This document shows, piece after piece, positions 1 to 64,000 of a stretch of 64,000 nucleotides of DNA (its first letter is position 1; the number at the start of each line of letters is the position of its first letter). The translations under genes and the position numbers were made by a program. Where the stretch lies: the NCBI RefSeq assembly GCF_003337565.1, contig NZ_QPJL01000002.1, positions 62,001 through 126,000 of the forward strand, read 5' to 3'. This DNA comes from Paracoccus lutimaris (GTDB lineage Bacteria > Pseudomonadota > Alphaproteobacteria > Rhodobacterales > Rhodobacteraceae). The notes under the pieces are model-generated. The model ran no database searches, was not told where the DNA came from, and saw nothing but the letters and a program-made list of their open reading frames with translations.

Positions 1-173
1 GCCTGACGCCCTTGCCGATCAGCTTCTGGGACGAGCGCCTGTCCACCGTCGCCGCCGAACGCGCGCTGCTTGAGGGGGACACCTCGCGCAAGCGCCGCGC
101 CGAGGTCATTGATCAGGTCGCGGCGGGCTATATCCTGCAGGGCGCGCTGGACCGGCTGCGTTTCATCGGATGA
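1..173 (+). CDS. ruvX: Putative pre-16S rRNA nuclease / Holliday junction resolvase-like RuvX (YqgF), 3' end only
   Basis: The reading frame enters from the left edge (first full codon at base 3) and ends at TGA 171-173, giving the last 56 residues. The segment [16 protein letters not shown] followed by [20 protein letters not shown] matches the C-terminal half of the YqgF/RuvX RNase H-like fold. It includes the conserved DER(L)ST motif and the late Asp in the DxxAAxxIL motif. The family takes part in 16S rRNA 5'-end maturation. The stop overlaps the start of the next gene by four bases (ATGA), so the two are probably translated together. The N-terminal part lies outside the window. Confidence 0.85.
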
Positions 174-370
174 CCGAGGCCGGTTCCGCCGCCAGCCCCT
201 GCATCGGCACCTGCCGGATCGAGCCGGCCAGCCGGCTTTGCGCCGGCTGCCTGCGCAATCTGGATGAAATCGCGCAATGGCGCAGCATGACCACGGCCGA
301 GCGGCAGGCGGTCAACGCCGCCTTGCCCGCCCGCAAACTGGCCGCCCGCAGATTGTCGGCTCAGTCCTGA
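170..370 (+). CDS. DUF1289 domain small protein
   Basis: This 66-residue protein carries the DUF1289 signature: [11 protein letters not shown] near the N-terminus, then [15 protein letters not shown]. The Cys pairs (C-x3-C and C-x2-C) suggest a small metal-binding or redox module. DUF1289 proteins are common in Proteobacteria and have no settled function. The ATG overlaps the ruvX stop, so it is the last gene of that transcript. Its 3' end overlaps the convergent cbpM stop by about 10 bases. The family call is firm; no function is claimed. Confidence 0.85.
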
Positions 371-714
371 CGGACGCCGATCCGCACTTCGCGGATCACG
401 GTCTTCAGTCGGATGCGGGTCTCGGCCGGTTCGCGCGCCACCGCGTCCAGCATGGCCCGCATGTCGCCGCGCAGCCCGTGCAGCTGATCGACCAGCGACA
501 TGACCAGTCCCAGCGCCTCTTCATCAAGGTGATAGCCCTCGGTCAGATCGACCACGAGGCTCAGCCGGGCCAGGTCCAGCTCCCGAAACAGCGGCCCGGT
601 CGAGGACTGCACCGGAACGACGACGCCGGCCCGGATATAGCGTTGCAGCTGGTCGGCATCCAGGTCCTCGACCACCGAGAGCGTCTCGGTCAGGGTGTAA
701 TGGCGCTGGGTCAT
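361..714 (-). CDS. cbpM: Chaperone modulatory protein CbpM-like (MerR-like helical domain)
   Basis: This 117-residue protein has a MerR-type helix-turn-helix-like N-terminus. LDADQLQRYIRAGVVVP and FRELDLARLSLVVDL are typical of CbpM, followed by a helical tail with VDQLHGLRGDMRAML. CbpM binds the J domain of CbpA and inhibits its co-chaperone and DNA-binding activity. It lies directly downstream of the cbpA-like gene with a 4-base overlap (711-714), the usual cbpA-cbpM order, and this supports the assignment. It converges on the DUF1289 gene. Confidence 0.8.
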   Translation of the reverse strand: MTQRHYTLTETLSVVEDLDADQLQRYIRAGVVVPVQSSTGPLFRELDLARLSLVVDLTEGYHLDEEALGLVMSLVDQLHGLRGDMRAMLDAVAREPAETRIRLKTVIREVRIGVRQD

Positions 715-1640
715 TTTCCCCTCCTCGGATCATAGGCGTGGTTCTGACGCCATTGTTCCATGAATCTTGCCAGATCGTCGTCGATATTCGGCGGCATGAC
801 AATCTTGAGCACGGCATGCTGATCACCGCGCTGGCCATCCGTGCCCTTGATGCCGCGCCCCTTCAGCCGCAGCTTCTGGCCCGAGCTGGCACCGCGCGGA
901 ATGCTCAGCATGACTGGGCCGTCGATGGTCGGCGTCTCGACCTTGCCGCCCAGCACCGCCTGGTCGATGGTGATCGGCAGGGTGATTTCCAGATCGTTGC
1001 CGTCGCGCCGCCAATCGGGATCGTCCGCCACGATCAGGGTCAGCAGCGCATCGCCCGGCTCGCCGTCGCCATAACCCATGCCGCCCTTGCCACGCAGGCG
1101 GATGACCTGCTCGTCATGGGCGCCCTCGGGGATCTTGACCTCAAGGATGGCGCCGTCGGGCATGGTGATCCGGGTCGAGCCGCCCCGCGCGGCGGTCATG
1201 AAATCGATCTCCAGCGTGAAGCGCTGGTCGGGGCCGCGCATGTCGAAGCTGCGGGCACCGCGACGACCGCCGCCGCCCATGCCCCCGCCCATGCCGCCGC
1301 CGCGCTGGCCGAACAGGTCCGAAAACACCCCGGACAGATCGTCAAAGCCCTGTTCCTGACGGTAAGGGTTGTCGCCGGCCTCGGCATATTCGCGGTAATA
1401 ATGGCGCTGCGGGCGTTCCTGTCCCGAGGCGTCGATCTCGCCCTTGTCAAAGCGCGCTTTCTGTTCGGGGTCTTTCAGCAGATCATAGGCCGCCGAGGCC
1501 GCCTTGAAGCGTTCATGCGCCGCCGGGTCCGGGTTCAGGTCGGGGTGATCGGTCTTGGCGATCTTGCGATAGGCCTTCTTGATCTCGTCCGCGCTGGCGC
1601 TTTTGGCCAGTCCCAAAGCCTTGTATGGATCATCGGCCAT
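711..1640 (-). CDS. cbpA: DnaJ-family co-chaperone, CbpA (curved DNA-binding protein) type
   Basis: This is a 309-residue class II J protein. The N-terminal J domain has DPYKALGL and the HPD motif in AKTDHPDLNPDP. A Gly-rich linker (GGGMGGGMGGGGRRG) follows, then the C-terminal substrate-binding domains; there is no Cys-rich zinc finger. It stimulates Hsp70 (DnaK) ATPase. I chose the ATG at 1640 because GGAAG lies just upstream; an in-frame TTG at 1658 would add six unlikely residues. It is followed immediately by cbpM in an overlapping two-gene operon. Confidence 0.88.
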   Translation of the reverse strand: MADDPYKALGLAKSASADEIKKAYRKIAKTDHPDLNPDPAAHERFKAASAAYDLLKDPEQKARFDKGEIDASGQERPQRHYYREYAEAGDNPYRQEQGFDDLSGVFSDLFGQRGGGMGGGMGGGGRRGARSFDMRGPDQRFTLEIDFMTAARGGSTRITMPDGAILEVKIPEGAHDEQVIRLRGKGGMGYGDGEPGDALLTLIVADDPDWRRDGNDLEITLPITIDQAVLGGKVETPTIDGPVMLSIPRGASSGQKLRLKGRGIKGTDGQRGDQHAVLKIVMPPNIDDDLARFMEQWRQNHAYDPRRGK

Positions 1641-1654
1641 CGCCGGTCTTCCTT

Positions 1655-2848
1655 TCAACTTGCGCCGCGCGAATGCATGGGCGTTTCGCGCGGGTCATGG
1701 CCGCCCCGCACGGGCCGGGGGGCCGAGAATGTGCCGCCGGGCAGAAACTCTTCGTCCAGCGGCAGGGCGGCGGCCCCCAGCGCGCGGGCGCGGCGGCCCA
1801 ATGTGCCGGCGCGCAGGACGGGAAGCGTGATGCCATGATGGCGCGTCGCAGCCATTTTCACCGCCATCGTCGCGACCAGTGCGTCGCGCAGGGCGGGCGG
1901 CATGGCGCCGTCGATCACCACCAGCGGCAGGTCCAGAACGGCCACCGCTCCCAGCGCCGCATGGGACAGCACGGTCGCGGATTTGTCCAGCCACTCTTGC
2001 AGGATCGCGGGCGACAGATCCCATGCCGAATCGTCCAGCGGCAGCGGCCGTCCCAGAGCTGATTCGAGGACCGAGACCGAGGCTACGTCCAGCACCTGTC
2101 GCCCGTCCGGCACCGGATATGATCCCAGCGCGCCGGCATTCCTTGTCGGTCCGTGGCGCAGCCGCCCGTCCAGCACCACCCCGCCGCCGGCAAAATGGGC
2201 GATGTAGAAATACAGGAAATTCTCGGGCAGCTCGGCCGTGCCGAAGATCATCTCGGCGCCGCAGGCGCAGGAGCCGTCATTTTCCAGCCAGACCGGCATG
2301 GCCAGCCGCTCGGACAGTTCCAGCCGCAGGTCGCGACCGCGCCAGGGCTCCATCTCATGGCCCCAGTCCCACAGGTAGTAGGGCGTCGCCATGCCCATGC
2401 CCGACAGCCGGGCGCGCTGTTCGTCGGTCAGCCCGGCAAGGATCTCGGCGGTCGCCGCCACGGTGAAATCACGGGTGCGGTCGGGGTCGGGAAAGGGATA
2501 GGGCTGGGACCGCATCTGTCTGATCTGGCCCAGAAAATCGACCAGAACCAGTTCCGCCATCCGCCGTCCGACCTTCAGGCCCAGAAACAGCGCCCCGTCC
2601 GGCGCCAGGGCCAGCGGCCGCAGCGGCTGGCCGACCTTGCCGCGCTGGCGCTCGCCCCCCGCATCCAGAAGCCCGGCGGCGATCAGCTCGCGGGTGATGT
2701 TGGTGACGGCCTGCGCCGACAGACCCGTGGCCTGCGCAAGCGCGGCGCGCGGCATCGGACCGTTGCGGCGAATCAGCCACAGGATCAGGCGCTCGTTCTG
2801 GCTGCGGGCGCCTTGCGGCGTCCACGCAACAGACGTGGTGCTGGACAT
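1655..2848 (-). CDS. frcR: ROK-family transcriptional regulator, probable repressor FrcR of the fructose ABC operon
   Basis: This 397-residue protein has an N-terminal winged helix (RLILWLIRRNGPMPRAALAQATGLSAQAVTNITREL) followed by a ROK sugar-binding domain, including MGMATPYYLWDWG and VWLENDGSCACGAEM. The ATG at 2848 is preceded by a strong GGAGGAC site; upstream in-frame codons belong to the operator region. It is divergent from frcB, and only about 117 bp separate the two genes. In Sinorhizobium meliloti a ROK regulator sits beside frcBCAK. By inference it represses frcBCA and is relieved by fructose or a related sugar. Its 3' end lies close to the cbpA start. Confidence 0.8.
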   Translation of the reverse strand: MSSTTSVAWTPQGARSQNERLILWLIRRNGPMPRAALAQATGLSAQAVTNITRELIAAGLLDAGGERQRGKVGQPLRPLALAPDGALFLGLKVGRRMAELVLVDFLGQIRQMRSQPYPFPDPDRTRDFTVAATAEILAGLTDEQRARLSGMGMATPYYLWDWGHEMEPWRGRDLRLELSERLAMPVWLENDGSCACGAEMIFGTAELPENFLYFYIAHFAGGGVVLDGRLRHGPTRNAGALGSYPVPDGRQVLDVASVSVLESALGRPLPLDDSAWDLSPAILQEWLDKSATVLSHAALGAVAVLDLPLVVIDGAMPPALRDALVATMAVKMAATRHHGITLPVLRAGTLGRRARALGAAALPLDEEFLPGGTFSAPRPVRGGHDPRETPMHSRGAS

Positions 2849-2871
2849 GGTGAGTCCTCCTCTGCCTATAT

Positions 2872-2890
2872 AAATCAACTAAATTGATTT
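2872..2890. promoter_or_regulatory. Probable FrcR (ROK) operator between frcR and frcB
   Basis: A perfect inverted repeat with 7-bp arms, AAATCAA at 2872-2878 and TTGATTT at 2884-2890 with 5 bp between, sits in the short frcR/frcB divergent gap. A perfect -35-like TTGACA follows at 2892-2897 toward frcB, so a bound repressor would cover the promoter. No strong -10 is visible at the ideal distance. The regulatory role is inferred from position and symmetry. Confidence 0.6.
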
Positions 2891-2965
2891 ATTGACAAGC
2901 CCCTCTTTCTTGTGCAGCCTTTAGGGCACGAGGCGGCGGTGAACCCCGCCCAGAGGAGGAAAATC

Positions 2966-3988
2966 ATGACCAAGACGAAACTGCTGCGCGCGGCGCTGGC
3001 GGGGACTGCCCTGAGCCTTGTCGCCGGAATGGCCCAGGCCGAGGGCACCGCCTGCCTGATCACCAAGACCGACACCAACCCGTTTTTCGTCAAGATGAAG
3101 GAGGGCGCCGAGGCCAAGGCCAAGGAGCTGGGGATCGAGCTGAAGGCCTATGCCGGCAAGATCGACGGCGACCATGAAGGCCAGGTCGCGGCGGTCGAGG
3201 CCTGCATCGCCGATGGTGCCAAGGGTATCCTGATCACCGCATCCGACACCAAGGCGATCGTCGATGCGGTCAAGGCCGCGCGCGATGCGGGCGTTCTGGT
3301 GATCGCGCTGGACACGCCTCTGGACCCGATCGACGCCGCCGATGCGACCTTCGCCACCGACAATTTCAAGGCCGGCGAGCTGATCGGCCAATGGGCCAAG
3401 GCAACGATGGGCGACGGCGCCGCGACCGCCAAGATCGCCCTGCTGGACCTGTCCATCGCCCAGCCCTCGGTTGACGTGCTGCGCGACCAGGGCTTCCTGC
3501 AGGGCTTTGGCGTCGAACTGGGCGACCCGGCGAAATGGGGCGACGAGACCGATCCGCGCATCGTCGGCCATGAGGTCACCTCGGGCAACGAAGAAGGCGG
3601 GCTGAAAGCGATGGAGACGCTGCTGGCCAAGGACCCCGAAATCAACATGGTCTACACGATCAACGAACCCTCGGCCGCCGGCGCCTATGAGGCGCTGAAG
3701 GCCGTGGGCCGCGAAAAGGACGTGCTGATCGTGTCGGTCGATGGCGGCTGCCCGGGCGTGGGCAATGTCAAGGACGGCATCATCGGCGCCACCTCGCAGC
3801 AATACCCGCTGGACATGGCCTCCAAGGGCATCGAGGCCATCGCCGCCTTTGCCAAGGACGGCACCAAGCCGGCGCCGACCGAGGGCAAGGCGTTCGTCGA
3901 TACCGGCGTCGCGCTGGTCACCGACAAGCCGGCCGAGGGCGTCGAGTCGATCGACACCGCCAAGGGCACCGAGCTGTGCTGGGGCTGA
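2966..3988 (+). CDS. frcB: Fructose-type ABC transporter periplasmic substrate-binding protein
   Basis: This 340-residue protein has a Sec signal peptide ending at AQA (residue 25). The mature part, starting [22 protein letters not shown], closely follows Sinorhizobium FrcB. Other recognisable stretches are [39 protein letters not shown] and [11 protein letters not shown]. It captures fructose and possibly ribose or mannose in the periplasm for the FrcC/FrcA importer. The ATG at 2966 is preceded by GAGGAGGAAA. It is the first gene of frcBCA, with a stable hairpin after it. Substrate specificity is inferred from family resemblance. Confidence 0.88.
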
Positions 3989-4029
3989 GCCCCGCCTGAC
4001 CGGTTCCTGAGAAGACAAACGAGTCACCG

Positions 4030-4053
4030 GGGGCGGAAGACATATTCCGCCCC
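4030..4053 (+). terminator. Intercistronic hairpin after frcB
   Basis: GGGGCGGAA (4030-4038) and TTCCGCCCC (4045-4053) form a perfect 9-bp stem with a 6-base loop, followed by only three T residues. It lies in the 116-bp gap between frcB and frcC. Such hairpins usually stabilise the binding-protein mRNA or act as partial terminators, raising the binding protein above the membrane subunits. Confidence 0.65.
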
Positions 4054-4104
4054 TTTCATGCCGCGGCGTCCCTGGTGGCGCCCCGCAATGGAGGAGCACC
4101 ACCC

Positions 4105-5178
4105 ATGTCATCCGATGCGAAGGCAGCCACCAGCTACGAGGAAGGCCTAAAGGGCGCCTCGGAATCGGTTGCCGAATTCAAGGAAAAGAAATCCGCGTTG
4201 GCCCGGCTGCAGCATTGGCTGCACATGACGCCCTCGGCGGTGCCGATGATCGTGCTGATCGCAGCCGTCATCATCTTTGGTTTGTTGTCGCCGAATTTCT
4301 TCAAGGCGATGACCATTTCCACGATCCTGCAACAGATCGCCATTGTCGGCATTCTGGGCTGCGCGCAGTCGCTGGTGGTGCTGACCGCCGGGATCGACCT
4401 GTCTGTGGGCGCCATCGCCGTGTTTTCCTCGGTGCTGATGGGGCAGTTCACGTTCCGCTATGGCATTCCGGCGCCGATCTCGATCCTGCTGGGGCTGGCT
4501 TTGGGCACCGCCATGGGTTTCGCCAATGGCTGGCTGGTCGCCAAGGTCAAGCTGCCGCCCTTTATCGTCACGCTGGGCACCTGGCAGATCATTCTGGCCG
4601 CGAACTATATCTATTCCGCCAATGAAACCATCCGCTCCTCCGAGATCGCCGAGGTCGCGCCCGCGCTGCAATTCTGGGGCAATTCGATCCAGCCGGGCGG
4701 GGTCAAGGTGCTTTACGCGGTGTTCTTGCTGATCGCCATGGTCGCGGTCCTGTCCTATGTGCTGCGCCAGACCGCGTGGGGACGCCATGTCTATGCCGTG
4801 GGCGACGACCCGGATGCGGCGGAACTGGCGGGCGTGCAGACCAAGCGCGTGCTGATCCAGGTCTATGCGCTGGCCGGGCTGTTCTGTGCCATTGCCGGCT
4901 GGGTGATGATCGGGCGCTTCGGCTCGGTCTCGCCCTCGGCCTCGACGGGGCAGCTTGGCAATATCCAGTCCATCACTGCCGTGGTGATCGGGGGGATCTC
5001 ATTGTTCGGCGGGCGCGGCAGTATCGTCGGCATGTTCTTTGGCGCGCTGATCGTCGGCGTCTTCGAGATGGGCCTGAAGATGGTCGGCACCGACCCGCAA
5101 TGGACCTTCTTCCTTATCGGCCTGCTCATCATCCTCGCCGTGGCGGTGGACCAGTGGATCAGAAAGGCATCGGCATGA
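4105..5178 (+). CDS. frcC: Fructose-type ABC transporter permease
   Basis: This 357-residue polytopic protein belongs to the RbsC/XylH/FrcC permease family. A charged cytosolic N-terminus (about 55 residues) precedes about eight to ten hydrophobic segments. Family stretches include LTAGIDLSVGAIAVFSSV, ANGWLVAKVKLPPFIVTLG, and the EAA-like loop YAVGDDPDAAELAGV. The C-terminal ITAVVIGGISLFGGRGSIVG is also typical. The ATG at 4105 follows GGAGGAG; an upstream in-frame ATG at 4075 lacks support. The stop overlaps the frcA start (ATGA). It forms the membrane channel for FrcB-delivered sugar. Confidence 0.88.
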   Translation: MSSDAKAATSYEEGLKGASESVAEFKEKKSALARLQHWLHMTPSAVPMIVLIAAVIIFGLLSPNFFKAMTISTILQQIAIVGILGCAQSLVVLTAGIDLSVGAIAVFSSVLMGQFTFRYGIPAPISILLGLALGTAMGFANGWLVAKVKLPPFIVTLGTWQIILAANYIYSANETIRSSEIAEVAPALQFWGNSIQPGGVKVLYAVFLLIAMVAVLSYVLRQTAWGRHVYAVGDDPDAAELAGVQTKRVLIQVYALAGLFCAIAGWVMIGRFGSVSPSASTGQLGNIQSITAVVIGGISLFGGRGSIVGMFFGALIVGVFEMGLKMVGTDPQWTFFLIGLLIILAVAVDQWIRKASA

Positions 5179-5957
5179 CCCAGGAACCTCTTTTGAAGGC
5201 CCGCGGCCTCTACAAGCGCTATGGCAAGGTGACCGCGCTGAACAATTGCGATTTCGACCTGATGCCGGGCGAGATCCTCGCGGTAATCGGCGACAATGGC
5301 GCCGGCAAGTCCAGCCTGATCAAGGCACTGTCCGGCGCGGTCCAGCCCGATGAGGGCGAGATCACGCTGGAGGGCAAGCAGGTGCATTTCGCAAGCCCGC
5401 TGGAGGCGCGCGGCCATGGCATCGAATGCGTCTATCAGACGCTGGCCATGTCCCCGGCCCTGTCGATTGCCGACAACATGTTCATGGGCCGCGAGCTGCG
5501 CAAACCCGGGATCATGGGCAGCCTGTTCCGGCAGCTTGACCGCCCGGCGATGGAGAAGTTCGCCCGTGAAAAGCTGACCGAGCTGGGGTTGATGACCATC
5601 CAGAACATCAACCAGGCGGTGGAGACCCTGTCGGGCGGTCAGCGTCAGGGGGTGGCGGTGGCACGCGCCGCGGCCTTCGGCTCCAAGGTGGTGATTCTGG
5701 ACGAGCCGACCGCCGCGCTTGGCGTCAAGGAAAGCCGCCGGGTGCTGGAGCTGATCCGCGACGTGCGTTCGCGCGGCATTCCGATCATCCTGATCAGCCA
5801 CAACATGCCGCATGTCTTCGAGGTGGCGGACCGTATCCATATCCACCGTCTGGGCAGCCGGCTTTGTGTCATCAAGCCGGGCGACTATTCGATGTCGGAT
5901 GCGGTGGCCTTCATGACCGGGGCCAAGGTGCCCGATGAGGTGGCGGAGGCAGCCTAG
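5175..5957 (+). CDS. frcA: Fructose-type ABC transporter ATP-binding protein
   Basis: This 260-residue single-domain ATPase has Walker A GDNGAGKSS (residues 39-47), signature LSGGQ (152-156), Walker B VVILDEPTAA (from 172) and the H-loop in LISHNMPHV. A single nucleotide-binding domain, rather than the double domain of RbsA or XylG, is what FrcA proteins have. It starts in an ATGA overlap with frcC. The fructokinase gene frcK that follows in S. meliloti is absent here, so phosphorylation must use a kinase encoded elsewhere. A terminator-like structure follows the gene. Confidence 0.9.
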   Translation: MTQEPLLKARGLYKRYGKVTALNNCDFDLMPGEILAVIGDNGAGKSSLIKALSGAVQPDEGEITLEGKQVHFASPLEARGHGIECVYQTLAMSPALSIADNMFMGRELRKPGIMGSLFRQLDRPAMEKFAREKLTELGLMTIQNINQAVETLSGGQRQGVAVARAAAFGSKVVILDEPTAALGVKESRRVLELIRDVRSRGIPIILISHNMPHVFEVADRIHIHRLGSRLCVIKPGDYSMSDAVAFMTGAKVPDEVAEAA

Positions 5958-5972
5958 GCTTTCGCGTGGGAA

Positions 5973-6034
5973 GGGGGGCGCTGCCCCCCGGCCTGCGGCC
6001 TCCCCCCGGGATATTTGGACATGAAAGAATGGGG
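5973..6034 (+). repeat. Dispersed intergenic element, copy 1 (GC hairpin plus GATATTT/ATGAAAGAAT core)
   Basis: A perfect hairpin, GGGGGGC-GCT-GCCCCCC (5973-5989), is followed by a second GC-rich stretch and then the core GATATTTGGACATGAAAGAA (6010-6029). The same arrangement occurs near 30.1, 40.8 and 55.5 kb. This copy lies in the convergent gap between frcA and mog. No coding sequence overlaps it. Confidence 0.7.
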
Positions 6035-6058
6035 CCGGCGCCGTTGGGGGCCGGCTTT
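6034..6058 (+). terminator. Terminator-like hairpin downstream of frcA
   Basis: GCCGGC (6034-6039) pairs with GCCGGC (6050-6055) around a 10-base loop and is followed by TTTCTATTTC, which reaches into the mog stop region. It is the likely end of frcBCA transcription, assisted by the preceding GGGGGGC hairpin. Confidence 0.5.
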
Positions 6059-6601
6059 CTATTTCGCCTTGGGGCGGAAGGCGGTGATGCGGGCGGGGTC
6101 GGTCTCGATCCGGGCGGCGCCGATCAGGTCGAGGCAATAGGGCACCGCTGCGAATACCGCGTCGAGGCAGGTGGCGATCGCCGAGGGCTTGCCGGGGATG
6201 GTGATCATCAGCGTCTGGCCGCGGATGCCCGCCGTCTGGCGCGACAGGATCGCGGTGGGCACCTCGCGCAGGCTGGCGCGGCGCATTTCCTCGCCAAAGC
6301 CGGGCAGTTCCTTTTCCATGACATCGGCCATCGCCTCGGGCGTCAGGTCGCGGGGCGCGGGGCCGGTGCCGCCGGTGATCAGGGTCAGGTCGGCGCCTTC
6401 GGTATCGCAAAGCGCGCGCAGGGTTTCGGCGATCGTCTCGCGGCCATCGGGGATAATCTTGCGGGTGATCCGCATGGGCGAGGTGATGGTCGCGCGCAGC
6501 CAGTCCTCGGCCCCCGGGCCGCCCTTGTCCTCGTAGATGCCGGCGGCCGCACGGTCGCTGACGGTCACGATGGCAATATGGGCGGCCCGGGCGCTGGTCA
6601 T
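6059..6601 (-). CDS. mog: Molybdopterin adenylyltransferase / MoaB-Mog family protein
   Basis: This 180-residue protein has the MoaB/Mog fold signatures: [18 protein letters not shown] (residues 12-29), [14 protein letters not shown] (77-90), the PGFGE segment, and the late TIPGKPSAI loop. Mog adenylylates molybdopterin before molybdate insertion in molybdenum cofactor synthesis. The length fits Mog/MoaB rather than a MoeA fusion. Its ATG overlaps the argG stop (6598-6601), so it is co-translated with argG, a pairing with no obvious pathway link. Whether it acts as Mog or MoaB cannot be decided from sequence alone. Confidence 0.85.
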
Positions 6602-7827
6602 TTCGCGACGCGGGCGTTGCGGGTTGCGATCAGTTTCAGGCGCAGCGCGTTCAGGCGGATGAAGCCTGCCGCGTCCTTCTGGTCATAGGCGCCGGCGTCC
6701 TCTTCAAAGGTCACATGCTTTTCGCTGTAAAGCGAATGATCCGACCAGCGGCCCACACAGCTTGCGTTGCCCTTGTAAAGCTTGAGCCGCACGGTGCCGG
6801 TGACATGTTCCTGCGACTTGTCGATCAGGGCCTGCAGCATCTCGCGCTCGGGGGAATACCAGAAGCCGTTATAGATCAGCTCGGCATAGCGCGGCATGAT
6901 CGAGTCCTTGAGGTGGCCCGCGCCCGCGTCCAGCGTGATCTGTTCGATGCCGCGATGGGCCTCGAGCAGGATGGTGCCGCCGGGGGTTTCATAGATGCCG
7001 CGCGACTTCATGCCGACAAAGCGGTTCTCGACGAAGTCCAGACGGCCGATGCCGTGCTTGCGGCCATATTCATTGAGATCGGTCAGGATGGTGGCGGGCG
7101 ACAGGTTGACGCCATTGATCGCCACCGCATCGCCTTTTTCAAAGGTGATCTCGATATATTCCGGCGCATCGGGCGCATCCTCGGGCGAGACGGTGCGCTG
7201 ATAGACGTAATCCGGCGCCTCATCGGCGGGGTTCTCCAGCGCCTTACCCTCGGACGAGGTGTGCAGCAGGTTCGCATCGACGCTGAAGGGCGCCTCGCCG
7301 CGCTTGTCCTTGGCGATCGGGATCTGGTTCGCCTCGGCGAATTCAATCAGCTTGGTGCGCGAGGTCAGATCCCATTCCCGCCAGGGCGCAATCACCCGGA
7401 TCGAGGGGTCCAGCGCATAGGCCGAAAGCTCGAACCGGACCTGATCGTTGCCCTTGCCGGTGGCGCCATGGGCCACGGCATCGGCGCCGTGCTGATGCGC
7501 GATCTCGACAAGATGCTTGGAAATCAGCGGGCGCGCGATCGAGGTGCCCAGGAGATACAGCCCCTCATAGACGGCATTGGCGCGGAACATCGGGAAGACG
7601 AAATCGCGCACGAATTCCTCGCGCACATCGACGATATGGATGTTTTCGGGCTTGATCCCCAGCAGTTCCGCCTTGGCGCGCGCAGGCTCCAGTTCCTCGC
7701 CCTGCCCCAGATCGGCGGTGAAGGTGATGACCTCGCAGCCATATTCGGTCTGCAGCCATTTCAGGATGATCGAGGTGTCCAGTCCCCCGGAATAGGCAAG
7801 GACGACTTTCTTCGGCGCATCGGTCAT
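6598..7827 (-). CDS. argG: Argininosuccinate synthase
   Basis: This 409-residue protein is full length for ArgG. The N-terminal ATP pyrophosphatase loop AYSGGLDTS (residues 11-19) is followed by [15 protein letters not shown]-like sequence (here [15 protein letters not shown]) and the synthetase domain with [24 protein letters not shown]. It joins citrulline and aspartate with ATP use, the penultimate step of arginine biosynthesis, in the cytosol. The ATG at 7827 is preceded by a GGGGGAT site. It heads the argG-mog unit and diverges from a membrane-protein gene. Confidence 0.97.
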
Positions 7828-7932
7828 GCGGATATCCCCCTGTGGATTTGCCGCAGGGATAGGGCCATTCGCGCCTTGTCACAAGGGGCGCGGCCGCGAT
7901 AATCACTCAGGTTTCACAAGGGATAGCCGTTC

Positions 7933-8685
7933 ATGATCGCCGCAAGAATTCTTGGTTCCGCGTTTCGCAATATCTTTGCCGATTTCGGGCAGACGATCCG
8001 CATTTTCGCCTTGCCGGCGCTGATTCTGGCCCTGATCGCGGGCTTGGCCATCTGGATCCTTATATCCGAGCCCGCGCTACACGAGGGGCTGGTCATCCTG
8101 CCCTTCGGCCTCGGGGCGATCATTTGCGCCTTGTGGCCGGCGGTCAATTTCCACCGCCATGTGCTAATGGGCGAGCGCTTCGGCTGGGTGCCCCGGATCC
8201 ATTGGCGCGAGTTGCTGGGCTATGGGCTGATGATGATTCCACTGGGGCTGGCTGTGCTTCTTGCCAGCTATGCCGTCCTGTTCGTCATCGGCCTGTTTCT
8301 GAACGCGATGCCGCTGGCAGAGGACCCGCTGATCGCCGTCCTGTTGGCATCGCTGGTGCTCTCGACCCTCACCTTGACGGTCGGATTGCGGCTTTTCAGC
8401 CTGTTGCCGGCACTTGCCATCGGCGAGACCCTGCGCGGCTATTCCCGCGCCGGACAGGGCAGCCTTGCCACGATCCTGCTGATCGCGCTGGCACTCGGCC
8501 TTGTCGGATCGGGCTATGGCATTTTGCAGATCGCGCTGGCGCCCCATCTGATCTGGGCGCTGGCGCCGGGGCCGCTTGCCGCACTCTATGCGATGCAACT
8601 GCTGGTGAACCTGCTTTCCGCCATCTTCGGCATCAGCCTGCTGACCGCGCTTTACGCAACCTATGTCCAGCGCCCCGCAGCCTGA
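7933..8685 (+). CDS. Polytopic membrane protein of unknown function (paralogue of the next gene)
   Basis: This 250-residue protein consists mainly of about six hydrophobic segments separated by short loops. I do not recognise a named family. It shares a pattern with the broken gene immediately downstream. WPAVNFHRHVLMGER here corresponds to WSAVGWHRLTLMDER there, each followed by a HW or RWH segment and LGYG/LGYF. Both end with a similar ALYATYVQRPA / TIYRHMAPD tail. The two probably arose by tandem duplication. The start at 7933 has an upstream AAGGGAT. It is divergent from argG. Confidence 0.75.
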   Translation: MIAARILGSAFRNIFADFGQTIRIFALPALILALIAGLAIWILISEPALHEGLVILPFGLGAIICALWPAVNFHRHVLMGERFGWVPRIHWRELLGYGLMMIPLGLAVLLASYAVLFVIGLFLNAMPLAEDPLIAVLLASLVLSTLTLTVGLRLFSLLPALAIGETLRGYSRAGQGSLATILLIALALGLVGSGYGILQIALAPHLIWALAPGPLAALYAMQLLVNLLSAIFGISLLTALYATYVQRPAA

Positions 8686-8754
8686 TCAGGCGACCCTTTT
8701 GCCTCTTTCCGATCAAGATCACGCAACAGGCTTTGACGCGCTCACGAGGTCCCG

Positions 8755-9601
8755 ATGCAGGCCGACATAACAATCACCGCCATGGGAGTGATCCGCGAGG
8801 CGCTGACCCAGATCGCCCGAAACCGCCGATGGCTCCTGCCGATCATGGGGGTGATCTGGCTGCTGCAACTGCCCTCGTTCTTCAGCGCCGAGAATTTCAT
8901 CCCGCAGGACGCGATGGAACTGATGGGCCTGCCGCCCGGTGCGGCCAGCCTCATCCCCGCCGTCATCGTCATGCTGTCCGTCTATATCGGCACGGCATGA
9001 TCGGCACGGCATGATCGGCACGGCATGGAGCGCGGTCGGCTGGCACCGGCTGACGCTGATGGACGAAAGACCCGCGCAAGCCCTGCCGCGCTGGCACACG
9101 CAGCCGATCCTTGGCTATTTCGTGGTCTCGATGTTTTTGCCGCTGCTGACCTGGGGGCTGCCGGCACTGGCGGTCCTGCCCGTGCTGGCCCTGCTGAGGG
9201 CGCTGGATGCGCCCATGATCCTGACCGAGATCGCCGCCCTGCCTGCGGGGGTCATGGCGATCTGGCTGTCGCTGCGCCTGTCGCCGGTGCAGGTCAGCCG
9301 CGCCGTCCAGAACCCGGTCCATATCGCCGAGGCGTTCCGCCGGACGGCCCGTATGTCCCGCCCGCTCTGGGGTGTCGCCCTGCTGGGCGGCCTGTTCCTG
9401 GGGGCGCTTATCAAGTCGCAGATGCTGGTCACACCGCTGCTGACCGATGCCGAGGGATATTACCTCAGCGATACCGTCATGTTCCTTGATGGCACCTTTC
9501 TCTGGGCCACGTTTATCCTGTTCTTTCTGGTCACGATCTCGATCTTCAACACCATCTATCGGCATATGGCCCCCGATACCGAGCCAGCCGAAAACCGGTA
9601 A
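8755..9601 (+). pseudogene. Membrane-protein gene interrupted by expansion of a 14-bp tandem repeat (possible slippage switch)
   Basis: The first frame (8755-9000, 81 residues) reads MQADITITAMGVIREAL and ends VYIGTA, then stops at TGA 8998-9000, inside a triplicated 14-bp unit. The second frame reads from ATG 9011 or earlier: IGTAWSAVGWHRLTLMDER and onward to TAA 9599-9601. With a single repeat unit the two halves join in frame as VYIGTAWSAVGW. That gives a 272-residue polytopic protein, similar in size and pattern to the 250-residue paralogue upstream. The two extra units add 28 bp and shift the frame. The downstream half could be restarted from ATG codons inside the repeat. Function is unknown. 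Confidence 0.75.
8986..9027 (+). repeat. Three perfect tandem copies of a 14-bp unit inside a coding region
   Basis: The unit ATCGGCACGGCATG occurs exactly three times, at 8986-8999, 9000-9013 and 9014-9027. Because 14 is not a multiple of 3, the copy number decides the reading frame. One, four or seven copies keep the membrane-protein gene open, while three copies close it. Each unit ends in an ATG that could allow re-initiation. Confidence 0.95.
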
Positions 9602-9639
9602 CACTTGCCAATCGGCGATTTTCGCGCCATTCGCGAAAC

Positions 9640-10878
9640 ATGGAAAACTTTGCCGCCTCTGTTCGCCAGGCAGAGGTCGCGCTGCGCGACCTCTTCGAGC
9701 CGACCCCGCTTCAGAAGAACGACCACCTTTCGGCGAAATACGGCGCCGAGATCTGGCTCAAACGCGAAGACCTGACACCGGTGCGCAGCTACAAGCTGCG
9801 CGGCGCCTTCAACGCCATGCGCAAGATCGCGGGCGGGGCGCAGGGGCATTTCGTCTGCGCCAGCGCCGGCAACCACGCGCAAGGCATGGCCTATGCCTGC
9901 CGCCATTTCGGCGCCAAGGGCACGATCTTCATGCCAGTGACCACGCCCCGGCAAAAGATCGACAAGACCCGCATCTTTGGCGGCGATGCCATCGAGATCG
10001 TGCTGACCGGCGATTATTTCGACCAGACGCTGGCGGCGGCGCAGGAATTCGCCCGTGCGCAGGGCGCGACCTTCCTGTCGCCCTTTGACGATGCCGACAT
10101 CATCGAGGGACAGGCGACAGTCGGTTCGGAAATGCTGGACCAACTGGACGGGCCGCCCGATCTGGTGGTGATGCCGGTCGGCGGCGGCGGGCTTGCGGCG
10201 GGCATCACCCGCCTGCTGGCCGAGCTTTCCCCGGCGACCCGCATGGCCTTTGCCGAGCCCGAGGGCGGCGCCAGCCTGCGCGAGGCACTGCAGACCGGTG
10301 CCCCGGTCACGCTGCCGCATGTCGACAATTTCGTCGATGGTGCCGCCGTGGCCCGGATCGGCGCCCTGCCCTTTGCCGCCCTGAGCCGCTTTGATCCCGC
10401 GCAGGTCTATCTGGCCCCCGAGGACCGCATCTGCGCCACCATGCTCGAGATGCTCAATATCGAGGGCATCGTGCTGGAACCGGCCGGCGCGCTGGCTGTC
10501 GATGTGCTCAAGGACATGCCCGATCTGGCCGGCAAGCGTGTGGTCTGCATCTGCTCGGGCGGGAATTTCGACTTCGAACGCCTGCCCGAGGTCAAGGAAC
10601 GCGCGCAGCGCTTCGCCGGCCTCAAGCGTTACTTCATCCTGCGCATGCCGCAACGTCCCGGCGCGCTGCGCGAATTCCTGCAATTGCTGGGCCCCGACGA
10701 CGATATCGCGCGGTTTGAATATCTCAAGAAATCGGCACGCAACTTCGGCTCGATCCTGATCGGGATCGAGACGGTGGCGCCCGAAAACCTTGACCAGATC
10801 TGCGAGCGGCTCGAGGCCAATGGCATCGGCTATCGCGACATCACCCGCGACCCGGTTCTGGCCGAATTCCTGATCTGA
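9640..10878 (+). CDS. ilvA: Threonine ammonia-lyase (threonine dehydratase), biosynthetic
   Basis: This 412-residue PLP enzyme has its catalytic Lys at 52 in VRSYKLRGAFNAM. It also has the ASAGNHAQGMAYAC substrate loop, the PVGGGGLAAGI phosphate-binding loop and the CSGGNFDFERL motif. The C-terminus carries one ACT-like regulatory domain (from about residue 325, KRYFILRMPQRPGALREFL), matching the short IlvA form. It deaminates threonine to 2-oxobutanoate for isoleucine synthesis, usually under isoleucine feedback. No clear Shine-Dalgarno sequence precedes the ATG at 9640. It converges on the Hpt gene with 5 bp between stops. Confidence 0.93.
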   Translation: MENFAASVRQAEVALRDLFEPTPLQKNDHLSAKYGAEIWLKREDLTPVRSYKLRGAFNAMRKIAGGAQGHFVCASAGNHAQGMAYACRHFGAKGTIFMPVTTPRQKIDKTRIFGGDAIEIVLTGDYFDQTLAAAQEFARAQGATFLSPFDDADIIEGQATVGSEMLDQLDGPPDLVVMPVGGGGLAAGITRLLAELSPATRMAFAEPEGGASLREALQTGAPVTLPHVDNFVDGAAVARIGALPFAALSRFDPAQVYLAPEDRICATMLEMLNIEGIVLEPAGALAVDVLKDMPDLAGKRVVCICSGGNFDFERLPEVKERAQRFAGLKRYFILRMPQRPGALREFLQLLGPDDDIARFEYLKKSARNFGSILIGIETVAPENLDQICERLEANGIGYRDITRDPVLAEFLI

Positions 10879-10883
10879 GGCGC

Positions 10884-11234
10884 TCACGCTTCCTCGGCAC
10901 GGGGAAGCGGGCGCAGCGAGGCATCCAGCCCGCGCATCATGGCCTTTTTCGATTCGGAATAGCAGGCAAGCAAGCCGTCTATGCCGACATCCTCGGCATG
11001 GCCATCGGCGGCGCGACGCTCCTCCTCGTCGCACAAGCCGCCAAAGGCCGAGAAGCCAAGGTTCCACGCGCAACCCTTGAGGAAATGCAGCGAGGTTTCC
11101 AGCCGCTTCGGATCTTTCGCCGACAGCCGCATCATCGCGCTTTCGACCTCGTCGAGAAACATCTCCAGAATCACCTGAAATTCGGCGTCGCCGACTTCCC
11201 CGCGTAACTCACTGATGCGGTCCCAATCCAGCAT
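10884..11234 (-). CDS. Stand-alone Hpt (histidine phosphotransfer) domain protein
   Basis: This 116-residue all-helical protein has the Hpt motif HFLKGCAWNLGF, with the probable phosphoacceptor His50. The preceding helix FQVILEMFLDEVESAM and the following FGGLCDEEE helix fit the four-helix Hpt bundle. It would relay phosphate between a hybrid kinase and a response regulator in the cytosol. The ATG at 11234 is preferred over the in-frame TTG at 11240. It is divergent from a receiver-PP2C protein, its likely phosphotransfer partner, which is an inference from adjacency. Confidence 0.82.
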   Translation of the reverse strand: MLDWDRISELRGEVGDAEFQVILEMFLDEVESAMMRLSAKDPKRLETSLHFLKGCAWNLGFSAFGGLCDEEERRAADGHAEDVGIDGLLACYSESKKAMMRGLDASLRPLPRAEEA

Positions 11235-11352
11235 GGACAACCTTCGGCAGAATCGTTCCCGCAGCTTAACAGCAAAATCGTCGACGGCAGGTTAATCGCG
11301 AAAATTTTCCGGATTAACGGAACCTTCAGTCATCACAGGATAAATCTCGCGC

Positions 11353-12624
11353 ATGATGATCGTCGATCGCCAGGCTTTGACATCCGTGCCGCGAAACTCG
11401 CGGATGGTTCTGCTTGTCGACAGCAGCCGGGCGCAGCGGCGCACACTCGCGGTACAGTTGATCCGTGCCGGCTATCATGTGATCGAGGCCGCAACCAGCG
11501 AAGAGGCGATGGCGATCTGCCTTGAACGGCGGCCCGATATCGTCATTTCGGACTGGATCATCCCGGGTCAAAGCGGCCTCGATTTCTGCCGCCAGTTCCG
11601 CAACATGCAATCCGACAAATACGGCTATTTCATCCTGCTGACCTCGCGCAACGATAAAAAGGACATTGCCGAGGGGCTGCGAGCGGGGGCGGACGAATTC
11701 CTGACAAAGCCGGTCTCGGGCGCAGAATTGCTGGCGCGATTGTCCGCAAGCGAGCGAATCCTGCGGATGGAGCAGAGCCTGCGCAATGCGAATGCGCAGC
11801 TCAAGCAGACGCTTGACCAGCTGCGCGAGACGCAGGCCGCGATCGATCGCGACATGCGCGAGGCGCAGCGCCTGCAACAGGGTCTCGTACGCGAAAGCCA
11901 TGGCCGGTTCGGCACATTCGACCTGTCGCTGTTGATGCGGCCGGCGGGCCATATCGGTGGCGATCTGGTTGGGTTCTTCCCGATCAACGCCCGTCGGGTC
12001 GGGCTGTTCGCGCTGGATGTTTCGGGGCATGGCATCGCCTCGGCGCTGCTCAGCGCAAGACTGGCGGCGCTGCTGTCGGGTGCCACGGATCACAATATCG
12101 CGCTGCGAATCACCGAACTGGGGCTTTACGACGCCCGCCCGCCGCTGGAGATCCTGCACGAGCTGAACGCGCTGATGATCAACGAGCTGCGCACCGATTC
12201 CTATTTCACCATGGTTTATGCCGATCTGGACTTCCTCAGTGGCGATGTCCGGCTGGTGCAGGCCGGGCACCCCTATCCGGTGCTGCAGCGTGCCAGCGGC
12301 CAGATCGAACGGATCGGCCGTGGCGGCCTGCCGGTCGGGGTTTTCGCCAATGCCGAATACGAGGAGGTGTTTCTGACCCTTGAAGCGGGCGACCGCCTGT
12401 TCATCTCGTCCGACGGGCTGACCGAAACCGAGAACCCTCGCGGCGAAACCCTTGGCGAGGAGGGGCTGCAGGCAATCCTGAGAACCAACGCCACGCTGCG
12501 GGGCGACGCATTGCTGGAATCGATCTGCTGGTCGGCGGCACATTATGCGCAAGGCCGGCGCAATGATGATGTTTCGGCGGTCCTGATCGAAAGACGCAGC
12601 GAAAGCGAGGACGCATGGGACTAG
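11353..12624 (+). CDS. Response regulator with PP2C/SpoIIE-type serine phosphatase output (RsbU/RbaY-like)
   Basis: This 423-residue protein begins with a receiver domain of about 120 residues (phosphoacceptor Asp67 in VISDWIIPG, Thr97 and Lys119 in FLTKP). A coiled-coil linker (about 136-180) follows, then a SpoIIE-like PP2C phosphatase domain with RPAGHIGGD (196-204), DVSGHGIASALL (222-233) and the terminal DDVSAVLI metal-binding motif. Such proteins dephosphorylate STAS anti-anti-sigma factors in partner-switching cascades, as RbaY does in Rhodobacter capsulatus. No anti-sigma or STAS gene is nearby, so the target lies elsewhere. The divergent Hpt gene suggests phosphorelay input. Confidence 0.88.
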   Translation: MMIVDRQALTSVPRNSRMVLLVDSSRAQRRTLAVQLIRAGYHVIEAATSEEAMAICLERRPDIVISDWIIPGQSGLDFCRQFRNMQSDKYGYFILLTSRNDKKDIAEGLRAGADEFLTKPVSGAELLARLSASERILRMEQSLRNANAQLKQTLDQLRETQAAIDRDMREAQRLQQGLVRESHGRFGTFDLSLLMRPAGHIGGDLVGFFPINARRVGLFALDVSGHGIASALLSARLAALLSGATDHNIALRITELGLYDARPPLEILHELNALMINELRTDSYFTMVYADLDFLSGDVRLVQAGHPYPVLQRASGQIERIGRGGLPVGVFANAEYEEVFLTLEAGDRLFISSDGLTETENPRGETLGEEGLQAILRTNATLRGDALLESICWSAAHYAQGRRNDDVSAVLIERRSESEDAWD

Positions 12625-12960
12625 GCGGCGCCTTCATCTCCGCAATCGGGGCCGTTGCGGATGTCGTGGAGAAATTGGCGCTAAGCGTTGCAGGCGTCGT
12701 CTCGACGCGCAGGGCGATGCTGCGGAAGCCTTTGATGTGGGCGGGAAAACGCGCAACGCGACGGCGCCGCATATCGCGCATACGGTCAATGGGGCAGTCT
12801 CTCGCGCGGCTTCGATTGCGCTTGATCAGCGGTGTCGCGCCCGACTCGTCGGCCATGATCGGCACAATGGCTTGGCATTACGGCTCGCCCGCCCTGGACC
12901 GCATCTGTTTGCGATCCAGGATCGGACATCGCCACAAAGCGAGGCCTTCAGAACGAACGC
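12625..12960 (-). pseudogene. Degenerate IS5-like transposase C-terminal remnant
   Basis: This 384-bp gap (12625-13008) has no intact gene. Read on the minus strand, a stretch resembles the end of IS5-family transposases. MADESGATPLIKRNRSRA corresponds to the ERGAxAVIPxKRNR region. It is followed by RRRRVARFPAHIKGFRSIALR, corresponding to the RNxIERxFNKLKxFRRIATR region. The catalytic residues and reading frame are not maintained, and no terminal inverted repeats are evident. The base composition of this stretch is less biased than its neighbours. This is a remnant call from motif resemblance only; a chance similarity cannot be excluded. Confidence 0.45.
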
Positions 12961-13008
12961 GCCCTTTGAGTGTTCATGCCCGACATCGAAGCGCGGCAGA
13001 GGCTGGCA

Positions 13009-13455
13009 TCACATCCGCGACCGCGCCAGCGCCAGCCGGAAAAAAGCCCGCATGCCGGGTTCCGGCAGCTGCGACCCGGCCTCGGCCAGCGGCAGCCAGC
13101 GCGCCTCGTGCCCCTGTTCAAGCGGCATGCCCCGGCGCGCGATCGGCCGCGCCAGCCAGATGCTGCACAGCTTTTCCGCCCAAAACCCATATTCCGGCAT
13201 ATAGCAAAAGCGGCGATAGGCGCCGAGCCGCCGCGCGGCGCCTATCGCCCAACCGGTTTCCTCATAGACCTCGCGGTGCAAGGCGGCCAGAGGCGACTCG
13301 CCCGGGTCGATCCCGCCCCCGGGCAGCTGATATTCGGGGTTGGGCGCAAGCTGAAAAGTCAGCAATGCCTGCCCGTCCCGGATCAGAACGGCATAGGCAC
13401 CGGGGCGCAGGCGATAGTTCTGCGGTCCGGGCGGCGGTCCATAACGTCGAATCAT
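13009..13455 (-). CDS. NUDIX hydrolase
   Basis: This 148-residue protein has a canonical Nudix box, GGGIDPGESPLAALHREVYEETGW, with all the metal-binding Glu residues. The N-terminal segment RRYGPPPGPQNYRLRPGAYAVL is typical of alphaproteobacterial single-domain Nudix proteins. It hydrolyses a nucleoside diphosphate linked to another moiety; the substrate cannot be inferred. The start at ATG 13455 has an AAGGAGG site at good spacing. A much longer frame running upstream through the tRNA is spurious. Confidence 0.85.
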   Translation of the reverse strand: MIRRYGPPPGPQNYRLRPGAYAVLIRDGQALLTFQLAPNPEYQLPGGGIDPGESPLAALHREVYEETGWAIGAARRLGAYRRFCYMPEYGFWAEKLCSIWLARPIARRGMPLEQGHEARWLPLAEAGSQLPEPGMRAFFRLALARSRM

Positions 13456-13596
13456 GCCCGGCCTCCTTGTCTGCTCGAGCTTGTCGCACCCGCCCCTTGG
13501 CCCGCTGTGGCGGCCGGGCCGGGTGGGCTTGCCGGCTCCATAGCGGCCCGTCCGGCCAGCGACAACGGGCAGCGAGAGTGGCATGCGGGAAAATGC

Positions 13597-13633
13597 AAAA
13601 ACCGCACGAACCCTTTGGGATCGTGCGGTTTTT
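13597..13633 (-). terminator. Rho-independent terminator for tRNA-Leu (bidirectional shape)
   Basis: AAAAACCGCACGA (13597-13609) and TCGTGCGGTTTTT (13621-13633) form a perfect 13-bp stem with T runs readable on either strand. It starts 5 bases beyond the 3' end of the minus-strand tRNA-Leu gene. Confidence 0.88.
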
Positions 13634-13637
13634 GTCA

Positions 13638-13722
13638 TGGTGCCCAGGAGAGGACTCGAACCTCCACGCCTTGCGGCACACGGACCTGAACCGTGCGCGT
13701 CTACCAATTCCGCCACCTGGGC
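13638..13722 (-). tRNA. tRNA-Leu (anticodon CAG)
   Basis: Reading the minus strand from 13722, the acceptor GCCCAGG pairs with CCTGGGC near the 3' end, and CCA is encoded (13638-13640). The D arm contains GCGGAATTGGTAGACGC. The anticodon stem is CACGG/CCGTG with loop TTCAGGT, so the anticodon is CAG. The long variable arm typical of type II tRNAs is present (TGCCGCAAGGCGT), as is a T arm with GGTTCGAGTCC. It reads CUG codons, the dominant Leu codon in this GC-rich genome. Confidence 0.96.
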
Positions 13723-13741
13723 AGGTGGTGTGAGCGGGGTG

Positions 13742-13768
13742 ATTAAGGCCAGCCGCAGAGGGTGTCAA
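13742..13768 (-). promoter_or_regulatory. Probable sigma-70 promoter of tRNA-Leu
   Basis: On the minus strand a perfect -35 TTGACA (13763-13768) is followed after 15 bp by a -10-like CTTAAT (13742-13747), about 20 bases before the tRNA 5' end. The short spacing and imperfect -10 make this moderate. The remaining 13769-13975 gap toward the GMC gene shows nothing else recognisable. Confidence 0.5.
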
Positions 13769-13975
13769 CAGGGGTCGAAAAGAAATTTCACCGCAACGCA
13801 ATCTTTTTTGCCGGAAGACCATGTACGCCAAGACGAACGCATCTGGCAGGGCCGTTCCGCCATCCGCCGAGCCAGCAATCTGTCCTTTCCGGTAGCTTTC
13901 TGCACCACCGTGGAATATCTATAAACGATTGATGATTAGCGCTTTGTGATGATTGTATCGACGAACGGATTTGCC

Positions 13976-15574
13976 ATGGACGACCTCTCGTCACGCGAAT
14001 GGGATGCCATCGTCATCGGAACCGGGGTCGGCGGCGGGGTGATTGGCCGCAGCCTTGCCGAAGCCGGGCTGTCGGTGCTGTTCGTCGAAAAGGGCCCAGA
14101 TCTGGGCGATGCGGCGCTGGACGCGCTGAATATCGCGGATCGTACCCCCGAGGCCCGACTGGCCAATGGCGCCTGGCCGCGCCTGCTCGAGGCCGAACTC
14201 GACGGCAAATGGTGCGAGCTGGACGGTATGATCGGCGCAGGGGTCGGCGGCACATCGGCCTTTTATGCCGCGACGCTGGAACGTCCCGAGCGTCACGACC
14301 TTGAATCGACCGCCACCCATCCGCATCCGACCGGTGGCTGGCCCATCGGCTATGACGCCTTCAAACCCTGGTTCGAGCTGGCCGAAAAGACCTTTCATAT
14401 CAACGGCGAGGTCGATCCGCTGGCCCCCGAGGGTGCCGCGATCCTGCCGCCGCTGCCGCCCCTGCCCGCCTCGGATGCCGCTTTGATCGCGGATCTGCGC
14501 CGCGCCGGGATGCACCCCTATCGCACCCATATGGCGGCGCGCTTCGTGCCGGGCTGCGACAATTGCTTTGGCCGGCGCTGCCCGCGCCGCTGCAAGATGG
14601 ACGGGCGCTCTGCCGGGGTTCTGCCTGCGCTCGAGACCGGCCGGGCGGCGCTTCTTGACCGCTGCACCGTCACCCGGATCGAGGCAGATGCCGGCACCGT
14701 CACTGGCCTGACCTGCCAGCGCGACGGCCAGGCCCTGACCCTGCGCGCCAAGCGCTATGTCCTTGCCGGGGGCGGTCTTGCCTCGCCGACGCTGATGCGG
14801 CGCTCGACCAGCGAATACTGGCCCGAGGGCCTGGGCAACCGTCACGATCTGGTCGGCCGCAACCTGATGTTCCACTTAAGCGAGATCATCGCGATCTGGG
14901 CCGGCAAGACGGCGGGCGAAAGCGGGGCTTCGCGCTCGATCAGCATGCGCGATCTGTATTTCGTCGAAGGGCAGCGCTTCGGCACCGTGCAATCCATGGG
15001 CCTGACTGCCGGATTCGGCGAAATCCTTTACACGATGAACAAGCATTTCGCCCATTCGCCGCTGCGCAAGCTGCGGCCCTTGCGGCATGGTCTGCGCCTT
15101 CCGGCCTGGCTGGCGGCCAAGGCCATGGGTCATGCGAAACTGTTCGTCGGCGTGCTCGAGGACCTGCCCTATGCGCATAACCGCGTGCTGCCCGACCCCG
15201 AGGACGGCGACCGGCTGCGCTTTCACTATGATATCTCAGATGAATTGCAGCAGCGCCGCGCCGCGTTCCGCAAGGCGATGCGGCAGGCATTTCGCCCGCA
15301 TCGCGCCATGTTCACCAGCATCGCGCCCGAGCTGAACTTTGCCCATCCCTGCGGCACGCTGCGCTTTGGCGACGATCCGCGCAGCAGCGTGCTGGACCGC
15401 GACTGCAAGGTGCATGGGCTGGACAATCTTTATGTGACGGATTCCTCGTTCATGCCGACCTCGAACGGGGTCAATCCCAGCCTGACAATTGCGGCAAATG
15501 CGCTGCGGGTCGGCGACCGCATCGTCGCAGCCATGCAGCCACGGCTTGCCGCTGCCCAAAGCCTTGGCTATTGA
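13976..15574 (+). CDS. GMC-family flavin oxidoreductase
   Basis: This protein of about 532 residues has an N-terminal FAD-binding motif (DAIVIGTGVGGGVIGRSLAEAG, then a VEKG acidic strand end). The central GGTSAFYAATLERP segment and the C-terminal GMC signature (NLYVTDSSFMPTSNGVNPSLTIAANALR) complete the architecture. It likely oxidises an alcohol or sugar with FAD. An unusual Cys cluster, CDNCFGRRCPRRC, lies near the middle. I start at ATG 13976, just ahead of the flavin fold; GTG 13946 and ATG 13949 are possible alternatives because no start has a strong ribosome site. The substrate is unknown. Confidence 0.82.
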   Translation: MDDLSSREWDAIVIGTGVGGGVIGRSLAEAGLSVLFVEKGPDLGDAALDALNIADRTPEARLANGAWPRLLEAELDGKWCELDGMIGAGVGGTSAFYAATLERPERHDLESTATHPHPTGGWPIGYDAFKPWFELAEKTFHINGEVDPLAPEGAAILPPLPPLPASDAALIADLRRAGMHPYRTHMAARFVPGCDNCFGRRCPRRCKMDGRSAGVLPALETGRAALLDRCTVTRIEADAGTVTGLTCQRDGQALTLRAKRYVLAGGGLASPTLMRRSTSEYWPEGLGNRHDLVGRNLMFHLSEIIAIWAGKTAGESGASRSISMRDLYFVEGQRFGTVQSMGLTAGFGEILYTMNKHFAHSPLRKLRPLRHGLRLPAWLAAKAMGHAKLFVGVLEDLPYAHNRVLPDPEDGDRLRFHYDISDELQQRRAAFRKAMRQAFRPHRAMFTSIAPELNFAHPCGTLRFGDDPRSSVLDRDCKVHGLDNLYVTDSSFMPTSNGVNPSLTIAANALRVGDRIVAAMQPRLAAAQSLGY

Positions 15575-15607
15575 ACGGTAAGCACGCCACCAAGGGGAGC
15601 GAGAGCC

Positions 15608-16600
15608 ATGTCCGCAGCCAAGCTTGTCACCATCTATGGCGGATCGGGATTCCTGGGCCGGCAGATCGCGCGGGTGATGGCCGCGCAGGGCTGGCGCATC
15701 CGCGTCGCCGTCCGCCGCCCGAACGAGGCGGGCGTCGTGCGCACCTATGGCGCGCCGGGCCAGATCGAGCCGGTGCCCTGCAATATCCGCGACGACCTGT
15801 CGGTGCGCGCCTGCATGGCCGATGCCGATGCGGTCATCAACTGCGTGGGCATTCTGGTGCGCGAGGGCAAGAACACCTTCGACGCCATCCATGAAGAGGC
15901 CGCCGGCCGCATCGCCCGCATCGCCGCCGAAACCGGTGTCAAGCATGTCGTGCATGTCTCGGCGCTGGGGGCAGACGCGAATTCCGAAAGCCATTACGCC
16001 GCCTCAAAGGGCCGGGGCGAGGCGCTGGTCCTGCAGCACCGTCCGGATGCCGCGATCCTGCGGCCCTCGATCATCTTTGGCCCGGACGACAATTTCTACA
16101 ACCGCATCGCGGCGATGACCCGCTTTGGGCCGGTGCTTTTCGTGCCCGGCGCGGAAACCGAGGTGCAGCCGGTCTATGTCGTCGATGTCGCGCAGGCCGC
16201 CGCCATGGCCGCCGCGGGCGAGGCCGGGCCGGGCATCTATGAGCTGGGCGGCCCCGATGTCGTCACCATGCGTGGCATAGCTCAGCAGGTGCTGGGCGCA
16301 ACCGACCGACGCCGCGCCGTCATCGGCATTCCGAACTGGATGGCCGGGGTGATGGGCTCGATCCTGGATGCGGGGCAGGTCGTCACCGGCGGTCTGCTGA
16401 CCAACCGCATCCTGACCAAGGATCAGGCCCGCACCCTGCGCCTGCCCAACCGTGTCGCCGATGGCGCAAAAACCTTTGCCGATCTGGGGATCGCGCCAAT
16501 TTCGGCGCCAGCGATTCTTGACACCTATCTGTGGCGCTTCCGCCCCTCGGGGCAGTATGAATCCATTACCGCCTCGGCAAAGAACCTGCGCGACAATTGA
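15608..16600 (+). CDS. Complex I NDUFA9-subunit-like NAD(P)-binding protein (atypical SDR)
   Basis: This 330-residue protein opens with the Rossmann motif [17 protein letters not shown] and has [39 protein letters not shown] and [15 protein letters not shown]. All are characteristic of the NDUFA9 / complex I 39-kDa-like atypical SDR family found across Alphaproteobacteria. It probably binds NADPH at the membrane interface. A role in complex I stability is known for the mitochondrial homologue but is only inferred here. It has a GGGGAG-type ribosome site and is followed closely by uppP. Confidence 0.85.
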
Positions 16601-16632
16601 TCCGCCGCAGCTCTCTCTGAAGGAAAGACGGC

Positions 16633-17427
16633 TTGTCCTATGTGAATGATGTGCTCCTCGGGATTATCGAGGGGATTACCGAGTTTCTGCCGATTTCCAG
16701 CACCGGACACCTGCTGCTGGCCGAGCAATGGCTGGGCGCGCGTTCGGACGCCTATAACATCGTCATTCAGGCCGGCGCGATTCTGGCCGTCACGCTGATC
16801 TATTGGCGGCGGCTGGTGGGGCTGGTCACCGGCTGGCGCGATCCGGCCAACCGCGACTATCTGCTCAAGCTGCTGACCGCTTTCGGGATCACCGCCGTGC
16901 TGGGGCTGGTGGTCAAGAAGCTGGGCTTTGAGCTGCCCGAGACCGTGACCCCGATCGCATGGGCGCTGGTCATCGGCGGCATCTGGATGATCTGGGCCGA
17001 AAGCGTCGCCGACAAGCAGCCCGACCGCGTGGCCATCACCTGGAGGGTGGCGATTGCCGTCGGCTTCGCGCAGATCATAGCCGGGATGTTCCCGGGCACC
17101 TCGCGTTCGGGCGCGACGATTTTTGCCGCGCTGCTGCTGGGGACCTCGAACCGCGCCGCCGCGACCGAGTTCGCCTTTCTGGTCGGCATTCCGACCATGT
17201 ATGCGGCCAGCGGCTATGCGCTGCTCAAGGAATTCAAGGACGGCGCCGGGACCGAGGACTGGACCGGCATGGGCATCGCCTTTGTGGTCTCGATGGTGAC
17301 GGCCTTTGTCGCGGTGAAATGGCTTCTGGGCTATATCCGCACGCACCGCTTTACCGCCTTCGCGATCTATCGCATCGTCTTCGGCGCGCTGCTGCTGGGG
17401 CTGGCCTGGGCCGGCGTGGTGCAGTGA
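16633..17427 (+). CDS. uppP: Undecaprenyl-diphosphatase (bacitracin resistance protein family)
   Basis: This 264-residue polytopic protein of about eight transmembrane segments has both UppP signatures: LGIIEGITEFLPISSTGHLLL near the N-terminus, with catalytic Glu, and GMFPGTSRSGATI in the middle. It dephosphorylates undecaprenyl diphosphate to recycle the lipid carrier for peptidoglycan and polysaccharide synthesis in the inner membrane. The start is TTG at 16633, supported by AAGGAAAG and by the absence of an upstream ATG; family members start at this MSY position. Confidence 0.93.
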   Translation: MSYVNDVLLGIIEGITEFLPISSTGHLLLAEQWLGARSDAYNIVIQAGAILAVTLIYWRRLVGLVTGWRDPANRDYLLKLLTAFGITAVLGLVVKKLGFELPETVTPIAWALVIGGIWMIWAESVADKQPDRVAITWRVAIAVGFAQIIAGMFPGTSRSGATIFAALLLGTSNRAAATEFAFLVGIPTMYAASGYALLKEFKDGAGTEDWTGMGIAFVVSMVTAFVAVKWLLGYIRTHRFTAFAIYRIVFGALLLGLAWAGVVQ

Positions 17428-17468
17428 CGGACTGTCCGATTCCCTGCCCGGCCTGGCGATAAGCAGAT

Positions 17469-17491
17469 TTAGGTAAATTAATCTGACCTAA
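17469..17491. promoter_or_regulatory. Inverted repeat TTAGGT-N11-ACCTAA upstream of gltD
   Basis: Perfect 6-bp arms (17469-17474 and 17486-17491), separated by 11 AT-rich bases, sit about 137 bp before the gltD start in the 200-bp uppP-gltD gap. The geometry resembles a LysR- or Lrp-type operator. No convincing -10/-35 pair could be fixed. The regulator is unknown. Confidence 0.4.
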
Positions 17492-17627
17492 TTTCTGGGT
17501 CTCTCGGGGAAAAATAGCGCGCTTGGCTGAAAAATCCCGCATATAGGTCAGAACTATTGACTTTTCATTGACTGCGGCCTGTTTTATCAGGCTCTGGACA
17601 CTTCTCGTTAGCGAAGGACGCGCAGCC

Positions 17628-19115
17628 ATGGCCACGCAAAAGATGCTCAAATTCGTCACCGTCGGGCGCGAGATGCCCGAGAAACGCGATGCGGCGTCCC
17701 GCTCGGAAGATTTTCACGAAATCTATCGCGAATTCGCCGATGCCAAGGCCAAGGAACAGGCCAGCCGCTGCAGCCAGTGCGGCGTGCCCTATTGCCAGAG
17801 CCATTGCCCCCTGCACAACAACATTCCCGACTGGTTGCGCCTGACCGCCGAGGGGCGCACGCAGGAAGCCTATCTGCGCAGTCAGGAAACCAACACCTTC
17901 CCGGAAATCTGCGGCCGCATCTGTCCGCAGGACCGCCTGTGCGAGGGCAATTGCGTCATCGAACAGTCCGGCCACGGCACCGTCACCATCGGCGCCATCG
18001 AAAAATACATCACCGACACCGCATGGGAGGAAGGCTGGGTCCGCCCCGTCACCCCCCTGACCGAGCGCGCGGAATCGATCGGCATCATCGGCGCCGGCCC
18101 CGGCGGCCTTGCCGCCGCCGACCGGCTGCGCCGCATGGGCTTTCAGGTCACCGTCTATGACCGCCATGACCGCGCCGGCGGGCTGATGATCTATGGCATC
18201 CCCGGCTTCAAGCTGGAAAAGCACGTCGTGGAACGCCGCAACGCCCTGCTGGCCGAGGGCGGGGTCGAGTTCGTCCTGAACGCCAATGTCGGCGAGGATA
18301 TCAGCTTTGACGCCATTCGCGGCAAGCATGACGCGGTGCTGATCGCGACCGGCGTCTACAAGACCCGCGATCTGGATATCGACAATGCCGCCGCCCGTGG
18401 CGTGGTGCGAGCGCTGGATTATCTGACCGCCTCGAACCGGGTCGATCTGGGCGACGAGATCCCCGACTATGAGGATGGCGAGCTGAACGCCCGCGGCAAG
18501 CGCGTCGTCGTCATCGGCGGCGGCGACACCGCCATGGACTGCGTGCGCACCGCGATCCGTCAGGGCGCACAATCGGTGAAGTGCCTCTATCGCCGCGACC
18601 GCGCCAATATGCCCGGCTCGCAGCGCGAGGTGCAGAATGCCGAGGAAGAGGGCGTCGAATTCGTCTGGATGTCCGCACCCGGCGCATTCGCCGGCCATGT
18701 CACCGGCGAGGCGATGCTGGCGCAGGAAGTGGACGTGGACGGCGACCCCATCGCCATCGCCTCGGTCCGGGTGCAGAAGATGCGTCTGGGCGCGCCCGAT
18801 GTCAGCGGCCGCCAGTCGCCCGAACTGATCGAGGGCGCCGACTATGACGAGCCGGCCGATCTGGTCATCAAGGCGCTGGGGTTCGAGCCCGAAGAGCTGC
18901 CGCGCCTTTGGGGCGTCGAGGGGCTGGAAGTGACCCGCTGGGGCACCATCAAGGCCGATTACCAGACCCATTCCACCAGCCTGCCGGGCGTCTATGCCGT
19001 GGGCGATATCGTGCGCGGCGCAAGCCTGGTGGTCTGGGCGATCCGCGACGGCCGCGAGGCCGCCGACAGCATCGCCAACTGGTTGTCGGACGCGGCCCGC
19101 GTTGCCGCCGAATAG
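17628..19115 (+). CDS. gltD: Glutamate synthase (NADPH) small subunit
   Basis: This 495-residue protein has N-terminal Cys clusters for two [4Fe-4S] centres (CSQCGVPYCQSHC and CGRICPQDRLCEGNC). An FAD Rossmann motif (IGAGPGGLAAA) and an NADPH-binding motif (VVVIGGGDTAMDC) follow. It passes electrons from NADPH to GltB for reductive transfer of glutamine amide to 2-oxoglutarate. The start at ATG 17628, after a GAAGGA site, leads into MATQKMLKFVTVGREMPEKR. It is in an operon with an exported protein gene and gltB. Confidence 0.95.
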   Translation: MATQKMLKFVTVGREMPEKRDAASRSEDFHEIYREFADAKAKEQASRCSQCGVPYCQSHCPLHNNIPDWLRLTAEGRTQEAYLRSQETNTFPEICGRICPQDRLCEGNCVIEQSGHGTVTIGAIEKYITDTAWEEGWVRPVTPLTERAESIGIIGAGPGGLAAADRLRRMGFQVTVYDRHDRAGGLMIYGIPGFKLEKHVVERRNALLAEGGVEFVLNANVGEDISFDAIRGKHDAVLIATGVYKTRDLDIDNAAARGVVRALDYLTASNRVDLGDEIPDYEDGELNARGKRVVVIGGGDTAMDCVRTAIRQGAQSVKCLYRRDRANMPGSQREVQNAEEEGVEFVWMSAPGAFAGHVTGEAMLAQEVDVDGDPIAIASVRVQKMRLGAPDVSGRQSPELIEGADYDEPADLVIKALGFEPEELPRLWGVEGLEVTRWGTIKADYQTHSTSLPGVYAVGDIVRGASLVVWAIRDGREAADSIANWLSDAARVAAE

Positions 19116-19128
19116 GGGGGTGATTTCG

Positions 19129-19932
19129 ATGCACAAGGCGTACACAACCTCTCCACCGCGCGGACACAGCCTGCGCGCGCTGCGTGTTGCGCGCTCCGCG
19201 ACGGCCCCGGCCGCCATGGCAGCGCTGCTGACCCTTTTTGCCCTGCCCGGCCATGCCGCCGAATTCACCCCGCCCCAGGGCTGCAAGCTGGAAATGACCG
19301 TCCAGAACCGCGGCTGCACCGTCTCGCAGCATTATCGCTGTTCGGTGGACGCGGCGGGCGACCAGCGGGTGACCATCTTTACCCCGGACGGGCCGGTCTA
19401 TCAGTCGCGGATAGACAAGGAGACGCGCTGGCTGGAAAGCACGAACCTTGTTCAGGGCGTGACCGACCTGCTGGTCGATCAGGCGGATGACCATGCGTCC
19501 TTCTCGACCCTGCTACAGACCGGGCGGGACGATTTCGATTTCTGGACCCAGTCGGATGACGGCCAGCGCCTGCACCATGTCGGCCATGACGAGCTGCCGG
19601 GCGACAAGGTCACCATCGACGGCGTGCCGCTGGAAACGACGCGGTTCGAGCTCACGACATTCAGCGAGACGGGCGAAGTCCTGATCGAACGCAAGGGCCA
19701 GCAATTCGTCAGCCGCAGCCATGGCCGCTTTTACGGCGGCATCGAGCATTCGACCGACTGGACCGGCGCGGTTCAGGACGTGAACGACAGCCCGGTGACT
19801 TTCGCCTTTCCCGGCCAGTCCGGTTTTGGCGCGACCCGGCCCGAATATGATTGCGACCTGCAGATGGTGGGCGGCGACGAAGCCAGCCCCCTGCTGCGGC
19901 AGCTTATGATCTTGAAGGAGGCACTGATCTGA
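19129..19932 (+). CDS. Exported conserved protein of unknown function between gltD and gltB
   Basis: This 267-residue protein has an extended N-terminal region ending in a signal peptide (MAALLTLFALPGHAAEF, cleavage after HAA). The mature part contains four early or mid Cys residues (GCKLEMTVQNRGCTVSQHYRC) and one more near the end (EYDCDLQM), suggesting disulphides in the periplasm. No named domain is recognised. Its start lies 13 bp after the gltD stop, and its TGA overlaps the gltB ATG (TGATG), so it is firmly within the glt operon. A direct role in glutamate synthesis is unlikely because the product is exported. Confidence 0.8.
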   Translation: MHKAYTTSPPRGHSLRALRVARSATAPAAMAALLTLFALPGHAAEFTPPQGCKLEMTVQNRGCTVSQHYRCSVDAAGDQRVTIFTPDGPVYQSRIDKETRWLESTNLVQGVTDLLVDQADDHASFSTLLQTGRDDFDFWTQSDDGQRLHHVGHDELPGDKVTIDGVPLETTRFELTTFSETGEVLIERKGQQFVSRSHGRFYGGIEHSTDWTGAVQDVNDSPVTFAFPGQSGFGATRPEYDCDLQMVGGDEASPLLRQLMILKEALI

Positions 19933-22900
19933 TGGACTGGCAAGCCAAGGAAGAAGCCCGCCGCGCCTGGATGGCGGAACACAGCCTCTATCGGACCGAG
20001 GACGAGCATTCGTCCTGCGGCGTCGGGCTGGTGGTCAATATCGGCGGCAAGGCCAGCCGCAAGGTCGTCGAGGCCGGGATCAGCGCGCTGAAGGCGATCT
20101 GGCATCGCGGCGCGGTCGATGCCGATGGCAAGACCGGCGACGGCGCGGGCATCCATGTCCAGATCCCGGTGCCGTTCTTTTACGATCAGGTCCGCCGCAC
20201 CGGCCATGAGCCCGACCAGTCCAAGCTGATCGCGGTCGGTCAGGCGTTTCTGCCGCGCACCAACTTTGCCCAGCAAGAGGCCTGCCGGACCATCGTGGAA
20301 TCCGAGGTCCTGCGCATGGGCCATTACATCTATGGCTGGCGCCATGTGCCCGTGAACACCGCCGTTCTGGGCGAAAAGGCCAATGCCACCCGCCCCGAGA
20401 TCGAACAGATCCTGATCCGCTGCGAAAAGGACATCGATCAGGAACAGTTCGAGCGCGAGCTGTACATCATCCGCCGCCGCATCGAAAAGGCGGCCATCGC
20501 GGCACAGATCGCGGGGCTTTACTTTGCCTCGCTGTCGTGCCGGTCGATCATCTACAAGGGCATGATGCTGGCCGAGCAGGTCGCGGAATTCTATCCCGAC
20601 CTCAAGGACGAGCGCTTTGAATCGGCATTCGCCATCTATCACCAGCGCTATTCGACCAACACCTTCCCGCAATGGTGGCTGGCGCAGCCCTTCCGCATGC
20701 TGGCCCATAACGGCGAGATCAACACGCTGCGCGGCAACTCGAACTGGATGAAAAGCCACGAGATCCGCATGGCCAGCAACACCTTTGGCGAGCGGGCCGA
20801 GGACATCAAGCCGATCATCCCGGCCGGGTCCTCGGACAGTGCGGCGCTGGATGCGGTCTTTGAGGTGATGGTGCGTTCGGGCCGTTCGGCGCCGATGACC
20901 AAGACCATGCTGGTCCCCGAGGCCTGGTCCAAGGCCACGACCGACATGCCGAAAGCCTGGGCCGACATGTATGCCTATTGCAACGCCGTGATGGAGCCCT
21001 GGGACGGGCCGGCGGCACTGGCCATGACCGATGGCCGCTGGGTCTGCGGCGGTCTGGACCGCAACGGGCTGCGCCCGATGCGCTATGTCGTCACTGCCGA
21101 CAACCTGCTGATCGCCGGGTCCGAGGCCGGGATGGTCCCCGTGAACGAGGCCGAGGTGCGCGAAAAAGGCGCGCTTGGCCCGGGCCAGATGATCGCCGTC
21201 GACATGAAGGACGGCCGCCTTTACCACGACCGCGCCATCAAGGACCGTCTGGCCAACAGCCAGCCCTTTGGCGAATGGATCGAAAAGGTCGTGCAGCTGA
21301 ACGACATCATGCGCGACCTGCCCGAAAAGCTGAGCTTTACCGGCGACGCGCTGCGCCGCCGCCAGATCGCCGCCGGCTATACGGTCGAGGAAATCGAATC
21401 CATGCTGGCCCCCATGGCCGAGGATGGCAAGGAAGCGCTGGCCAGCATGGGCGACGACACGCCGCCTGCGGTGCTGTCCGGGCAATACCGGCCGATGTCG
21501 CATTTCTTCCGCCAGAACTTTTCGCAGGTCACCAACCCGCCGATCGACAGCTTGCGCGAAACCCGGGTGATGAGCCTGAAGACGCGCTTTGGCAACCTCA
21601 AGAACGTGCTGGACGAATCCTCGGCGCAGACCGAGATTCTGGTGCTGGAAAGCCCCTTCGTCGCCAATGCCGAATTCGGCGAGATGACGCGGATGTTCGG
21701 CGATGCGGTGACGCAGATCGACTGCACCTTCGCCGATGGCGCCGGCCCCGAGGCGATGGGCGAGGCCTTGGCCCGCATCCGCGCCGAGGCCGAGGATGCC
21801 GTGCGCTCGGGCGCGGGCCATCTGGTGCTGTCGGACGAGAAACTGGGCCCGGACCGCATCGGCCTGCCGATGATCCTGGCGACCAGCGCCGTCCATAGCT
21901 GGCTGACCCGCAAGGGCCTGCGCACCTTCTGTTCGCTGAACGTGCGTTCGGCGGAATGCATCGACCCGCATTATTTCGCGGTGCTGATCGGCTGCGGCGC
22001 GACCACGGTGAACCCCTATCTGGCGCAGGACACCATCGCCGAGCGGATCGAGCGCGGGCTGCTCGGCGGCAGCCTGATCGAGAACATGCGCAACTATCGC
22101 GACGCCATCGATGCGGGTCTTTTGAAGATCATGGCCAAGATGGGGATCTCGGTGCTGTCGTCCTATCGCGGCGGCCTGAACTTCGAGGCGGTGGGGCTGT
22201 CGCGCGCCATGGTCGCGGAATATTTCCCCGGCATGCAGTCGCGGATCTCCGGCATCGGCCTGCACGGGTTGCAAGCCAAGCTGGAGGATGTTCACCACAA
22301 GGGCTTCCACAGCCCGGTGGCAGAGCTGCTGCCGGTGGGCGGCTTTTACAAGGCGCGGCGCTCGGGCGAAAAGCACGCCTGGGAAGCCAACACCATGCGG
22401 CTGTTGCAGCTGGCCTGCGAAAAGGCCTCTTATGATGTCTGGAAGCAGTTCACCGCCACCATGCGGGCGAACCCGCCGATCCATCTGCGCGATCTTCTGG
22501 ACATCAAGCCTCTGGGCAAATCGGTGCCGCTGGAAGAGGTGGAATCGATCACCTCGATCCGCAAGCGTTTCGTGACGCCGGGCATGTCCCTGGGGGCGCT
22601 CTCGCCCGAGGCGCATATGACACTGAACATCGCCATGAACCGCATCGGCGCGAAATCCGACAGCGGCGAGGGCGGCGAGGATCCGGCGCATAGCCAGCCT
22701 TTGCCCAATGGCGACAACCCCTGCGCCAAGATCAAGCAGGTCGCCAGTGGCCGTTTCGGCGTCACCGCCGAATATCTGAACGCCTGCGAAGAGCTGGAAA
22801 TCAAGGTCGCCCAGGGCGCGAAACCCGGCGAGGGCGGCCAGCTTCCCGGCATGAAGGTCACCGACCTGATCGCCCGGCTGCGCCATTCGACCAAGGGCGT

Positions 22901-24464
22901 CACGCTGATCAGCCCGCCGCCGCATCACGATATCTACAGTATCGAGGATCTGGCGCAGCTGATCTATGACCTCAAGCAGATCAACCCGCGCGCCAAGATC
23001 ACCGTCAAGCTGGTGGCCTCGTCTGGCGTCGGCACGATTGCGGCGGGCGTGGCCAAGGCCAAGGCCGATATCATCCTGATTTCGGGCCATAACGGCGGCA
23101 CCGGGGCGAGCCCCGCGACCTCGATCAAGTTCGCGGGCCTGCCCTGGGAAATGGGCCTGACCGAGGCGCATCAGGTGCTGGCGATGAACCGTCTGCGCGA
23201 CCGCATCACGTTGCGCACCGACGGCGGCCTGCGCACCGGCCGCGACATCGTCATGGCGGCGATGATGGGGGCCGAGGAATACGGCATCGGCACCGCCGCG
23301 CTGATCGCCATGGGCTGCATCATGGTCCGCCAGTGCCAGTCGAACACCTGCCCGGTGGGCGTCTGCACCCAGGACGAAAAGCTGCGCGCCATGTTCACCG
23401 GCTCGGCCGACAAGGTGGTGAACCTGATCACCTTCTATGCGACCGAGGTGCGCGAGATCCTCGCCAGCATCGGCGCGCGCAGCATGGACGAGATCATCGG
23501 CCGCGCCGATCTGCTGACCCAGGTCAGCCGGGGCGACAAGTCGCTGGACGATCTGGACCTGAATCCGCTGCTGATCACCGTCGATGGGTCGGAAAAGATC
23601 GTCTATGATCGTTCGAAGCCCCGCAACGCGGTGCCGGACACGCTGGACGCGGAGATCATCCGCGATGCCGAGCGGTTCTTTACCGATGGCGAAAAGATGC
23701 AGCTGAGCTATGCGGTCAGGAACACCCTGCGCACCATCGGCACGCGGACCAGTTCGATGATCGTGCAGAAGTTCGGGATGCGCAACAAGCTGCAGCCCGA
23801 CCACCTGACCGTGCGCCTGACCGGCAGCGCGGGCCAGTCGCTGGGCGCCTTTGCCGCGCCGGGGCTCAAGATCGAGGTCTCGGGCGACGCCAATGACTAT
23901 GTGGGCAAGGGCCTGTCGGGCGGCACCATCGTGGTGCGCCCGCCGATGGGCAGCCCGCTGGTCGCCGATCAGAACACGATCATCGGCAATACCGTGCTTT
24001 ATGGCGCGACCGACGGCTATCTTTACGCCTGCGGCCGCGCGGGCGAGCGGTTCGGCGTGCGCAACTCGGGTGCCAAGGTGGTGATCGAGGGCTGCGGCAG
24101 CAATGGTTGCGAATACATGACCGGCGGTGTCGCCGTGATCCTGGGCCGCATCGGCGCGAACTTCGGCGCCGGCATGACCGGGGGCATGGCCTATCTTTAC
24201 GACCCCGAGGGCGTGGCGCGCGACTATATCAACGCCGAAACGCTGATCCTGTGCCCGGTGACGCAATCCCATTGGGAAGCGCAGCTGAAAGATCTGGTCG
24301 AGCGGCATTGCAAGGAAACCCGCTCGCGCCGGGCCGAGGAGATCCTGCAGAACTGGGCCGAAGCAAAGGCCAATTTCCTGCAGGTCTGCCCGAAAGAGAT
24401 GCTGCCGCATCTGAAACACCCGATCGCCGAGGTCGAGGATCTGGCGGCGGTTCCGGCGGAGTAA
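19932..24464 (+). CDS. gltB: Glutamate synthase (NADPH) large subunit
   Basis: This 1510-residue protein is full length. A 28-residue propeptide precedes the N-terminal nucleophile Cys29 (EHSSCGVGLVVNIGG) of the class II amidotransferase domain. The central domain, the FMN-binding synthase domain with LISPPPHHDIYS and ISGHNGGTGASP, and the C-terminal beta-helix follow. The [3Fe-4S] ligands are Cys1129, Cys1135 and Cys1140 in CIMVRQCQSNTCPVGVC. With GltD it makes two glutamates from glutamine and 2-oxoglutarate. It is coupled to the upstream gene by TGATG, and a terminator follows. A 1.6-kb-codon antisense frame across it is an artefact. Confidence 0.97.
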   Translation: MDWQAKEEARRAWMAEHSLYRTEDEHSSCGVGLVVNIGGKASRKVVEAGISALKAIWHRGAVDADGKTGDGAGIHVQIPVPFFYDQVRRTGHEPDQSKLIAVGQAFLPRTNFAQQEACRTIVESEVLRMGHYIYGWRHVPVNTAVLGEKANATRPEIEQILIRCEKDIDQEQFERELYIIRRRIEKAAIAAQIAGLYFASLSCRSIIYKGMMLAEQVAEFYPDLKDERFESAFAIYHQRYSTNTFPQWWLAQPFRMLAHNGEINTLRGNSNWMKSHEIRMASNTFGERAEDIKPIIPAGSSDSAALDAVFEVMVRSGRSAPMTKTMLVPEAWSKATTDMPKAWADMYAYCNAVMEPWDGPAALAMTDGRWVCGGLDRNGLRPMRYVVTADNLLIAGSEAGMVPVNEAEVREKGALGPGQMIAVDMKDGRLYHDRAIKDRLANSQPFGEWIEKVVQLNDIMRDLPEKLSFTGDALRRRQIAAGYTVEEIESMLAPMAEDGKEALASMGDDTPPAVLSGQYRPMSHFFRQNFSQVTNPPIDSLRETRVMSLKTRFGNLKNVLDESSAQTEILVLESPFVANAEFGEMTRMFGDAVTQIDCTFADGAGPEAMGEALARIRAEAEDAVRSGAGHLVLSDEKLGPDRIGLPMILATSAVHSWLTRKGLRTFCSLNVRSAECIDPHYFAVLIGCGATTVNPYLAQDTIAERIERGLLGGSLIENMRNYRDAIDAGLLKIMAKMGISVLSSYRGGLNFEAVGLSRAMVAEYFPGMQSRISGIGLHGLQAKLEDVHHKGFHSPVAELLPVGGFYKARRSGEKHAWEANTMRLLQLACEKASYDVWKQFTATMRANPPIHLRDLLDIKPLGKSVPLEEVESITSIRKRFVTPGMSLGALSPEAHMTLNIAMNRIGAKSDSGEGGEDPAHSQPLPNGDNPCAKIKQVASGRFGVTAEYLNACEELEIKVAQGAKPGEGGQLPGMKVTDLIARLRHSTKGVTLISPPPHHDIYSIEDLAQLIYDLKQINPRAKITVKLVASSGVGTIAAGVAKAKADIILISGHNGGTGASPATSIKFAGLPWEMGLTEAHQVLAMNRLRDRITLRTDGGLRTGRDIVMAAMMGAEEYGIGTAALIAMGCIMVRQCQSNTCPVGVCTQDEKLRAMFTGSADKVVNLITFYATEVREILASIGARSMDEIIGRADLLTQVSRGDKSLDDLDLNPLLITVDGSEKIVYDRSKPRNAVPDTLDAEIIRDAERFFTDGEKMQLSYAVRNTLRTIGTRTSSMIVQKFGMRNKLQPDHLTVRLTGSAGQSLGAFAAPGLKIEVSGDANDYVGKGLSGGTIVVRPPMGSPLVADQNTIIGNTVLYGATDGYLYACGRAGERFGVRNSGAKVVIEGCGSNGCEYMTGGVAVILGRIGANFGAGMTGGMAYLYDPEGVARDYINAETLILCPVTQSHWEAQLKDLVERHCKETRSRRAEEILQNWAEAKANFLQVCPKEMLPHLKHPIAEVEDLAAVPAE

Positions 24465-24486
24465 GCCCGGCGGAAGGAACAGGAAG

Positions 24487-24510
24487 CGGGGGCCGAAAGG
24501 TCCCCGTTTT
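24487..24510 (+). terminator. Rho-independent terminator of the glt operon
   Basis: CGGGGGCC (24487-24494), a GAAA tetraloop, and GGTCCCCG (24499-24506) form a stem with one G-T wobble, followed by TTTT. It lies 23 bp beyond the gltB stop. The next 200 bp up to 24710 contain nothing recognisable. Confidence 0.85.
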
Positions 24511-24710
24511 CCATTCCGCGTCCACGCCCGTGACAGGCGGCAGTTGCGTGCCCAGATTGCAGGCCCAGTTGCGAGCGATTGTCGGTAGCATGGCCCGGAT
24601 CGGCACGCAGGCGGCATTTTTGCCGGATTTTCGCCCCCTCGCCCCCTTGGCGATCAGCCGGCTTGGCGTCTAGAAGGCCAGTCCAAGGCTCCGACACAAA
24701 GGAATCGCCC

Positions 24711-25598
24711 ATGTCCAGAACCGAAAAGATCGCCATCGGCAGCATTCTGGTCGGCCTTGTCGTGCTGGCGCTGAAGACCTTTGCCTGGTGGCTGACCGGC
24801 TCGGTCGCGCTGATGTCGGATGCGATGGAAAGCATCGTCAACGTCGCCACCGCCGTCGCGGCGCTGATCGCCATCCGCATCGCCGCCCGCCCCGCCGACC
24901 GCGACCACCCTTACGGCCACCACAAGGCCGAATTCTTCAGCGCCGTGCTGGAGGGGGTGATGATCATCGTCGCCGCGCTGCTGATCCTGCGCGAGGCATG
25001 GCACGGCTTTCTGGCCCCGAGGATGCTGGAGGCGCCGCTGGAGGGGCTTTTGGTCAATGGCTTTGCCAGCGTCTTGAACGCGATCTGGTGCTGGGTGCTG
25101 ATCTCGCGCGGGCGCAGGCTGCGCTCGCCGGCGCTGGTGGCGGACGGGCATCACCTGTTGTCGGACGTGATTTCCTCAGGCGGTGTGGTGCTGGGCGTGG
25201 CACTGGCCGTCGTGACCGGCTGGGCGGTTCTGGACCCGGCGCTGGCAGCGCTGGTCGCCGTCAATATCCTGTGGTCGGGCTGGAAGGTGATGACCGCCTC
25301 GCTTTCGGGGCTGATGGACGAGGCCGTGGACAATGGTACGCTGGACGATATCCGCGCCATCATCTCGGACAAGGCGACCGGCGCGCTCGAGGCCCATGAT
25401 CTGCGCACCCGCCACGCCGGGCCGCGCACCTTCATCGACTTTCATCTGGTCGTGGACGGCCAGACCACCGTCGATGCCGCCCATGACATCTGCGACCGGA
25501 TCGAACAGGCGCTGAAGGCCAAGCTGCCGGACGCGATGATCACCATCCATGTCGAGCCGGAACACAAGGCCAAGCATGCGGGCGTGCTGGTGATCTGA
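24711..25598 (+). CDS. Cation diffusion facilitator (CDF) family metal efflux transporter
   Basis: This 295-residue protein has about six transmembrane segments and a cytosolic C-terminal domain. TM2 carries ALMSDAMESIVN and TM5 carries HHLLSDVISSGG, giving the His/Asp metal site of CDF exporters. The short loop DRDHPYGHHKAEF and the C-terminal FHLVVDGQTTVDAAHDICDRIE ferredoxin-like domain are typical. It exports Zn(II), Fe(II) or a similar divalent cation in exchange for protons. The start at ATG 24711 is the first in the family frame (MSRTEKIAIGS). No metal-responsive site was recognised upstream. Confidence 0.9.
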   Translation: MSRTEKIAIGSILVGLVVLALKTFAWWLTGSVALMSDAMESIVNVATAVAALIAIRIAARPADRDHPYGHHKAEFFSAVLEGVMIIVAALLILREAWHGFLAPRMLEAPLEGLLVNGFASVLNAIWCWVLISRGRRLRSPALVADGHHLLSDVISSGGVVLGVALAVVTGWAVLDPALAALVAVNILWSGWKVMTASLSGLMDEAVDNGTLDDIRAIISDKATGALEAHDLRTRHAGPRTFIDFHLVVDGQTTVDAAHDICDRIEQALKAKLPDAMITIHVEPEHKAKHAGVLVI

Positions 25599-25753
25599 GA
25601 CCCGCCGGGCGCCCCGCCAACCGCCCCGCTGCAACCCGCGCGCGATTCGCCGCATCGCGGCGCAGAGCCTCGGCAAGCTGCCGAAAATCCGGCAGAATCG
25701 CCGGAAACCCATCCCGAAATTCATCATTTCCCGGCCTGAAACCGCGTGGGGGC

Positions 25754-25782
25754 TTGACCTTGGGTCAGGCGAGCCGTGCAAT
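25754..25782 (+). promoter_or_regulatory. Probable promoter with overlapping palindrome for the dicarboxylate/amino-acid symporter
   Basis: TTGACC (25754-25759) and TGCAAT (25777-25782) are spaced by 17 bp. TGACC-TTG-GGTCA (25755-25767), a symmetric 13-mer, overlaps the -35 box and could be a repressor site. The promoter lies 100 bp before the start codon. The rest of the 25599-25881 gap shows no other feature. Confidence 0.5.
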
Positions 25783-25881
25783 CGGATTTCACGCGGGTGC
25801 TGCCGCACCGGAGCATTATCCGGCTGGACCGGCCCGGCCCCGCGCCAGATGCAGGTATTTTTACAGCGGGGTTTGGGAAAG

Positions 25882-27231
25882 ATGTCAGACACAAGCGAAT
25901 CCGGCGGCGGCATGTCGCTGACGACCAAGATCATGCTGGGCATGGCCGGTGGGCTGATCGTCGGGATCATCCTGAACATGCTCGGCTCGGCCAGCCTGAA
26001 CGGCTGGCTGGTGGACGGGCTGTTCAGCATGGTCGGCGCGGCCTTCGTGAACGGGCTGAAGATGCTGGTGGTGCCGCTGGTGGTGTTTTCGCTGATCTGC
26101 GGCGTGCTGGGGATCGGCGATATCCGCGTGCTGGGCCGGGTCGGCGGCAAGTCCTTCGTGCTTTACATCGCCACCACCGCCATCGCCATCGCCACGGCCA
26201 TCGTGCTGGGCATCCTGATCGGGCCGGGCAAGGGTTTCGTGATGGAGGGGGTGGACGCCTCGCTGGTCAAGACCGCCGATGCGCCGACCGTCTGGCAGGT
26301 CTTTGCCAATATCGTGCCTTCGAACCCGGTCGCGGCCATGGCCAGCGGCGACATGCTGCAGATCATCTTTTACGTCATCGTGGTGGGCGTCGCCGCGCTG
26401 ATGCTGGGCGAACGCTCGGCCGATTTCGCGCGGGCCTGCGAATATCTGAACGAACTGGCGATGAAGATCGTCGATATTGTCATGAGCTTTGCGCCTTACG
26501 GCGTCTTCTGCCTGATCGCCAAGGTCTTCGCCAAGGAAGGGATCGAGCTGTTCATCCCGGTTCTGGCCTATGTGGTCACGCTGACCAGCGCGCTTTTCCT
26601 GCATCTCTTCGTGACGCTGATGATCATCCTGAAGCTGATGTCGGGGCTGAACCCCTTTACCTTCATCACCAAGATCCGCCCGGCGCAGATCTTCGCCTTT
26701 TCCACCGCCAGCTCAAACGCCACCATCCCCGTCACCTATCGCTGCGTGACCGAGCGCATGGGCGTCGACAATTCCGTGGCCTCGTTCACGGTGCCGCTGG
26801 GCGCCACGATCAACATGGACGGCACCGCCATCATGCAGGGCGTGGCGACGGTGTTTCTGGCCAATGTCTATGGCGTCGATCTGGGTCTTGGCGGCTACCT
26901 GACCGTCATCGCCATGTCGGTTCTGGCCTCGATCGGGACGGCGGGCGTGCCGGGCGTAGGTCTGGTCATGCTGACCATGGTGCTGACGCAGGTGGGCCTG
27001 CCGATCGAGGGCATCGCCCTGATCCTTGGCGTCGACCGGCTGATGGACATGATCCGCACGGCGGTGAACATCACCGGCGACGCGGTGGTCAGCGTCATCG
27101 TCGCCAAGGGCGAGGGCAAGATGGATGTTTCGGTCTATAACGACCCCGAGGCCGGCGCCACCGCCGGCGGGCTGGAGATCGACCCCGAGGCCGAGGCCAA
27201 GCTGGCCGCGCTGGCCCGCCACGAGGCCTGA
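25882..27231 (+). CDS. Dicarboxylate/amino acid:cation symporter (DAACS family, GltP/DctA-like)
   Basis: This 449-residue inner-membrane protein has the family hallmarks: FSTASSNATIPVTYRC (serine-rich re-entrant loop), GATINMDGTAIMQGVA (NMDGT motif) and the late DRLMDMIRTAVNITGDA. It takes up glutamate, aspartate or C4-dicarboxylates with Na+ or H+. Proximity to gltBD makes glutamate or aspartate plausible, but specificity cannot be read from sequence. The start at ATG 25882 follows GGGAAAG, and the first 15 residues are polar. It ends at a strong hairpin and converges on a sugar ABC operon. Confidence 0.9.
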   Translation: MSDTSESGGGMSLTTKIMLGMAGGLIVGIILNMLGSASLNGWLVDGLFSMVGAAFVNGLKMLVVPLVVFSLICGVLGIGDIRVLGRVGGKSFVLYIATTAIAIATAIVLGILIGPGKGFVMEGVDASLVKTADAPTVWQVFANIVPSNPVAAMASGDMLQIIFYVIVVGVAALMLGERSADFARACEYLNELAMKIVDIVMSFAPYGVFCLIAKVFAKEGIELFIPVLAYVVTLTSALFLHLFVTLMIILKLMSGLNPFTFITKIRPAQIFAFSTASSNATIPVTYRCVTERMGVDNSVASFTVPLGATINMDGTAIMQGVATVFLANVYGVDLGLGGYLTVIAMSVLASIGTAGVPGVGLVMLTMVLTQVGLPIEGIALILGVDRLMDMIRTAVNITGDAVVSVIVAKGEGKMDVSVYNDPEAGATAGGLEIDPEAEAKLAALARHEA

Positions 27232-27241
27232 AAACGGGAAA

Positions 27242-27269
27242 CCCCCGCCACGCTGATCCGTGGCGGGGG
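27242..27269. terminator. Hairpin between convergent symporter and sugar ABC operon
   Basis: CCCCCGCCACG (27242-27252) and CGTGGCGGGGG (27259-27269) form a perfect 11-bp stem with a 6-base loop. T-rich sequence follows only on the minus-strand side (GGGTTTCCCGTTTTC), so it best serves the minus-strand operon but may block both. Confidence 0.7.
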
Positions 27270-27295
27270 CCCTCAGCCGCGCCGGAGGGAGAGGC

Positions 27296-28306
27296 TCAGC
27301 GCAGGCGTTTCCCCTCGGCGTCGAAGTGAAAGACCCGCGTCGGGTCCAGCCGCATTCCGACCGCCTCATCGACCGCGTAATCCTGTTCGCCGAAGAGCCG
27401 CACGGTCAGCAGCCCGTGATCCTCGGTATGGACATAGACCAGCGTCTCGCCGCCCAGCTTCTCGACATGGCTGACACGGCCGGGGATGCGGCCGGGCTCC
27501 ATGCTTGCGCCATGGTCCAGCGACAGATGCTCGGGGCGGATGCCCAGCGTCTCCGAGGACAGGCCCAGCTTGCCAGATTTCAGGAAATTCATCTGCGGGC
27601 TGCCGATGAAGCCGGCGACAAAGGTGTTGTCGGGGTCGTTATACAGGTCCATCGGCCGGCCCACCTGTTCGACCCGGCCGGCGCGCAGCACCACGATCTT
27701 GTCCGCGAGCGTCATCGCCTCGACCTGATCATGGGTCACATAGATCATCGTGGCGCCAAGGTCGCGATGCAGTTTTGCGATCTCGATCCGGGTCTGCACG
27801 CGCAGGGCCGCATCAAGGTTCGACAGCGGCTCGTCGAACAAAAACAGCTTGGGCGTCCGGACGATGGCACGGCCGATGGCGACGCGCTGGCGCTGGCCGC
27901 CAGAAAGCTCGGCCGGGCGGCGCTCCATCAGCGCGTCCAGCGCCAGCATGGCCCCGGCGCGGTCGGTCGCCTGCGCGATCTGGGGTTTCGGCACCCCCGC
28001 CTGCTTCAGCGCCAGCCCCATATTGTCGCGCACGGTCAGATGCGGGTAAAGCGCATAGCTTTGAAAGACCATGGCGATTTCGCGCTTGGCCGGGGCCAGA
28101 TCGTTGATGCGCGTCCCGTCCACCGCCACATCGCCCGAGGTCACGTCCTCAAGCCCGGCGATCATGCGCAAAAGCGTGGACTTGCCGCAGCCCGAGGGGC
28201 CGACAAAGACGCAGAACTCGCCGTCATCGACATGCAGGTCGACCCCCTTGATCACATCGGTGCGGCCAAAGGATTTGGTGACTTGGGTCAGCGTCAGGGC
28301 GCCCAT
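27296..28306 (-). CDS. ugpC: Sugar ABC transporter ATP-binding protein (UgpC/MsmK type)
   Basis: This 336-residue protein has Walker [11 protein letters not shown]-loop [10 protein letters not shown], signature [14 protein letters not shown], Walker [13 protein letters not shown] and switch His in [12 protein letters not shown]-terminal OB-fold (TOBE) regulatory domain follows (GIRPEHLSL). It is the last gene of the minus-strand amino-sugar uptake operon and would power the two adjacent permeases. The ATG at 28306 is preferred because AAGGAGGA abuts the ATG at 28312 and gives proper spacing only to the later one. The symbol reflects family, not proven substrate. Confidence 0.87.
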
Positions 28307-28331
28307 GGGCATTCCTCCTTGCAGGGGGCGA

Positions 28332-29174
28332 TCATTTCACGGCTCCGGCGGTGATGCCGCGGATCAGCTGGCGCGAGAAGATCAGATACAGGACCAGAAC
28401 CGGCACGATGGCGAGGCCAAGCGCCGCCAGAACTGCGTTCCAGTTGGTGACGAACTGGCCGATGAAGACCTGGCTGCCCAGCGTGATGGTCTTGGTCGCC
28501 TCGGAGGGCGCAAGGATCAGCGGGAACCACAGATCGTTCCAGATCGGGATCATGGTAAAGACGGCGACGGTGGCCATGGCGGGGCGCACCAGGGGCAGGA
28601 CCAGCCGGAAAAAGATGCGGTATTCCGACAGCCCGTCGATGCGGCCCGCGTCCTTGAGGTCGGCGGAGACCCCGCGCATGAACTCGGACAGGATGAAGAC
28701 GGCCAGCGGCAGCCCTTGCGCGGTATAGACCAGGATCAGCGCCGTCAGCGTATTGACCAGCCCCGAGGCCACCATCAATTGCAGGATCGCCACCGTCCCC
28801 AGCCGGATCGGGATCATGATCCCCAGCGCCAGATACAGCCCCATCAGCAGATTGCCGCGAAAGCGGTATTCCGACAGCGCGAAGGCGGCCATGGCCCCGA
28901 ACAGCAAGACGAAGAACAGGCTGGCGACCGTCACCGTCATCGAGTTCAGGAAATATTGCAGGAAATCTCCCTGCGCCAGGACGGTCTTGTAGCCGACCAG
29001 ATCGAAGGTCTCGGCGCTCGGCAGCGCCAGCGGATCGGCAAAGATGGCACGGCGGTTCTTGAAGCTGTTGACCACGATCACAAAGACCGGAAACAGCGCG
29101 ATCAGCGTATATCCCAGCAGGATGCCATGTGCGGCAAGGCTGCGCAGGGGGGAATGGCGGGCGGTGCTCATCAT
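28332..29174 (-). CDS. Carbohydrate ABC transporter permease (MalG/UgpE type)
   Basis: This 280-residue protein has about six transmembrane segments and the EAA loop [29 protein letters not shown], as in CUT1-family inner-membrane subunits. [17 protein letters not shown] after TM1 is typical of the MalG branch. Start codons ATG 29174 and 29171 are adjacent; the first follows a GGGG site. It pairs with the upstream permease to form the channel for an amino sugar or oligosaccharide. Spacing to both neighbours is short, so the genes are co-transcribed. Confidence 0.87.
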
Positions 29175-29181
29175 CGGACCC

Positions 29182-30099
29182 CTAGAACTGATAGCGGCGC
29201 AGCCGCGTCTGGATGGCGAACAGATAGAAGCAGACGCCCAGAAGGATGATCCCGAACATGGCCGTGGCGATGGTCGCCCCCATATGCGGGTCGCCGATCT
29301 GCAACTGGAAACCAAAGAAGGTCCGGTAAAGGAACGTCCCCAGGATATCGGTGGCGAAATTCGGCCCGGCCAAGGCCCCCTGCGTCACATAGATCAGGTC
29401 GAAGGCGTTGAAGTTCCCGACAAATGTCAGGACCGAGATGATCCCGATCGAGGGCAGGATCAAGGGCAGCTTGATCTTCCAGAACTGCGCCCAGCCGGTG
29501 ACGCCGTCCATCTCGGCGGCCTCGATCACCTCGTCGGGAATGGACAGCAAGGCGGCATAGATCAGCATCATCGGGATGCCGACGAATTGCCAGACCGAGA
29601 CCAGCGCCAGCGTGGTCAGCGCATATTCTTCCTTGCCCAGCCAGGGCGCGAACAGGGCCTTCAGCCCCACCGCGTCCAGCATGCCGGGCGCAATCCCCCA
29701 GATCGGCGACAGGATCAGCTTCCAGACGAAACCCACGATCACGAATGACAGGATCGTCGGGATAAAGATCGCCGTCCGGTAAAACGCCGCCCCCCGCAAC
29801 CGCGGCGAGGATAACAGCGCCGCCAAGAGCACCCCGATCGGGTTCTGCACCAGCATGTGGATGACGAAGAACCAGGCATTGTTGCCCAGCGCATTCCAGA
29901 ACGCATCGCTCCAGCGCGGATCGCCAAACAGCGTGGCAAAGTTCCGCAAGCCGACAAAGACCCGGTTGCCCTGATCCAGATTGAACAGCGACAGGTTCAG
30001 CGTCCCGAACAGCGGCACGATCATGATGGCGGTATAGACCAGCACCGCGGGCGCAAGAAACACCGCGATATGCCAGCGAATCTGCTTTCGCTGCGCCAT
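29182..30099 (-). CDS. Carbohydrate ABC transporter permease (MalF/UgpA type)
   Basis: This 305-residue CUT1 permease has about six membrane segments. Recognisable are HIAVFLAPAVLVYTAIMIVPL at TM1, the EAA-type loop IPDEVIEAAEMDGVTGWAQFWKIKLPLILP, and the terminal FAIQTRLRRYQF. The ATG at 30099 (MAQRKQIRW) follows a GGAGG site; the longer frame upstream runs through an intergenic repeat. Its 3' end is 7 bp from the next permease start. It forms a heterodimer with the MalG-type subunit. Confidence 0.87.
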   Translation of the reverse strand: MAQRKQIRWHIAVFLAPAVLVYTAIMIVPLFGTLNLSLFNLDQGNRVFVGLRNFATLFGDPRWSDAFWNALGNNAWFFVIHMLVQNPIGVLLAALLSSPRLRGAAFYRTAIFIPTILSFVIVGFVWKLILSPIWGIAPGMLDAVGLKALFAPWLGKEEYALTTLALVSVWQFVGIPMMLIYAALLSIPDEVIEAAEMDGVTGWAQFWKIKLPLILPSIGIISVLTFVGNFNAFDLIYVTQGALAGPNFATDILGTFLYRTFFGFQLQIGDPHMGATIATAMFGIILLGVCFYLFAIQTRLRRYQF

Positions 30100-30108
30100 G
30101 ACGCCTCC

Positions 30109-30189
30109 CTCATTCTTCTTCAGGAAAATATCCTCGGGGGGTGCGGGGGGCGGAAAGCCCCCCGCCATCGCCGGGCCGTCAGGCCCGGC
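30109..30189 (-). repeat. Dispersed intergenic element, copy 2, plus a stable intercistronic hairpin
   Basis: Read on the minus strand, the order is GCCGGGCC/GGCCCGGC hairpin (30170-30189), GCGGGGGGC/GCCCCCCGC hairpin (30143-30165), then the core GGATATTTTCCTGAAGAAGA (30114-30133) ending near 30109. It fills the gap between the binding-protein gene and the first permease. It would act as an mRNA stabiliser or partial terminator, as is common after binding-protein genes, and it shares its core with copies near 6.0, 40.8 and 55.5 kb. Confidence 0.7.
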
Positions 30190-30195
30190 AACAGA

Positions 30196-31455
30196 TCACT
30201 TCTTCTGCGGCTCGTACCAGCTCGCCAGACCGTCCTGCAGGCGCTTTGCCGCATCTTCGGGCGTCTCAGTACCCTTGATGACATTGGCGCTGGCATTCCA
30301 GGTCTCGTTCTCAAGGTTCGGCGTCCCGCGCGACAGGATCTGATAGGTCGAGCGGATCGTCGGCTCACAGGTCTCGCGCCAGCTGACGAACTCTTTCGCC
30401 AACGGGTCCGCCATCTCGACCGCAGCCGAGTTCAGCGAGAAGAACCCCGGCAGGGCATTGGCATAAAGCGTGGCGAATTCCGACGAGCCGACCCATTCCA
30501 GGAACTTCTTCGTCTGTTCGGGATGCTTCGTCGCCGCATTCATGCCCATGGCGATGTCGGTATGGTCGCTGATATAGCATTTGTCGCCATCAGCCGCGAC
30601 CGGCGGCGGGAAGGCCCCCATCTCGAAGGCGCCGCCGATCTGCGGGCCGAACACGCCAATCTCCCACGAGCCGGTCGGATAGATCGCGGCGCGGCCCAGC
30701 GTGAACAGGTTCTGGCTGTCGGGATAGGTCTGCGCCTCGAACCCGTCGCCCAGATAGTCCTTCCATTTCGCCAGCTGGCGGAAGGGGGCGACCCATGCCT
30801 CGTCGGTCAGGCTCGAGGTGCCGGCGATCAGCGCCTTGCGGCCCTCTTCGCCCTTCCAGTAGTTCGGGCCGATATTCTGATAGCCCATGGTTGCGGCTTC
30901 CCATTGGTCGTTGGTGCCCATCGCCATCGGGATATAGGTGCCGTTCGCCTTGATCTTCTCCAGCGCGGCAAAGAACTCGGCCTCGGTCTTGGGCGGCGTC
31001 AGGCCCAGCTCGTCAAAGATCGCGCGGTTATAGATGAAGCCATGGATCACCGAGGCCATCGGCACGCAGAAGGTCTTGGTCGCGTCATCCGTCTGCCAGG
31101 CCGATTTCGCCACGTCCGAGAAATTGGCCATCGCCGCCATATCGCTCAGATCGGCAAGCTTGCCCTTGTTGAACAGCTCAAGCGAGGCGTCAAAGGGCCG
31201 GCAGGTGACCAGATCGCCGGCCGAACCGGCATCCAGCTTGGAGTTCAGCACCGCATTGTATTCCGCCGGGGCCGAGGGCGCGAAGACGACCTTGATGCCG
31301 GGATTGGCGGCCTCGAATGCCGGGATGATCTTTTCCTGCCAGATCGCCAGATCGTCGTTGCGCCAGCTTTCGATGGTCAGGGTGACATCCTCGGCCCATG
31401 CCGCCCCGGAGAGCAGCGTGCTGGCCAGCAACGCGTATCGGATGGTCTTGGTCAT
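30196..31455 (-). CDS. Carbohydrate ABC transporter substrate-binding protein (probable amino sugar)
   Basis: This 419-residue protein has a signal peptide (MTKTIRYALLASTLLSGAAWA, cleaved before EDV) and a family 1 extracellular solute-binding fold. Typical stretches are AFEAANPGIKVVF, YNRAIFDELGLTPPKTEAEFF, and the late ATKHPEQTKKFLEWVGS. It lies between murQ and the permeases. The context (MurNAc-6-P etherase, GlcNAc kinase, NagA) suggests the ligand is GlcNAc, MurNAc or a chitin/peptidoglycan disaccharide; this is an inference. The start at ATG 31455 has AGGGAGAAG upstream. Expression is probably boosted by the downstream hairpins. Confidence 0.85.
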   Translation of the reverse strand: MTKTIRYALLASTLLSGAAWAEDVTLTIESWRNDDLAIWQEKIIPAFEAANPGIKVVFAPSAPAEYNAVLNSKLDAGSAGDLVTCRPFDASLELFNKGKLADLSDMAAMANFSDVAKSAWQTDDATKTFCVPMASVIHGFIYNRAIFDELGLTPPKTEAEFFAALEKIKANGTYIPMAMGTNDQWEAATMGYQNIGPNYWKGEEGRKALIAGTSSLTDEAWVAPFRQLAKWKDYLGDGFEAQTYPDSQNLFTLGRAAIYPTGSWEIGVFGPQIGGAFEMGAFPPPVAADGDKCYISDHTDIAMGMNAATKHPEQTKKFLEWVGSSEFATLYANALPGFFSLNSAAVEMADPLAKEFVSWRETCEPTIRSTYQILSRGTPNLENETWNASANVIKGTETPEDAAKRLQDGLASWYEPQKK

Positions 31456-31479
31456 GGTCTTCTCCCTGTGATGGGTTTC

Positions 31480-32382
31480 TCACGAACCCGCTTGATGAAA
31501 TCCTTGCAGAAGCGGCGCCAGATGGCCGCCATTCTGCGAAAGCGCCGCCGTCGCCGCCTCGGGGGTCATGCCCCGCGCCACCAGAACCGCCGGCTTGACC
31601 GCACCGGACACACGCGCCAGCGCCGCCTCGGCCGCGTCGCGGGGCATATCGGCCACCGCCGCGACGATGCGCGCGGCGCGGTCAACCAGCTTGATATTGT
31701 CGGCCACCAGATTGACCATATAGCCGTCATGAATATGGCCCAGCCGCGTCGCCGCCAGAACCGAGACCATGTTCAGCGCCACTTTCTGCGCCGTCGCCGC
31801 CCCCATCCGGGTCGAGCCGGCGACCACCTCGGGCCCGGTCTCGATCAGCACCGAAATATCGGCCAGCCCCAGCAACGCCGAGCCGGGCACATTGGCAAAT
31901 CCCGCCACCGTCACGCCCCGCGCCCGCGCCGCCTCGGCGATGGCCAGCGCATAGGGCGTCCGCCCCGAGGCTGACAGGACCAAAAGCGTGTCCCCCGCCG
32001 CCAGCCCCGCGCGGTCCAGATCGGCCAGGGCCAGCGCCGGGTCATCCTCGACGCTGCCCTTCATGTGCAAAAGCGCATCGGCCCCGCCGGCGAACATCAT
32101 CGGCGTGCGTTCGGGCGCGATGCCGAAGGTGCCGGCCAGTTCCAGACAATCCGCCAGTGCCATCAACCCCGAGGACCCCGCCCCGGCATAGCCCAGCTTG
32201 CCCCCCGCCCGCAGCGAGGCGGCGGCGGCATCGGCCACCCGCTCCAGCGCCGCAATCGCCGGCGTGAGCGCCTTCAGCGCGTCGATCTGCGCCGCCAGCA
32301 GGATCGACAACGCATCCCTGCCGCCAAGGGTATGAAACCCCTCGGCTCCGGGATGGCGTCCCTCGGTGCTGGATTCGGTCAT
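31480..32382 (-). CDS. murQ: N-acetylmuramic acid 6-phosphate etherase (divergent MurQ)
   Basis: This 300-residue SIS-fold protein has GYAGAGSSGLMALADCLELAGTFG, matching the MurQ GAGTSGRLGxxDASECPPTFG region with the catalytic acid Glu conserved. SVEDD aligns with the base Glu, and GAATAQKVALNMVSVLAATRLG with the C-terminal motif. It cleaves the lactyl ether of MurNAc-6-P to GlcNAc-6-P and D-lactate. The N-terminal ESRNP-type motif is degenerate, so it is a diverged member. ATG 32382 follows GGAGGAATC. It is the first gene of the minus-strand uptake operon, facing the nag genes across matched operators. Confidence 0.82.
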   Translation of the reverse strand: MTESSTEGRHPGAEGFHTLGGRDALSILLAAQIDALKALTPAIAALERVADAAAASLRAGGKLGYAGAGSSGLMALADCLELAGTFGIAPERTPMMFAGGADALLHMKGSVEDDPALALADLDRAGLAAGDTLLVLSASGRTPYALAIAEAARARGVTVAGFANVPGSALLGLADISVLIETGPEVVAGSTRMGAATAQKVALNMVSVLAATRLGHIHDGYMVNLVADNIKLVDRAARIVAAVADMPRDAAEAALARVSGAVKPAVLVARGMTPEAATAALSQNGGHLAPLLQGFHQAGS

Positions 32383-32409
32383 GTGATTCCTCCTGTTCGA
32401 TGTATGATG

Positions 32410-32512
32410 CCAAAAGAATACCAATTGTAAAGACATTTCTTGAATCGGCGCATTTGCAGCCATTTTTGCTGGAATTACGAATGATACTTCCCTTTTGGTA
32501 TTCTTTTGGTAT
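32410..32512. promoter_or_regulatory. Paired operators for the divergent amino-sugar operons
   Basis: CCAAAAGAATACCAA (32410-32424) and its exact reverse complement TTGGTATTCTTTTGG (32495-32509) flank the 150-bp divergent gap. The right-hand site extends into a direct repeat of TTTTGGTAT (32493-32501 and 32504-32512, 11-bp period). A left-hand partner reads similarly on the other strand. Each copy sits close to the start of one operon. By position, the likely binder is the GntR/HutC-type regulator encoded at 33365. Confidence 0.75.
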
Positions 32513-32534
32513 CGTGCAAGCAAAAGGGGGCATC

Positions 32535-33368
32535 ATGACGCTTTTTCTGGCTGTTGACGGTGGGGGTACGGGATGCCGGGCGGCGCTGGCCGATGCGCAG
32601 GGGCGCATTCTGGGTCAGGGCGCGGCCGGTCCCGCCAATATCTCGATCGAGACGGAAAGCGCCTGCGCCAATATCCTTAGCGCCGCCCGCGCCGCGCTTC
32701 ATGCCGCCGGTCAGGGCCATCTGGACGATCTGGACGCCGTGCTGGGGCTGGCGGGGGCCAATGTCACCGCCTCGGCGCGGCGCCTGCAGGCGATGCTGCC
32801 CTTTCGCCGCACGCGCATCGTCACCGACGTGGTCACCGCCACGGCAGGCGCCCTGCAAAGCGGCGATGGCATCGTCGCCGCCATGGGCACCGGCTCGGTC
32901 TTTGCGGTGCAGGCGGGCGGCCAGTTCCGCCAATATGGCGGGCGCGGCTTTCTGCTGGGCGACGAAGGGGGCGGCGCGGTTCTGGGCCGCGCCCTGCTCT
33001 CTGACGCCCTGCGGGCCGAGGACGGCTTTGCCCCGATGACGCCCCTGTTGCAGGAGGTGCTGACCGAACTGGGCGGGGTCGAGGGCGTGATCTCGTTCGG
33101 GCTGCGCGCCAAGCCCGTCGAGTTTGGCAGCTTTGCCCCCCGCATCGTCGAAAGCGCGGACCCGGCGGCGCGGCGCATCTTTGACGCCGCGGTCGCGCAG
33201 ATCCGCGATATGATCGGGATGCTGCAACAGGGCCGCGACCTGCCGGTGATCTTTCTGGGCGGGCTGGGCGGCCATTACGCGAAACGGCTGGCGGGGCTTT
33301 GGGACATTCGCGCGCCCTTGGGCAGCGGGCTGGACGGGGCGCTGTTTCTGGCGCGGCAGGAGGGATGA
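32535..33368 (+). CDS. nagK: BadF/BadG-type ATPase, probable N-acetylglucosamine kinase
   Basis: This 277-residue protein has the ASKHA fold: phosphate-1 motif FLAVDGGGTGCRAALAD, connect-1 NISIE, phosphate-2 AAMGTGSVFAV, RGFLLGDEGGG, and the C-terminal FLGGLGGHYAKRL adenosine motif. This is the BadF/BadG/BcrA/BcrD group, which contains GlcNAc and glucosamine kinases. Given its neighbours it most likely phosphorylates GlcNAc (or MurNAc) entering through the ABC importer. The ATG at 32535 follows AAGGGGG. It is first in the plus-strand operon and overlaps the regulator start. Confidence 0.8.
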   Translation: MTLFLAVDGGGTGCRAALADAQGRILGQGAAGPANISIETESACANILSAARAALHAAGQGHLDDLDAVLGLAGANVTASARRLQAMLPFRRTRIVTDVVTATAGALQSGDGIVAAMGTGSVFAVQAGGQFRQYGGRGFLLGDEGGGAVLGRALLSDALRAEDGFAPMTPLLQEVLTELGGVEGVISFGLRAKPVEFGSFAPRIVESADPAARRIFDAAVAQIRDMIGMLQQGRDLPVIFLGGLGGHYAKRLAGLWDIRAPLGSGLDGALFLARQEG

Positions 33369-34138
33369 TGGGCGAAATCTTCACCCCCGGCGCCTTCGAG
33401 GAAAGCGGCGGCGGGCCGCTTTACCTGCAATTGCACCGGCTGATCGCCGAGGCCATCGCCTCGGGGCAGCTCAAGCCCGGCGACAGCCTGCCGTCCGAGC
33501 GGGAACTGGCGGTGATGACGGGCCTGTCGCGCGTCACCGTGCGCAAGGGCGTGGCGGAACTGGTCAGCTCGGGGCAGCTCGTGCAGCGGCGCGGCTCGGG
33601 CACCTTCGTTGCGCCCAAGGTCGAAAAGCTGGAACAGGCGCTGTCGCTTCTGACCTCGTTCACCGAGGACATGGAGCGGCGCGGGCGCAATGTCGAAAGC
33701 CGCTGGATCGCGCGCGGCCTGCATGCCCCCGCCCCCGAGGAAGTCATGGCGCTGGGGCTGGGCGCGGGCGAGCGCGTGGCGCGGCTGGAACGGGTGCGCA
33801 GCTCGGACGGGGTGCCCTTGGCGATCGAGCGCGCCTCGCTCTCGCAGCGCATCCTGCCCGATCCCGAACAGGTCACCGATTCGCTTTACGCCATGCTGGA
33901 AAGCCGGGGCCAGCGCCCGGTGCGCGCCGTGCAGCGCATCTCGGCCGCCAATCTGAACGCCAAGGATGCGGAATTGCTGGACGTGGCGCCCGGCGTCGCC
34001 GGGCTTCGGATCGAACGCATCTCCTACCTGCCCTCGGGCAAGGTGGTCGAATTCACCCGCTCACTTTATCGCGGCGATGCCTATGATTTCGCCGTGGAAC
34101 TGAAACTCGCGCCCGATGGCGAAAGGAATCCCCAATGA
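33365..34138 (+). CDS. GntR-family (HutC subfamily) transcriptional regulator of the amino-sugar genes
   Basis: This 257-residue protein has an N-terminal winged helix (PLYLQLHRLIAEAI, then LPSERELAVMTGLSRVTVRKGVAELVSSGQLVQRRGSGTFV). A UTRA effector domain follows (RWIARGLHAP, LERVRSSDGVPLAIERASL, VEFTRSLYRGDAYDFAVEL). UTRA domains of NagR-like proteins bind GlcNAc-6-P or GlcN-6-P. Two tandem ATGs (33365, 33368) overlap the kinase stop. It sits inside the operon it probably represses, so it would be autoregulated through the 32410-32512 sites. Confidence 0.87.
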   Translation: MMGEIFTPGAFEESGGGPLYLQLHRLIAEAIASGQLKPGDSLPSERELAVMTGLSRVTVRKGVAELVSSGQLVQRRGSGTFVAPKVEKLEQALSLLTSFTEDMERRGRNVESRWIARGLHAPAPEEVMALGLGAGERVARLERVRSSDGVPLAIERASLSQRILPDPEQVTDSLYAMLESRGQRPVRAVQRISAANLNAKDAELLDVAPGVAGLRIERISYLPSGKVVEFTRSLYRGDAYDFAVELKLAPDGERNPQ

Positions 34139-35160
34139 GCCAGACCCACATGGCCCGCGAAGTGGCCGAAATCCCGCAGGCCGCCGCCCGTTTTCTGGAG
34201 CAGTCGCGTCAGGCGGTGCTGGATGCGGCGGCGGCGCTGAAACGCAAGGATCCCGACCTGATCGTGACCGTGGCGCGCGGATCCTCGGACCATGCCGCGA
34301 CCTATCTGAAATACGCCTTCGAGCTTGAGGCGGGCATACCCATCGCCTCGGTCGGGCCGTCCATCGCCTCGATCTATCGCCGGCCCCTGCGGCTGGGCAA
34401 GGCGGCCTGCATCGGCATTTCGCAATCGGGCCGCAGCCCCGACGGGGTCGAGATGATGCGCGCCTCGGGTCAGGGGGGCGCGCTTTCGATCGCCATCACC
34501 AATTTCGAGGACAGCGCCATGGCGCAGGTCTCGGCCCACTGCCTGCCCCTGCAGGCGGGCGAGGAGAAAAGCGTCGCCGCCACCAAGACCTTTATCTGTT
34601 CGGTGCTGGCGGGCCTGTCCCTGCTGGCGGAATGGGCCAGCGATCACGCCTTGCAGGACGCCTTGGCCGCGCTGCCCGAGGCACTGGCCCAGGCGATCGA
34701 GCTGGACTGGTCGCCCTTGTCGGCGCGGCTGGCGCGGGCCAATTCCGCCTATGTGCTGGGGCGCGGCCCGGGCTTTGCCATCGCCTGCGAATCGGCGCTG
34801 AAATTCAAGGAAACCAGCGGCATCCATGCCGAGGCCTATTCGGCGGCCGAGGTTCTGCACGGCCCCTCGGCCATCGTGCAGGCGAATTTCCCGGTGCTGG
34901 CGCTGGGGATCGAGGACGCCGCCCTGCCGCAACTGCAGGCCACGGCCGAGCGGCTGGCGGCGCAGGGCGCGGATGTCTTTGTCACCGGCGCCGAGGTGGC
35001 GGGCGCGGTCACGCTGCCCTCGGTCCGCGGGCTGCATCCGCTGGTCGCGCCGCTGGTCATGCAGGCGGGCTTTTACGCCTTTATCGAGGGGCTGGCGCGG
35101 CGGCGCGGCTTCGACCCCGACACGCCCCCGCATCTGCGCAAGGTGACGGAGACGGTCTGA
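34135..35160 (+). CDS. SIS-domain sugar isomerase/deaminase, probable glucosamine-6-phosphate deaminase (NagB-II type)
   Basis: This 341-residue protein has two SIS domains resembling the isomerase half of GlmS without the glutaminase domain. Landmarks are VARGSSDHAATYLKYAFE, GISQSGRSPDG, LQAGEEKSVAATKTF, LGRGPGFAIACESALKFKETSGIHAEAYSAAEVLHGP and the terminal Lys-containing LRKVTETV. NagB-II enzymes with this architecture convert GlcN-6-P to fructose-6-P and ammonia. No classical nagB is present, so this fills that step. Start and stop overlap both neighbours (ATGA, TGATG). Confidence 0.83.
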   Translation: MSQTHMAREVAEIPQAAARFLEQSRQAVLDAAAALKRKDPDLIVTVARGSSDHAATYLKYAFELEAGIPIASVGPSIASIYRRPLRLGKAACIGISQSGRSPDGVEMMRASGQGGALSIAITNFEDSAMAQVSAHCLPLQAGEEKSVAATKTFICSVLAGLSLLAEWASDHALQDALAALPEALAQAIELDWSPLSARLARANSAYVLGRGPGFAIACESALKFKETSGIHAEAYSAAEVLHGPSAIVQANFPVLALGIEDAALPQLQATAERLAAQGADVFVTGAEVAGAVTLPSVRGLHPLVAPLVMQAGFYAFIEGLARRRGFDPDTPPHLRKVTETV

Positions 35161-36278
35161 TGGCGCGCGAGATCCTGACCGGGGCGCGGATCTTTGACGG
35201 CAGCCGCCTGATCGACCGCCATGCGCTGGTGATCGAGGATGGCCATATCGCCGCCATCCTGCCCGAGGACAAGGTGCCCCGGGCCGGGGCACGCACGGTG
35301 CCGGGGATCCTTGCCCCGGCCTTCCTTGACCTGCAGGTGAATGGCGGCGGCGGAATCATGGTCGACGGCGCCACCGATCTGGCGGCGCTGCGCCATATCT
35401 GCGCCGCCCATCGCAGCCTGGGCACGGGAGGTATCCTGCCCACATTGATCACCGACACGCCGGAGGCGACCGCCAATGTCATCGCCGCCGGGATTGCCGC
35501 TGCGGATGCCGGTGTCCCCGGCTTCCTTGGCCTGCATCTGGAAGGCCCGCATCTCGACCCGCGCCGCAAGGGCGCCCATGATCCGGCGCTGATCCGGCCC
35601 ATGACCGGTGATGACCTTGCCCGCCTGTGCGAGGCCGCGCGCCGCCTGCCCGTGCTGATGGTGACGCTGGCCCCGGAATCGGCGAGCCCGCAGCAGATCG
35701 CGGCGCTTGCGGGTGCCGGCGCCGTGGTCAGCCTTGGCCACAGCGATTGCAGCTATGACGAGGCCCGCGCGGCATTTGAGGCCGGCGCGCGCTGCGCCAC
35801 CCATCTTTTCAACGCCATGAGCCAGATCGGCCATCGCGCGCCGGGTCTGGCCGGGGCGATCCTGTCGGGACAGGCCGGGGCCGGGCTGATCGCGGATGGC
35901 ATCCACGTCCATCCGGCGGTGATGGGGCTGGCGCTGGCCGCGCGGCCAGAGGGGATTTTCCTTGTCACCGATTGCATGGCATTCGCCGGCACCGACCTGA
36001 CCGAGATGGAACTGAACGGCCGGCAGGTGCTGCGCCGCGACGGTCGGCTGACGCTGGCCGATGGCACGCTGGCCGGGGCCGACCTGACCTTGCCGCAGGC
36101 GATTGCCACGCTGGTTTCGCAGGTCGGCATCGCGCCCGAACGCGCGCTGGCCATGGCGACGCTGGAGCCGGCACGGCTGATCGGGTTGCAGGACAGCCAT
36201 GGCAGGCTGGTGCCCGGCCGCAAGGCGGATCTGGTGCGGCTGGGACCGGATTTCCAGCTGATCGAACACCGGCTTTAG
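35160..36278 (+). CDS. nagA: N-acetylglucosamine-6-phosphate deacetylase
   Basis: This 372-residue amidohydrolase has the NagA metal and substrate motifs: LDLQVNGGGG, GLHLEGPHLDPRRKGAH (metal Glu and substrate loop), SLGHSDCS (His), CATHLFNAMSQ (His and amide loop), IADGIHVHP, and LVTDCMAFAG (catalytic Asp). It removes the acetyl group of GlcNAc-6-P to give GlcN-6-P, feeding the preceding deaminase. It is the last gene of the plus-strand operon, with its ATG overlapping the upstream stop and a GC-rich hairpin after it. Confidence 0.93.
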   Translation: MAREILTGARIFDGSRLIDRHALVIEDGHIAAILPEDKVPRAGARTVPGILAPAFLDLQVNGGGGIMVDGATDLAALRHICAAHRSLGTGGILPTLITDTPEATANVIAAGIAAADAGVPGFLGLHLEGPHLDPRRKGAHDPALIRPMTGDDLARLCEAARRLPVLMVTLAPESASPQQIAALAGAGAVVSLGHSDCSYDEARAAFEAGARCATHLFNAMSQIGHRAPGLAGAILSGQAGAGLIADGIHVHPAVMGLALAARPEGIFLVTDCMAFAGTDLTEMELNGRQVLRRDGRLTLADGTLAGADLTLPQAIATLVSQVGIAPERALAMATLEPARLIGLQDSHGRLVPGRKADLVRLGPDFQLIEHRL

Positions 36279-36283
36279 GCGGC

Positions 36284-36304
36284 CCGCCCGGATCTGCCGG
36301 GCGG
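36284..36304 (+). terminator. GC-rich hairpin after nagA
   Basis: CCGCCCGG (36284-36291) and CCGGGCGG (36297-36304) form a perfect 8-bp stem with a 5-base loop, 6 bp beyond the nagA stop. No T tract follows, so termination may be weak or factor-dependent. Confidence 0.5.
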
Positions 36305-36369
36305 CGACCCGCGGATATCATGGATGCGGCCCCGGGGGGCTGTCGGTCGCGCGGTCGGGATGCGCGCCG

Positions 36370-36705
36370 CTAATCCACTGGACGAATCAGCTTTTTCTCA
36401 AGCACGCGCAGCACTGCCGGCAGGTCGTGCCCGCGCTTCAGGACGCGCCCATCCATGCCGATCACCGCATATTGACCCTGCGCGGCCCGCAGTCGAGGCC
36501 GCTTTTCGATGCGGTAAAGCGGATTCTCGGCCGCACGGCGAAAGACGGAAAAGACCGCCATCTCGCGCAGGAAGGACATCGCATAGTCGCGCCATTCACC
36601 CGCAGCGACCATCCGGCCGTAAAGCGACAGGATCATGCCCAGCTCGGCCCGGTCGAAGGCCACACGGTCGTGGTCTGGGGAAATGCCGAAGAACGGGGTG
36701 CTCAT
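36370..36705 (-). CDS. DUF2794 family protein
   Basis: This 111-residue protein has the strongly conserved DUF2794 core ILSLYGRMVAAGEWRDYAMSFLREMAVFSVFRRAAENPLYRIEKRP, followed by KRGHDLPAVLRVLEKKL. The family is nearly confined to Alphaproteobacteria and has no known function. The start at ATG 36705 (MSTPFFGIS) fits the family length. It converges on nagA with about 90 bp between. The protein is soluble, basic at its C-terminus and without a signal peptide. Confidence 0.82.
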   Translation of the reverse strand: MSTPFFGISPDHDRVAFDRAELGMILSLYGRMVAAGEWRDYAMSFLREMAVFSVFRRAAENPLYRIEKRPRLRAAQGQYAVIGMDGRVLKRGHDLPAVLRVLEKKLIRPVD

Positions 36706-37019
36706 GACATGATGGTGACATTGCCCGCAGGTCCGATCAACGAAAATTCGCGGCCAGGCCGCCACCGGCGCGAACGGCAGGACGATCACATTCCCCTTGG
36801 CGGGAGCTGTACCGTAAGGTTCGGCGATGCTTTGCCCATCGCCGTCATTTCAGCTATCCTTATCTGGTCTAATCAATGAGATCTGACTAGTTTTCTTGCC
36901 GGATTGTGACGTGGCGTCATTGAGTGCAGGGTTATTAACATCACCACCCTTAGAATGCTCATCAACCGAACAGGTGAACCATCTGCTTGCCGCCATTCCT
37001 GCCACTGAACAGGGCCGCC
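36706..37019. promoter_or_regulatory. Divergent 314-bp gap with an inverted repeat, upstream of the condensation-domain gene
   Basis: No gene is supported here. The gap is locally AT-rich from about 36850 to 36970. The clearest signal is TGACG-TGG-CGTCA (36907-36919), an inverted repeat with 5-bp arms about 100 bp before the condensation-domain start. A TTAGAAT half-site (36950-36956) follows. Either could bind an iron-responsive regulator if the downstream gene serves siderophore synthesis, but neither matches a full Fur, Irr or RirA consensus that I can verify. Confidence 0.35.
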
Positions 37020-38339
37020 ATGAACACTCGTGCCGATCAGTTCGACCGCTCGACGCCCCTCACCGAAGCACAGGAGGTGTATTGGCGCATGCAGGTCAGG
37101 GATCCGGGCAATCCGATCCTGAATACCGGCCTGTATCTTGAGCTGCTGGGCGCGCTGGACAGCCAGGCGATCATGCAGGCCGTCACCCGCACCATCGCCG
37201 ATATGCCGACGCTGTCGCTGCGCTTTCTTGACCCCGGCGACGGGCCACGGCAGGCGCCCGGACCGCCATTGATGCTGGGATTCGCCGATCTGTCGGCGCA
37301 GCCCGACGCCGAGAAGCAGGCTCTTGAACTGATGCAGGCCGACAGCCGGCGCCCGCTGCGGCTGGCCGAAGAGCCCGCGGCGGCGCTGACCTTTTTCGTC
37401 ATCGATCTGGAACGGCATTTCCTTTACCTGCGCATCCATCATCTGGCCATCGACTGCTATGGCATGGTGCTGGTGGCGAACCGCATCGCCGCCCATTACG
37501 CGGCACTGGTCCAGGACGCACCCCTGCCCGAGCCGCCGCATCCGCTGTCTCTGGCCATTGATGAGGATGCCGCCTATCGCAACTCGGCCCGCCGCGTCGA
37601 GGACCGGAACTGGTGGCACAGCCAGTTGGCCCACCTGCCCAAGGCCATCGGCCCTGCCGTCAGCGGCCATGATTACCTGCGCGCGCGCCGCGAACTGCCG
37701 GCCGGCCTGCTCGAGACGCTGACCGCCTTCGCACAGACGCACCGGCTGATCTGGGCCGATGTCCTGCGGGCGCTCGCGGGCGCCTATCTGGCGCGGCGAA
37801 CCGGCGGCGAGGCGGTGATCGGTCTGCCCTATCCGGCGCGCTTGGGCCAGCAGATGGCGGCGGTGCCCTGCACCATCGCCAATGTTTTGCCCTATTACCT
37901 GCGTCTGGACGAGGATGCGCCCCTGCCCGACTGGCTGGCGCGGCAATCGGCGCGCATGGTGCAGGGCCGCCATCACGGGCGCTATCGCAGCGAGGTCTTG
38001 CGCCGCGAACTGGGCCTGACCGGCAGGGCAAGGCTATTCGGACCTGTCGTCAAGGTGCAGCCCTTTGAAAAGCCGCCAGAGTTTCCGGGCCTGAGCTGCC
38101 GGCTGCACATTCTGGGCGCGGGTGCGGTCGATGACCTGATCCTGACCTTTCGCGGCGAACCGCCCTCGGGCATGGTCTTCGATCTGGACGGGAATCCGGC
38201 GCTTTACTCGATCGAGGAACTGCACGAGCACGGCGACCGCATCGAAGCCTTTCTTGACGCAGCGCTGCATGCCGACCGGCTGGCGCGCATTCCTGCCGAT
38301 GATGGCAGGGCCGCCACCTCCGCCGAGGCGCGGCGCTAA
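37020..38339 (+). CDS. Free-standing NRPS condensation domain protein (VibH/EntF-like)
   Basis: This 439-residue protein is a single condensation domain with the active-site motif HHLAIDCYG (residues 140-148; HHxxxD). An N-terminal PLTEAQEVYWRMQ segment is typical of C domains. Late motifs HGRYRSEVLRRELG, LFGPVVKVQPFE and GAGAVDDLILTFRGEP resemble the catechol-siderophore C domains of EntF and the stand-alone VibH, which is about the same size. VibH-type enzymes acylate a free polyamine with carrier-bound 2,3-dihydroxybenzoate. No adenylation or carrier-protein gene is adjacent. Function is inferred. The stop overlaps the convergent DUF1178 stop by 4 bp. Confidence 0.8.
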   Translation: MNTRADQFDRSTPLTEAQEVYWRMQVRDPGNPILNTGLYLELLGALDSQAIMQAVTRTIADMPTLSLRFLDPGDGPRQAPGPPLMLGFADLSAQPDAEKQALELMQADSRRPLRLAEEPAAALTFFVIDLERHFLYLRIHHLAIDCYGMVLVANRIAAHYAALVQDAPLPEPPHPLSLAIDEDAAYRNSARRVEDRNWWHSQLAHLPKAIGPAVSGHDYLRARRELPAGLLETLTAFAQTHRLIWADVLRALAGAYLARRTGGEAVIGLPYPARLGQQMAAVPCTIANVLPYYLRLDEDAPLPDWLARQSARMVQGRHHGRYRSEVLRRELGLTGRARLFGPVVKVQPFEKPPEFPGLSCRLHILGAGAVDDLILTFRGEPPSGMVFDLDGNPALYSIEELHEHGDRIEAFLDAALHADRLARIPADDGRAATSAEARR

Positions 38340-38764
38340 TTCGCCCGCTGCCGCGCGCGGAAGGGCAAGGGGGCAACGGGAATGCCGTCCTCGATCAGCT
38401 TGCGGGCATCTTCCAGCCTGGCCTCGCCATGGATGGCGCGCTCGGGAGCCTCGCCCTCATGCATGGCGCGGGCCTCGGCGGCAAAGGACATGCCGACATA
38501 ATCCGAATTCGCCTCGACATGGCGGCGCAGCTTCTCCAGCGCCGCCTCATGCCCGTCGCGGGGGGTATGCAGATCGGTGGTGCCGGGTTCATCCCCGCCG
38601 CCATGGGCGACGCGCGGCGCCATCAGCGCCTTTTCCACCTGGACCGAGCCGCAGATCGCACAGCTGACCTGACCCGCCGCGCGCAGGGTCTCGAACCCGT
38701 CCGAGGACCGGAACCAGCCATCGAAATCATGGCCTTGGTCGCAACGCAGGGAATAGCGGATCAT
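38336..38764 (-). CDS. DUF1178 family protein
   Basis: This 142-residue protein begins MIRYSLRCDQGHDFDGWFRSSDGFETL and has CAICGSVQVEKALMAPRV, a two-Cys-pair zinc-ribbon-like pattern (C-x-x-GH and C-x2-C) characteristic of DUF1178. A C-terminal helical part contains SDYVGMSFAAEARAMHEGEAPERAIHGEA, also diagnostic. The function is unknown; the family is common in Alpha- and Betaproteobacteria. It precedes waaA by only 16 bp in the opposite reading sense of transcription order, so it may be co-transcribed from further upstream or have its own promoter within that region. Confidence 0.83.
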   Translation of the reverse strand: MIRYSLRCDQGHDFDGWFRSSDGFETLRAAGQVSCAICGSVQVEKALMAPRVAHGGGDEPGTTDLHTPRDGHEAALEKLRRHVEANSDYVGMSFAAEARAMHEGEAPERAIHGEARLEDARKLIEDGIPVAPLPFRARQRAN

Positions 38765-38779
38765 GGCGGCTCCTTTCCG

Positions 38780-40003
38780 CTAAATATCGGCCCCTGCGGG
38801 TTTTTGCGCAAGGGCGGGTCGCGCAAGCGTGCGAATCCGCGCGATCAGCGCCGCCGGATCGCCGGCCCGCGCCATCAACAGCTTGCGCGCCGCCAGCCCC
38901 ATGGCGCGCTGGCGCCCAGCGTCCGCTGCCAGATCGGCCAGCAGGCCGGGCAGGGTTTCAGCCGTCGCGGCCAGCGCTGCGCCCCCGCTGTCCAGATCGG
39001 CATAATCCCCGGCATGATTTGCGACATGCGGCCCATGCAGGATGGCACAGCGCCAGGCGGCCGGCTCCCACGGGGTATGGCCGCCATGATCGGCGAATGA
39101 TCCGCCGGTGACGCAAATCCCCGCCGCCTGATACCACAGCGCCATTTCGCCCAGCGTGTCGGCCAGCAGGACAGGTGCCTCCAGACCGGCGCCCTGACTG
39201 CGGCGGGCGGCCTTCAGCCCCCGTGCAGCGATCAGACCCACCACCGCATCACCGCGCTCGGGGTGGCGGGGCGCAAGGATCAGCCGCAGATCGGGCAAGA
39301 CCGCGCGGGCCGCCAGAAAGGCGTCCAGCATCACGGCATCCTCGCCCTCATGGGTCGAGGCCGCCAGCACCGTCCGCGCCCGGTCCGGCCCGTCAGCGCC
39401 CGGCATGACCTGCGCCGGACCCAGCAGCTTCAGGTTCAGCCGCGCGCTCAGCGCCGCCTCGGGCAGACCCAGTGCCAGAAGCCGCGCCTCGCTGCCCTGA
39501 TCCTGCGCCGACAGCGCGTCGATCCGCGCCAGCATCGGCCCGATCAGCCCCGGCAGCCGTCCCCAGCGCCGGGCCGAGCGTTCCGACATCCGCGCCCCCA
39601 CCACGACCTGCGCCACGCCCCGCACCTCAGCCATGGCCGAGCGGTTGGGCCACAGCTCGTTCTCGACCGTGACCATCACCGTCGGCTCGACCCGGTCCAG
39701 AAACCGCCCCACCGCCTGCGGCACATCCAGGGGCGCAAGGGCGCAAGGCATGCCCAGCCGCCGCGCCAGATCGCGCCCGGTGCGGCTGTTCGTGGTCACC
39801 GTCAGGGGAAAGGCGCGCGCCAGTTCCTCGGCCAGCACCCGGACCGAGGTCAGCTCACCGACGCTGGCCGCATGCAGCCAGATGCCGCCGGGCGCGACCT
39901 GTGGACCGGTCAGCGCCAAACGCTCGCGCCAGTCCGGCCCGGCCAGCGGCGCGGCCAGACCCAGCGCCGCCCCCGCCAGCGCCGTGGCCCCGCGCCAGAT
40001 CAC
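38780..40003 (-). CDS. waaA: 3-deoxy-D-manno-octulosonic acid (Kdo) transferase family glycosyltransferase
   Basis: This 407-residue protein has the WaaA N-terminal Kdo-transferase domain. Landmarks are IWLHAASVGELTSVRVLAEEL, TVTTNSRTGRDLARR, and ENELWPN with the catalytic Glu in the ExELWP motif. The C-terminal GT-B half has VLAASTHEGEDAVMLDAF, LILAPRHPERGD, and GGSFADHGGHTPWEPAA. It transfers Kdo from CMP-Kdo to lipid IVA at the cytosolic face of the inner membrane. The ATG overlaps the rpe stop (40000-40003). The short membrane-anchor N-terminus is typical. Confidence 0.9.
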   Translation of the reverse strand: MIWRGATALAGAALGLAAPLAGPDWRERLALTGPQVAPGGIWLHAASVGELTSVRVLAEELARAFPLTVTTNSRTGRDLARRLGMPCALAPLDVPQAVGRFLDRVEPTVMVTVENELWPNRSAMAEVRGVAQVVVGARMSERSARRWGRLPGLIGPMLARIDALSAQDQGSEARLLALGLPEAALSARLNLKLLGPAQVMPGADGPDRARTVLAASTHEGEDAVMLDAFLAARAVLPDLRLILAPRHPERGDAVVGLIAARGLKAARRSQGAGLEAPVLLADTLGEMALWYQAAGICVTGGSFADHGGHTPWEPAAWRCAILHGPHVANHAGDYADLDSGGAALAATAETLPGLLADLAADAGRQRAMGLAARKLLMARAGDPAALIARIRTLARPALAQKPAGADI

Positions 40004-40692
40004 CGCAGCGCGGCCTCGGCAGCCTCGCGGATGGCGCGGATGTTCTCGCCATAAGGCGCGCTGTTCGACACCGAGCCGCCCCGGAACACGGCAGAGCCCG
40101 CAACCAGCACATCGGCCCCCGCCGCCACCACCAAAGGCGCCGTCACCGGATCGACGCCGCCGTCGATCTCGATATGGATGGGCCGGTCGCCGATCATGGC
40201 GCGCAGCTCGCGCACCTTCTCGATCTGGCTCATGATGAATTTCTGCCCGCCGAAACCCGGATTGACCGTCATCACGCAGATCAGATCGATGTCATCCAAA
40301 AGCGGCCGCGCCGCCTCGGCCGGCGTACCGGGGTTCAGCGCCAGCCCGGCCTTGGCACCCGCGCCACGAATGGCCTGCAAGGTGCGGTGGATATGGGGCC
40401 CGGCCTCGACATGGGCGGTGATGATATCGGCGCCGGCCTCGGCAAAGGCGGCGATATAGGGATCGACCGGCGCGATCATCAGATGCACGTCCATGACGCC
40501 CCGGATATGCGGCCGGATCGCCTTGCAGGTGGCGGGACCAAAGGTGATGTTGGGGACGAAATGGCCGTCCATCACATCGACATGGACCCAATCCGCGCCC
40601 TGATCCTCGATGGCGCGGCATTCCTGCCCGAAATTGGCGAAATCGGCGGAAAGGATCGAGGGGGCGATCTTGATCTTGCGATCGAATGTCAT
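40000..40692 (-). CDS. rpe: Ribulose-phosphate 3-epimerase
   Basis: This 230-residue TIM barrel has IAPSILSADFANFGQE, DWVHVDVMDGHFVPNITFGP, MDVHLMI, MTVNPGFGGQKFI, EIDGGVDP and AGSAVFRG, all standard Rpe motifs with the metal and acid-base residues. It interconverts ribulose-5-P and xylulose-5-P in the pentose phosphate and Calvin pathways. ATG 40692 follows GGAGCC. It forms a translationally coupled pair with waaA downstream and is divergent from hslO across a 270-bp gap holding a dispersed repeat. Confidence 0.96.
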   Translation of the reverse strand: MTFDRKIKIAPSILSADFANFGQECRAIEDQGADWVHVDVMDGHFVPNITFGPATCKAIRPHIRGVMDVHLMIAPVDPYIAAFAEAGADIITAHVEAGPHIHRTLQAIRGAGAKAGLALNPGTPAEAARPLLDDIDLICVMTVNPGFGGQKFIMSQIEKVRELRAMIGDRPIHIEIDGGVDPVTAPLVVAAGADVLVAGSAVFRGGSVSNSAPYGENIRAIREAAEAALR

Positions 40693-40777
40693 GGCAGGCT
40701 CCTTCAGGGCCGGACCGGCCCGCGCTGGCCACCCGTTACCGCCGATGCCCCGCAGCCGTCAACAAGGACGGCCCGTC

Positions 40778-40869
40778 CCATTCTTTCATGTAGAAATATC
40801 CCGCGGGGCTGTCCATCGAGTCCGCCATCGGTCCGAGGACCGATGGGCAGGGGGGGGCGCGAAGCCCCC
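40778..40869 (-). repeat. Dispersed intergenic element, copy 3, with two hairpins
   Basis: On the minus strand a GCCCCC-type hairpin (40853-40869) comes first. A perfect 10-bp stem CCATCGGTCC/GGACCGATGG (40825-40834, 40837-40846) follows, then the core GATATTTCTACATGAAAGAA (40780-40799). It lies in the rpe/hslO divergent gap, so here it is not downstream of a gene on either side. The copies at 6.0, 30.1 and 55.5 kb share the core and the preceding GC hairpin. Confidence 0.7.
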
Positions 40870-40962
40870 GGCTTCCCCCCTTGGGGTTTCGCGCAGCACG
40901 CCTATATTGGGTGCCAAGGCGCAAGGCCCTCCGGCCCCGCGCATCCGCATTCCGAAGGATCC

Positions 40963-42003
40963 ATGATGACCAAGACAAAGGACGCTTCCTGGGACGACAC
41001 CGTCCTGCCCTTTCAGCTTGAGCAATCTGGCACGCGCGGCCGCGTCGGCCGCCTTGGCCACACGCTGGAACATATCCTGTCGCGCCACGACTATCCGGTC
41101 GCGGTCAGCGCCATGGTGGCCGAACTGACCACATTGACCGCGCTGATCGGCCAGACCGTCAAGCTGCGCTGGAAGCTTTCGCTGCAAGTTCGCGGCAACG
41201 GCGCCATCCGCACCATCGCCGCCGATTACTACGCCCCCGAGACCGAGGGTGCCCCCGCGCGCATGCGCGCCTGGGCCAGCTTCGATGCCGAGCGTCTGCA
41301 AGAAGGCATCTCGGGCTTTGACCAGCTGGGTCAGGGCTATTTCGCGGTGCTGATCGACCAGGGCGAGGGCACGACGCCTTATCAGGGCATGACGCCTCTG
41401 GCCGGCGGCTCGCTGGCGAGCTGCGCCCAGACCTATTTCGAACAGTCCGAGCAGCTGCCAACCAGGTTCGAGCTGACCGTCGGGCGCGCGCAGCTGCCCG
41501 GCCATCAGGACGAGCATTGGCGCGCCGGCGGCATCATGCTGCAAACCCTGCCCGCCGCGGCCCATGTCGCGCCCGAAACCGGGGATGACCCGCTGCAGAC
41601 CGCCGACATCCTGCAAGGCGCCGAATCCGAGGACTGGACCCGCAGCACCACGCTGATGGCCACGGTCGAGGCGATGGAGCTGGTCGACCCGAACCTGCCG
41701 CTGCCGAACCTGGTCTTCCGCCTTTTCCACGAAGAGGAACCGGTCTCGTTCGAACGTCAGGACATCCATTTCGGCTGTTCCTGCAGCCCAGACCGGGTGC
41801 GCGGCACGCTTGCGATCTATTCGGCCAAGGACATTGCCCACATGACCACGCCCGAGGGTATCGTCACCGCCGATTGCCAGTTCTGCGGCGCGCATTACGA
41901 ATTCGACCCGCAAAGCCTCGGCTTTGAGGCGACCGTGGATGCCGAGGGCAATCCCCTGCCCCCGAAACCCGCAAAGGGCGCCGAGAACCGGGCCGCGCTT
42001 TGA
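40963..42003 (+). CDS. hslO: Redox-regulated holdase chaperone Hsp33
   Basis: This protein of about 346 residues has the Hsp33 N-terminal domain (DDTVLPFQLEQSG, GRVGRLGHTLEHIL, QTVKLRWKLSLQVRGNG). The C-terminal zinc switch has Cys272 and Cys274 (CSC) and Cys305 and Cys308 (CQFC). Under oxidative stress the cysteines form disulphides, zinc is released and the protein becomes an active holdase. Two tandem ATGs (40963, 40966) are possible starts after GAAGGAT. The C-terminal tail after the CxxC motif is longer than in E. coli. Its stop overlaps the TTG start of the NUDIX gene. Confidence 0.93.
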   Translation: MMTKTKDASWDDTVLPFQLEQSGTRGRVGRLGHTLEHILSRHDYPVAVSAMVAELTTLTALIGQTVKLRWKLSLQVRGNGAIRTIAADYYAPETEGAPARMRAWASFDAERLQEGISGFDQLGQGYFAVLIDQGEGTTPYQGMTPLAGGSLASCAQTYFEQSEQLPTRFELTVGRAQLPGHQDEHWRAGGIMLQTLPAAAHVAPETGDDPLQTADILQGAESEDWTRSTTLMATVEAMELVDPNLPLPNLVFRLFHEEEPVSFERQDIHFGCSCSPDRVRGTLAIYSAKDIAHMTTPEGIVTADCQFCGAHYEFDPQSLGFEATVDAEGNPLPPKPAKGAENRAAL

Positions 42004-42587
42004 CCCGGCATGCCCGGGAACAACTGATACGGGCCCTGTCGCAAGCGACGGGGCCCTCGTCCGATTTCGACTTTGGCGACAGCCCGCAGGTGCCGGTCAC
42101 GCCGCGCCCGGCGGGGGTTCTCGCGGCCTTTGACGCGGCTGACGGGCGGCTGATCCTGACCAAGCGCGCCAGTTCCCTGCGCCACCATCCCGGCCAGATC
42201 GCACTGCCGGGCGGCAAGGTCGACCCCTCGGACGCAGACGTCACCGCCGCCGCCCTGCGCGAGGCGCGCGAGGAAATCGGCCTTGATCCGGCACAGGTCG
42301 AGGTGCTGGGCACCATGCCCGCCCATCACACCGTCACCGGCTTCGACATGACCCCGGTTCTGGCACTGGTTCATGGGCCCTTCACCCCGACCCCCGAGGC
42401 CGGAGAGGTCGAGGAGGTCTTTACCGTCCCCTTTTCCCATATCGCCGATCCGGCGAATTTCCGCGTCACCGGCCGGATCTGGCGCGGCAGCCGCCGGAAC
42501 TATTATATTGCCCCTTACGGCCCCTATTATATCTGGGGCGCCACCGCGCGCGTCCTGCACTCGCTTGCATTAAGGCTTTCCGCATGA
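42000..42587 (+). CDS. CoA pyrophosphatase-type NUDIX hydrolase (NudL-like)
   Basis: This 195-residue protein has the UPF0035/CoA-diphosphatase signature LTKRASSLRHHPGQIALPGGK immediately before a Nudix box ending LREAREEIGL. It would split CoA into phosphopantetheine and 3',5'-ADP. The start is TTG at 42000, overlapping the hslO stop (TTGA); the first downstream ATG would remove part of the conserved fold. It ends in an ATGA overlap with the CCA-enzyme gene, so hslO to the methyltransferase form one coupled series. Confidence 0.85.
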   Translation: MTRHAREQLIRALSQATGPSSDFDFGDSPQVPVTPRPAGVLAAFDAADGRLILTKRASSLRHHPGQIALPGGKVDPSDADVTAAALREAREEIGLDPAQVEVLGTMPAHHTVTGFDMTPVLALVHGPFTPTPEAGEVEEVFTVPFSHIADPANFRVTGRIWRGSRRNYYIAPYGPYYIWGATARVLHSLALRLSA

Positions 42588-43774
42588 CCCGGCAGACCGT
42601 CGCCCTTCCCGATGACCCGGCCCTGAAACAGGTGCTTTCGGCGCTTTCTGCCGAGGGCGCCCAGGCGCTGGTCGTCGGCGGCGCGGTCAGGAACGCGCTT
42701 CTGGGCGAGCCGATCTCGGATATCGACATCGCCACCTCGGCCCGCCCCGACGAGACCATCCGTCTGGCCGAGGCCGCCGGGCTGCGCAGCGTGCCCACCG
42801 GCTTTGACCATGGCACCGTCACCGTCATCGCCCATGGCCGCGGCTATGAGGTGACCAGCTTTCGCCGCGACGTTGAAACCGATGGCCGCCACGCCGTCGT
42901 CGCCTATTCCGACAGCCTTGAGGACGACGCCCGCCGCCGCGATTTCACCATGAACGCGCTTTACGCCACGGCGGATGGCCGGGTTCTGGACCCGGTCGGC
43001 GGGCTTTCGGACCTTGCCGCGCGCAAGCTGCGCTTTGTCGGCGACGCCCGCGCCCGCATCACCGAGGATTACCTGCGCATCCTGCGCTTTTTCCGTTTTC
43101 TGGCCTGGTACGGGCGCGAGGCCGACATGCAGGCGCTTGCCGCCTGCCGCGAATTGCGCGCCGGGCTGAACGGCATCTCGAAAGAGCGTATCGGCCACGA
43201 AATCCGCAAGCTTCTGACCGCACCCGACCCGACCCAGGCCGTGGCCTTCATGGCCGAGGCAGGCGTACTGCCCATGGTCCTGCCCGGCGCCGACGCGACC
43301 GACCTTGCCGAGCTGATCGAATCCGAGCAGGACTTCGGCACCGGCGCCCTGCCCCGCTGGCCGCGCCGCCTTGCGCTGATGGGCGCCGATGACGCCGCCA
43401 ATGCCCTGCGCCTGACGCGGGACGAGGCGCGGATGCAGGCACAGCTGGCCGAGGCGCAGCGCATGCCCCCGCCCGCCGCCGCCTATCGCTTTGGCCGCGC
43501 GGTCGCCGCGCAATCGGTGCTGATCCGCGCCGCCCATGGCAAGGCGCCGCCCTTTGGCTGGTGCCACGGCATTGCCCGCGCCGCCGAGGCAAAGTTCCCG
43601 CTTGCTGCCGCCGATCTGGTCGCCGATCTGACCGGTGCCGCCCTTGGGCGGGCGCTGCGCCATGCGGAATCGGCCTGGATCGACAGCGATTTCACCCTGA
43701 CGCGCACGGAATTGCTGGCGCTGGCCCGCAGGCCCGTCACGGATGACGCCACCGGAAGCCCGGGCGATGCATAG
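42584..43774 (+). CDS. cca: CCA tRNA nucleotidyltransferase / poly(A) polymerase family protein
   Basis: This 396-residue class II nucleotidyltransferase has VVGGAVRNALLGEPISDIDIATSARPDE, with the GG...DxD catalytic signature, followed by VTSFRRDVETDGRHA (template Arg/Asp motif) and LEDDARRRDFTMNALYA. The neck helix RILRFFRFLAWYG and a C-terminal helical body complete it. It adds or repairs the CCA end of tRNAs; poly(A) polymerase activity cannot be ruled out, but alphaproteobacterial members of this length are normally CCA enzymes. It overlaps its upstream neighbour by 4 bp and the ABC exporter start by 8. Confidence 0.88.
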   Translation: MTRQTVALPDDPALKQVLSALSAEGAQALVVGGAVRNALLGEPISDIDIATSARPDETIRLAEAAGLRSVPTGFDHGTVTVIAHGRGYEVTSFRRDVETDGRHAVVAYSDSLEDDARRRDFTMNALYATADGRVLDPVGGLSDLAARKLRFVGDARARITEDYLRILRFFRFLAWYGREADMQALAACRELRAGLNGISKERIGHEIRKLLTAPDPTQAVAFMAEAGVLPMVLPGADATDLAELIESEQDFGTGALPRWPRRLALMGADDAANALRLTRDEARMQAQLAEAQRMPPPAAAYRFGRAVAAQSVLIRAAHGKAPPFGWCHGIARAAEAKFPLAAADLVADLTGAALGRALRHAESAWIDSDFTLTRTELLALARRPVTDDATGSPGDA

Positions 43775-45626
43775 ACTGTTTGCGCGCATGATCGACGCCT
43801 TCCGGCCGGCGGATGGCCCGCCGCCGCATACGCTGCTGGCCTTTTTCCGCTGGTGCCTGTCGGGCGCCTGGCCGGGACTTGGCTTTGCCGCCTTCACCTC
43901 GGCGCTTGGCGGGGTCACGGATGTGGCCTCGGCGGTGCTGCTGGGGGCGGTGGTCGATGCCGTCGTCTCGACGCCCGTGGATCGGATCTGGGCCGATCAG
44001 GGCTGGCTGATCCTGGGCTTTACCGCGTTTTTTCTGGTGATCCGTCCGGCCATCGTCGGCCTGTCCACCGCCAGTTCCAGCGTCATCATCAACCCCAATA
44101 TCCTGCCCTTGGTGCTGTCGCGGCTGCATCGCTGGACCATGGGCCATGCGGTCACCTTTTTCGACAACGATTTCGCCGGCCGCATCGCGCAGAAGCAGAT
44201 GCAGACCGCGCGGGCGGTGACCGAGGTCGCCTCGGAATTCGTCAATGTGGTGACTTTCGCGCTGGCCTCGGTGATCGGCTCGGCGGCGTTTCTGGTCTCG
44301 GTCGATGGCTGGGGGGCGCTGGCGCTGATCCTGTGGCTTGTCGCCTATATCCTGCTGATCCGCTTTTTCATGCCGCGCATCCGCAGCCGCTCGGCCCGGC
44401 GTGCCTCGGCGCGGGCGATGATCACCGGGCAGGTCGTCGACACCATCACCAATATCAAGACCGTCAAGCTCTTCGCCCATGCCGAATACGAGGACCGCGT
44501 CGCGCTTGGCGCCATGGCCGGCTTTCGCGAACGCGCGCTGGATTTCGGCCGCGTCAGCACATGGTTCCGGCTGTCGCTGATGGTCGTCGCCGGCGCCCTG
44601 CCGGTCATTCTGGTCGGCGGCGCGATCCTGTTGTGGCAGCAGGGGCAGGCCAGCGCCGGCGATATCGCCGCCTCGGGCGCCATTGCCATGCGGCTGGCGC
44701 AGATGACCGGCTTTGTCAGCATGGCGCTGATGGGGGTCTGGGGCTCGATCGGCGAGGTCGAGGACGGCATGAAGACCCTCGCGCCGCCCCATGCCCTGAC
44801 CGACGCCCCCGATGCCGAGGTGCTGGGCCGCGTTCAGGGCCGTATCGATTACGACCATGTCGATTTCGCCTATGGCCGCGGCGACGGTCAGGGCGGCATC
44901 CACGATCTGGACCTGCATATCGCACCGGGCGAGAAACTGGGCATTGTCGGTGCCTCGGGGGCGGGGAAATCGACCATGGTGTCGCTGCTGTTGCGGCTTT
45001 ACGACGTCGAGGGCGGCGCGCTCAGCATCGACGGCCACGACCTGCGGCGGGTGACCGAGGAAAGCCTGCGCCGCAATATCGCCATGGTCACGCAGGAAAC
45101 CGCCATGTTCAACCGCTCGGCGCGCGAGAATATTCTTTACGGCCGGCCCGACGCCACCGAGGACGAGATCATCGCCGCCGCAAAAGCCGCCGAGGCGCAT
45201 GATTTCATCCTTGGCCTGCGCGATCATGCCGGCCGCGTGGGCTATGACGCGCATCTGGGCGAGCGCGGCGTCAAGCTGTCGGGCGGCCAGCGCCAGCGCA
45301 TCGCGCTGGCCCGCGCGCTTCTGAAGGACGCGCCGATCCTCGTGCTGGACGAGGCCACAAGCGCGCTGGACAGCGAGGTCGAATCGCAGGTGCAGGAGGC
45401 GCTGCGCCGCGCCATGCGCGGCAAGACGGTGCTGGCCATCGCGCATCGCCTCTCGACCATTGCCGAGCTGGACCGCATCGTCGTGCTGGAGGCCGGGCGC
45501 ATCGTCGAACAGGGCAGCCATGCCGAGTTGCTGGCGCAGGGCGGCACCTATGCGCGCTACTGGAACCGCCAGTCCGGCGGCTTTCTGGGCATCGAGGATG
45601 ACGATACCTCCGAGGCGGCAGAATGA
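43767..45626 (+). CDS. ABC exporter, fused membrane and ATPase domains
   Basis: This protein of about 619 residues has an N-terminal six-helix exporter membrane domain and a C-terminal ATPase. The ATPase has Walker A GASGAGKST, Q-loop VTQETAMFN, signature [14 protein letters not shown], Walker B ILVLDEATSALD and switch IAHRLSTI. It resembles the alphaproteobacterial heavy-metal or multidrug ABCB-type exporters that act as homodimers. The substrate is unknown. ATG 43767 has a GGAAG site; ATG 43743 in the same frame would add eight residues. It overlaps the methyltransferase start by 4 bp. Confidence 0.88.
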   Translation: MHRLFARMIDAFRPADGPPPHTLLAFFRWCLSGAWPGLGFAAFTSALGGVTDVASAVLLGAVVDAVVSTPVDRIWADQGWLILGFTAFFLVIRPAIVGLSTASSSVIINPNILPLVLSRLHRWTMGHAVTFFDNDFAGRIAQKQMQTARAVTEVASEFVNVVTFALASVIGSAAFLVSVDGWGALALILWLVAYILLIRFFMPRIRSRSARRASARAMITGQVVDTITNIKTVKLFAHAEYEDRVALGAMAGFRERALDFGRVSTWFRLSLMVVAGALPVILVGGAILLWQQGQASAGDIAASGAIAMRLAQMTGFVSMALMGVWGSIGEVEDGMKTLAPPHALTDAPDAEVLGRVQGRIDYDHVDFAYGRGDGQGGIHDLDLHIAPGEKLGIVGASGAGKSTMVSLLLRLYDVEGGALSIDGHDLRRVTEESLRRNIAMVTQETAMFNRSARENILYGRPDATEDEIIAAAKAAEAHDFILGLRDHAGRVGYDAHLGERGVKLSGGQRQRIALARALLKDAPILVLDEATSALDSEVESQVQEALRRAMRGKTVLAIAHRLSTIAELDRIVVLEAGRIVEQGSHAELLAQGGTYARYWNRQSGGFLGIEDDDTSEAAE

Positions 45627-46843
45627 GCCAGTGGACCATCGAACGGCTGGGCCGCAAGGGCGACGGCGTCGCCATCTCGGACGATCGGCGCGCGCTGGCC
45701 GCCCTGACCCTGCCCGGCGAGGTAATCGAGGGCGAGGCCGGGAACGGCCGTATCCCCAACCCCAAGATCCTCACCCCCTCGGACCAGCGGGTGCGGCCGG
45801 CTTGTGGGCATTACCGCGCCTGCGGCGGCTGCTCGCTGATGCATGGATCCGAGGATTTCCTGCGCAACTGGAAGGTGGGCGTCGTCAAACAGGCGCTGCG
45901 CGCACAGGGGCTGGCAGCGCCGGTTGCGGGGGTGCATGTCTCGCCGCCCCGCTCGCGCAGGCGGGCAGTGCTGTCGGGGCGGCGGCCCAAAAAGGGCGCG
46001 CTGGTCGGCTTTCACGCCCGCGCCTCGGATGTGATCGCCGATATCGCCGATTGCCATGTGCTGCGCCCCGCCATTCAGGCGGCGCTGCCCTTGTTGCGGC
46101 AGCTGACCGTCACCGGCGCCTCGCGCGCGGGTGAGCTGTCCTTGGCGGTGACCGAAACGCCCGCCGGGCTGGACGTCGCCGTGCGCGGCGGCAAGCCCAT
46201 GGATGCAGCGCTGTTTCAGGCCCTGGCCGCGCTGGCCGATCAGGGCGATCTGGCGCGGCTCAGCTGGGACGACCAGACCATCATGCGCCGCCCGCCAGCC
46301 CTGCCCATGGGCCGTGCGCAGGTGGTGCCGCCGCCCGGCAGCTTTCTGCAGGCCACCGCCGAGGGCGAGGCCGCCCTGGTCGCCGCGATCCGCGACATGA
46401 CGCGCGGCGCCGGGCGGGTGCTGGACCTGTTCGCGGGCTGCGGCACATTCTCGCTGCCGCTGGCCGAAACCGCCGAAGTTCACGCCGTCGAGGGCCTTGC
46501 CGCACCCCTGGCCGCGCTGGACGCAGCCGCCCGCCGCGCCCCCGGTCTGCGCCGAATCACGACCGAGACGCGCGACCTTGCGCGCCGCCCGCTTTTGCCC
46601 GAAGAGCTGGCTTATGACGCAATCGTGATCGATCCGCCCCGCGCCGGCGCCGAGGCGCAGGCCCACGAGATTGCCCGCGCTAAGGTCGAGAAACTGGCCT
46701 GGGTCAGCTGCGATCCGGTGAGTTTTGCGCGCGATGCGCGGATTCTCGCTGACGGCGGCTATCAGATCGCCCGGCTTTTCGTCGTGGATCAGTTCCGCTG
46801 GTCGCCGCATGTCGAAACCGTGGCGGAAATTCGCCGACGCTAG
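45623..46843 (+). CDS. Class I SAM-dependent RNA m5U methyltransferase (RumA/TrmA family)
   Basis: This 406-residue protein begins with a short TRAM-like segment and a [4Fe-4S] cluster motif, CGHYRACGGC, with a further Cys in IADCHVLRP, as in RumA. The methyltransferase domain has VLDLFAGCGTFSLPLAE (motif I), IDPPRAGAEAQA (motif IV region) and the catalytic Cys in WVSCDPVSFARD. It methylates a uridine in 23S rRNA (or tRNA) through a covalent Cys adduct. It is the last gene of the coupled hslO-to-methyltransferase series. Which uridine is targeted is not decided. Confidence 0.9.
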   Translation: MSQWTIERLGRKGDGVAISDDRRALAALTLPGEVIEGEAGNGRIPNPKILTPSDQRVRPACGHYRACGGCSLMHGSEDFLRNWKVGVVKQALRAQGLAAPVAGVHVSPPRSRRRAVLSGRRPKKGALVGFHARASDVIADIADCHVLRPAIQAALPLLRQLTVTGASRAGELSLAVTETPAGLDVAVRGGKPMDAALFQALAALADQGDLARLSWDDQTIMRRPPALPMGRAQVVPPPGSFLQATAEGEAALVAAIRDMTRGAGRVLDLFAGCGTFSLPLAETAEVHAVEGLAAPLAALDAAARRAPGLRRITTETRDLARRPLLPEELAYDAIVIDPPRAGAEAQAHEIARAKVEKLAWVSCDPVSFARDARILADGGYQIARLFVVDQFRWSPHVETVAEIRRR

Positions 46844-46915
46844 CGAATTCTTAATCTCTGTGGTATTTGATAGCAAAATCAAGGGCGCCTGAGAAACGGC
46901 GCACAGAGGGCAGTG

Positions 46916-47437
46916 ATGATTCGGGCAATTCGCGTTCTTATCGCAGGTATTGCGCTTGCCGTGGTGGCAAGCTGCGGTGGCGGCGACAGCAGCAAAAGCA
47001 GCAAACTCAAGGCCTATAGCGGCCCGCCCGTGACCCAGGTCGTGGTCAAGAAGGGTGAGCGCAAGATGTATCTGATCAGCGGCAAGACCGCGATCAAAAG
47101 CTATGAGATCGACCTTGGCCGCCAGCCGGTCGGTGACAAGAAATACGAAGGCGATGGCAAGACCCCCGAGGGGCTGTATTTCATCGACCGCCTGAATCCC
47201 AACAGCCGCTATCACCTGTCGGTCGGGATCTCCTATCCGTCGGTCCAGGACGTGGCCGAGGCGGCGGCGCTGGGGCTGCGCCCGGGCGGCGACATCTTCA
47301 TCCACGGACTTGGCCCCGAAGGCCGGGCGCTGAACAAGGCCGACTGGACCGCCGGCTGCATCGCCGTAACCGATGAAGAGATCGAAGAGATCTTTGCCAT
47401 GCTGCGGCCGGGGACGCCGATCTTCATCTATCCCTGA
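46916..47437 (+). CDS. Lipoprotein L,D-transpeptidase (YkuD domain, YafK-like)
   Basis: This 173-residue protein has a lipoprotein signal with lipobox VVASC (Cys20). A YkuD catalytic domain follows: KGERKMYLISGKTAIKSYEIDLGRQPVGDK, GKTPEGLYFIDRLN, FIHGLGPEG with the His, and DWTAGCIAVTDEEIEEI with the catalytic Cys. It would act on peptidoglycan in the periplasm, either cross-linking or hydrolysing (YafK-like). The usual SxGCIR is TAGCIA here, as in the YafK branch. ATG 46916 is one codon after a GTG (46913). A clear terminator follows. Confidence 0.85.
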   Translation: MIRAIRVLIAGIALAVVASCGGGDSSKSSKLKAYSGPPVTQVVVKKGERKMYLISGKTAIKSYEIDLGRQPVGDKKYEGDGKTPEGLYFIDRLNPNSRYHLSVGISYPSVQDVAEAAALGLRPGGDIFIHGLGPEGRALNKADWTAGCIAVTDEEIEEIFAMLRPGTPIFIYP

Positions 47438-47491
47438 AACCTGTGCCCGGGGGCCGCAACCGGCCTCCCCACCACAGTCCCAGACATGACA

Positions 47492-47517
47492 AAGCCCCGG
47501 ATGATCCGGGGCTTTTT
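47492..47517 (+). terminator. Rho-independent terminator
   Basis: AAGCCCCGGA (47492-47501), a TGA loop, and TCCGGGGCTT (47505-47514) form a perfect 10-bp stem running into TTTTT. It ends transcription of the lipoprotein L,D-transpeptidase gene. The following 170 bp to 47690 show nothing recognisable. Confidence 0.92.
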
Positions 47518-47690
47518 CGGTTTCAGGCATCGGGTCTGGCGCGATGCCGAAAGATCACGACTGCGACTTTGCCAATCGGCTCGCAGCGTCATGGACGCAT
47601 TGCCGAAAACGATGCAAGACTCTGATTCAACGGCAGATCGCGCCACGGATCGCGCCCGGTTCGGGGCGCGACCGCGTTCGGAAGAAAGGA

Positions 47691-48257
47691 TTACAGGCCG
47701 GCGCTTGCCACGACCTGACCACCGCCAAAGCCGCCCGGCGCATAGCCGGCGCTGCCGGTGATCAGCACCCACCAGATCTTGCCCGAGGGCTCCTGATACC
47801 AACCGATGCCCAGCTCGGTGGCGCGCGGATCCATCATGATGTCGCGGGTGTCGCGGTTCTGCATCCAGGCGTTCAGCGTGGTCAGCTCGTTCTCATAGGT
47901 CTCCGAGATGTTCTCGCCGACCAGCTGGCCCGAATAGCCCTGGCGGCGCACACGATCCAGCGGCGACGAGCTGTCCGAGCCGAAATGCCAGGCGCGGTTT
48001 TGCGCCGCCATGTCGCGGGCATGGGCCTTGGAGGCCGCGTCCAGCATCGGGTTTTGCACCATCGCCGGCGCACCGATATTGGCGCGCAGCGCGTTGATCT
48101 GGCCCAGAACGCGACCGGGGATCTGCGCCTCTTCGCGGCCGGTGATCCGGTAGGCTACGGGCAGCGGCTGGCCGTCGGGGCCAAGCTGCGGGCCGGGTTT
48201 CTGGCAGGCCGTCAAGGCCAGCACGGAAACAAGCGCCAAGGTCGAAAATTTCAGCAT
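47691..48257 (-). CDS. CAP/SCP-domain lipoprotein
   Basis: This 188-residue protein has a lipoprotein signal (MLKFSTLALVSVLALTAC, lipid Cys18) and a CAP (cysteine-rich secretory, antigen 5, PR-1) domain: INALRANIGAPAMVQNPMLDAASKAHARDMAAQN, HFGSDSSSPLDRVRRQGY, VGENISETY, AWMQNRDTRDIMMDPRATELGIGWY. Bacterial CAP proteins are envelope proteins of mostly unknown activity. The start at ATG 48257 places the hydrophobic core correctly. It lies between two L,D-transpeptidase genes. The 228-bp gap to the next gene is divergent and holds promoters not individually identified. Confidence 0.85.
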   Translation of the reverse strand: MLKFSTLALVSVLALTACQKPGPQLGPDGQPLPVAYRITGREEAQIPGRVLGQINALRANIGAPAMVQNPMLDAASKAHARDMAAQNRAWHFGSDSSSPLDRVRRQGYSGQLVGENISETYENELTTLNAWMQNRDTRDIMMDPRATELGIGWYQEPSGKIWWVLITGSAGYAPGGFGGGQVVASAGL

Positions 48258-48486
48258 GATGTCCTGTCCCAGGGAAGATTTTGCGCCAGCCATACAAAAG
48301 CTTGGGCCGCCCTTCAAACCCAAGATTGCGTGAGCGCCACAGCCTGTGATTCTAATGCGACAATGACGCTTGTTTGAATTGAAAGCCGCGCGCGCTCAGC
48401 ATAAATCCGCCACCAGAGACGCAATCTTCGCAAACTCGGGCAGAAAAAACCGCGCCAAGCGGTTCGCCAAGTATCAGGAGCGACAT

Positions 48487-49140
48487 ATGATCACGCCGAA
48501 AAACCCGGTATCGCGCCGGAATTTCCTGACCGCCACGGCGGCCTTTGGTGCAGCGGGCCTTGCCGCCCCGGCGCTTGCACAATCCTACGACCCCTATACC
48601 GGCCAGCCGCTGCAAGGCGCAGCCGGCGGCGCGACGCCCGATGCGGGCATGGTGCAGATCGACCAGACCCAGGATTCGCGCCGCAACATCTCCAGCTTCC
48701 GCATGCAGGACTGGCAGCCGTATTTCAGCAACCTCAAGAATGGCGCAATTCTTGTCGACCTGACCTCGCGCGCGCTGCATTACTGGTCCGAGGATCAGTC
48801 GGTCTACAAGCTGTTCCCGACCTCGGTCCCGGTCAGCGCCGACCTGACCCGCACCGGTCGCACCGAGATCATCAAGAAGGTCAAGGGCCCGACCTGGGCG
48901 CCCACGCCAGAGATGAAAAAGCGCAATCCCGAATGGCCGGATTTCGTGCCCGCCGGGCCCGACAACCCGCTGGGCACCCACGCCCTGTGGCTGAGCTGGC
49001 AGTATTACCGCATCCACGGCACGCATGACACGCGCAAGATCGGCCGCAAATCCTCGAACGGCTGCATCGGTCTTTATAACGAGCACATCCAGCAGCTTTA
49101 CGACCTGACCAATATCGGCACGCAGGTGCTGCTGATCTGA
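48487..49140 (+). CDS. L,D-transpeptidase with Tat signal peptide
   Basis: This 217-residue protein begins with a twin-arginine signal, SRRNFLT (residues 9-15), and a hydrophobic run ending APALA, so it is exported folded. The YkuD domain has GAILVDLTSRALHYW, FPTSVPVSADLTRTGRT, LGTHALWLSWQYYRIHGTHD and the active site KSSNGCIGLYNEH (Ser-x-Gly-Cys). It forms 3-3 peptidoglycan cross-links or anchors proteins in the periplasm. ATG 48487 follows AGGAGCG. It is the second such enzyme within 2 kb and is followed by a terminator. Confidence 0.88.
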   Translation: MITPKNPVSRRNFLTATAAFGAAGLAAPALAQSYDPYTGQPLQGAAGGATPDAGMVQIDQTQDSRRNISSFRMQDWQPYFSNLKNGAILVDLTSRALHYWSEDQSVYKLFPTSVPVSADLTRTGRTEIIKKVKGPTWAPTPEMKKRNPEWPDFVPAGPDNPLGTHALWLSWQYYRIHGTHDTRKIGRKSSNGCIGLYNEHIQQLYDLTNIGTQVLLI

Positions 49141-49144
49141 CAGG

Positions 49145-49168
49145 AAAGGCCCCCTCGGGGGCCTTTTT
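49145..49168 (+). terminator. Rho-independent terminator
   Basis: AAAGGCCCCC (49145-49154), a 2-base TC loop, and GGGGGCCTTTTT (49157-49168) form a strong stem with a T tract, 5 bp after the Tat-L,D-transpeptidase stop. Confidence 0.9.
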
Positions 49169-49195
49169 CTTTTGGGGCGCCTGATACCCCGGGGG

Positions 49196-50209
49196 TCAGC
49201 GCAGGCTACGCCATTGGGCCGGCGTCACGCCCTCCCATCCACGAAAGGCGCGGTAGAAGGAACTGGTGTCCTGAAACCCCAGCAGGAAGGCGATCTCGTC
49301 GATGCCGTTCTGCCGGTCGGACAGCAGATGCCGGCCCAGTTCCTGCCGTGCCTGATCCAGCAGGCCGCGATAGCTGGTCCCCTGTTCGGTGATCCGGCGT
49401 TGCAGGCTGCGCTCGCTCATGCCCAGTTCGCGCGCGATATCGGCAATCTCGGGTTTGCCGCTGGCGATGCGGCGCCTGATCAGGATCCTGACCTGATCCA
49501 GCAACGAGGATTGCGCCTCGATCTCGCCAAGGGATGCGGTCAGCGACGGGTCGAGGATGGCCAGCAGGTCGGGATTGTGCCCGGCAAAGGGCAGGTCCAG
49601 ATCGGCAAGCCGCAGCACCAGCGCATTCCGGGTCGAGCCCGTGCGGATCGGCGCGTCGAAATAGCTGCGATGGGCCTCGGTCACCGGACCGGGCCGGGTC
49701 ATTTCGACCCGCAGGGGCGTGATATGCTTTCCCGTCCCCCGCCGGCCCAGTTCAAGGATGGCGGCAAAACTCACATCCGCCGCCGCGTCCGGCTCGGGCG
49801 CGTCGGTGTAAAGCCAGCGCAGGGCAATGCGGCATTCGCTGCCGCTTTCGGTCAGGGTCAGTTCCTCGGGCGTGCAAAGACGCTTGAACCGGGCCAGCCT
49901 GTGCAGCCCGTCGCGATAGTCGCGGGCGAAAAAAGCCGACATGGTGGCCGGCGGATGGACCGAGGTATCGGTCTGGATCGTCATCCTCAGGCCGATGGCC
50001 GGGTCCTGTGACAGGCTTTCGACCGCCCGCCAAAGCGCGAAATACTGCGCCGTGGTCAGCCATGCATCCGGCGTGACATGCAGCGCCGCCGAAAGCCGCG
50101 CCTGCCGCAGCAGCGCCGGCGCGGGCAAGCCCATGGCCTCAGTTGCCTGCCAGAAGGCCTGGGGCAGCCTGCATCTGTCATTCACCCTGCTCATCGCAGC
50201 CTCTCTCAT
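49196..50209 (-). CDS. AraC-family transcriptional regulator (OruR/ArgR-like N-terminal domain)
   Basis: This protein of about 337 residues has an N-terminal arabinose_bd-type ligand domain (LPQAFWQATEAMGLPAPALLRQARL, YFALWRAVESLSQDPAIGLRM). A C-terminal AraC double helix-turn-helix follows (EIADIARELGMSERSLQRRITEQGTSYRGLLDQAR, IDEIAFLLGFQDTSSFYRAFRGWEGVTPAQWR). This type activates catabolic or siderophore genes. ATG 50209 is used; ATG 50194 with GAGAGG upstream is also possible. It lies 4 bp downstream of an SDR gene on the same strand and is likely its operon partner. Confidence 0.88.
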   Translation of the reverse strand: MREAAMSRVNDRCRLPQAFWQATEAMGLPAPALLRQARLSAALHVTPDAWLTTAQYFALWRAVESLSQDPAIGLRMTIQTDTSVHPPATMSAFFARDYRDGLHRLARFKRLCTPEELTLTESGSECRIALRWLYTDAPEPDAAADVSFAAILELGRRGTGKHITPLRVEMTRPGPVTEAHRSYFDAPIRTGSTRNALVLRLADLDLPFAGHNPDLLAILDPSLTASLGEIEAQSSLLDQVRILIRRRIASGKPEIADIARELGMSERSLQRRITEQGTSYRGLLDQARQELGRHLLSDRQNGIDEIAFLLGFQDTSSFYRAFRGWEGVTPAQWRSLR

Positions 50210-50213
50210 CCCG

Positions 50214-51041
50214 TCACATCTGGCTTTTGATAAGCCGGTCAAAGACCCGGTCGCCCAGCCATTTGCGCACCCAGATCATCATTTTGGCATATTTCCCGGC
50301 CGCATAGCGCGTCTTTGGGCGCGGGGATTTCACCGCATCGCCCACCACCTCGGCGATCACCCTGGGGTCGGTGCCCCGGCGGTGACCATAGCTGCGCTCC
50401 ATCGAGGCGGCGACGCTTTGCGCCACCTTTGCATAGGGCCCGTCGCCCGAGCGTTCCTGAATACCCTGTGAGGCCGCCGCACCAAAGCCGGTCTCGATCA
50501 GCCCCGGCTCGATCACCACGACACGGATGCCAAAGGGCTCAAGTTCCAGCCGCAGGCTGTCCGACCAGCCCTCCAAAGCGTGTTTGGTGGCGTGATACCA
50601 CGCGCCCAGCACGGTATAGATCTTGCCGCCCATCGAGGTGATGTTGACGATGGTGCCCCGGCCCTTGGCCCGCATCGCGGGAAGCAGCAGTTGCGTCAGG
50701 CGGGCAGCGCCGAAGACATTGACCTCGAACTGATAGCGGGCCTCGTCCAGCCCGATCTCCTCGACCGGGCCATAAAGCCCGTAGCCGGCATTGTTCACCA
50801 GCACGTCGACGCCGCCCGATCTCTCAGTGATGGCGGCGACCGCCGCGACGATCTCGGCATCCTTCGAGATATCCATCCTCAGCGCCACCGCGCCAAGCTG
50901 GACAAGATCCGCCATCTTGTCGGTGCTGCGGGCGGCCACATAGACCAGATAGCCGTCGCTGATAAGACGTCTGGCGATGGCCTTGCCCATGCCGGACGAG
51001 GCTCCGGTCACAAGGGCGGTGGGCTGGTTCTGGCTGTTCAT
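50214..51041 (-). CDS. Short-chain dehydrogenase/reductase
   Basis: This 275-residue classical SDR has the cofactor motif VTGASSGMGKAIA, the structural NNAGYG motif, catalytic YHATKHAL (YxxxK) and the preceding Ser in ITSMGGK. The pattern after the first strand (AARSTDKM) suggests NADP preference. The substrate is unknown. ATG 51041 follows AAAGGTG. It is followed at 4 bp by the AraC regulator gene. A palindrome, TTGCATTGAACGCAA, is centred 23 bp upstream. Confidence 0.87.
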   Translation of the reverse strand: MNSQNQPTALVTGASSGMGKAIARRLISDGYLVYVAARSTDKMADLVQLGAVALRMDISKDAEIVAAVAAITERSGGVDVLVNNAGYGLYGPVEEIGLDEARYQFEVNVFGAARLTQLLLPAMRAKGRGTIVNITSMGGKIYTVLGAWYHATKHALEGWSDSLRLELEPFGIRVVVIEPGLIETGFGAAASQGIQERSGDGPYAKVAQSVAASMERSYGHRRGTDPRVIAEVVGDAVKSPRPKTRYAAGKYAKMMIWVRKWLGDRVFDRLIKSQM

Positions 51042-51056
51042 GTTGCACCTTTGCTT

Positions 51057-51071
51057 TTGCATTGAACGCAA
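51057..51071. promoter_or_regulatory. Near-palindromic operator candidate before the SDR gene
   Basis: TTGCATTGAACGCAA reads TTGC-N-TT-N-AA-N-GCAA and is symmetric except at three paired positions. It sits 16-30 bp before the SDR start codon, where a repressor or activator would overlap transcription initiation. The co-transcribed AraC protein is one candidate binder, but AraC sites are usually direct repeats. Confidence 0.4.
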
Positions 51072-51167
51072 CTTAGTCAGCAGGTCCCGCCATATCACTT
51101 GCACAAGGCGCCATTGATGTGGCGAAAGACGCCAAGGATGCCGAGCGAGAATGGCCGGCGGCCGGGA

Positions 51168-52193
51168 TCAGACCCAGCCAGCCAGATTTTCCCCGATCAC
51201 CGCGGTCAGCACATCGATATGATCCGGCTCGGCATTCAGGCAGGGGATATAGGTGAATTCCTTGCCCCCGGCATGGACAAAGGCCTCGCGGATCTCGCCC
51301 TGAATTTCCTCAAGCGTCTCGATGCAATCGGCCGAAAAGGCGGGCGAGATCACGGCGATCTCGGTGATGCCCTGTTTCGCCAGTTCGGCGACATGCTGGA
51401 CCGTATAGGGGCGCAGCCATTCCTCGGTCCCGAAGACCGACTGGAAGGTGGTGTCGATCACCCCCTCATCCCAACCCAGCGCGTCGCGCAACAGGCGAGA
51501 GGTCTTCTGGCACTGGCAATGATAGGGGTCGCCCTCCAGCAGGTAGCGTTTGGGCATGCCGTGATAGCTGGCGACCAGTTTCCTGGGCTGGCTGTTGCCC
51601 AGAGCGCGGCGAACCGATCCGGCCAGCGCGGCGATATAGTCCGGGCGGTCGAAATAGGCCGGCACCGTGCGCGCGGCGGGCTGCCATTTCTGCGTCATCA
51701 GCGCGCGGAAGAACTGGTCATTCGCGGTCGCCGTCGTCGCCCCGGCATATTGCGGATAAAGCGGGAAAAACAGGATCTTGTCGCAGCCGGCCTTGACCAT
51801 GCGATCAACCACGTCCGGGGTCGAGGGATTGCCATAGCGCATGCAGAAATCGACCATGACGCGGTCGCCCCACAGCGCCTGCGCGCGGTCCTGCAGCGCC
51901 GCCACCTGTTCCTTGGTGATGGTCATCAGCGGCGATTCATCGGCCTCGTTGTTCCAGATCAGGCGGTAATTCGCGCCCGAGGTGAAAGGCCGCTTGGTCA
52001 GGATGATGGTCTGCAGCAGCGGTTGCCATTTCCATGCCGGATAGTCGATCACCCGCTTGTCCGACAGAAACTCGTTCAGATAGCGCCGCATCGACCAGTA
52101 ATCGGTCGCATCCGGCGTGCCCAGATTGGCGATCAGCACGCCGATGCGACGGGCGGGCAGAGCGGGGTGGCTGGCGGGCACGGCTTGGGTCAT
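51168..52193 (-). CDS. hemH: Ferrochelatase
   Basis: This 341-residue protein has the HemH landmarks: VLIANLGTPDATDYWSMRRYLNEFLSD, DFCMRYGNPS, FFPLYPQYAGATTATAND, ASYHGMPKRY with the catalytic His, GDPYHCQCQKTS, TFQSVFG and SPAFSADCIETLEEI (acidic metal path). It inserts Fe(II) into protoporphyrin IX at the inner membrane, the last step of protoheme synthesis. The start overlaps the stop of the upstream methyltransferase-like gene (52190-52193), so the two are coupled. Confidence 0.96.
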   Translation of the reverse strand: MTQAVPASHPALPARRIGVLIANLGTPDATDYWSMRRYLNEFLSDKRVIDYPAWKWQPLLQTIILTKRPFTSGANYRLIWNNEADESPLMTITKEQVAALQDRAQALWGDRVMVDFCMRYGNPSTPDVVDRMVKAGCDKILFFPLYPQYAGATTATANDQFFRALMTQKWQPAARTVPAYFDRPDYIAALAGSVRRALGNSQPRKLVASYHGMPKRYLLEGDPYHCQCQKTSRLLRDALGWDEGVIDTTFQSVFGTEEWLRPYTVQHVAELAKQGITEIAVISPAFSADCIETLEEIQGEIREAFVHAGGKEFTYIPCLNAEPDHIDVLTAVIGENLAGWV

Positions 52194-53029
52194 TCGGGTT
52201 TCCTCGTGCTGGCAAGGGCGTCGGCCAAAGGCATCCGGGCCGAGCCCGGGCGCAGCGGCTTTTGCTGGCTGTCATCCGGCGCCCAGCCGGTCAGAAAGAT
52301 CAGATCGAAGGTGGCCCGGATGCGCGCCGGGTCCTGCGGATCGGGGTGGTTTTCGGCATAAAGCTGGCCTGCGCGCAACAGGACATCGCGTCGCGTCGGG
52401 CGGCGCAGACGGCCCGACAGCGCGTTCCCCTCGCCCATGGCGCGCAGGTCATTGGCCAGATGCGGCAGGCTGCGATAGCTGACATTCTGCGTCATCTGGT
52501 CGGCAACCGGCAGCGCAAGTCCGGCGCGCGGCAAAAGCGCGCCCAGATCGCGGATCTCGGCCATGGGCAAAACGCGGGGCGAGAGGCCGCCGGTGACCTC
52601 GGCCTCGGCGCGGGTCAGAACGTCGCGCAGCTCATGCAGGCTGCGCCCACCCGGACAGGCGGCGATGAACAGCCCGTCGGGGCGCAAGGCGCGCGCACAT
52701 TGCACGATCTGGCCCACCGGATCCTCGGCCCAGTGCAGGGCATTGGCGTGGACGACCAGGTCATGCGCGCCGGGTTGCAGATCCAGCTCGGGCGTGTCGG
52801 CGACGACTTTCGCGCCGGGCATGGCCTCGCGCCAGTAATCGGGCATGCCGGTCACGACGGCGGGATCGGTAAACCGTCTGTTAACCTCTGCCAGCCTATC
52901 CTGAACCTCATCGGCGACGATTCGATGCAGGAAATCGACCGGGCCAAGGCGGGCGGCGCGGTTGCGGTTCCGCGTCAATGCGTTGCGGTCGGTCAGGCTT
53001 GGTACGGGGGTGGGACGGTCAGGCATCAT
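52190..53029 (-). CDS. NDUFAF5/BioC-like methyltransferase-family protein with degenerate SAM motif I
   Basis: This 279-residue protein resembles the alphaproteobacterial homologues of NDUFAF5. It has RNRNRAARLGPVDFLHRIVADEVQDRLAEVNRRF at the N-terminus and DLVVHANALHWAEDPVGQIVQCARALRPDGLFIAACPGGRSLHELRDVL (post-II and motif III). The glycine-rich SAM motif I (LDLGxGxG) is replaced by AVVTGMPDYW, so SAM binding is uncertain. Mitochondrial NDUFAF5 hydroxylates an Arg in complex I. The gene is coupled to hemH. Its ATG (53029) lies head-to-head with comF and leaves almost no intergenic DNA. Confidence 0.78.
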   Translation of the reverse strand: MMPDRPTPVPSLTDRNALTRNRNRAARLGPVDFLHRIVADEVQDRLAEVNRRFTDPAVVTGMPDYWREAMPGAKVVADTPELDLQPGAHDLVVHANALHWAEDPVGQIVQCARALRPDGLFIAACPGGRSLHELRDVLTRAEAEVTGGLSPRVLPMAEIRDLGALLPRAGLALPVADQMTQNVSYRSLPHLANDLRAMGEGNALSGRLRRPTRRDVLLRAGQLYAENHPDPQDPARIRATFDLIFLTGWAPDDSQQKPLRPGSARMPLADALASTRKPE

Positions 53030-53060
53030 GGGGGGTCAACATAGGGGGCTTCGGGCCCTG

Positions 53061-53798
53061 ATGAAAGGCGCATTGCGGCTGGTTTACCCCCCGCAATGCA
53101 TCTGCTGCGGCGAACCCGTGGCCGAGGAAGGCGGGCTGTGCCCGACCTGCTGGCGGGAGGCCGAGTTCATCCAGCACAGCTGCTGTTCGCGCTGCGGGGT
53201 GCCCTTGCCCGGCGACGGGCTGGACGAGGATCAGGACGAAACGTCCGGGCTGATGGTCTGCGACGAATGCCTGCATGTGCAGCGGCCATGGCTGCGCGGG
53301 CGGGCGGCGCTGACCTATCGCGGCACCGGACGCAAGCTGGCCCTGATGCTGAAACATGGCGACCGGCTGGACATCGCCCCGGCGCTTGGCGACTGGGTGG
53401 CGCGGGCGGCAACGCCGCTGGTCAGGCCCGACATGATCGTGGCCCCGGTTCCCGCCCATCTGCGACGGCGGATGTCGCGCAAGTATAATCAGGCCGAGAT
53501 TCTGGCGCAGCGCGTCGCCCGCGTTCACGATCTGGTGCATGCGCCGCTGTTGCTGCGCCGGCTGCGGCACACGCCGATGCAGGATCACGGCTCGGTCGAG
53601 GATCGCTTTGCCAATCTCGAGGATGCGATCGACGTGCCGCAACGCATGGCATCGCGCGTGCAGGGCAGTGCGGTGCTGCTGGTCGATGACGTGATGGCCT
53701 CGGGGGCGACACTGGCGGCGGCGGCGCGGGCCCTGCGGGCGGCGGGCGCGGGGCCAATTTCGGTGGTGGTGCTGGCGCGCGCGGTCAAGGATACCTAA
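53061..53798 (+). CDS. ComF-family phosphoribosyltransferase-like protein
   Basis: This protein of about 245 residues begins MKGALRLVYPPQCICCGEPV, with an N-terminal zinc-ribbon of four Cys pairs (CICC, CPTC, CCSRC, CDEC). A phosphoribosyltransferase domain follows, with the PRPP motif AVLLVDDVMASGATLAAAA. ComF proteins take part in DNA uptake in competent species, but many non-competent bacteria carry one of unknown role. ATG 53061 fits family starts; an in-frame ATG at 53028 overlaps the divergent gene's start codon. It is followed by grxC after 33 bp. Confidence 0.88.
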   Translation: MKGALRLVYPPQCICCGEPVAEEGGLCPTCWREAEFIQHSCCSRCGVPLPGDGLDEDQDETSGLMVCDECLHVQRPWLRGRAALTYRGTGRKLALMLKHGDRLDIAPALGDWVARAATPLVRPDMIVAPVPAHLRRRMSRKYNQAEILAQRVARVHDLVHAPLLLRRLRHTPMQDHGSVEDRFANLEDAIDVPQRMASRVQGSAVLLVDDVMASGATLAAAARALRAAGAGPISVVVLARAVKDT

Positions 53799-53831
53799 AT
53801 TGGTACAAACACGCAGTTTCAGGACCGGAAA

Positions 53832-54095
53832 ATGGCCAAAGTCGAGATCTACACCACCCCCACCTGCCCCTATTGCAAGGCCGCCAAATCGCTGCTGACC
53901 CGCAAGGGCGTCAGCTATCAGGAAACCGATGTCAGCCGCGATCCGCAGATCCGCGTGGCCATGACCCAGCGCGCGGGCGGGCGGCGGACGGTGCCGCAGA
54001 TCTTCATCGATGGCCAGCATGTCGGCGGCAGCGACGATCTGCACGCGCTGGAGAATGAGGGCAAGCTGGACGGGCTTCTGGCCCGCACGGCATGA
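53832..54095 (+). CDS. grxC: Glutaredoxin 3
   Basis: This 87-residue dithiol glutaredoxin has the CPYC active site at residues 12-15. The cis-Pro loop TVPQIFI and the glutathione-binding GGSDDLHALE motif are also present. It reduces disulphides and glutathionylated proteins at the expense of glutathione in the cytosol. The ATG at 53832 follows a GGACCGG stretch, and the stop overlaps the next gene (ATGA). Confidence 0.95.
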   Translation: MAKVEIYTTPTCPYCKAAKSLLTRKGVSYQETDVSRDPQIRVAMTQRAGGRRTVPQIFIDGQHVGGSDDLHALENEGKLDGLLARTA

Positions 54096-54988
54096 CCGGC
54101 GACGGGCAGACAGATGCGGCATGGGGCGGCGGCGATCGCCCCGGCCGGATCCGCGCCGGACTGGTGCAGCTGAACGTCTCGGACGATCCGGCGCTGAACC
54201 TGCCCGTCACCCGTGACCTGATCCGAAAGGCCGCAGCCGGCGGCGCGGATTGGGTCCTGACACCCGAGGCCACAAACCTGCTGGGCGCCAGCCGCGAGAT
54301 GCAGGACCGCATCCTGCATGTCGAGGCCGAGGACCCGACCCTTGCCGCGCTGCGGATCGAGGCCCGCGCGCTGGGGATCTGGCTGCTGATCGGCTCGCTG
54401 TCACTGAAAACCGGCGAGCCGGGCGAGGATCGCTTTGCCAATCGCAGCTTTCTGATCGGTCCCGATGGCGGCATCCGCGCCCGCTATGACAAGCTGCACA
54501 TGTTCGACGTCACGGTGTCCGCGCGCGAATCCTATCGCGAATCCGCCGCCTTTCGTCCGGGCAGCCGCGCCGTGCTGGCCCAGGGGCCGATGCCGGTGGG
54601 GATGAGCGTCTGTTATGATCTGCGCTTTCCCTATCTTTTCCGGGCCTTGGCGCAGGCCGGGGCCGAGGTTCTGACGGTGCCCGCCGCCTTCAACGACACC
54701 ACCGGCGCCGCCCATTGGGAGGTTTTGCTGCGCGCCCGCGCCATCGAGACCGGCTGCTATGTGCTGGCCCCGGCGCAATGCGGGCTGCATGCCGCGCATC
54801 TTGAGCCGGACCGCCCGCCCCGGCGCAGCCATGGCCATTCGCTGGCCGTCGATCCCTGGGGCCGGGTTCTGGCCGATGGCGGTACGGAACCGGGGGTAAC
54901 TTTTGTCGAACTTGACCCCGAGGCGGTTGTCGGGGCACGGTCGCGCATTCCTTCGCTCACGCATGACCGGAACTTCGCGGGCCCATGA
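54092..54988 (+). CDS. Carbon-nitrogen hydrolase (nitrilase superfamily, Nit1/deaminated glutathione amidase-like)
   Basis: This 298-residue protein carries the nitrilase triad: Glu59 (LTPEATN), Lys134 (YDKLHMFDV) and Cys174 (MSVCYDLRFPYLFR), plus the PAAFNDTTGAAHWEVLLRARAIE stretch typical of the Nit1/NIT branch. This branch hydrolyses deaminated glutathione, a repair reaction. Linkage to a glutaredoxin gene by a 4-bp overlap is consistent with a glutathione-related role. It also overlaps the MarR gene start by 4 bp, giving a grxC-nit-marR unit. Confidence 0.87.
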   Translation: MTGDGQTDAAWGGGDRPGRIRAGLVQLNVSDDPALNLPVTRDLIRKAAAGGADWVLTPEATNLLGASREMQDRILHVEAEDPTLAALRIEARALGIWLLIGSLSLKTGEPGEDRFANRSFLIGPDGGIRARYDKLHMFDVTVSARESYRESAAFRPGSRAVLAQGPMPVGMSVCYDLRFPYLFRALAQAGAEVLTVPAAFNDTTGAAHWEVLLRARAIETGCYVLAPAQCGLHAAHLEPDRPPRRSHGHSLAVDPWGRVLADGGTEPGVTFVELDPEAVVGARSRIPSLTHDRNFAGP

Positions 54989-55494
54989 ACGACAAAACTC
55001 GCGACAGCCTGCAGGGACATGCCGAGGCCTCGGCCGATGCGCTGGCGGCAAGCCTGTTTTCCGAGGTGTTCATCTCGGACCAGTTGGCGCGCGACTTGAT
55101 CGGCAAGGCGCTGCCGAAGGGGATGCAGATTTCGCATTTCTCGGTGCTGAACCTGCTGGCGCATCTGAACGTGGAACGCAGCCCGGCTGAGTTGGCCGAG
55201 GCATTCCACGTCACCCGCGGTGCCATGACCAACACGCTGTCGCGGCTGGAGTGGTCAGGCTATATCCATATCCGCCCGGACTGGGACGATGCCCGGCGCA
55301 AATTCGTCGCGATCAGCCCGGCGGGGCGCGCGGCACGGGATGCGGCGCTGGCGGCCTTCATGCCGCGAATCGCCGACGTGGTGCGCGATATCGGCGCCGA
55401 GCGGGTGCGCGCGGCGCTGCCGGTTCTGCGCCTGCTGCGCAAGCAGCTTGAGGAATCGCTGCGTCCGGATGCGGCTGGCTCGGGCGGTAGATAG
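54985..55494 (+). CDS. MarR-family transcriptional regulator
   Basis: This 169-residue protein has the winged helix-turn-helix of MarR: SPAELAEAFHVTRGAMTNTLSRLEWSGYIHIRPDWDDARRKFVAISPAGRAARDAAL. The preceding helix (GMQISHFSVLNLLAHL) and the C-terminal dimerisation helices are in place. It is the last gene of the coupled grxC-nit-marR unit. Its ligand and targets are unknown; autoregulation of this operon is possible but no operator was identified. A hairpin follows the gene. Confidence 0.88.
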   Translation: MNDKTRDSLQGHAEASADALAASLFSEVFISDQLARDLIGKALPKGMQISHFSVLNLLAHLNVERSPAELAEAFHVTRGAMTNTLSRLEWSGYIHIRPDWDDARRKFVAISPAGRAARDAALAAFMPRIADVVRDIGAERVRAALPVLRLLRKQLEESLRPDAAGSGGR

Positions 55495-55501
55495 CATCCG
55501 C

Positions 55502-55554
55502 GCTGCCCGCTTGTGGCGCGGGCAGCATGGATATTTTCATGAAGAAGAAAGGGG
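55502..55554 (+). repeat. Dispersed intergenic element, copy 4 (terminator hairpin plus GATATTTTCATGAAGAA core)
   Basis: GCTGCCCGC (55502-55510) and GCGGGCAGC (55518-55526) form a perfect 9-bp stem with a 7-base loop. It is followed directly by GGATATTTTCATGAAGAAGA (55529-55548). It lies in the convergent gap between marR and ubiG, and the hairpin plus TTTT could terminate marR transcription. It is the same arrangement as near 6.0, 30.1 and 40.8 kb. Confidence 0.7.
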
Positions 55555-56322
55555 CTATGCCGCGCGCAGGGCGGTCAGGGCATAGTTCACCGACAGGTCG
55601 CGATGCGAGAGTGACCAGCTCCAGCCGAGCGGGTTGAAGACCATGCCGCAGCGGTCGACGACGGTCAGTCCGCTGGCTTCGGCCATCTGCGTCAGCTCGT
55701 CGGGGGTAATGAAGCGCTGCCAGTCATGCGTGCCCTTGGGCAGCCAGCGCATCACCCATTCCGCGCCGATGATGGCGGCGGCAAAGCTTTTCGCGGTGCG
55801 GTTCAGGGTCGAGGCGATCAGCATGCCACCCGGCGCCACCAGATCGCGGCAGGTGGTGATGAATTCGGCGGGGTCGGCCACATGCTCGACGATTTCCAGC
55901 GCCATGACCACGTCAAAGCGGCGGCCCTCGGCGGCCAGCGCCTCGGCGGTGGTGGCGCGGTAGTCGATGGCGAGCCCCTGCTCGGCGGCATGCAGCGCGG
56001 CGATGGCGATATTGCCCGTCGCCGCGTCGGCGCCGGTGACGCTGGCGCCCAGCCGGGCCATGGGCTCTGACATCAGGCCGCCGCCGCAGCCGATATCGAG
56101 GATCGACAGCCCCGCGAAGGGTTGCGCCGCCGTCCGGTCGCGGTTGAATTGCGCCGCGATCTGCGACACCACATAGTCCAGCCGCGTCGGGTTCAGCATG
56201 TGCAGCGGCTTGAACTTGCCCTGCGGATCCCACCATTCCGCCGCCATGGCCTGAAACTTGGCAACCTCGGCCGGATCGATGCTGTTGGGGGCGGCTTTCT
56301 GCCGTTCTGTCGTTTCGGTCAT
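55555..56322 (-). CDS. ubiG: Ubiquinone biosynthesis O-methyltransferase
   Basis: This 255-residue protein has the UbiG pattern: [37 protein letters not shown] at the N-terminus, SAM motif [39 protein letters not shown], and late [14 protein letters not shown] and [12 protein letters not shown]. It carries out both O-methylations of ubiquinone synthesis. ATG 56322 has AAGGACGG upstream; an in-frame ATG at 56337 would place that ribosome site inside the coding region. It is divergent from pip. Confidence 0.95.
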
Positions 56323-56361
56323 CTGGCCGTCCTTCATGTGGCGGGCGCGCGCGAGGCGTTA

Positions 56362-56367
56362 TATAAT
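56362..56367 (+). promoter_or_regulatory. Perfect -10 box close to the pip start (possible leaderless transcript)
   Basis: TATAAT at 56362-56367 ends 6 bp before the pip ATG at 56374. A transcript from it would begin at or next to the start codon. No good -35 is present 17 bp upstream. No Shine-Dalgarno precedes the ATG, consistent with leaderless initiation. Confidence 0.45.
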
Positions 56368-56373
56368 GGTCGC

Positions 56374-57357
56374 ATGGACAGATTGGCAGGGCAAATCGGC
56401 GGCACGACGTCGCATGGCAGGTTGCATCCGATGGTCGAACCCTTCGACCGGCGGGTGATCGAGGTCGGCGACGGCCACCAGATCCATATCGAGCAAAGCG
56501 GCAATCCGGATGGCGTTCCGGTCATCGTGCTGCATGGCGGGCCGGGCGGCGGTTGCAGCCCCTATATGCGGCGCTTCTTTGATCCCGCGCATTACCGCGC
56601 CATCCTGTTCGACCAGCGTGGCTGCGGCCGTTCGCGCCCGCATGCCGAGGTGCAGGCCAATACCACGGCGCATCTGATCGCCGATATCGAATTGATTCGG
56701 CAGCATTTCGGCATCGGGAGGGCGATCCTGTTCGGCGGCAGCTGGGGGGCGACGCTGGCGCTGGCCTATGCCCAGACCTGTCCCGATGCGGTCGAATCGC
56801 TGATTCTGCGCGGCGTGTTCCTGGGCCGGCGATCCGAGCTGGACTGGTTCTATGGCGGCGGCGCGGCGCGGTTCTTTCCCGACCGCTGGGCCGAATTCCT
56901 TGCCCCGATCCCCGAGGCCGAGCGCGGCGACATGATCGCCGCCTATCACCGACGGCTGTTCAGCGGCGACGTGGCGCAGGAAACCCGCTTTGCCCTGCCC
57001 TGGCTGATGTGGGAAAACGCGCTGGCCGGGCTTGAGACCAGCACCACCGGCCACGCCCCGCCCGATTACGCCCGCACCTTTGCCCGGCTGGAAAACCATT
57101 ATTTCGCAAATGACTGTTTCCTTGAGGACAATCAGCTTTTGCGCAACCGCCACAGGATCGAGCATATCCCCGCCGTGATCGTGCAGGGCCGCTATGACAT
57201 GGTCTGCCCGCCCGACGCGGCATGGGATCTGGCACAGGGCTGGGACAAGGCCGAGCTGCGGATGGTCGCCGCCTCGGGCCATGCGCTGAGCGAGCCGCGA
57301 ATCACCGCCGAACTGGTGCGGGTCATGGACGGGTTGCGCCAGCGGATCCCGGCGTGA
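56374..57357 (+). CDS. pip: Proline iminopeptidase
   Basis: This 327-residue alpha/beta hydrolase (S33 family) has VIVLHGGPGGGCSPYMRRFFDP (oxyanion HGGPGGG), LFDQRGCGRSRPHA, GGSWGATLALAYA with nucleophile Ser123, IVQGRYDMVCP with the catalytic Asp, and late ASGHALSEP with the His. It releases N-terminal proline from peptides. ATG 56374 follows a TATAAT rather than a ribosome site. An ATG at 56431 in the same frame is the alternative start and would remove a poorly conserved N-terminus. Confidence 0.9.
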   Translation: MDRLAGQIGGTTSHGRLHPMVEPFDRRVIEVGDGHQIHIEQSGNPDGVPVIVLHGGPGGGCSPYMRRFFDPAHYRAILFDQRGCGRSRPHAEVQANTTAHLIADIELIRQHFGIGRAILFGGSWGATLALAYAQTCPDAVESLILRGVFLGRRSELDWFYGGGAARFFPDRWAEFLAPIPEAERGDMIAAYHRRLFSGDVAQETRFALPWLMWENALAGLETSTTGHAPPDYARTFARLENHYFANDCFLEDNQLLRNRHRIEHIPAVIVQGRYDMVCPPDAAWDLAQGWDKAELRMVAASGHALSEPRITAELVRVMDGLRQRIPA

Positions 57358-57403
57358 TGGCCCGGCACCGCGCCCGACCCGCGATTTGCTGGCCAGCTTT
57401 TTC

Positions 57404-57432
57404 TTGCATTCGGGCAAAAGCCCCCCTATATG
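57404..57432 (+). promoter_or_regulatory. Promoter of the rimP-nusA-infB operon
   Basis: TTGCAT (57404-57409) and TATATG (57427-57432), with exact 17-bp spacing, form the best sigma-70-type promoter in the 168-bp pip-rimP gap. Transcription would start near 57439, leaving a leader of about 87 bases ahead of rimP. Confidence 0.65.
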
Positions 57433-57450
57433 CCCATCAACAACAGCGGC

Positions 57451-57508
57451 GCAGGCCTCCACAACCTGCCCACCGGTAATACGCACGGGCCGCGACGGCC
57501 CGTTTTTT
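57451..57508 (+). ncRNA. Leader with hairpin and intrinsic terminator before rimP (attenuator or small RNA)
   Basis: After the promoter, GCAGG (57451-57455) and CCTGC (57465-57469) form a small hairpin with a CCTCC-containing loop. Then CGGGCCG-CGA-CGGCCCG (57486-57502) followed by TTTTTT (57503-57508) forms a complete intrinsic terminator only 18 bp before the rimP ATG. Transcription of rimP-nusA-infB from this promoter must read through it. This suggests attenuation, perhaps by NusA itself, or a roughly 70-nt small RNA. No upstream gene needs this terminator at this distance except pip. Confidence 0.6.
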
Positions 57509-57525
57509 GCATTTGGGATAGCGAT

Positions 57526-58134
57526 ATGACCGACCTCATCGCCAAGACCGCCATTGACCGGCGTCTGGCCGAGATCATCGGACCAGTGATCGAGGATCTG
57601 GGCTTTGAACTGGTGCGCATCCGCCTGCAAGGCGGCAAGACCGCGACCCTGCAGATCATGGCCGACCGCCCCGATGGCGGCATCAATGTCGATGACTGCG
57701 CCGATATCTCGACCGCGGTCAGCGCGGTTCTGGACGTCGAGGACCCGATCGAGGACAATTACCACCTTGAGGTCTCAAGCCCCGGCATCGACCGGCCGCT
57801 GACCCGGATGAAGGACTTCGCGACCTTTGAAGGTTACGAGGTGCGGCTGGAAACCAACCAGCCCATCGACGGCCGCAAGCGCTTCAAGGGCGTGCTGGCC
57901 GGGACCGAGGGCGACGAGGTCCTGCTGAACATCGAGGAAGCCGGTGAGACCCACACCATCGGCCTGAATTTTGACTGGCTGTCGGACGCCAAGCTGGTGC
58001 TGACCGACGAGCTGATCGCCGAAATGCTGCGGCAAAAGAAGGATGCGGGCGTGCAGATCGACCATCTGGACGAATCCGCCTTTGACGAGATCGAAACAGA
58101 ATCCGGCGAACCCAACGCCGACGCGAAGGAGTGA
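57526..58134 (+). CDS. rimP: Ribosome maturation factor RimP
   Basis: This 202-residue protein has the RimP signatures [42 protein letters not shown] and [30 protein letters not shown], then an SH3-like C-terminal domain and an acidic tail. It assists 30S subunit maturation. The ATG at 57526 follows GGGATAG. It is the first gene of the classic rimP-nusA-ylxR-infB order and precedes nusA by 3 bp. Confidence 0.95.
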
Positions 58135-58137
58135 GGA

Positions 58138-59751
58138 ATGGCCATTACCTCTGCCAACCAGCTTGAGCTTCTGCAGACCGCCGAGGCGGTCGCGCGCGAG
58201 AAGATGATCGACCCCGATCTGGTGATCGAGGCGATGGAGGACAGTCTGGCCCGCGCCGCCAAGTCCCGCTATGGCAGCGAAATGGACATCCGCGTCCGCA
58301 TCGACCGCAAGACCGGCAACGCGACCTTTACCCGTGTGCGCACCGTGGTCGAGGATGACGCCGTCGAGAATTATCAGGCGCAGCTGACCGTCCAGCAGGC
58401 ACGCCCCTATCTGGATGCACCGCAGGTCGGCGACGAGATCATCGACGAGGTGCCTCCGGTCGAACTGGGCCGCATCGCCGCGCAATCGGCCAAGCAGGTC
58501 ATCCTGCAACGCGTCCGCGAAGCCGAGCGTGACCGCCAGTACGAAGAATTCAAGGACCGCGCCGGCACCATCATCAACGGTGTCGTCAAGCGCGAGGAAT
58601 ACGGCAACATCATCGTCGATGTCGGCCGTGGCGAGGCGATCCTGCGCCGCAACGAAAAGATCGGCCGCGAAAGCTATCGCCCGAACGACCGCATCCGCGC
58701 CTATGTGAAGGACGTCCGCCGCGAGACCCGCGGCCCGCAGATCTTCCTGTCGCGCACCGACCCGCAGTTCATGGCCGAGCTGTTCAAGATGGAAGTGCCG
58801 GAAATCTATGACGGCGTCATCGAAATCAAGGCCGTGGCCCGCGATCCCGGCTCGCGCGCCAAGATCGCCGTAATTTCCTATGACAACTCGATCGACCCGG
58901 TTGGTGCCTGCGTCGGTATGCGCGGCAGCCGCGTGCAGGCCGTTGTGGGCGAATTGCAGGGCGAAAAGATCGACATCATTCCGTGGTCCGAGGATCAGGC
59001 GACGTTCCTGGTGAACGCCCTGCAACCGGCCGAGGTCGCCAAGGTCGTCTTTGACGAGGACGCGACCCGGATCGAGGTCGTGGTCCCGGATGAACAGCTG
59101 TCGCTGGCCATCGGCCGTCGCGGCCAGAACGTGCGTCTGGCCAGCCAGCTGACCGGCCTTGATATCGACATCCTGACCGAGGAAGAAGAATCCAAGCGCC
59201 GTCAGGCCGAATTCAACGCCCGCACCCAGCTGTTCATGAACGCGCTGGATCTGGACGAATTCTTCGCCCAGCTGCTGGTCGCCGAAGGCTTTACCAATCT
59301 GGAAGAGGTCGCCTATGTCGAGGTGGACGAACTTCTGTCCATCGACGGCGTGGACGAAGGCACCGCCGAGGAACTTCAGACCCGCGCCCGCGAGCATCTC
59401 GAGGCCGCCAACAAGGCCGCGCTGGAAAATGCCCGTGCCCTTGGCGCCGAGGACAGCCTGATCGAGTTTGAGGGGATCACGCCGCAGATGGCCGAAGCCC
59501 TGGCCAAGGATGACGTCAAGACGCTTGAGGATTTCGCGACGCTGGCCGATTGGGAAATCGCCGGCGGCTGGACCACCGCGAATGGCCAGCGCGTCAAGGA
59601 TGACGGCATTCTGGAACCCTTCGGCATCTCGCTGGAGGATGCGCAGACCATGGTCATGACCGCCCGCGTGATGCTGGGCTGGGTCGACCCGACCGAGCTG
59701 GAAGCGGCCGAAGACGCCGACGAAGCCTCTGACGAGGAGGCCGGGGTGTAA
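58138..59751 (+). CDS. nusA: Transcription termination/antitermination factor NusA
   Basis: This 537-residue protein is full length. Its N-terminal RNA polymerase-binding domain ([29 protein letters not shown]) is followed by an S1 domain ([21 protein letters not shown]). KH1/KH2 domains follow ([52 protein letters not shown]) and two acidic C-terminal repeats. It modulates pausing, intrinsic termination and rRNA antitermination. The start lies 3 bp after the rimP stop. NusA is a known autoregulator of this operon in E. coli, relevant to the terminator-like leader. Confidence 0.97.
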
Positions 59752-59766
59752 CGCCCCGGGAGATCC

Positions 59767-60384
59767 ATGACACGCGGGGGCCGGGAAAAGGACCGCGAGA
59801 CGCCCGAACGGCGCTGCATCGTGACGGGCGAAACCCAGCCGAAGGCCGGGCTAATCCGCTTTGTCGCGGGCCCCGATGCCGAGGTCGTCCCGGATCTGGC
59901 GGAGAAACTGCCCGGCCGCGGCTTCTGGGTCGTGGCCGAGCGGGCGGCACTGGACAAGGCGGCAGCCAAGGGGCTGTTTTCGCGCGGTGCAAAGGCGCAG
60001 GTCTCGGCTCCGCCCGAGCTGCTGGCGATGATTGAGACCGGGCTGGCGCGGCGTGTCACTGACACGCTGTCCCTGGCCCGCAAGGCGGGACTGGCGGTGG
60101 CTGGTTTCGAAAAGGTCAAGGACTGGCTGGCGGCCGGCAGGGCAAAGGTGCTCTTGCAGGCCAGCGACGGGTCCGACCGCGGCAAAGGCAAGCTCTGGAC
60201 CCCGCCCGGCGGGCGCTGGTTCGGTTGCCTGACCGCATCAGAATTGGGTTTGTCCTTTGGGCGCGATCATGTCATACACAGCGCGCTTGCGCCGGGGGGC
60301 CTGACCGACAAATTGATCAGGGACGCGAGCAGACTGACGGGTCTGCGCGGGCATGACGGCGGTGTATCCGCCGGGAAGGAATGA
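59767..60384 (+). CDS. ylxR: YlxR-type RNA-binding protein with L7Ae-like domain
   Basis: This 205-residue protein joins an N-terminal YlxR/DUF448 domain ([41 protein letters not shown]) to a C-terminal L7Ae/L30e-like segment ([38 protein letters not shown]). This fusion is usual in Alphaproteobacteria, where Bacilli have two separate proteins. A role in RNA or ribosome metabolism is inferred from the fold and the nusA-infB location. It lies 15 bp after nusA and 7 bp before infB. Confidence 0.9.
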
Positions 60385-60391
60385 AGATCGG

Positions 60392-62944
60392 ATGAGCGAT
60401 AACGACGGAAAGAAACCCCTGGGTCTTGGCGGCGGCTCTGGCCGTTCGGGCCAGGTGAAGCAAAGCTTCAGCCACGGCCGGACCCATAACGTGGTCGTCG
60501 AGACCAAGCGCAAGCGCGTCGTCGTGCCCGGCAAGGCCGGTGCAGCGGCGGGTGGCGCACGCGCCGGCTCGTCCTCGGTTGTGTCGGGCGACCCGTCCAA
60601 GCGCCCCGCCGGCATCTCGGATGCCGAGATGGAGCGGCGTCTGGCCGCGCTGAAGGCCGCCAAGGCCCGCGAGGTCGAGGAAGCCGCAGCGCGCGAGGCC
60701 GAGGAAAAGGCCCGCGAGGAAGAACGCGAACGCCGCCGCCTTGAGATCGAGGCGAAGGAGCGCGAGGAACGCGAACGCGAGGAAGCCCTGCGCCTGAAGG
60801 CCGAGGAAGACGAGCGCCGCGCCCGCGAGGCCGAGCTGCGTGAAAAGAAAAAGGCCGAGGTCCGCGCCAAGCCCGCGCCCGAGGCACGCCCCGCCTCGCC
60901 TGCCGACCGTGCCGCCGCCGAGGCCGCCGCCGCGCGCGCCGAGACCAAGGGCGTCAGCGCCGCGCCGCGCAAAACCGACCGCGACCGCGACACCCGCGGC
61001 CCCTCGACCGACGACCGCGACAGCCGCAACAAGAACCGCGACGACAACCGCCGCACCGGCAAGCTGTCCCTGTCGCAGGCACTTGACGGCGAAGGCGGAC
61101 GCCAGCGCAGCCTTGCCGCGATGAAGCGCAAGCAGGAAAAGGCCCGGCAGAAAGCCATGGGCGGCGCCCAGCGTCCCGAAAAGCAGGTCCGCGAAGTGCA
61201 GCTTCCCGAAACCATCATGGTCTCGGAACTGGCGAACCGCATGGCCGAGCGCACCCCCGACGTCATCAAGTCGCTGATGCGCATGGGCATGATGGTGACC
61301 GCGAATCAGGGCATCGACGCCGACACCGCCGAACTGGTGATCGACGAATTCGGCCATCGCGCCGTCCGCGTCTCGGATTCCGATGTGGAACAGGTCATCG
61401 ACCAGGTCGAGGACAAGCCCGAGGATCTGCAGCCGCGTCCGCCGGTCGTGACCATCATGGGCCATGTCGACCACGGCAAGACCTCGCTTCTGGACGCGAT
61501 CCGCAAGGCGAATGTCGTTGCGGGCGAGGCCGGGGGCATCACCCAGCATATCGGCGCCTATCAGGTGCAGACCGAATCCGGTGCGCTGCTGACCTTCCTC
61601 GACACGCCCGGCCACGCCGCGTTCACGTCGATGCGGGCCCGTGGGGCGCAGGTCACCGATATCGTGGTGCTGGTCGTCGCCGCCGATGACGCGGTCATGC
61701 CGCAGACCATCGAGGCGATCAACCACGCCAAGGCCGCCAAGGTGCCGATGATCGTGGCGATCAACAAGATCGACAAGCCGGCGGCCAATCCGCAAAAGGT
61801 CCGCACGGATCTGTTGCAGCACGAGGTCGTCGTCGAGGCGATGTCGGGCGAGGTGCAGGATGTCGAGATCTCGGCCAAGACCGGCCAGGGTCTGGATCAG
61901 CTTCTGGAAGCCATCGCGCTGCAGGCGGAAATCCTTGAACTGAAAGCCAATCCCGACCGTCCCGCCCAGGGCGCGGTGATCGAGGCCCAGCTGGATGTGG
62001 GCCGTGGTCCCGTCGCCACCGTTCTGGTCCAGAACGGCACGCTCAAGCGCGGCGACATCTTTGTCGTCGGCGAGCAGTGGGGCAAGGTCCGGGCGCTGAT
62101 CAACGACCAGGGTGAGCGCGTCGAAGAGGCCGGTCCCTCGGTCCCGGTCGAGGTGTTGGGTCTGAACGGCACGCCCGAGGCCGGTGACGTCCTGAACGTC
62201 GTCGAGACCGAGGCGCAGGCCCGCGAGATCGCCGATTACCGCATTCAGGCCGCCAAGGACAAACGCGCCGCCGCCGGCGCCGCGATCACGCTGGACCAGA
62301 TGCTGGCCAAGGCGAAAGCCGACGAAAGCGTGGTCGAGCTGCCGGTTCTGGTCAAAGCCGACGTGCAGGGCTCGGCCGAGGCCATCGTTCAGGCGCTGGA
62401 AAAGATCGGCAACGACGAGGTGCGCGTCCGCGTGCTGCATTACGGCGTCGGCGCCATCACCGAATCGGATATCGGTCTGGCCGAGGCCTCGGGCGCGCCG
62501 GTCATCGGCTTCAACGTCCGGGCCAATGCCCCGGCGCGGAACGCCGCCAACCAGAAGGGTGTCGAGATCCGCTATTACTCGATCATCTACGATCTGGTGG
62601 ATGACATCAAAGCGGCGGCCTCGGGCCTGCTCTCGGCCGAAGTGCGCGAAAACTTCATCGGCTATGCCGAGATCAAGGAAGTCTTCCGTGTCTCGGGCAT
62701 CGGCAATGTCGCCGGCTGTCTGGTCACCGAGGGCGTGGCCCGTCGCTCCGCCGGCGTCCGCCTGCTGCGCGACAACGTGGTGATCCACGAAGGCACGCTG
62801 AAGACCCTCAAGCGCTTCAAGGACGAGGTCAAGGAAGTGCAGTCCGGTCAGGAATGCGGCATGGCCTTTGAAAACTACGACGACATCCGCAAGGGCGACG
62901 TCATCGAGATCTTTGAACGCGAGGAAGTGCAGCGCCAGCTGTAA
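60392..62944 (+). CDS. infB: Translation initiation factor IF-2
   Basis: This 850-residue protein has a long N-terminal region of Lys/Arg/Glu-rich low complexity (about residues 85-250). The IF-2 N2 domain ([25 protein letters not shown]) and the GTPase domain follow: GHVDHGKTS from about residue 357, DTPGHAAF, and NKIDKP. Domains II-IV end it, with [14 protein letters not shown] and [25 protein letters not shown]. It delivers initiator tRNA to the 30S subunit. ATG 60392 is chosen over an upstream in-frame codon because GAAGGAATGAAGATCGG provides the ribosome site. A strong terminator follows. Confidence 0.97.
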
Positions 62945-62966
62945 GCCGCGTCAGGATCGGGACAGG

Positions 62967-62993
62967 GGGCGGGCCGCAAGGTCCGCCCTTTTT
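62967..62993 (+). terminator. Rho-independent terminator of the rimP-infB operon
   Basis: GGGCGGGCC (62967-62975), a GCAA tetraloop, and GGTCCGCCC (62980-62988) form a 9-bp stem (one G-T pair) followed by TTTTT, 23 bp beyond the infB stop. Confidence 0.92.
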
Positions 62994-63078
62994 CGTTGCG
63001 GGGTCCATGGCCAAAATTTACGGAGTAAACGCCCGAAAAACGGCGATGCCCGGGCGCAAATCCGGGTAAAAGACGGTT

Positions 63079-64000
63079 ATGTTGTTCGATCTTCCTGACC
63101 ATGCCGCGCTTTACGCCGCCTTGCTTGCCCGCGACGCCCGCTATGACGGGCAAGCCTATGTCTGCGTGGCATCGACCGGCATCTTCTGTCGGCTGACCTG
63201 TCCCGCCCGCAAGCCAAAGCTGGAAAACTGCGCCTTCTATGCCACCATCGGCGAATGTATCGAGGCGGGATTCCGGGCCTGCAAGCGCTGCCACCCGCTT
63301 CGGGCGGCGGCACTGGCGGATCCCGCGATTGCCACATTCCTGAATGCTCTGAACGAACGCCCCGATCTGCGCTGGTCCGAGCAGCATATCGAACAGATGG
63401 GCTATGACCCCTCGACCGTCCGGCGCAGTTTCAAGCGCCAGTTCGGCATGACATTTCTGGAAATGGCGCGGCAGCGCCGCATCCGCGAAGGTTTCGCGAC
63501 GCTGGCCTCGGGCGGAAAGGTCATCACCGCCCAGTATGAGGCAAGTTTCGATTCCGCCAGCGCCTTTCGCGCCGCCTTCGCGCGCCTTCTGGGTTGCGCG
63601 CCGGCGGCGCTTGTCGCGGACAGGCCGCTGCGGGCGACGTGGATACCGACACCCTTGGGCGACATGATCGCGATCAGCAGCCGCAGCCACCTGCATTTGC
63701 TGGAATTCGTCGATCGCAAGGGCCTGCCCGCCGAGCTGAAGCGGTTGCAGGCCGGATCGCGGGAGGGGCTGGGGATCGGCGCGATGCCCCCCTCGGAACA
63801 GGCTGCCTCCGAGCTTGGCGATTATTTCGCCGCCCGCTCGGCCAGGTTCACGACGCCGCTGGCGCTGACCGGCGACGCATTCACACGGCAGGTCTGGCAG
63901 GCGCTGCGTGAAATCCCTGTCGGCGAGACCCGCAGCTATGACGACATCGCACGCCGGATCGGCCGCCCCTCGGCCACGCGCGCGGTGGCGCGGGCGAATG
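63079..64000 (+). CDS. ada: Bifunctional methyltransferase/transcriptional activator Ada (truncated by window end)
   Basis: The frame opens at ATG 63079 and runs to the window edge (307 codons). The N-terminal zinc methyl-phosphotriester domain has Cys37 and Cys41 (STGIFCRLTCPAR) and Cys68 and Cys71 (RACKRCHP), matching E. coli Cys38, 42, 69 and 72. An AraC-type helix-turn-helix follows (VRRSFKRQFGMTFLEMARQRRIREGF), then the start of the O6-alkylguanine methyltransferase domain (FTRQVWQALREIPVGETRSYDDIARRIG). The acceptor PCHR motif would lie just beyond the window. It senses and repairs alkylated DNA. A TTTAC-GGA-GTAAA palindrome lies at 63017-63029 upstream. Confidence 0.93.
   Translation, partial: MLFDLPDHAALYAALLARDARYDGQAYVCVASTGIFCRLTCPARKPKLENCAFYATIGECIEAGFRACKRCHPLRAAALADPAIATFLNALNERPDLRWSEQHIEQMGYDPSTVRRSFKRQFGMTFLEMARQRRIREGFATLASGGKVITAQYEASFDSASAFRAAFARLLGCAPAALVADRPLRATWIPTPLGDMIAISSRSHLHLLEFVDRKGLPAELKRLQAGSREGLGIGAMPPSEQAASELGDYFAARSARFTTPLALTGDAFTRQVWQALREIPVGETRSYDDIARRIGRPSATRAVARAN

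Follow-up and report, generated by a model that had tools for sequence, protein, structure and literature searches.

According to PMC13251462, Paracoccus denitrificans PD1222 makes parabactin and brucebactin and also enterobactin, and its entF gene is distant from the dhb genes. In 2021, PMC7962358 described both the gene cluster for parabactin and the amide synthase belonging to it as unidentified, and HHIxxDG is the signature reported there for amide synthases. Among the papers listed from the limited collection of literature that we searched, none concerns truncation of entF in Paracoccus. The gene described here shares with the amide synthases VibH and SchH a stand-alone condensation (C) domain of about 440 residues in a DHB-making genome, and a free amine is likely its acceptor too; it differs from them in lying on the other side of the C-domain tree, in lacking HHIxxDG and the residues of VibH positions G131 and N335, and in being unlinked to the DHB genes. 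With the EntF-like synthetase of Paracoccus it has in common a C domain that is 63-66% identical in 17 congeners, the chromosomal spot and the motif HHLAIDxYG, but the adenylation (A), carrier (PCP) and thioesterase (TE) domains are missing, the uptake and esterase genes are gone, and Gly146 is replaced by Cys, Asn345 by Lys, and Met285 and Met287 by Thr and Ala. Like the OaaC-type C domains of fatty acid amide synthesis, as presented in PMC13142362, it is free-standing and departs from Gly at the residue after the catalytic Asp; theirs, in contrast, is mostly Ser or Ala rather than Cys, and they are closest to starter C domains and have their own ligase and ACP genes linked in the OAA cluster.

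The window, by which we mean the whole 64,000-nucleotide stretch of Paracoccus lutimaris DNA that was analysed, corresponds to C2:62001-126000 of a 4.2-Mb draft genome in 92 contigs (99.99% complete). The features of the locus are as follows, in window positions.

35157 to 36278, plus strand: nagA-like ORF, the left flank in this genome.
36370 to 36789, minus strand: DUF2794 ORF, which is conserved on the left of the entF locus, from tblastn and from Pfam on a congener's copy.
36883 to 36914, plus strand: possible degenerate copy, weak, of the promoter-like block seen upstream of the congeners' entF, 137 bp before the ATG (15 of 32 letters, ungapped).
37020 to 38339, plus strand: gene of the stand-alone condensation domain (439 aa, EntF type), from translation, Pfam and tree.
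37437 to 37463, plus strand: active-site motif HHLAIDCYG, residues 140-148, with His141 and Asp145 kept and Gly146 changed to Cys (the VibH G131 position).
37872 to 37880, plus strand: Thr285-Ile-Ala287, from the alignment; Met285 and Met287 in 36/36 other EntF-type rows, position 287 being that of VibH V276.
38052 to 38054, plus strand: Lys345, from the alignment; Asn in 36/36 other EntF-type and 36/36 VibH-type rows, at the VibH N335 position.
38283 to 38339, plus strand: C-terminal tail, aligned with the synthetases' C-A linker and stopping before the adenylation domain, from an alignment of the window protein, its MAG relative and 16 synthetases.
38336 to 38764, minus strand: FmdB-type zinc-ribbon ORF, conserved right neighbour of the entF locus.
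38780 to 40003, minus strand: waaA-like ORF, right flank.
40000 to 40692, minus strand: rpe-like ORF, right flank.

The gene names nagA, FmdB, waaA, rpe and FecCD, here and below, are presumptive. Translation of positions 37020-38339 on the plus strand gives 439 residues followed by a stop, and the ATG at 37020 is backed by the start MNTRAD, which is conserved in the MAG relative. The protein matches the Condensation family PF00668 over residues 12-416 (E 5.8e-37; 127.9 bits against a curated cut-off of 30.6), a full-length match that covers positions 5-434 of the 456-position profile, and has neither an adenylation nor a carrier domain attached. HGRYR, FGPVVKVQPFE and GAVDD are all found in it, so that the initial annotation of this DNA, which had described a single 439-residue condensation domain with HHLAIDCYG and these late motifs, is borne out by the translation and the Pfam match. 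In place of the catalytic motif HHxxxDG, the window and MAG copies both have HHLAIDC, with both His residues and the Asp present and the Gly replaced by Cys. Among solved structures compared by sequence the best matches are C domains (7c1h, 175 bits; VibH 1L5A, 144 bits; E. coli EntF, 109.5 bits), and the likeness to both VibH and EntF that had been noted before is thus real. The best NCBIfam profile is that of MxcG (NF038078; 264 bits over the C domain), with the EntF profile second at 132 bits; the MxcG profile, however, describes a 1442-residue synthetase with a cut-off of 2300 bits, and the window gene matches its C part only. A two-sequence structure model of the protein reached a pLDDT of 34.5, too low to be usable, and Rfam gave no match in 36200-38800. 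A plasmid collection contains 196 matching records, all below 60% identity to the window protein; among the best 25 of these the annotated ones are NRPS-type genes, and several are without annotation.

The genus sample comprised 125 genomes, this one included, of which 68 gave a hit (E <= 0.001) when searched with the window protein. The closest relative, 75-76% identical, comes from a Paracoccus MAG (G124), in which a likewise truncated gene occupies the corresponding locus; its contig agrees with the MAG record JAGPGI010000205 without a difference over 3285 bases. The next relatives are found in 17 genomes at 63-66% identity, and in 16 of these the match lies inside an open frame of at least 1295 aa; in the remaining one, G146, the frame is of 481 aa and the A-PCP-TE part lies next to it. 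(In this one-contig genome the VibH-type and entF genes, C1:1271769-1273024 and 1873560-1874855, both seem split into separate frames, by true breakage or by sequencing error.) A contig-end fragment in G075, 67% identical over 203 residues, was excluded from the count of 17, since such a fragment does not reveal the layout of its gene. Pfam analysis of two synthetases, that of G011, which belongs to the 17, and that of the more distant G026, gave the order C-A-PCP-TE in both, and the A-domain code reads DVWHFSL at 23/23 loci examined, with the full code DVWHFSLVD recorded at four; this is the EntF serine code. A wider family sample of 394 genomes contains 13 with a match at E <= 1e-60, namely this genome, 11 with the match in frames of 1292-1381 aa, and G296. 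This last genome, from outside the genus, has a 39% relative in a 647-aa frame (G296:C2:73527-74711), perhaps another shortened EntF-type protein.

Comparison of the locus by tblastn with the A-PCP-TE part, DUF2794 and cytochrome b561, over the 17 congeners of the clade described below, reveals an EntF-like synthetase at the same spot, after DUF2794, in all 17 (63-66% identity). The DUF2794 and cytochrome b561 ORFs stand ahead of the synthetase in every case; downstream of it lie an esterase in 16/17 and FecB and FecCD genes in 15/17, the remaining stretches ending earlier, and FmdB follows the cluster in 13/17, the other four stretches ending short of the FmdB point. Pfam matches in G011 support the assignment of the esterase, the FecB-type binding protein, cytochrome b561 and DUF2794. 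This genome and the MAG, by comparison, have in common the order DUF2794 - C domain - FmdB - waaA - rpe. The window protein's tail halts ahead of the A-domain start that is conserved in the 16 aligned synthetases, and the MAG's tail is shorter. The gene has an EntF-branch C domain at the entF locus, and of the EntF layout C-A-PCP-TE with a serine-type A domain it lacks the A-PCP-TE part. Relocation of that part within the genome was ruled out: no orthologue was found elsewhere in it, the best match, at 42%, being to a formyltransferase-A-luciferase-carrier protein. An assembly break was ruled out as the cause of the short gene, which lies inside a contig of 297,880 bases and has the same layout in a second assembly.

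The tree placed 80 domains, 76 from these loci and four from PDB chains. The window gene and its MAG relative form a pair (100/100) nested among EntF C domains in a clade of 19 rows (100/99), within an EntF side that is itself well separated (100/99) from a VibH side made up of VibH 1L5A and 36 rows, the C11 gene of this genome among them (100/99); VibH and the other PDB rows were flagged as long branches that may be joined falsely, so that the depth of the tree is less certain than the position of the window gene within its clade. Because synteny, the tree and the ending of the tail in the C-A linker agree, an origin by truncation of entF is supported, and the window gene would be the C domain surviving from an EntF-like enterobactin synthetase whose other domains were lost. 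Since the substitutions described below and the state of the locus are common to both genomes, we favour one early event: most simply, the truncation and the loss of the cluster took place in an ancestor common to at least one other Paracoccus, an argument that spans two genomes, one of them a MAG of 71% completeness. The initial annotation had called the gene detached from any cluster. Only the C domain is indeed left here, but in the relatives the cluster occupies exactly this locus, from which it was lost in the present genome.

The initial annotation had further proposed that the gene is VibH-like and possibly serves in parabactin synthesis. PF00668 regions at E <= 0.001 number two in the genome, the window gene and C11:92895-93959, both stand-alone C domains. 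The C11 gene (tree row C11:92661-93956; 449 aa from the chosen start) has the motif HHIALDGYG, and its best match is VibH 1L5A at 236 bits, against 144 bits for the window gene. Adjoining it are genes for a DHB-AMP ligase (870.7 bits, cut-off 783), 2,3-dihydro-DHB dehydrogenase, isochorismate synthase and isochorismatase, and a small ORF of the carrier-protein family is also beside it. The DHB biosynthesis genes for which a search had been advised are thus present, with ligase and aryl carrier, as in a parabactin pathway. The stretch as a whole (L009:8638-14682, G000:C11), with its DHB genes, stand-alone aryl carrier ORF and VibH-type amide synthase, likely encodes a bis-DHB-polyamine siderophore.

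That the window gene is itself a VibH-like DHB-polyamine amide synthase, for parabactin or bis-DHB-spermidine, draws on its stand-alone nature, its fitting size (439 aa, a single domain), the DHB genes in the genome and the higher single-sequence score to VibH than to E. coli EntF. We nevertheless consider this quite improbable. The tree excludes the gene from the VibH side, where VibH, itself a long branch, groups with the 36 VibH-type rows and where the C11 gene is found instead; HHIxxDG is lacking (HHLAIDC here; HHI in 31/36 VibH-type rows), as are the residues of VibH positions G131, V276 and N335; and a VibH-type gene already sits with the DHB genes. Orthology with VibH was ruled out on the tree, the motif and the presence of that gene, despite the 144 bits to VibH. 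As to parabactin, the third PF00668 region that the oxazoline step would need is missing, and because no oxazoline heterocyclisation synthetase was found in the 92-contig draft (PF00668, E <= 0.001), canonical parabactin synthesis in this genome is unlikely, and with it the role first suggested.

A PF00668 search of 20 congeners brought up a further gene with a partial match, over about profile positions 36-330, in G078, G096, G102, G116 and G143 (192-330 in G143), and different extra PF00668 genes in G082 and G100. The gene of G102 (L144:7033-12753, G102:C1) is VibF-like, with three PF00668 stretches, an A domain and a carrier, and FecCD, periplasmic-binding and ABC genes adjoin it; it is a candidate parabactin synthetase. 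Text patterns for Cy motifs and for the A-domain code gave no match in this synthetase. The PF00668 search found no such VibF-like gene in the window's genome.

A gene stripped of its partner domains could be a decaying, functionless leftover of entF that is open by chance. The adjacent domains and the transport genes are gone, the invariant active-site Gly is lost, and a promoter-like block is barely recognisable in the window. A block of TTGACTA type, possibly a promoter with an iron-responsive site, is conserved upstream of entF in 17/17 congeners, 136-178 bp before the matched C-domain start and with 20 to 32 of 32 letters, and the MAG copy has 19 letters 138 bp before the start (MAG L083:340). 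Six more distant entF loci score only 14-17 letters. The block was not found at these loci, at the C11 DHB genes or among the window's best eight places. The 15/32 letters of the window copy are reached or exceeded at 189 of 63,969 plus-strand places, itself included, so that by ungapped score it is indistinguishable from chance and amounts to a hint of a promoter at most. Placement of the block as an Iron-Rhodo-box was attempted and set aside, the text of PMC4618611 that we consulted giving no consensus letters for comparison.

The pattern of substitution speaks against a leftover. Between the window and MAG genes dN/dS is 0.283 (bootstrap 0.21-0.37) at a dS of 0.545, or 0.295 with another alignment. 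This value, even at its upper bound, is in the range of C domains borne by synthetases (median 0.36 over 305 EntF-type pairs with dS 0.35-0.8), and the VibH-type pair of the same two genomes gives 0.279; the flanking genes are more constrained (FmdB 0.11, rpe 0.05). The two proteins align free of gaps over their first 428 residues, with a single 9-residue gap in the tail, and both keep the catalytic His and Asp. Uniform-rate neutral simulation produced about seven stops per lineage and no stop-free pair in 400. Had there been two independent recent truncations, dN/dS would mostly reflect the synthetase phase. The mean dN to 13 outgroups is raised in the stand-alone pair (0.41 and 0.39, against 0.27-0.32 in the 17 synthetase C domains), as is dN relative to the VibH-type gene (1.72, against 0.33-1.32 among the other pairs listed, with VibH-type identity >0.72); a raised non-synonymous rate counts in favour of decay and fits a partly relaxed constraint as well. 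Judged by its substitutions, the pair is under purifying selection and, since dN/dS is 0.28, no ordinary pseudogene; a simple pseudogene was rejected on dN/dS, the intact alignment and the simulation, and we regard a functionless relic as unlikely, while some weight must be left to it.

Which residues changed in the stand-alone copies bears on what the protein might do. At least 35 of the 36 other EntF-type domains agree at 120 positions, of which 104 are kept in both stand-alone copies and 16 are not; nine changes are identical in both (Q38L, G146C, T153A, F219Y, M285T, M287A, N345K, D350E and E388D), and the catalytic residues His141 and Asp145 are intact in each. Gly146 and Asn345 are invariant in the 36 VibH-type rows too and align with VibH G131 and N335, which are listed as VibH acceptor determinants in PMC6996325. 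The chance that two given positions both fall among nine of 120 is about 0.005, these positions having been looked up after the list was seen. Replacement of the residue after the catalytic Asp is compatible with activity, because Ser and Ala are common there in free-standing C domains: among 127 that use free amines the residue is Ser in 42%, Ala in 36% and Gly in 17%, according to PMC13142362.

The changes at Met285 and Met287 may mean that the donor is no longer DHB. Acylation with another carrier-bound acid, for instance from a fatty acyl-ACP, would suit Met285Thr and Met287Ala, which are found in both copies just before a conserved Asn-x-Leu-Pro stretch, and free-standing C domains that use fatty acyl-ACP exist, as the same source describes (PMC13142362). 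We think such a switch of donor distinctly unlikely. None of the ORFs listed around the window gene (about 30000-48000) was recognised, on inspection or from its similarities, as encoding a ligase or a carrier, and a DHB carrier, the ancestral kind of partner, is still encoded. An ABC exporter-like ORF at 43743-45626, recognised by eye, bears no mark of a siderophore gene.

On another contig, C6, a 1560-aa protein (L039:2749-8054, G000:C6) combines a formyltransferase, an A domain into which a luciferase-like monooxygenase is inserted, and a carrier, with a phosphopantetheinyl transferase gene adjoining. This NRPS-like protein has no C domain, and the only PF00668 region in the genome apart from the window gene is that of C11, so the window protein might act on it in trans as the missing C domain. 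No genetic link between the two was seen, and we give this very little credence.

We favour, with moderate confidence, a maintained free-standing acyltransferase that was born by domain loss from an EntF-like synthetase, with DHB as its likely aryl donor and a changed acceptor. On this view the entF locus lost the three downstream domains (A, carrier and thioesterase) together with the esterase and uptake genes, after which purifying selection has maintained the remaining C domain as an enzyme of its own. It would still draw its aryl group, in all likelihood DHB, from the stand-alone carrier protein encoded on C11, the kind of partner that is ancestral for EntF C domains. As in VibH, the group would go to a free amine or amino acid of small size, there being no downstream carrier to receive it; His141 would serve in the transfer as in C domains generally. 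The acceptor site, and perhaps the donor pocket, would differ from those of both EntF and VibH, because residues there that are otherwise invariant have been replaced. The VibH-type amide synthase that the genome already has on C11 is a point against this explanation, as is the higher single-sequence score of the window gene to VibH than to E. coli EntF.

More speculatively, stand-alone amide synthases may have arisen more than once, on the VibH branch and independently here by the stripping of EntF to its C domain; loss of enterobactin would then have gone together with replacement of the acceptor site, and the cell would now make an undescribed DHB-amide.

The locus would be a natural experiment in NRPS evolution, in which a multidomain synthetase was cut to one domain and that domain was then kept by selection. 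The analysis also tells apart three Paracoccus siderophore traits that might readily be mistaken for one another: entF, the VibH-type amide synthase, and the VibF-like candidate parabactin synthetase. If the protein is active, it would show how free-standing amide synthases can be born, would offer naturally occurring replacements in the acceptor site, where VibH has G131 and N335, and may point to an unknown catechol product in Paracoccus.
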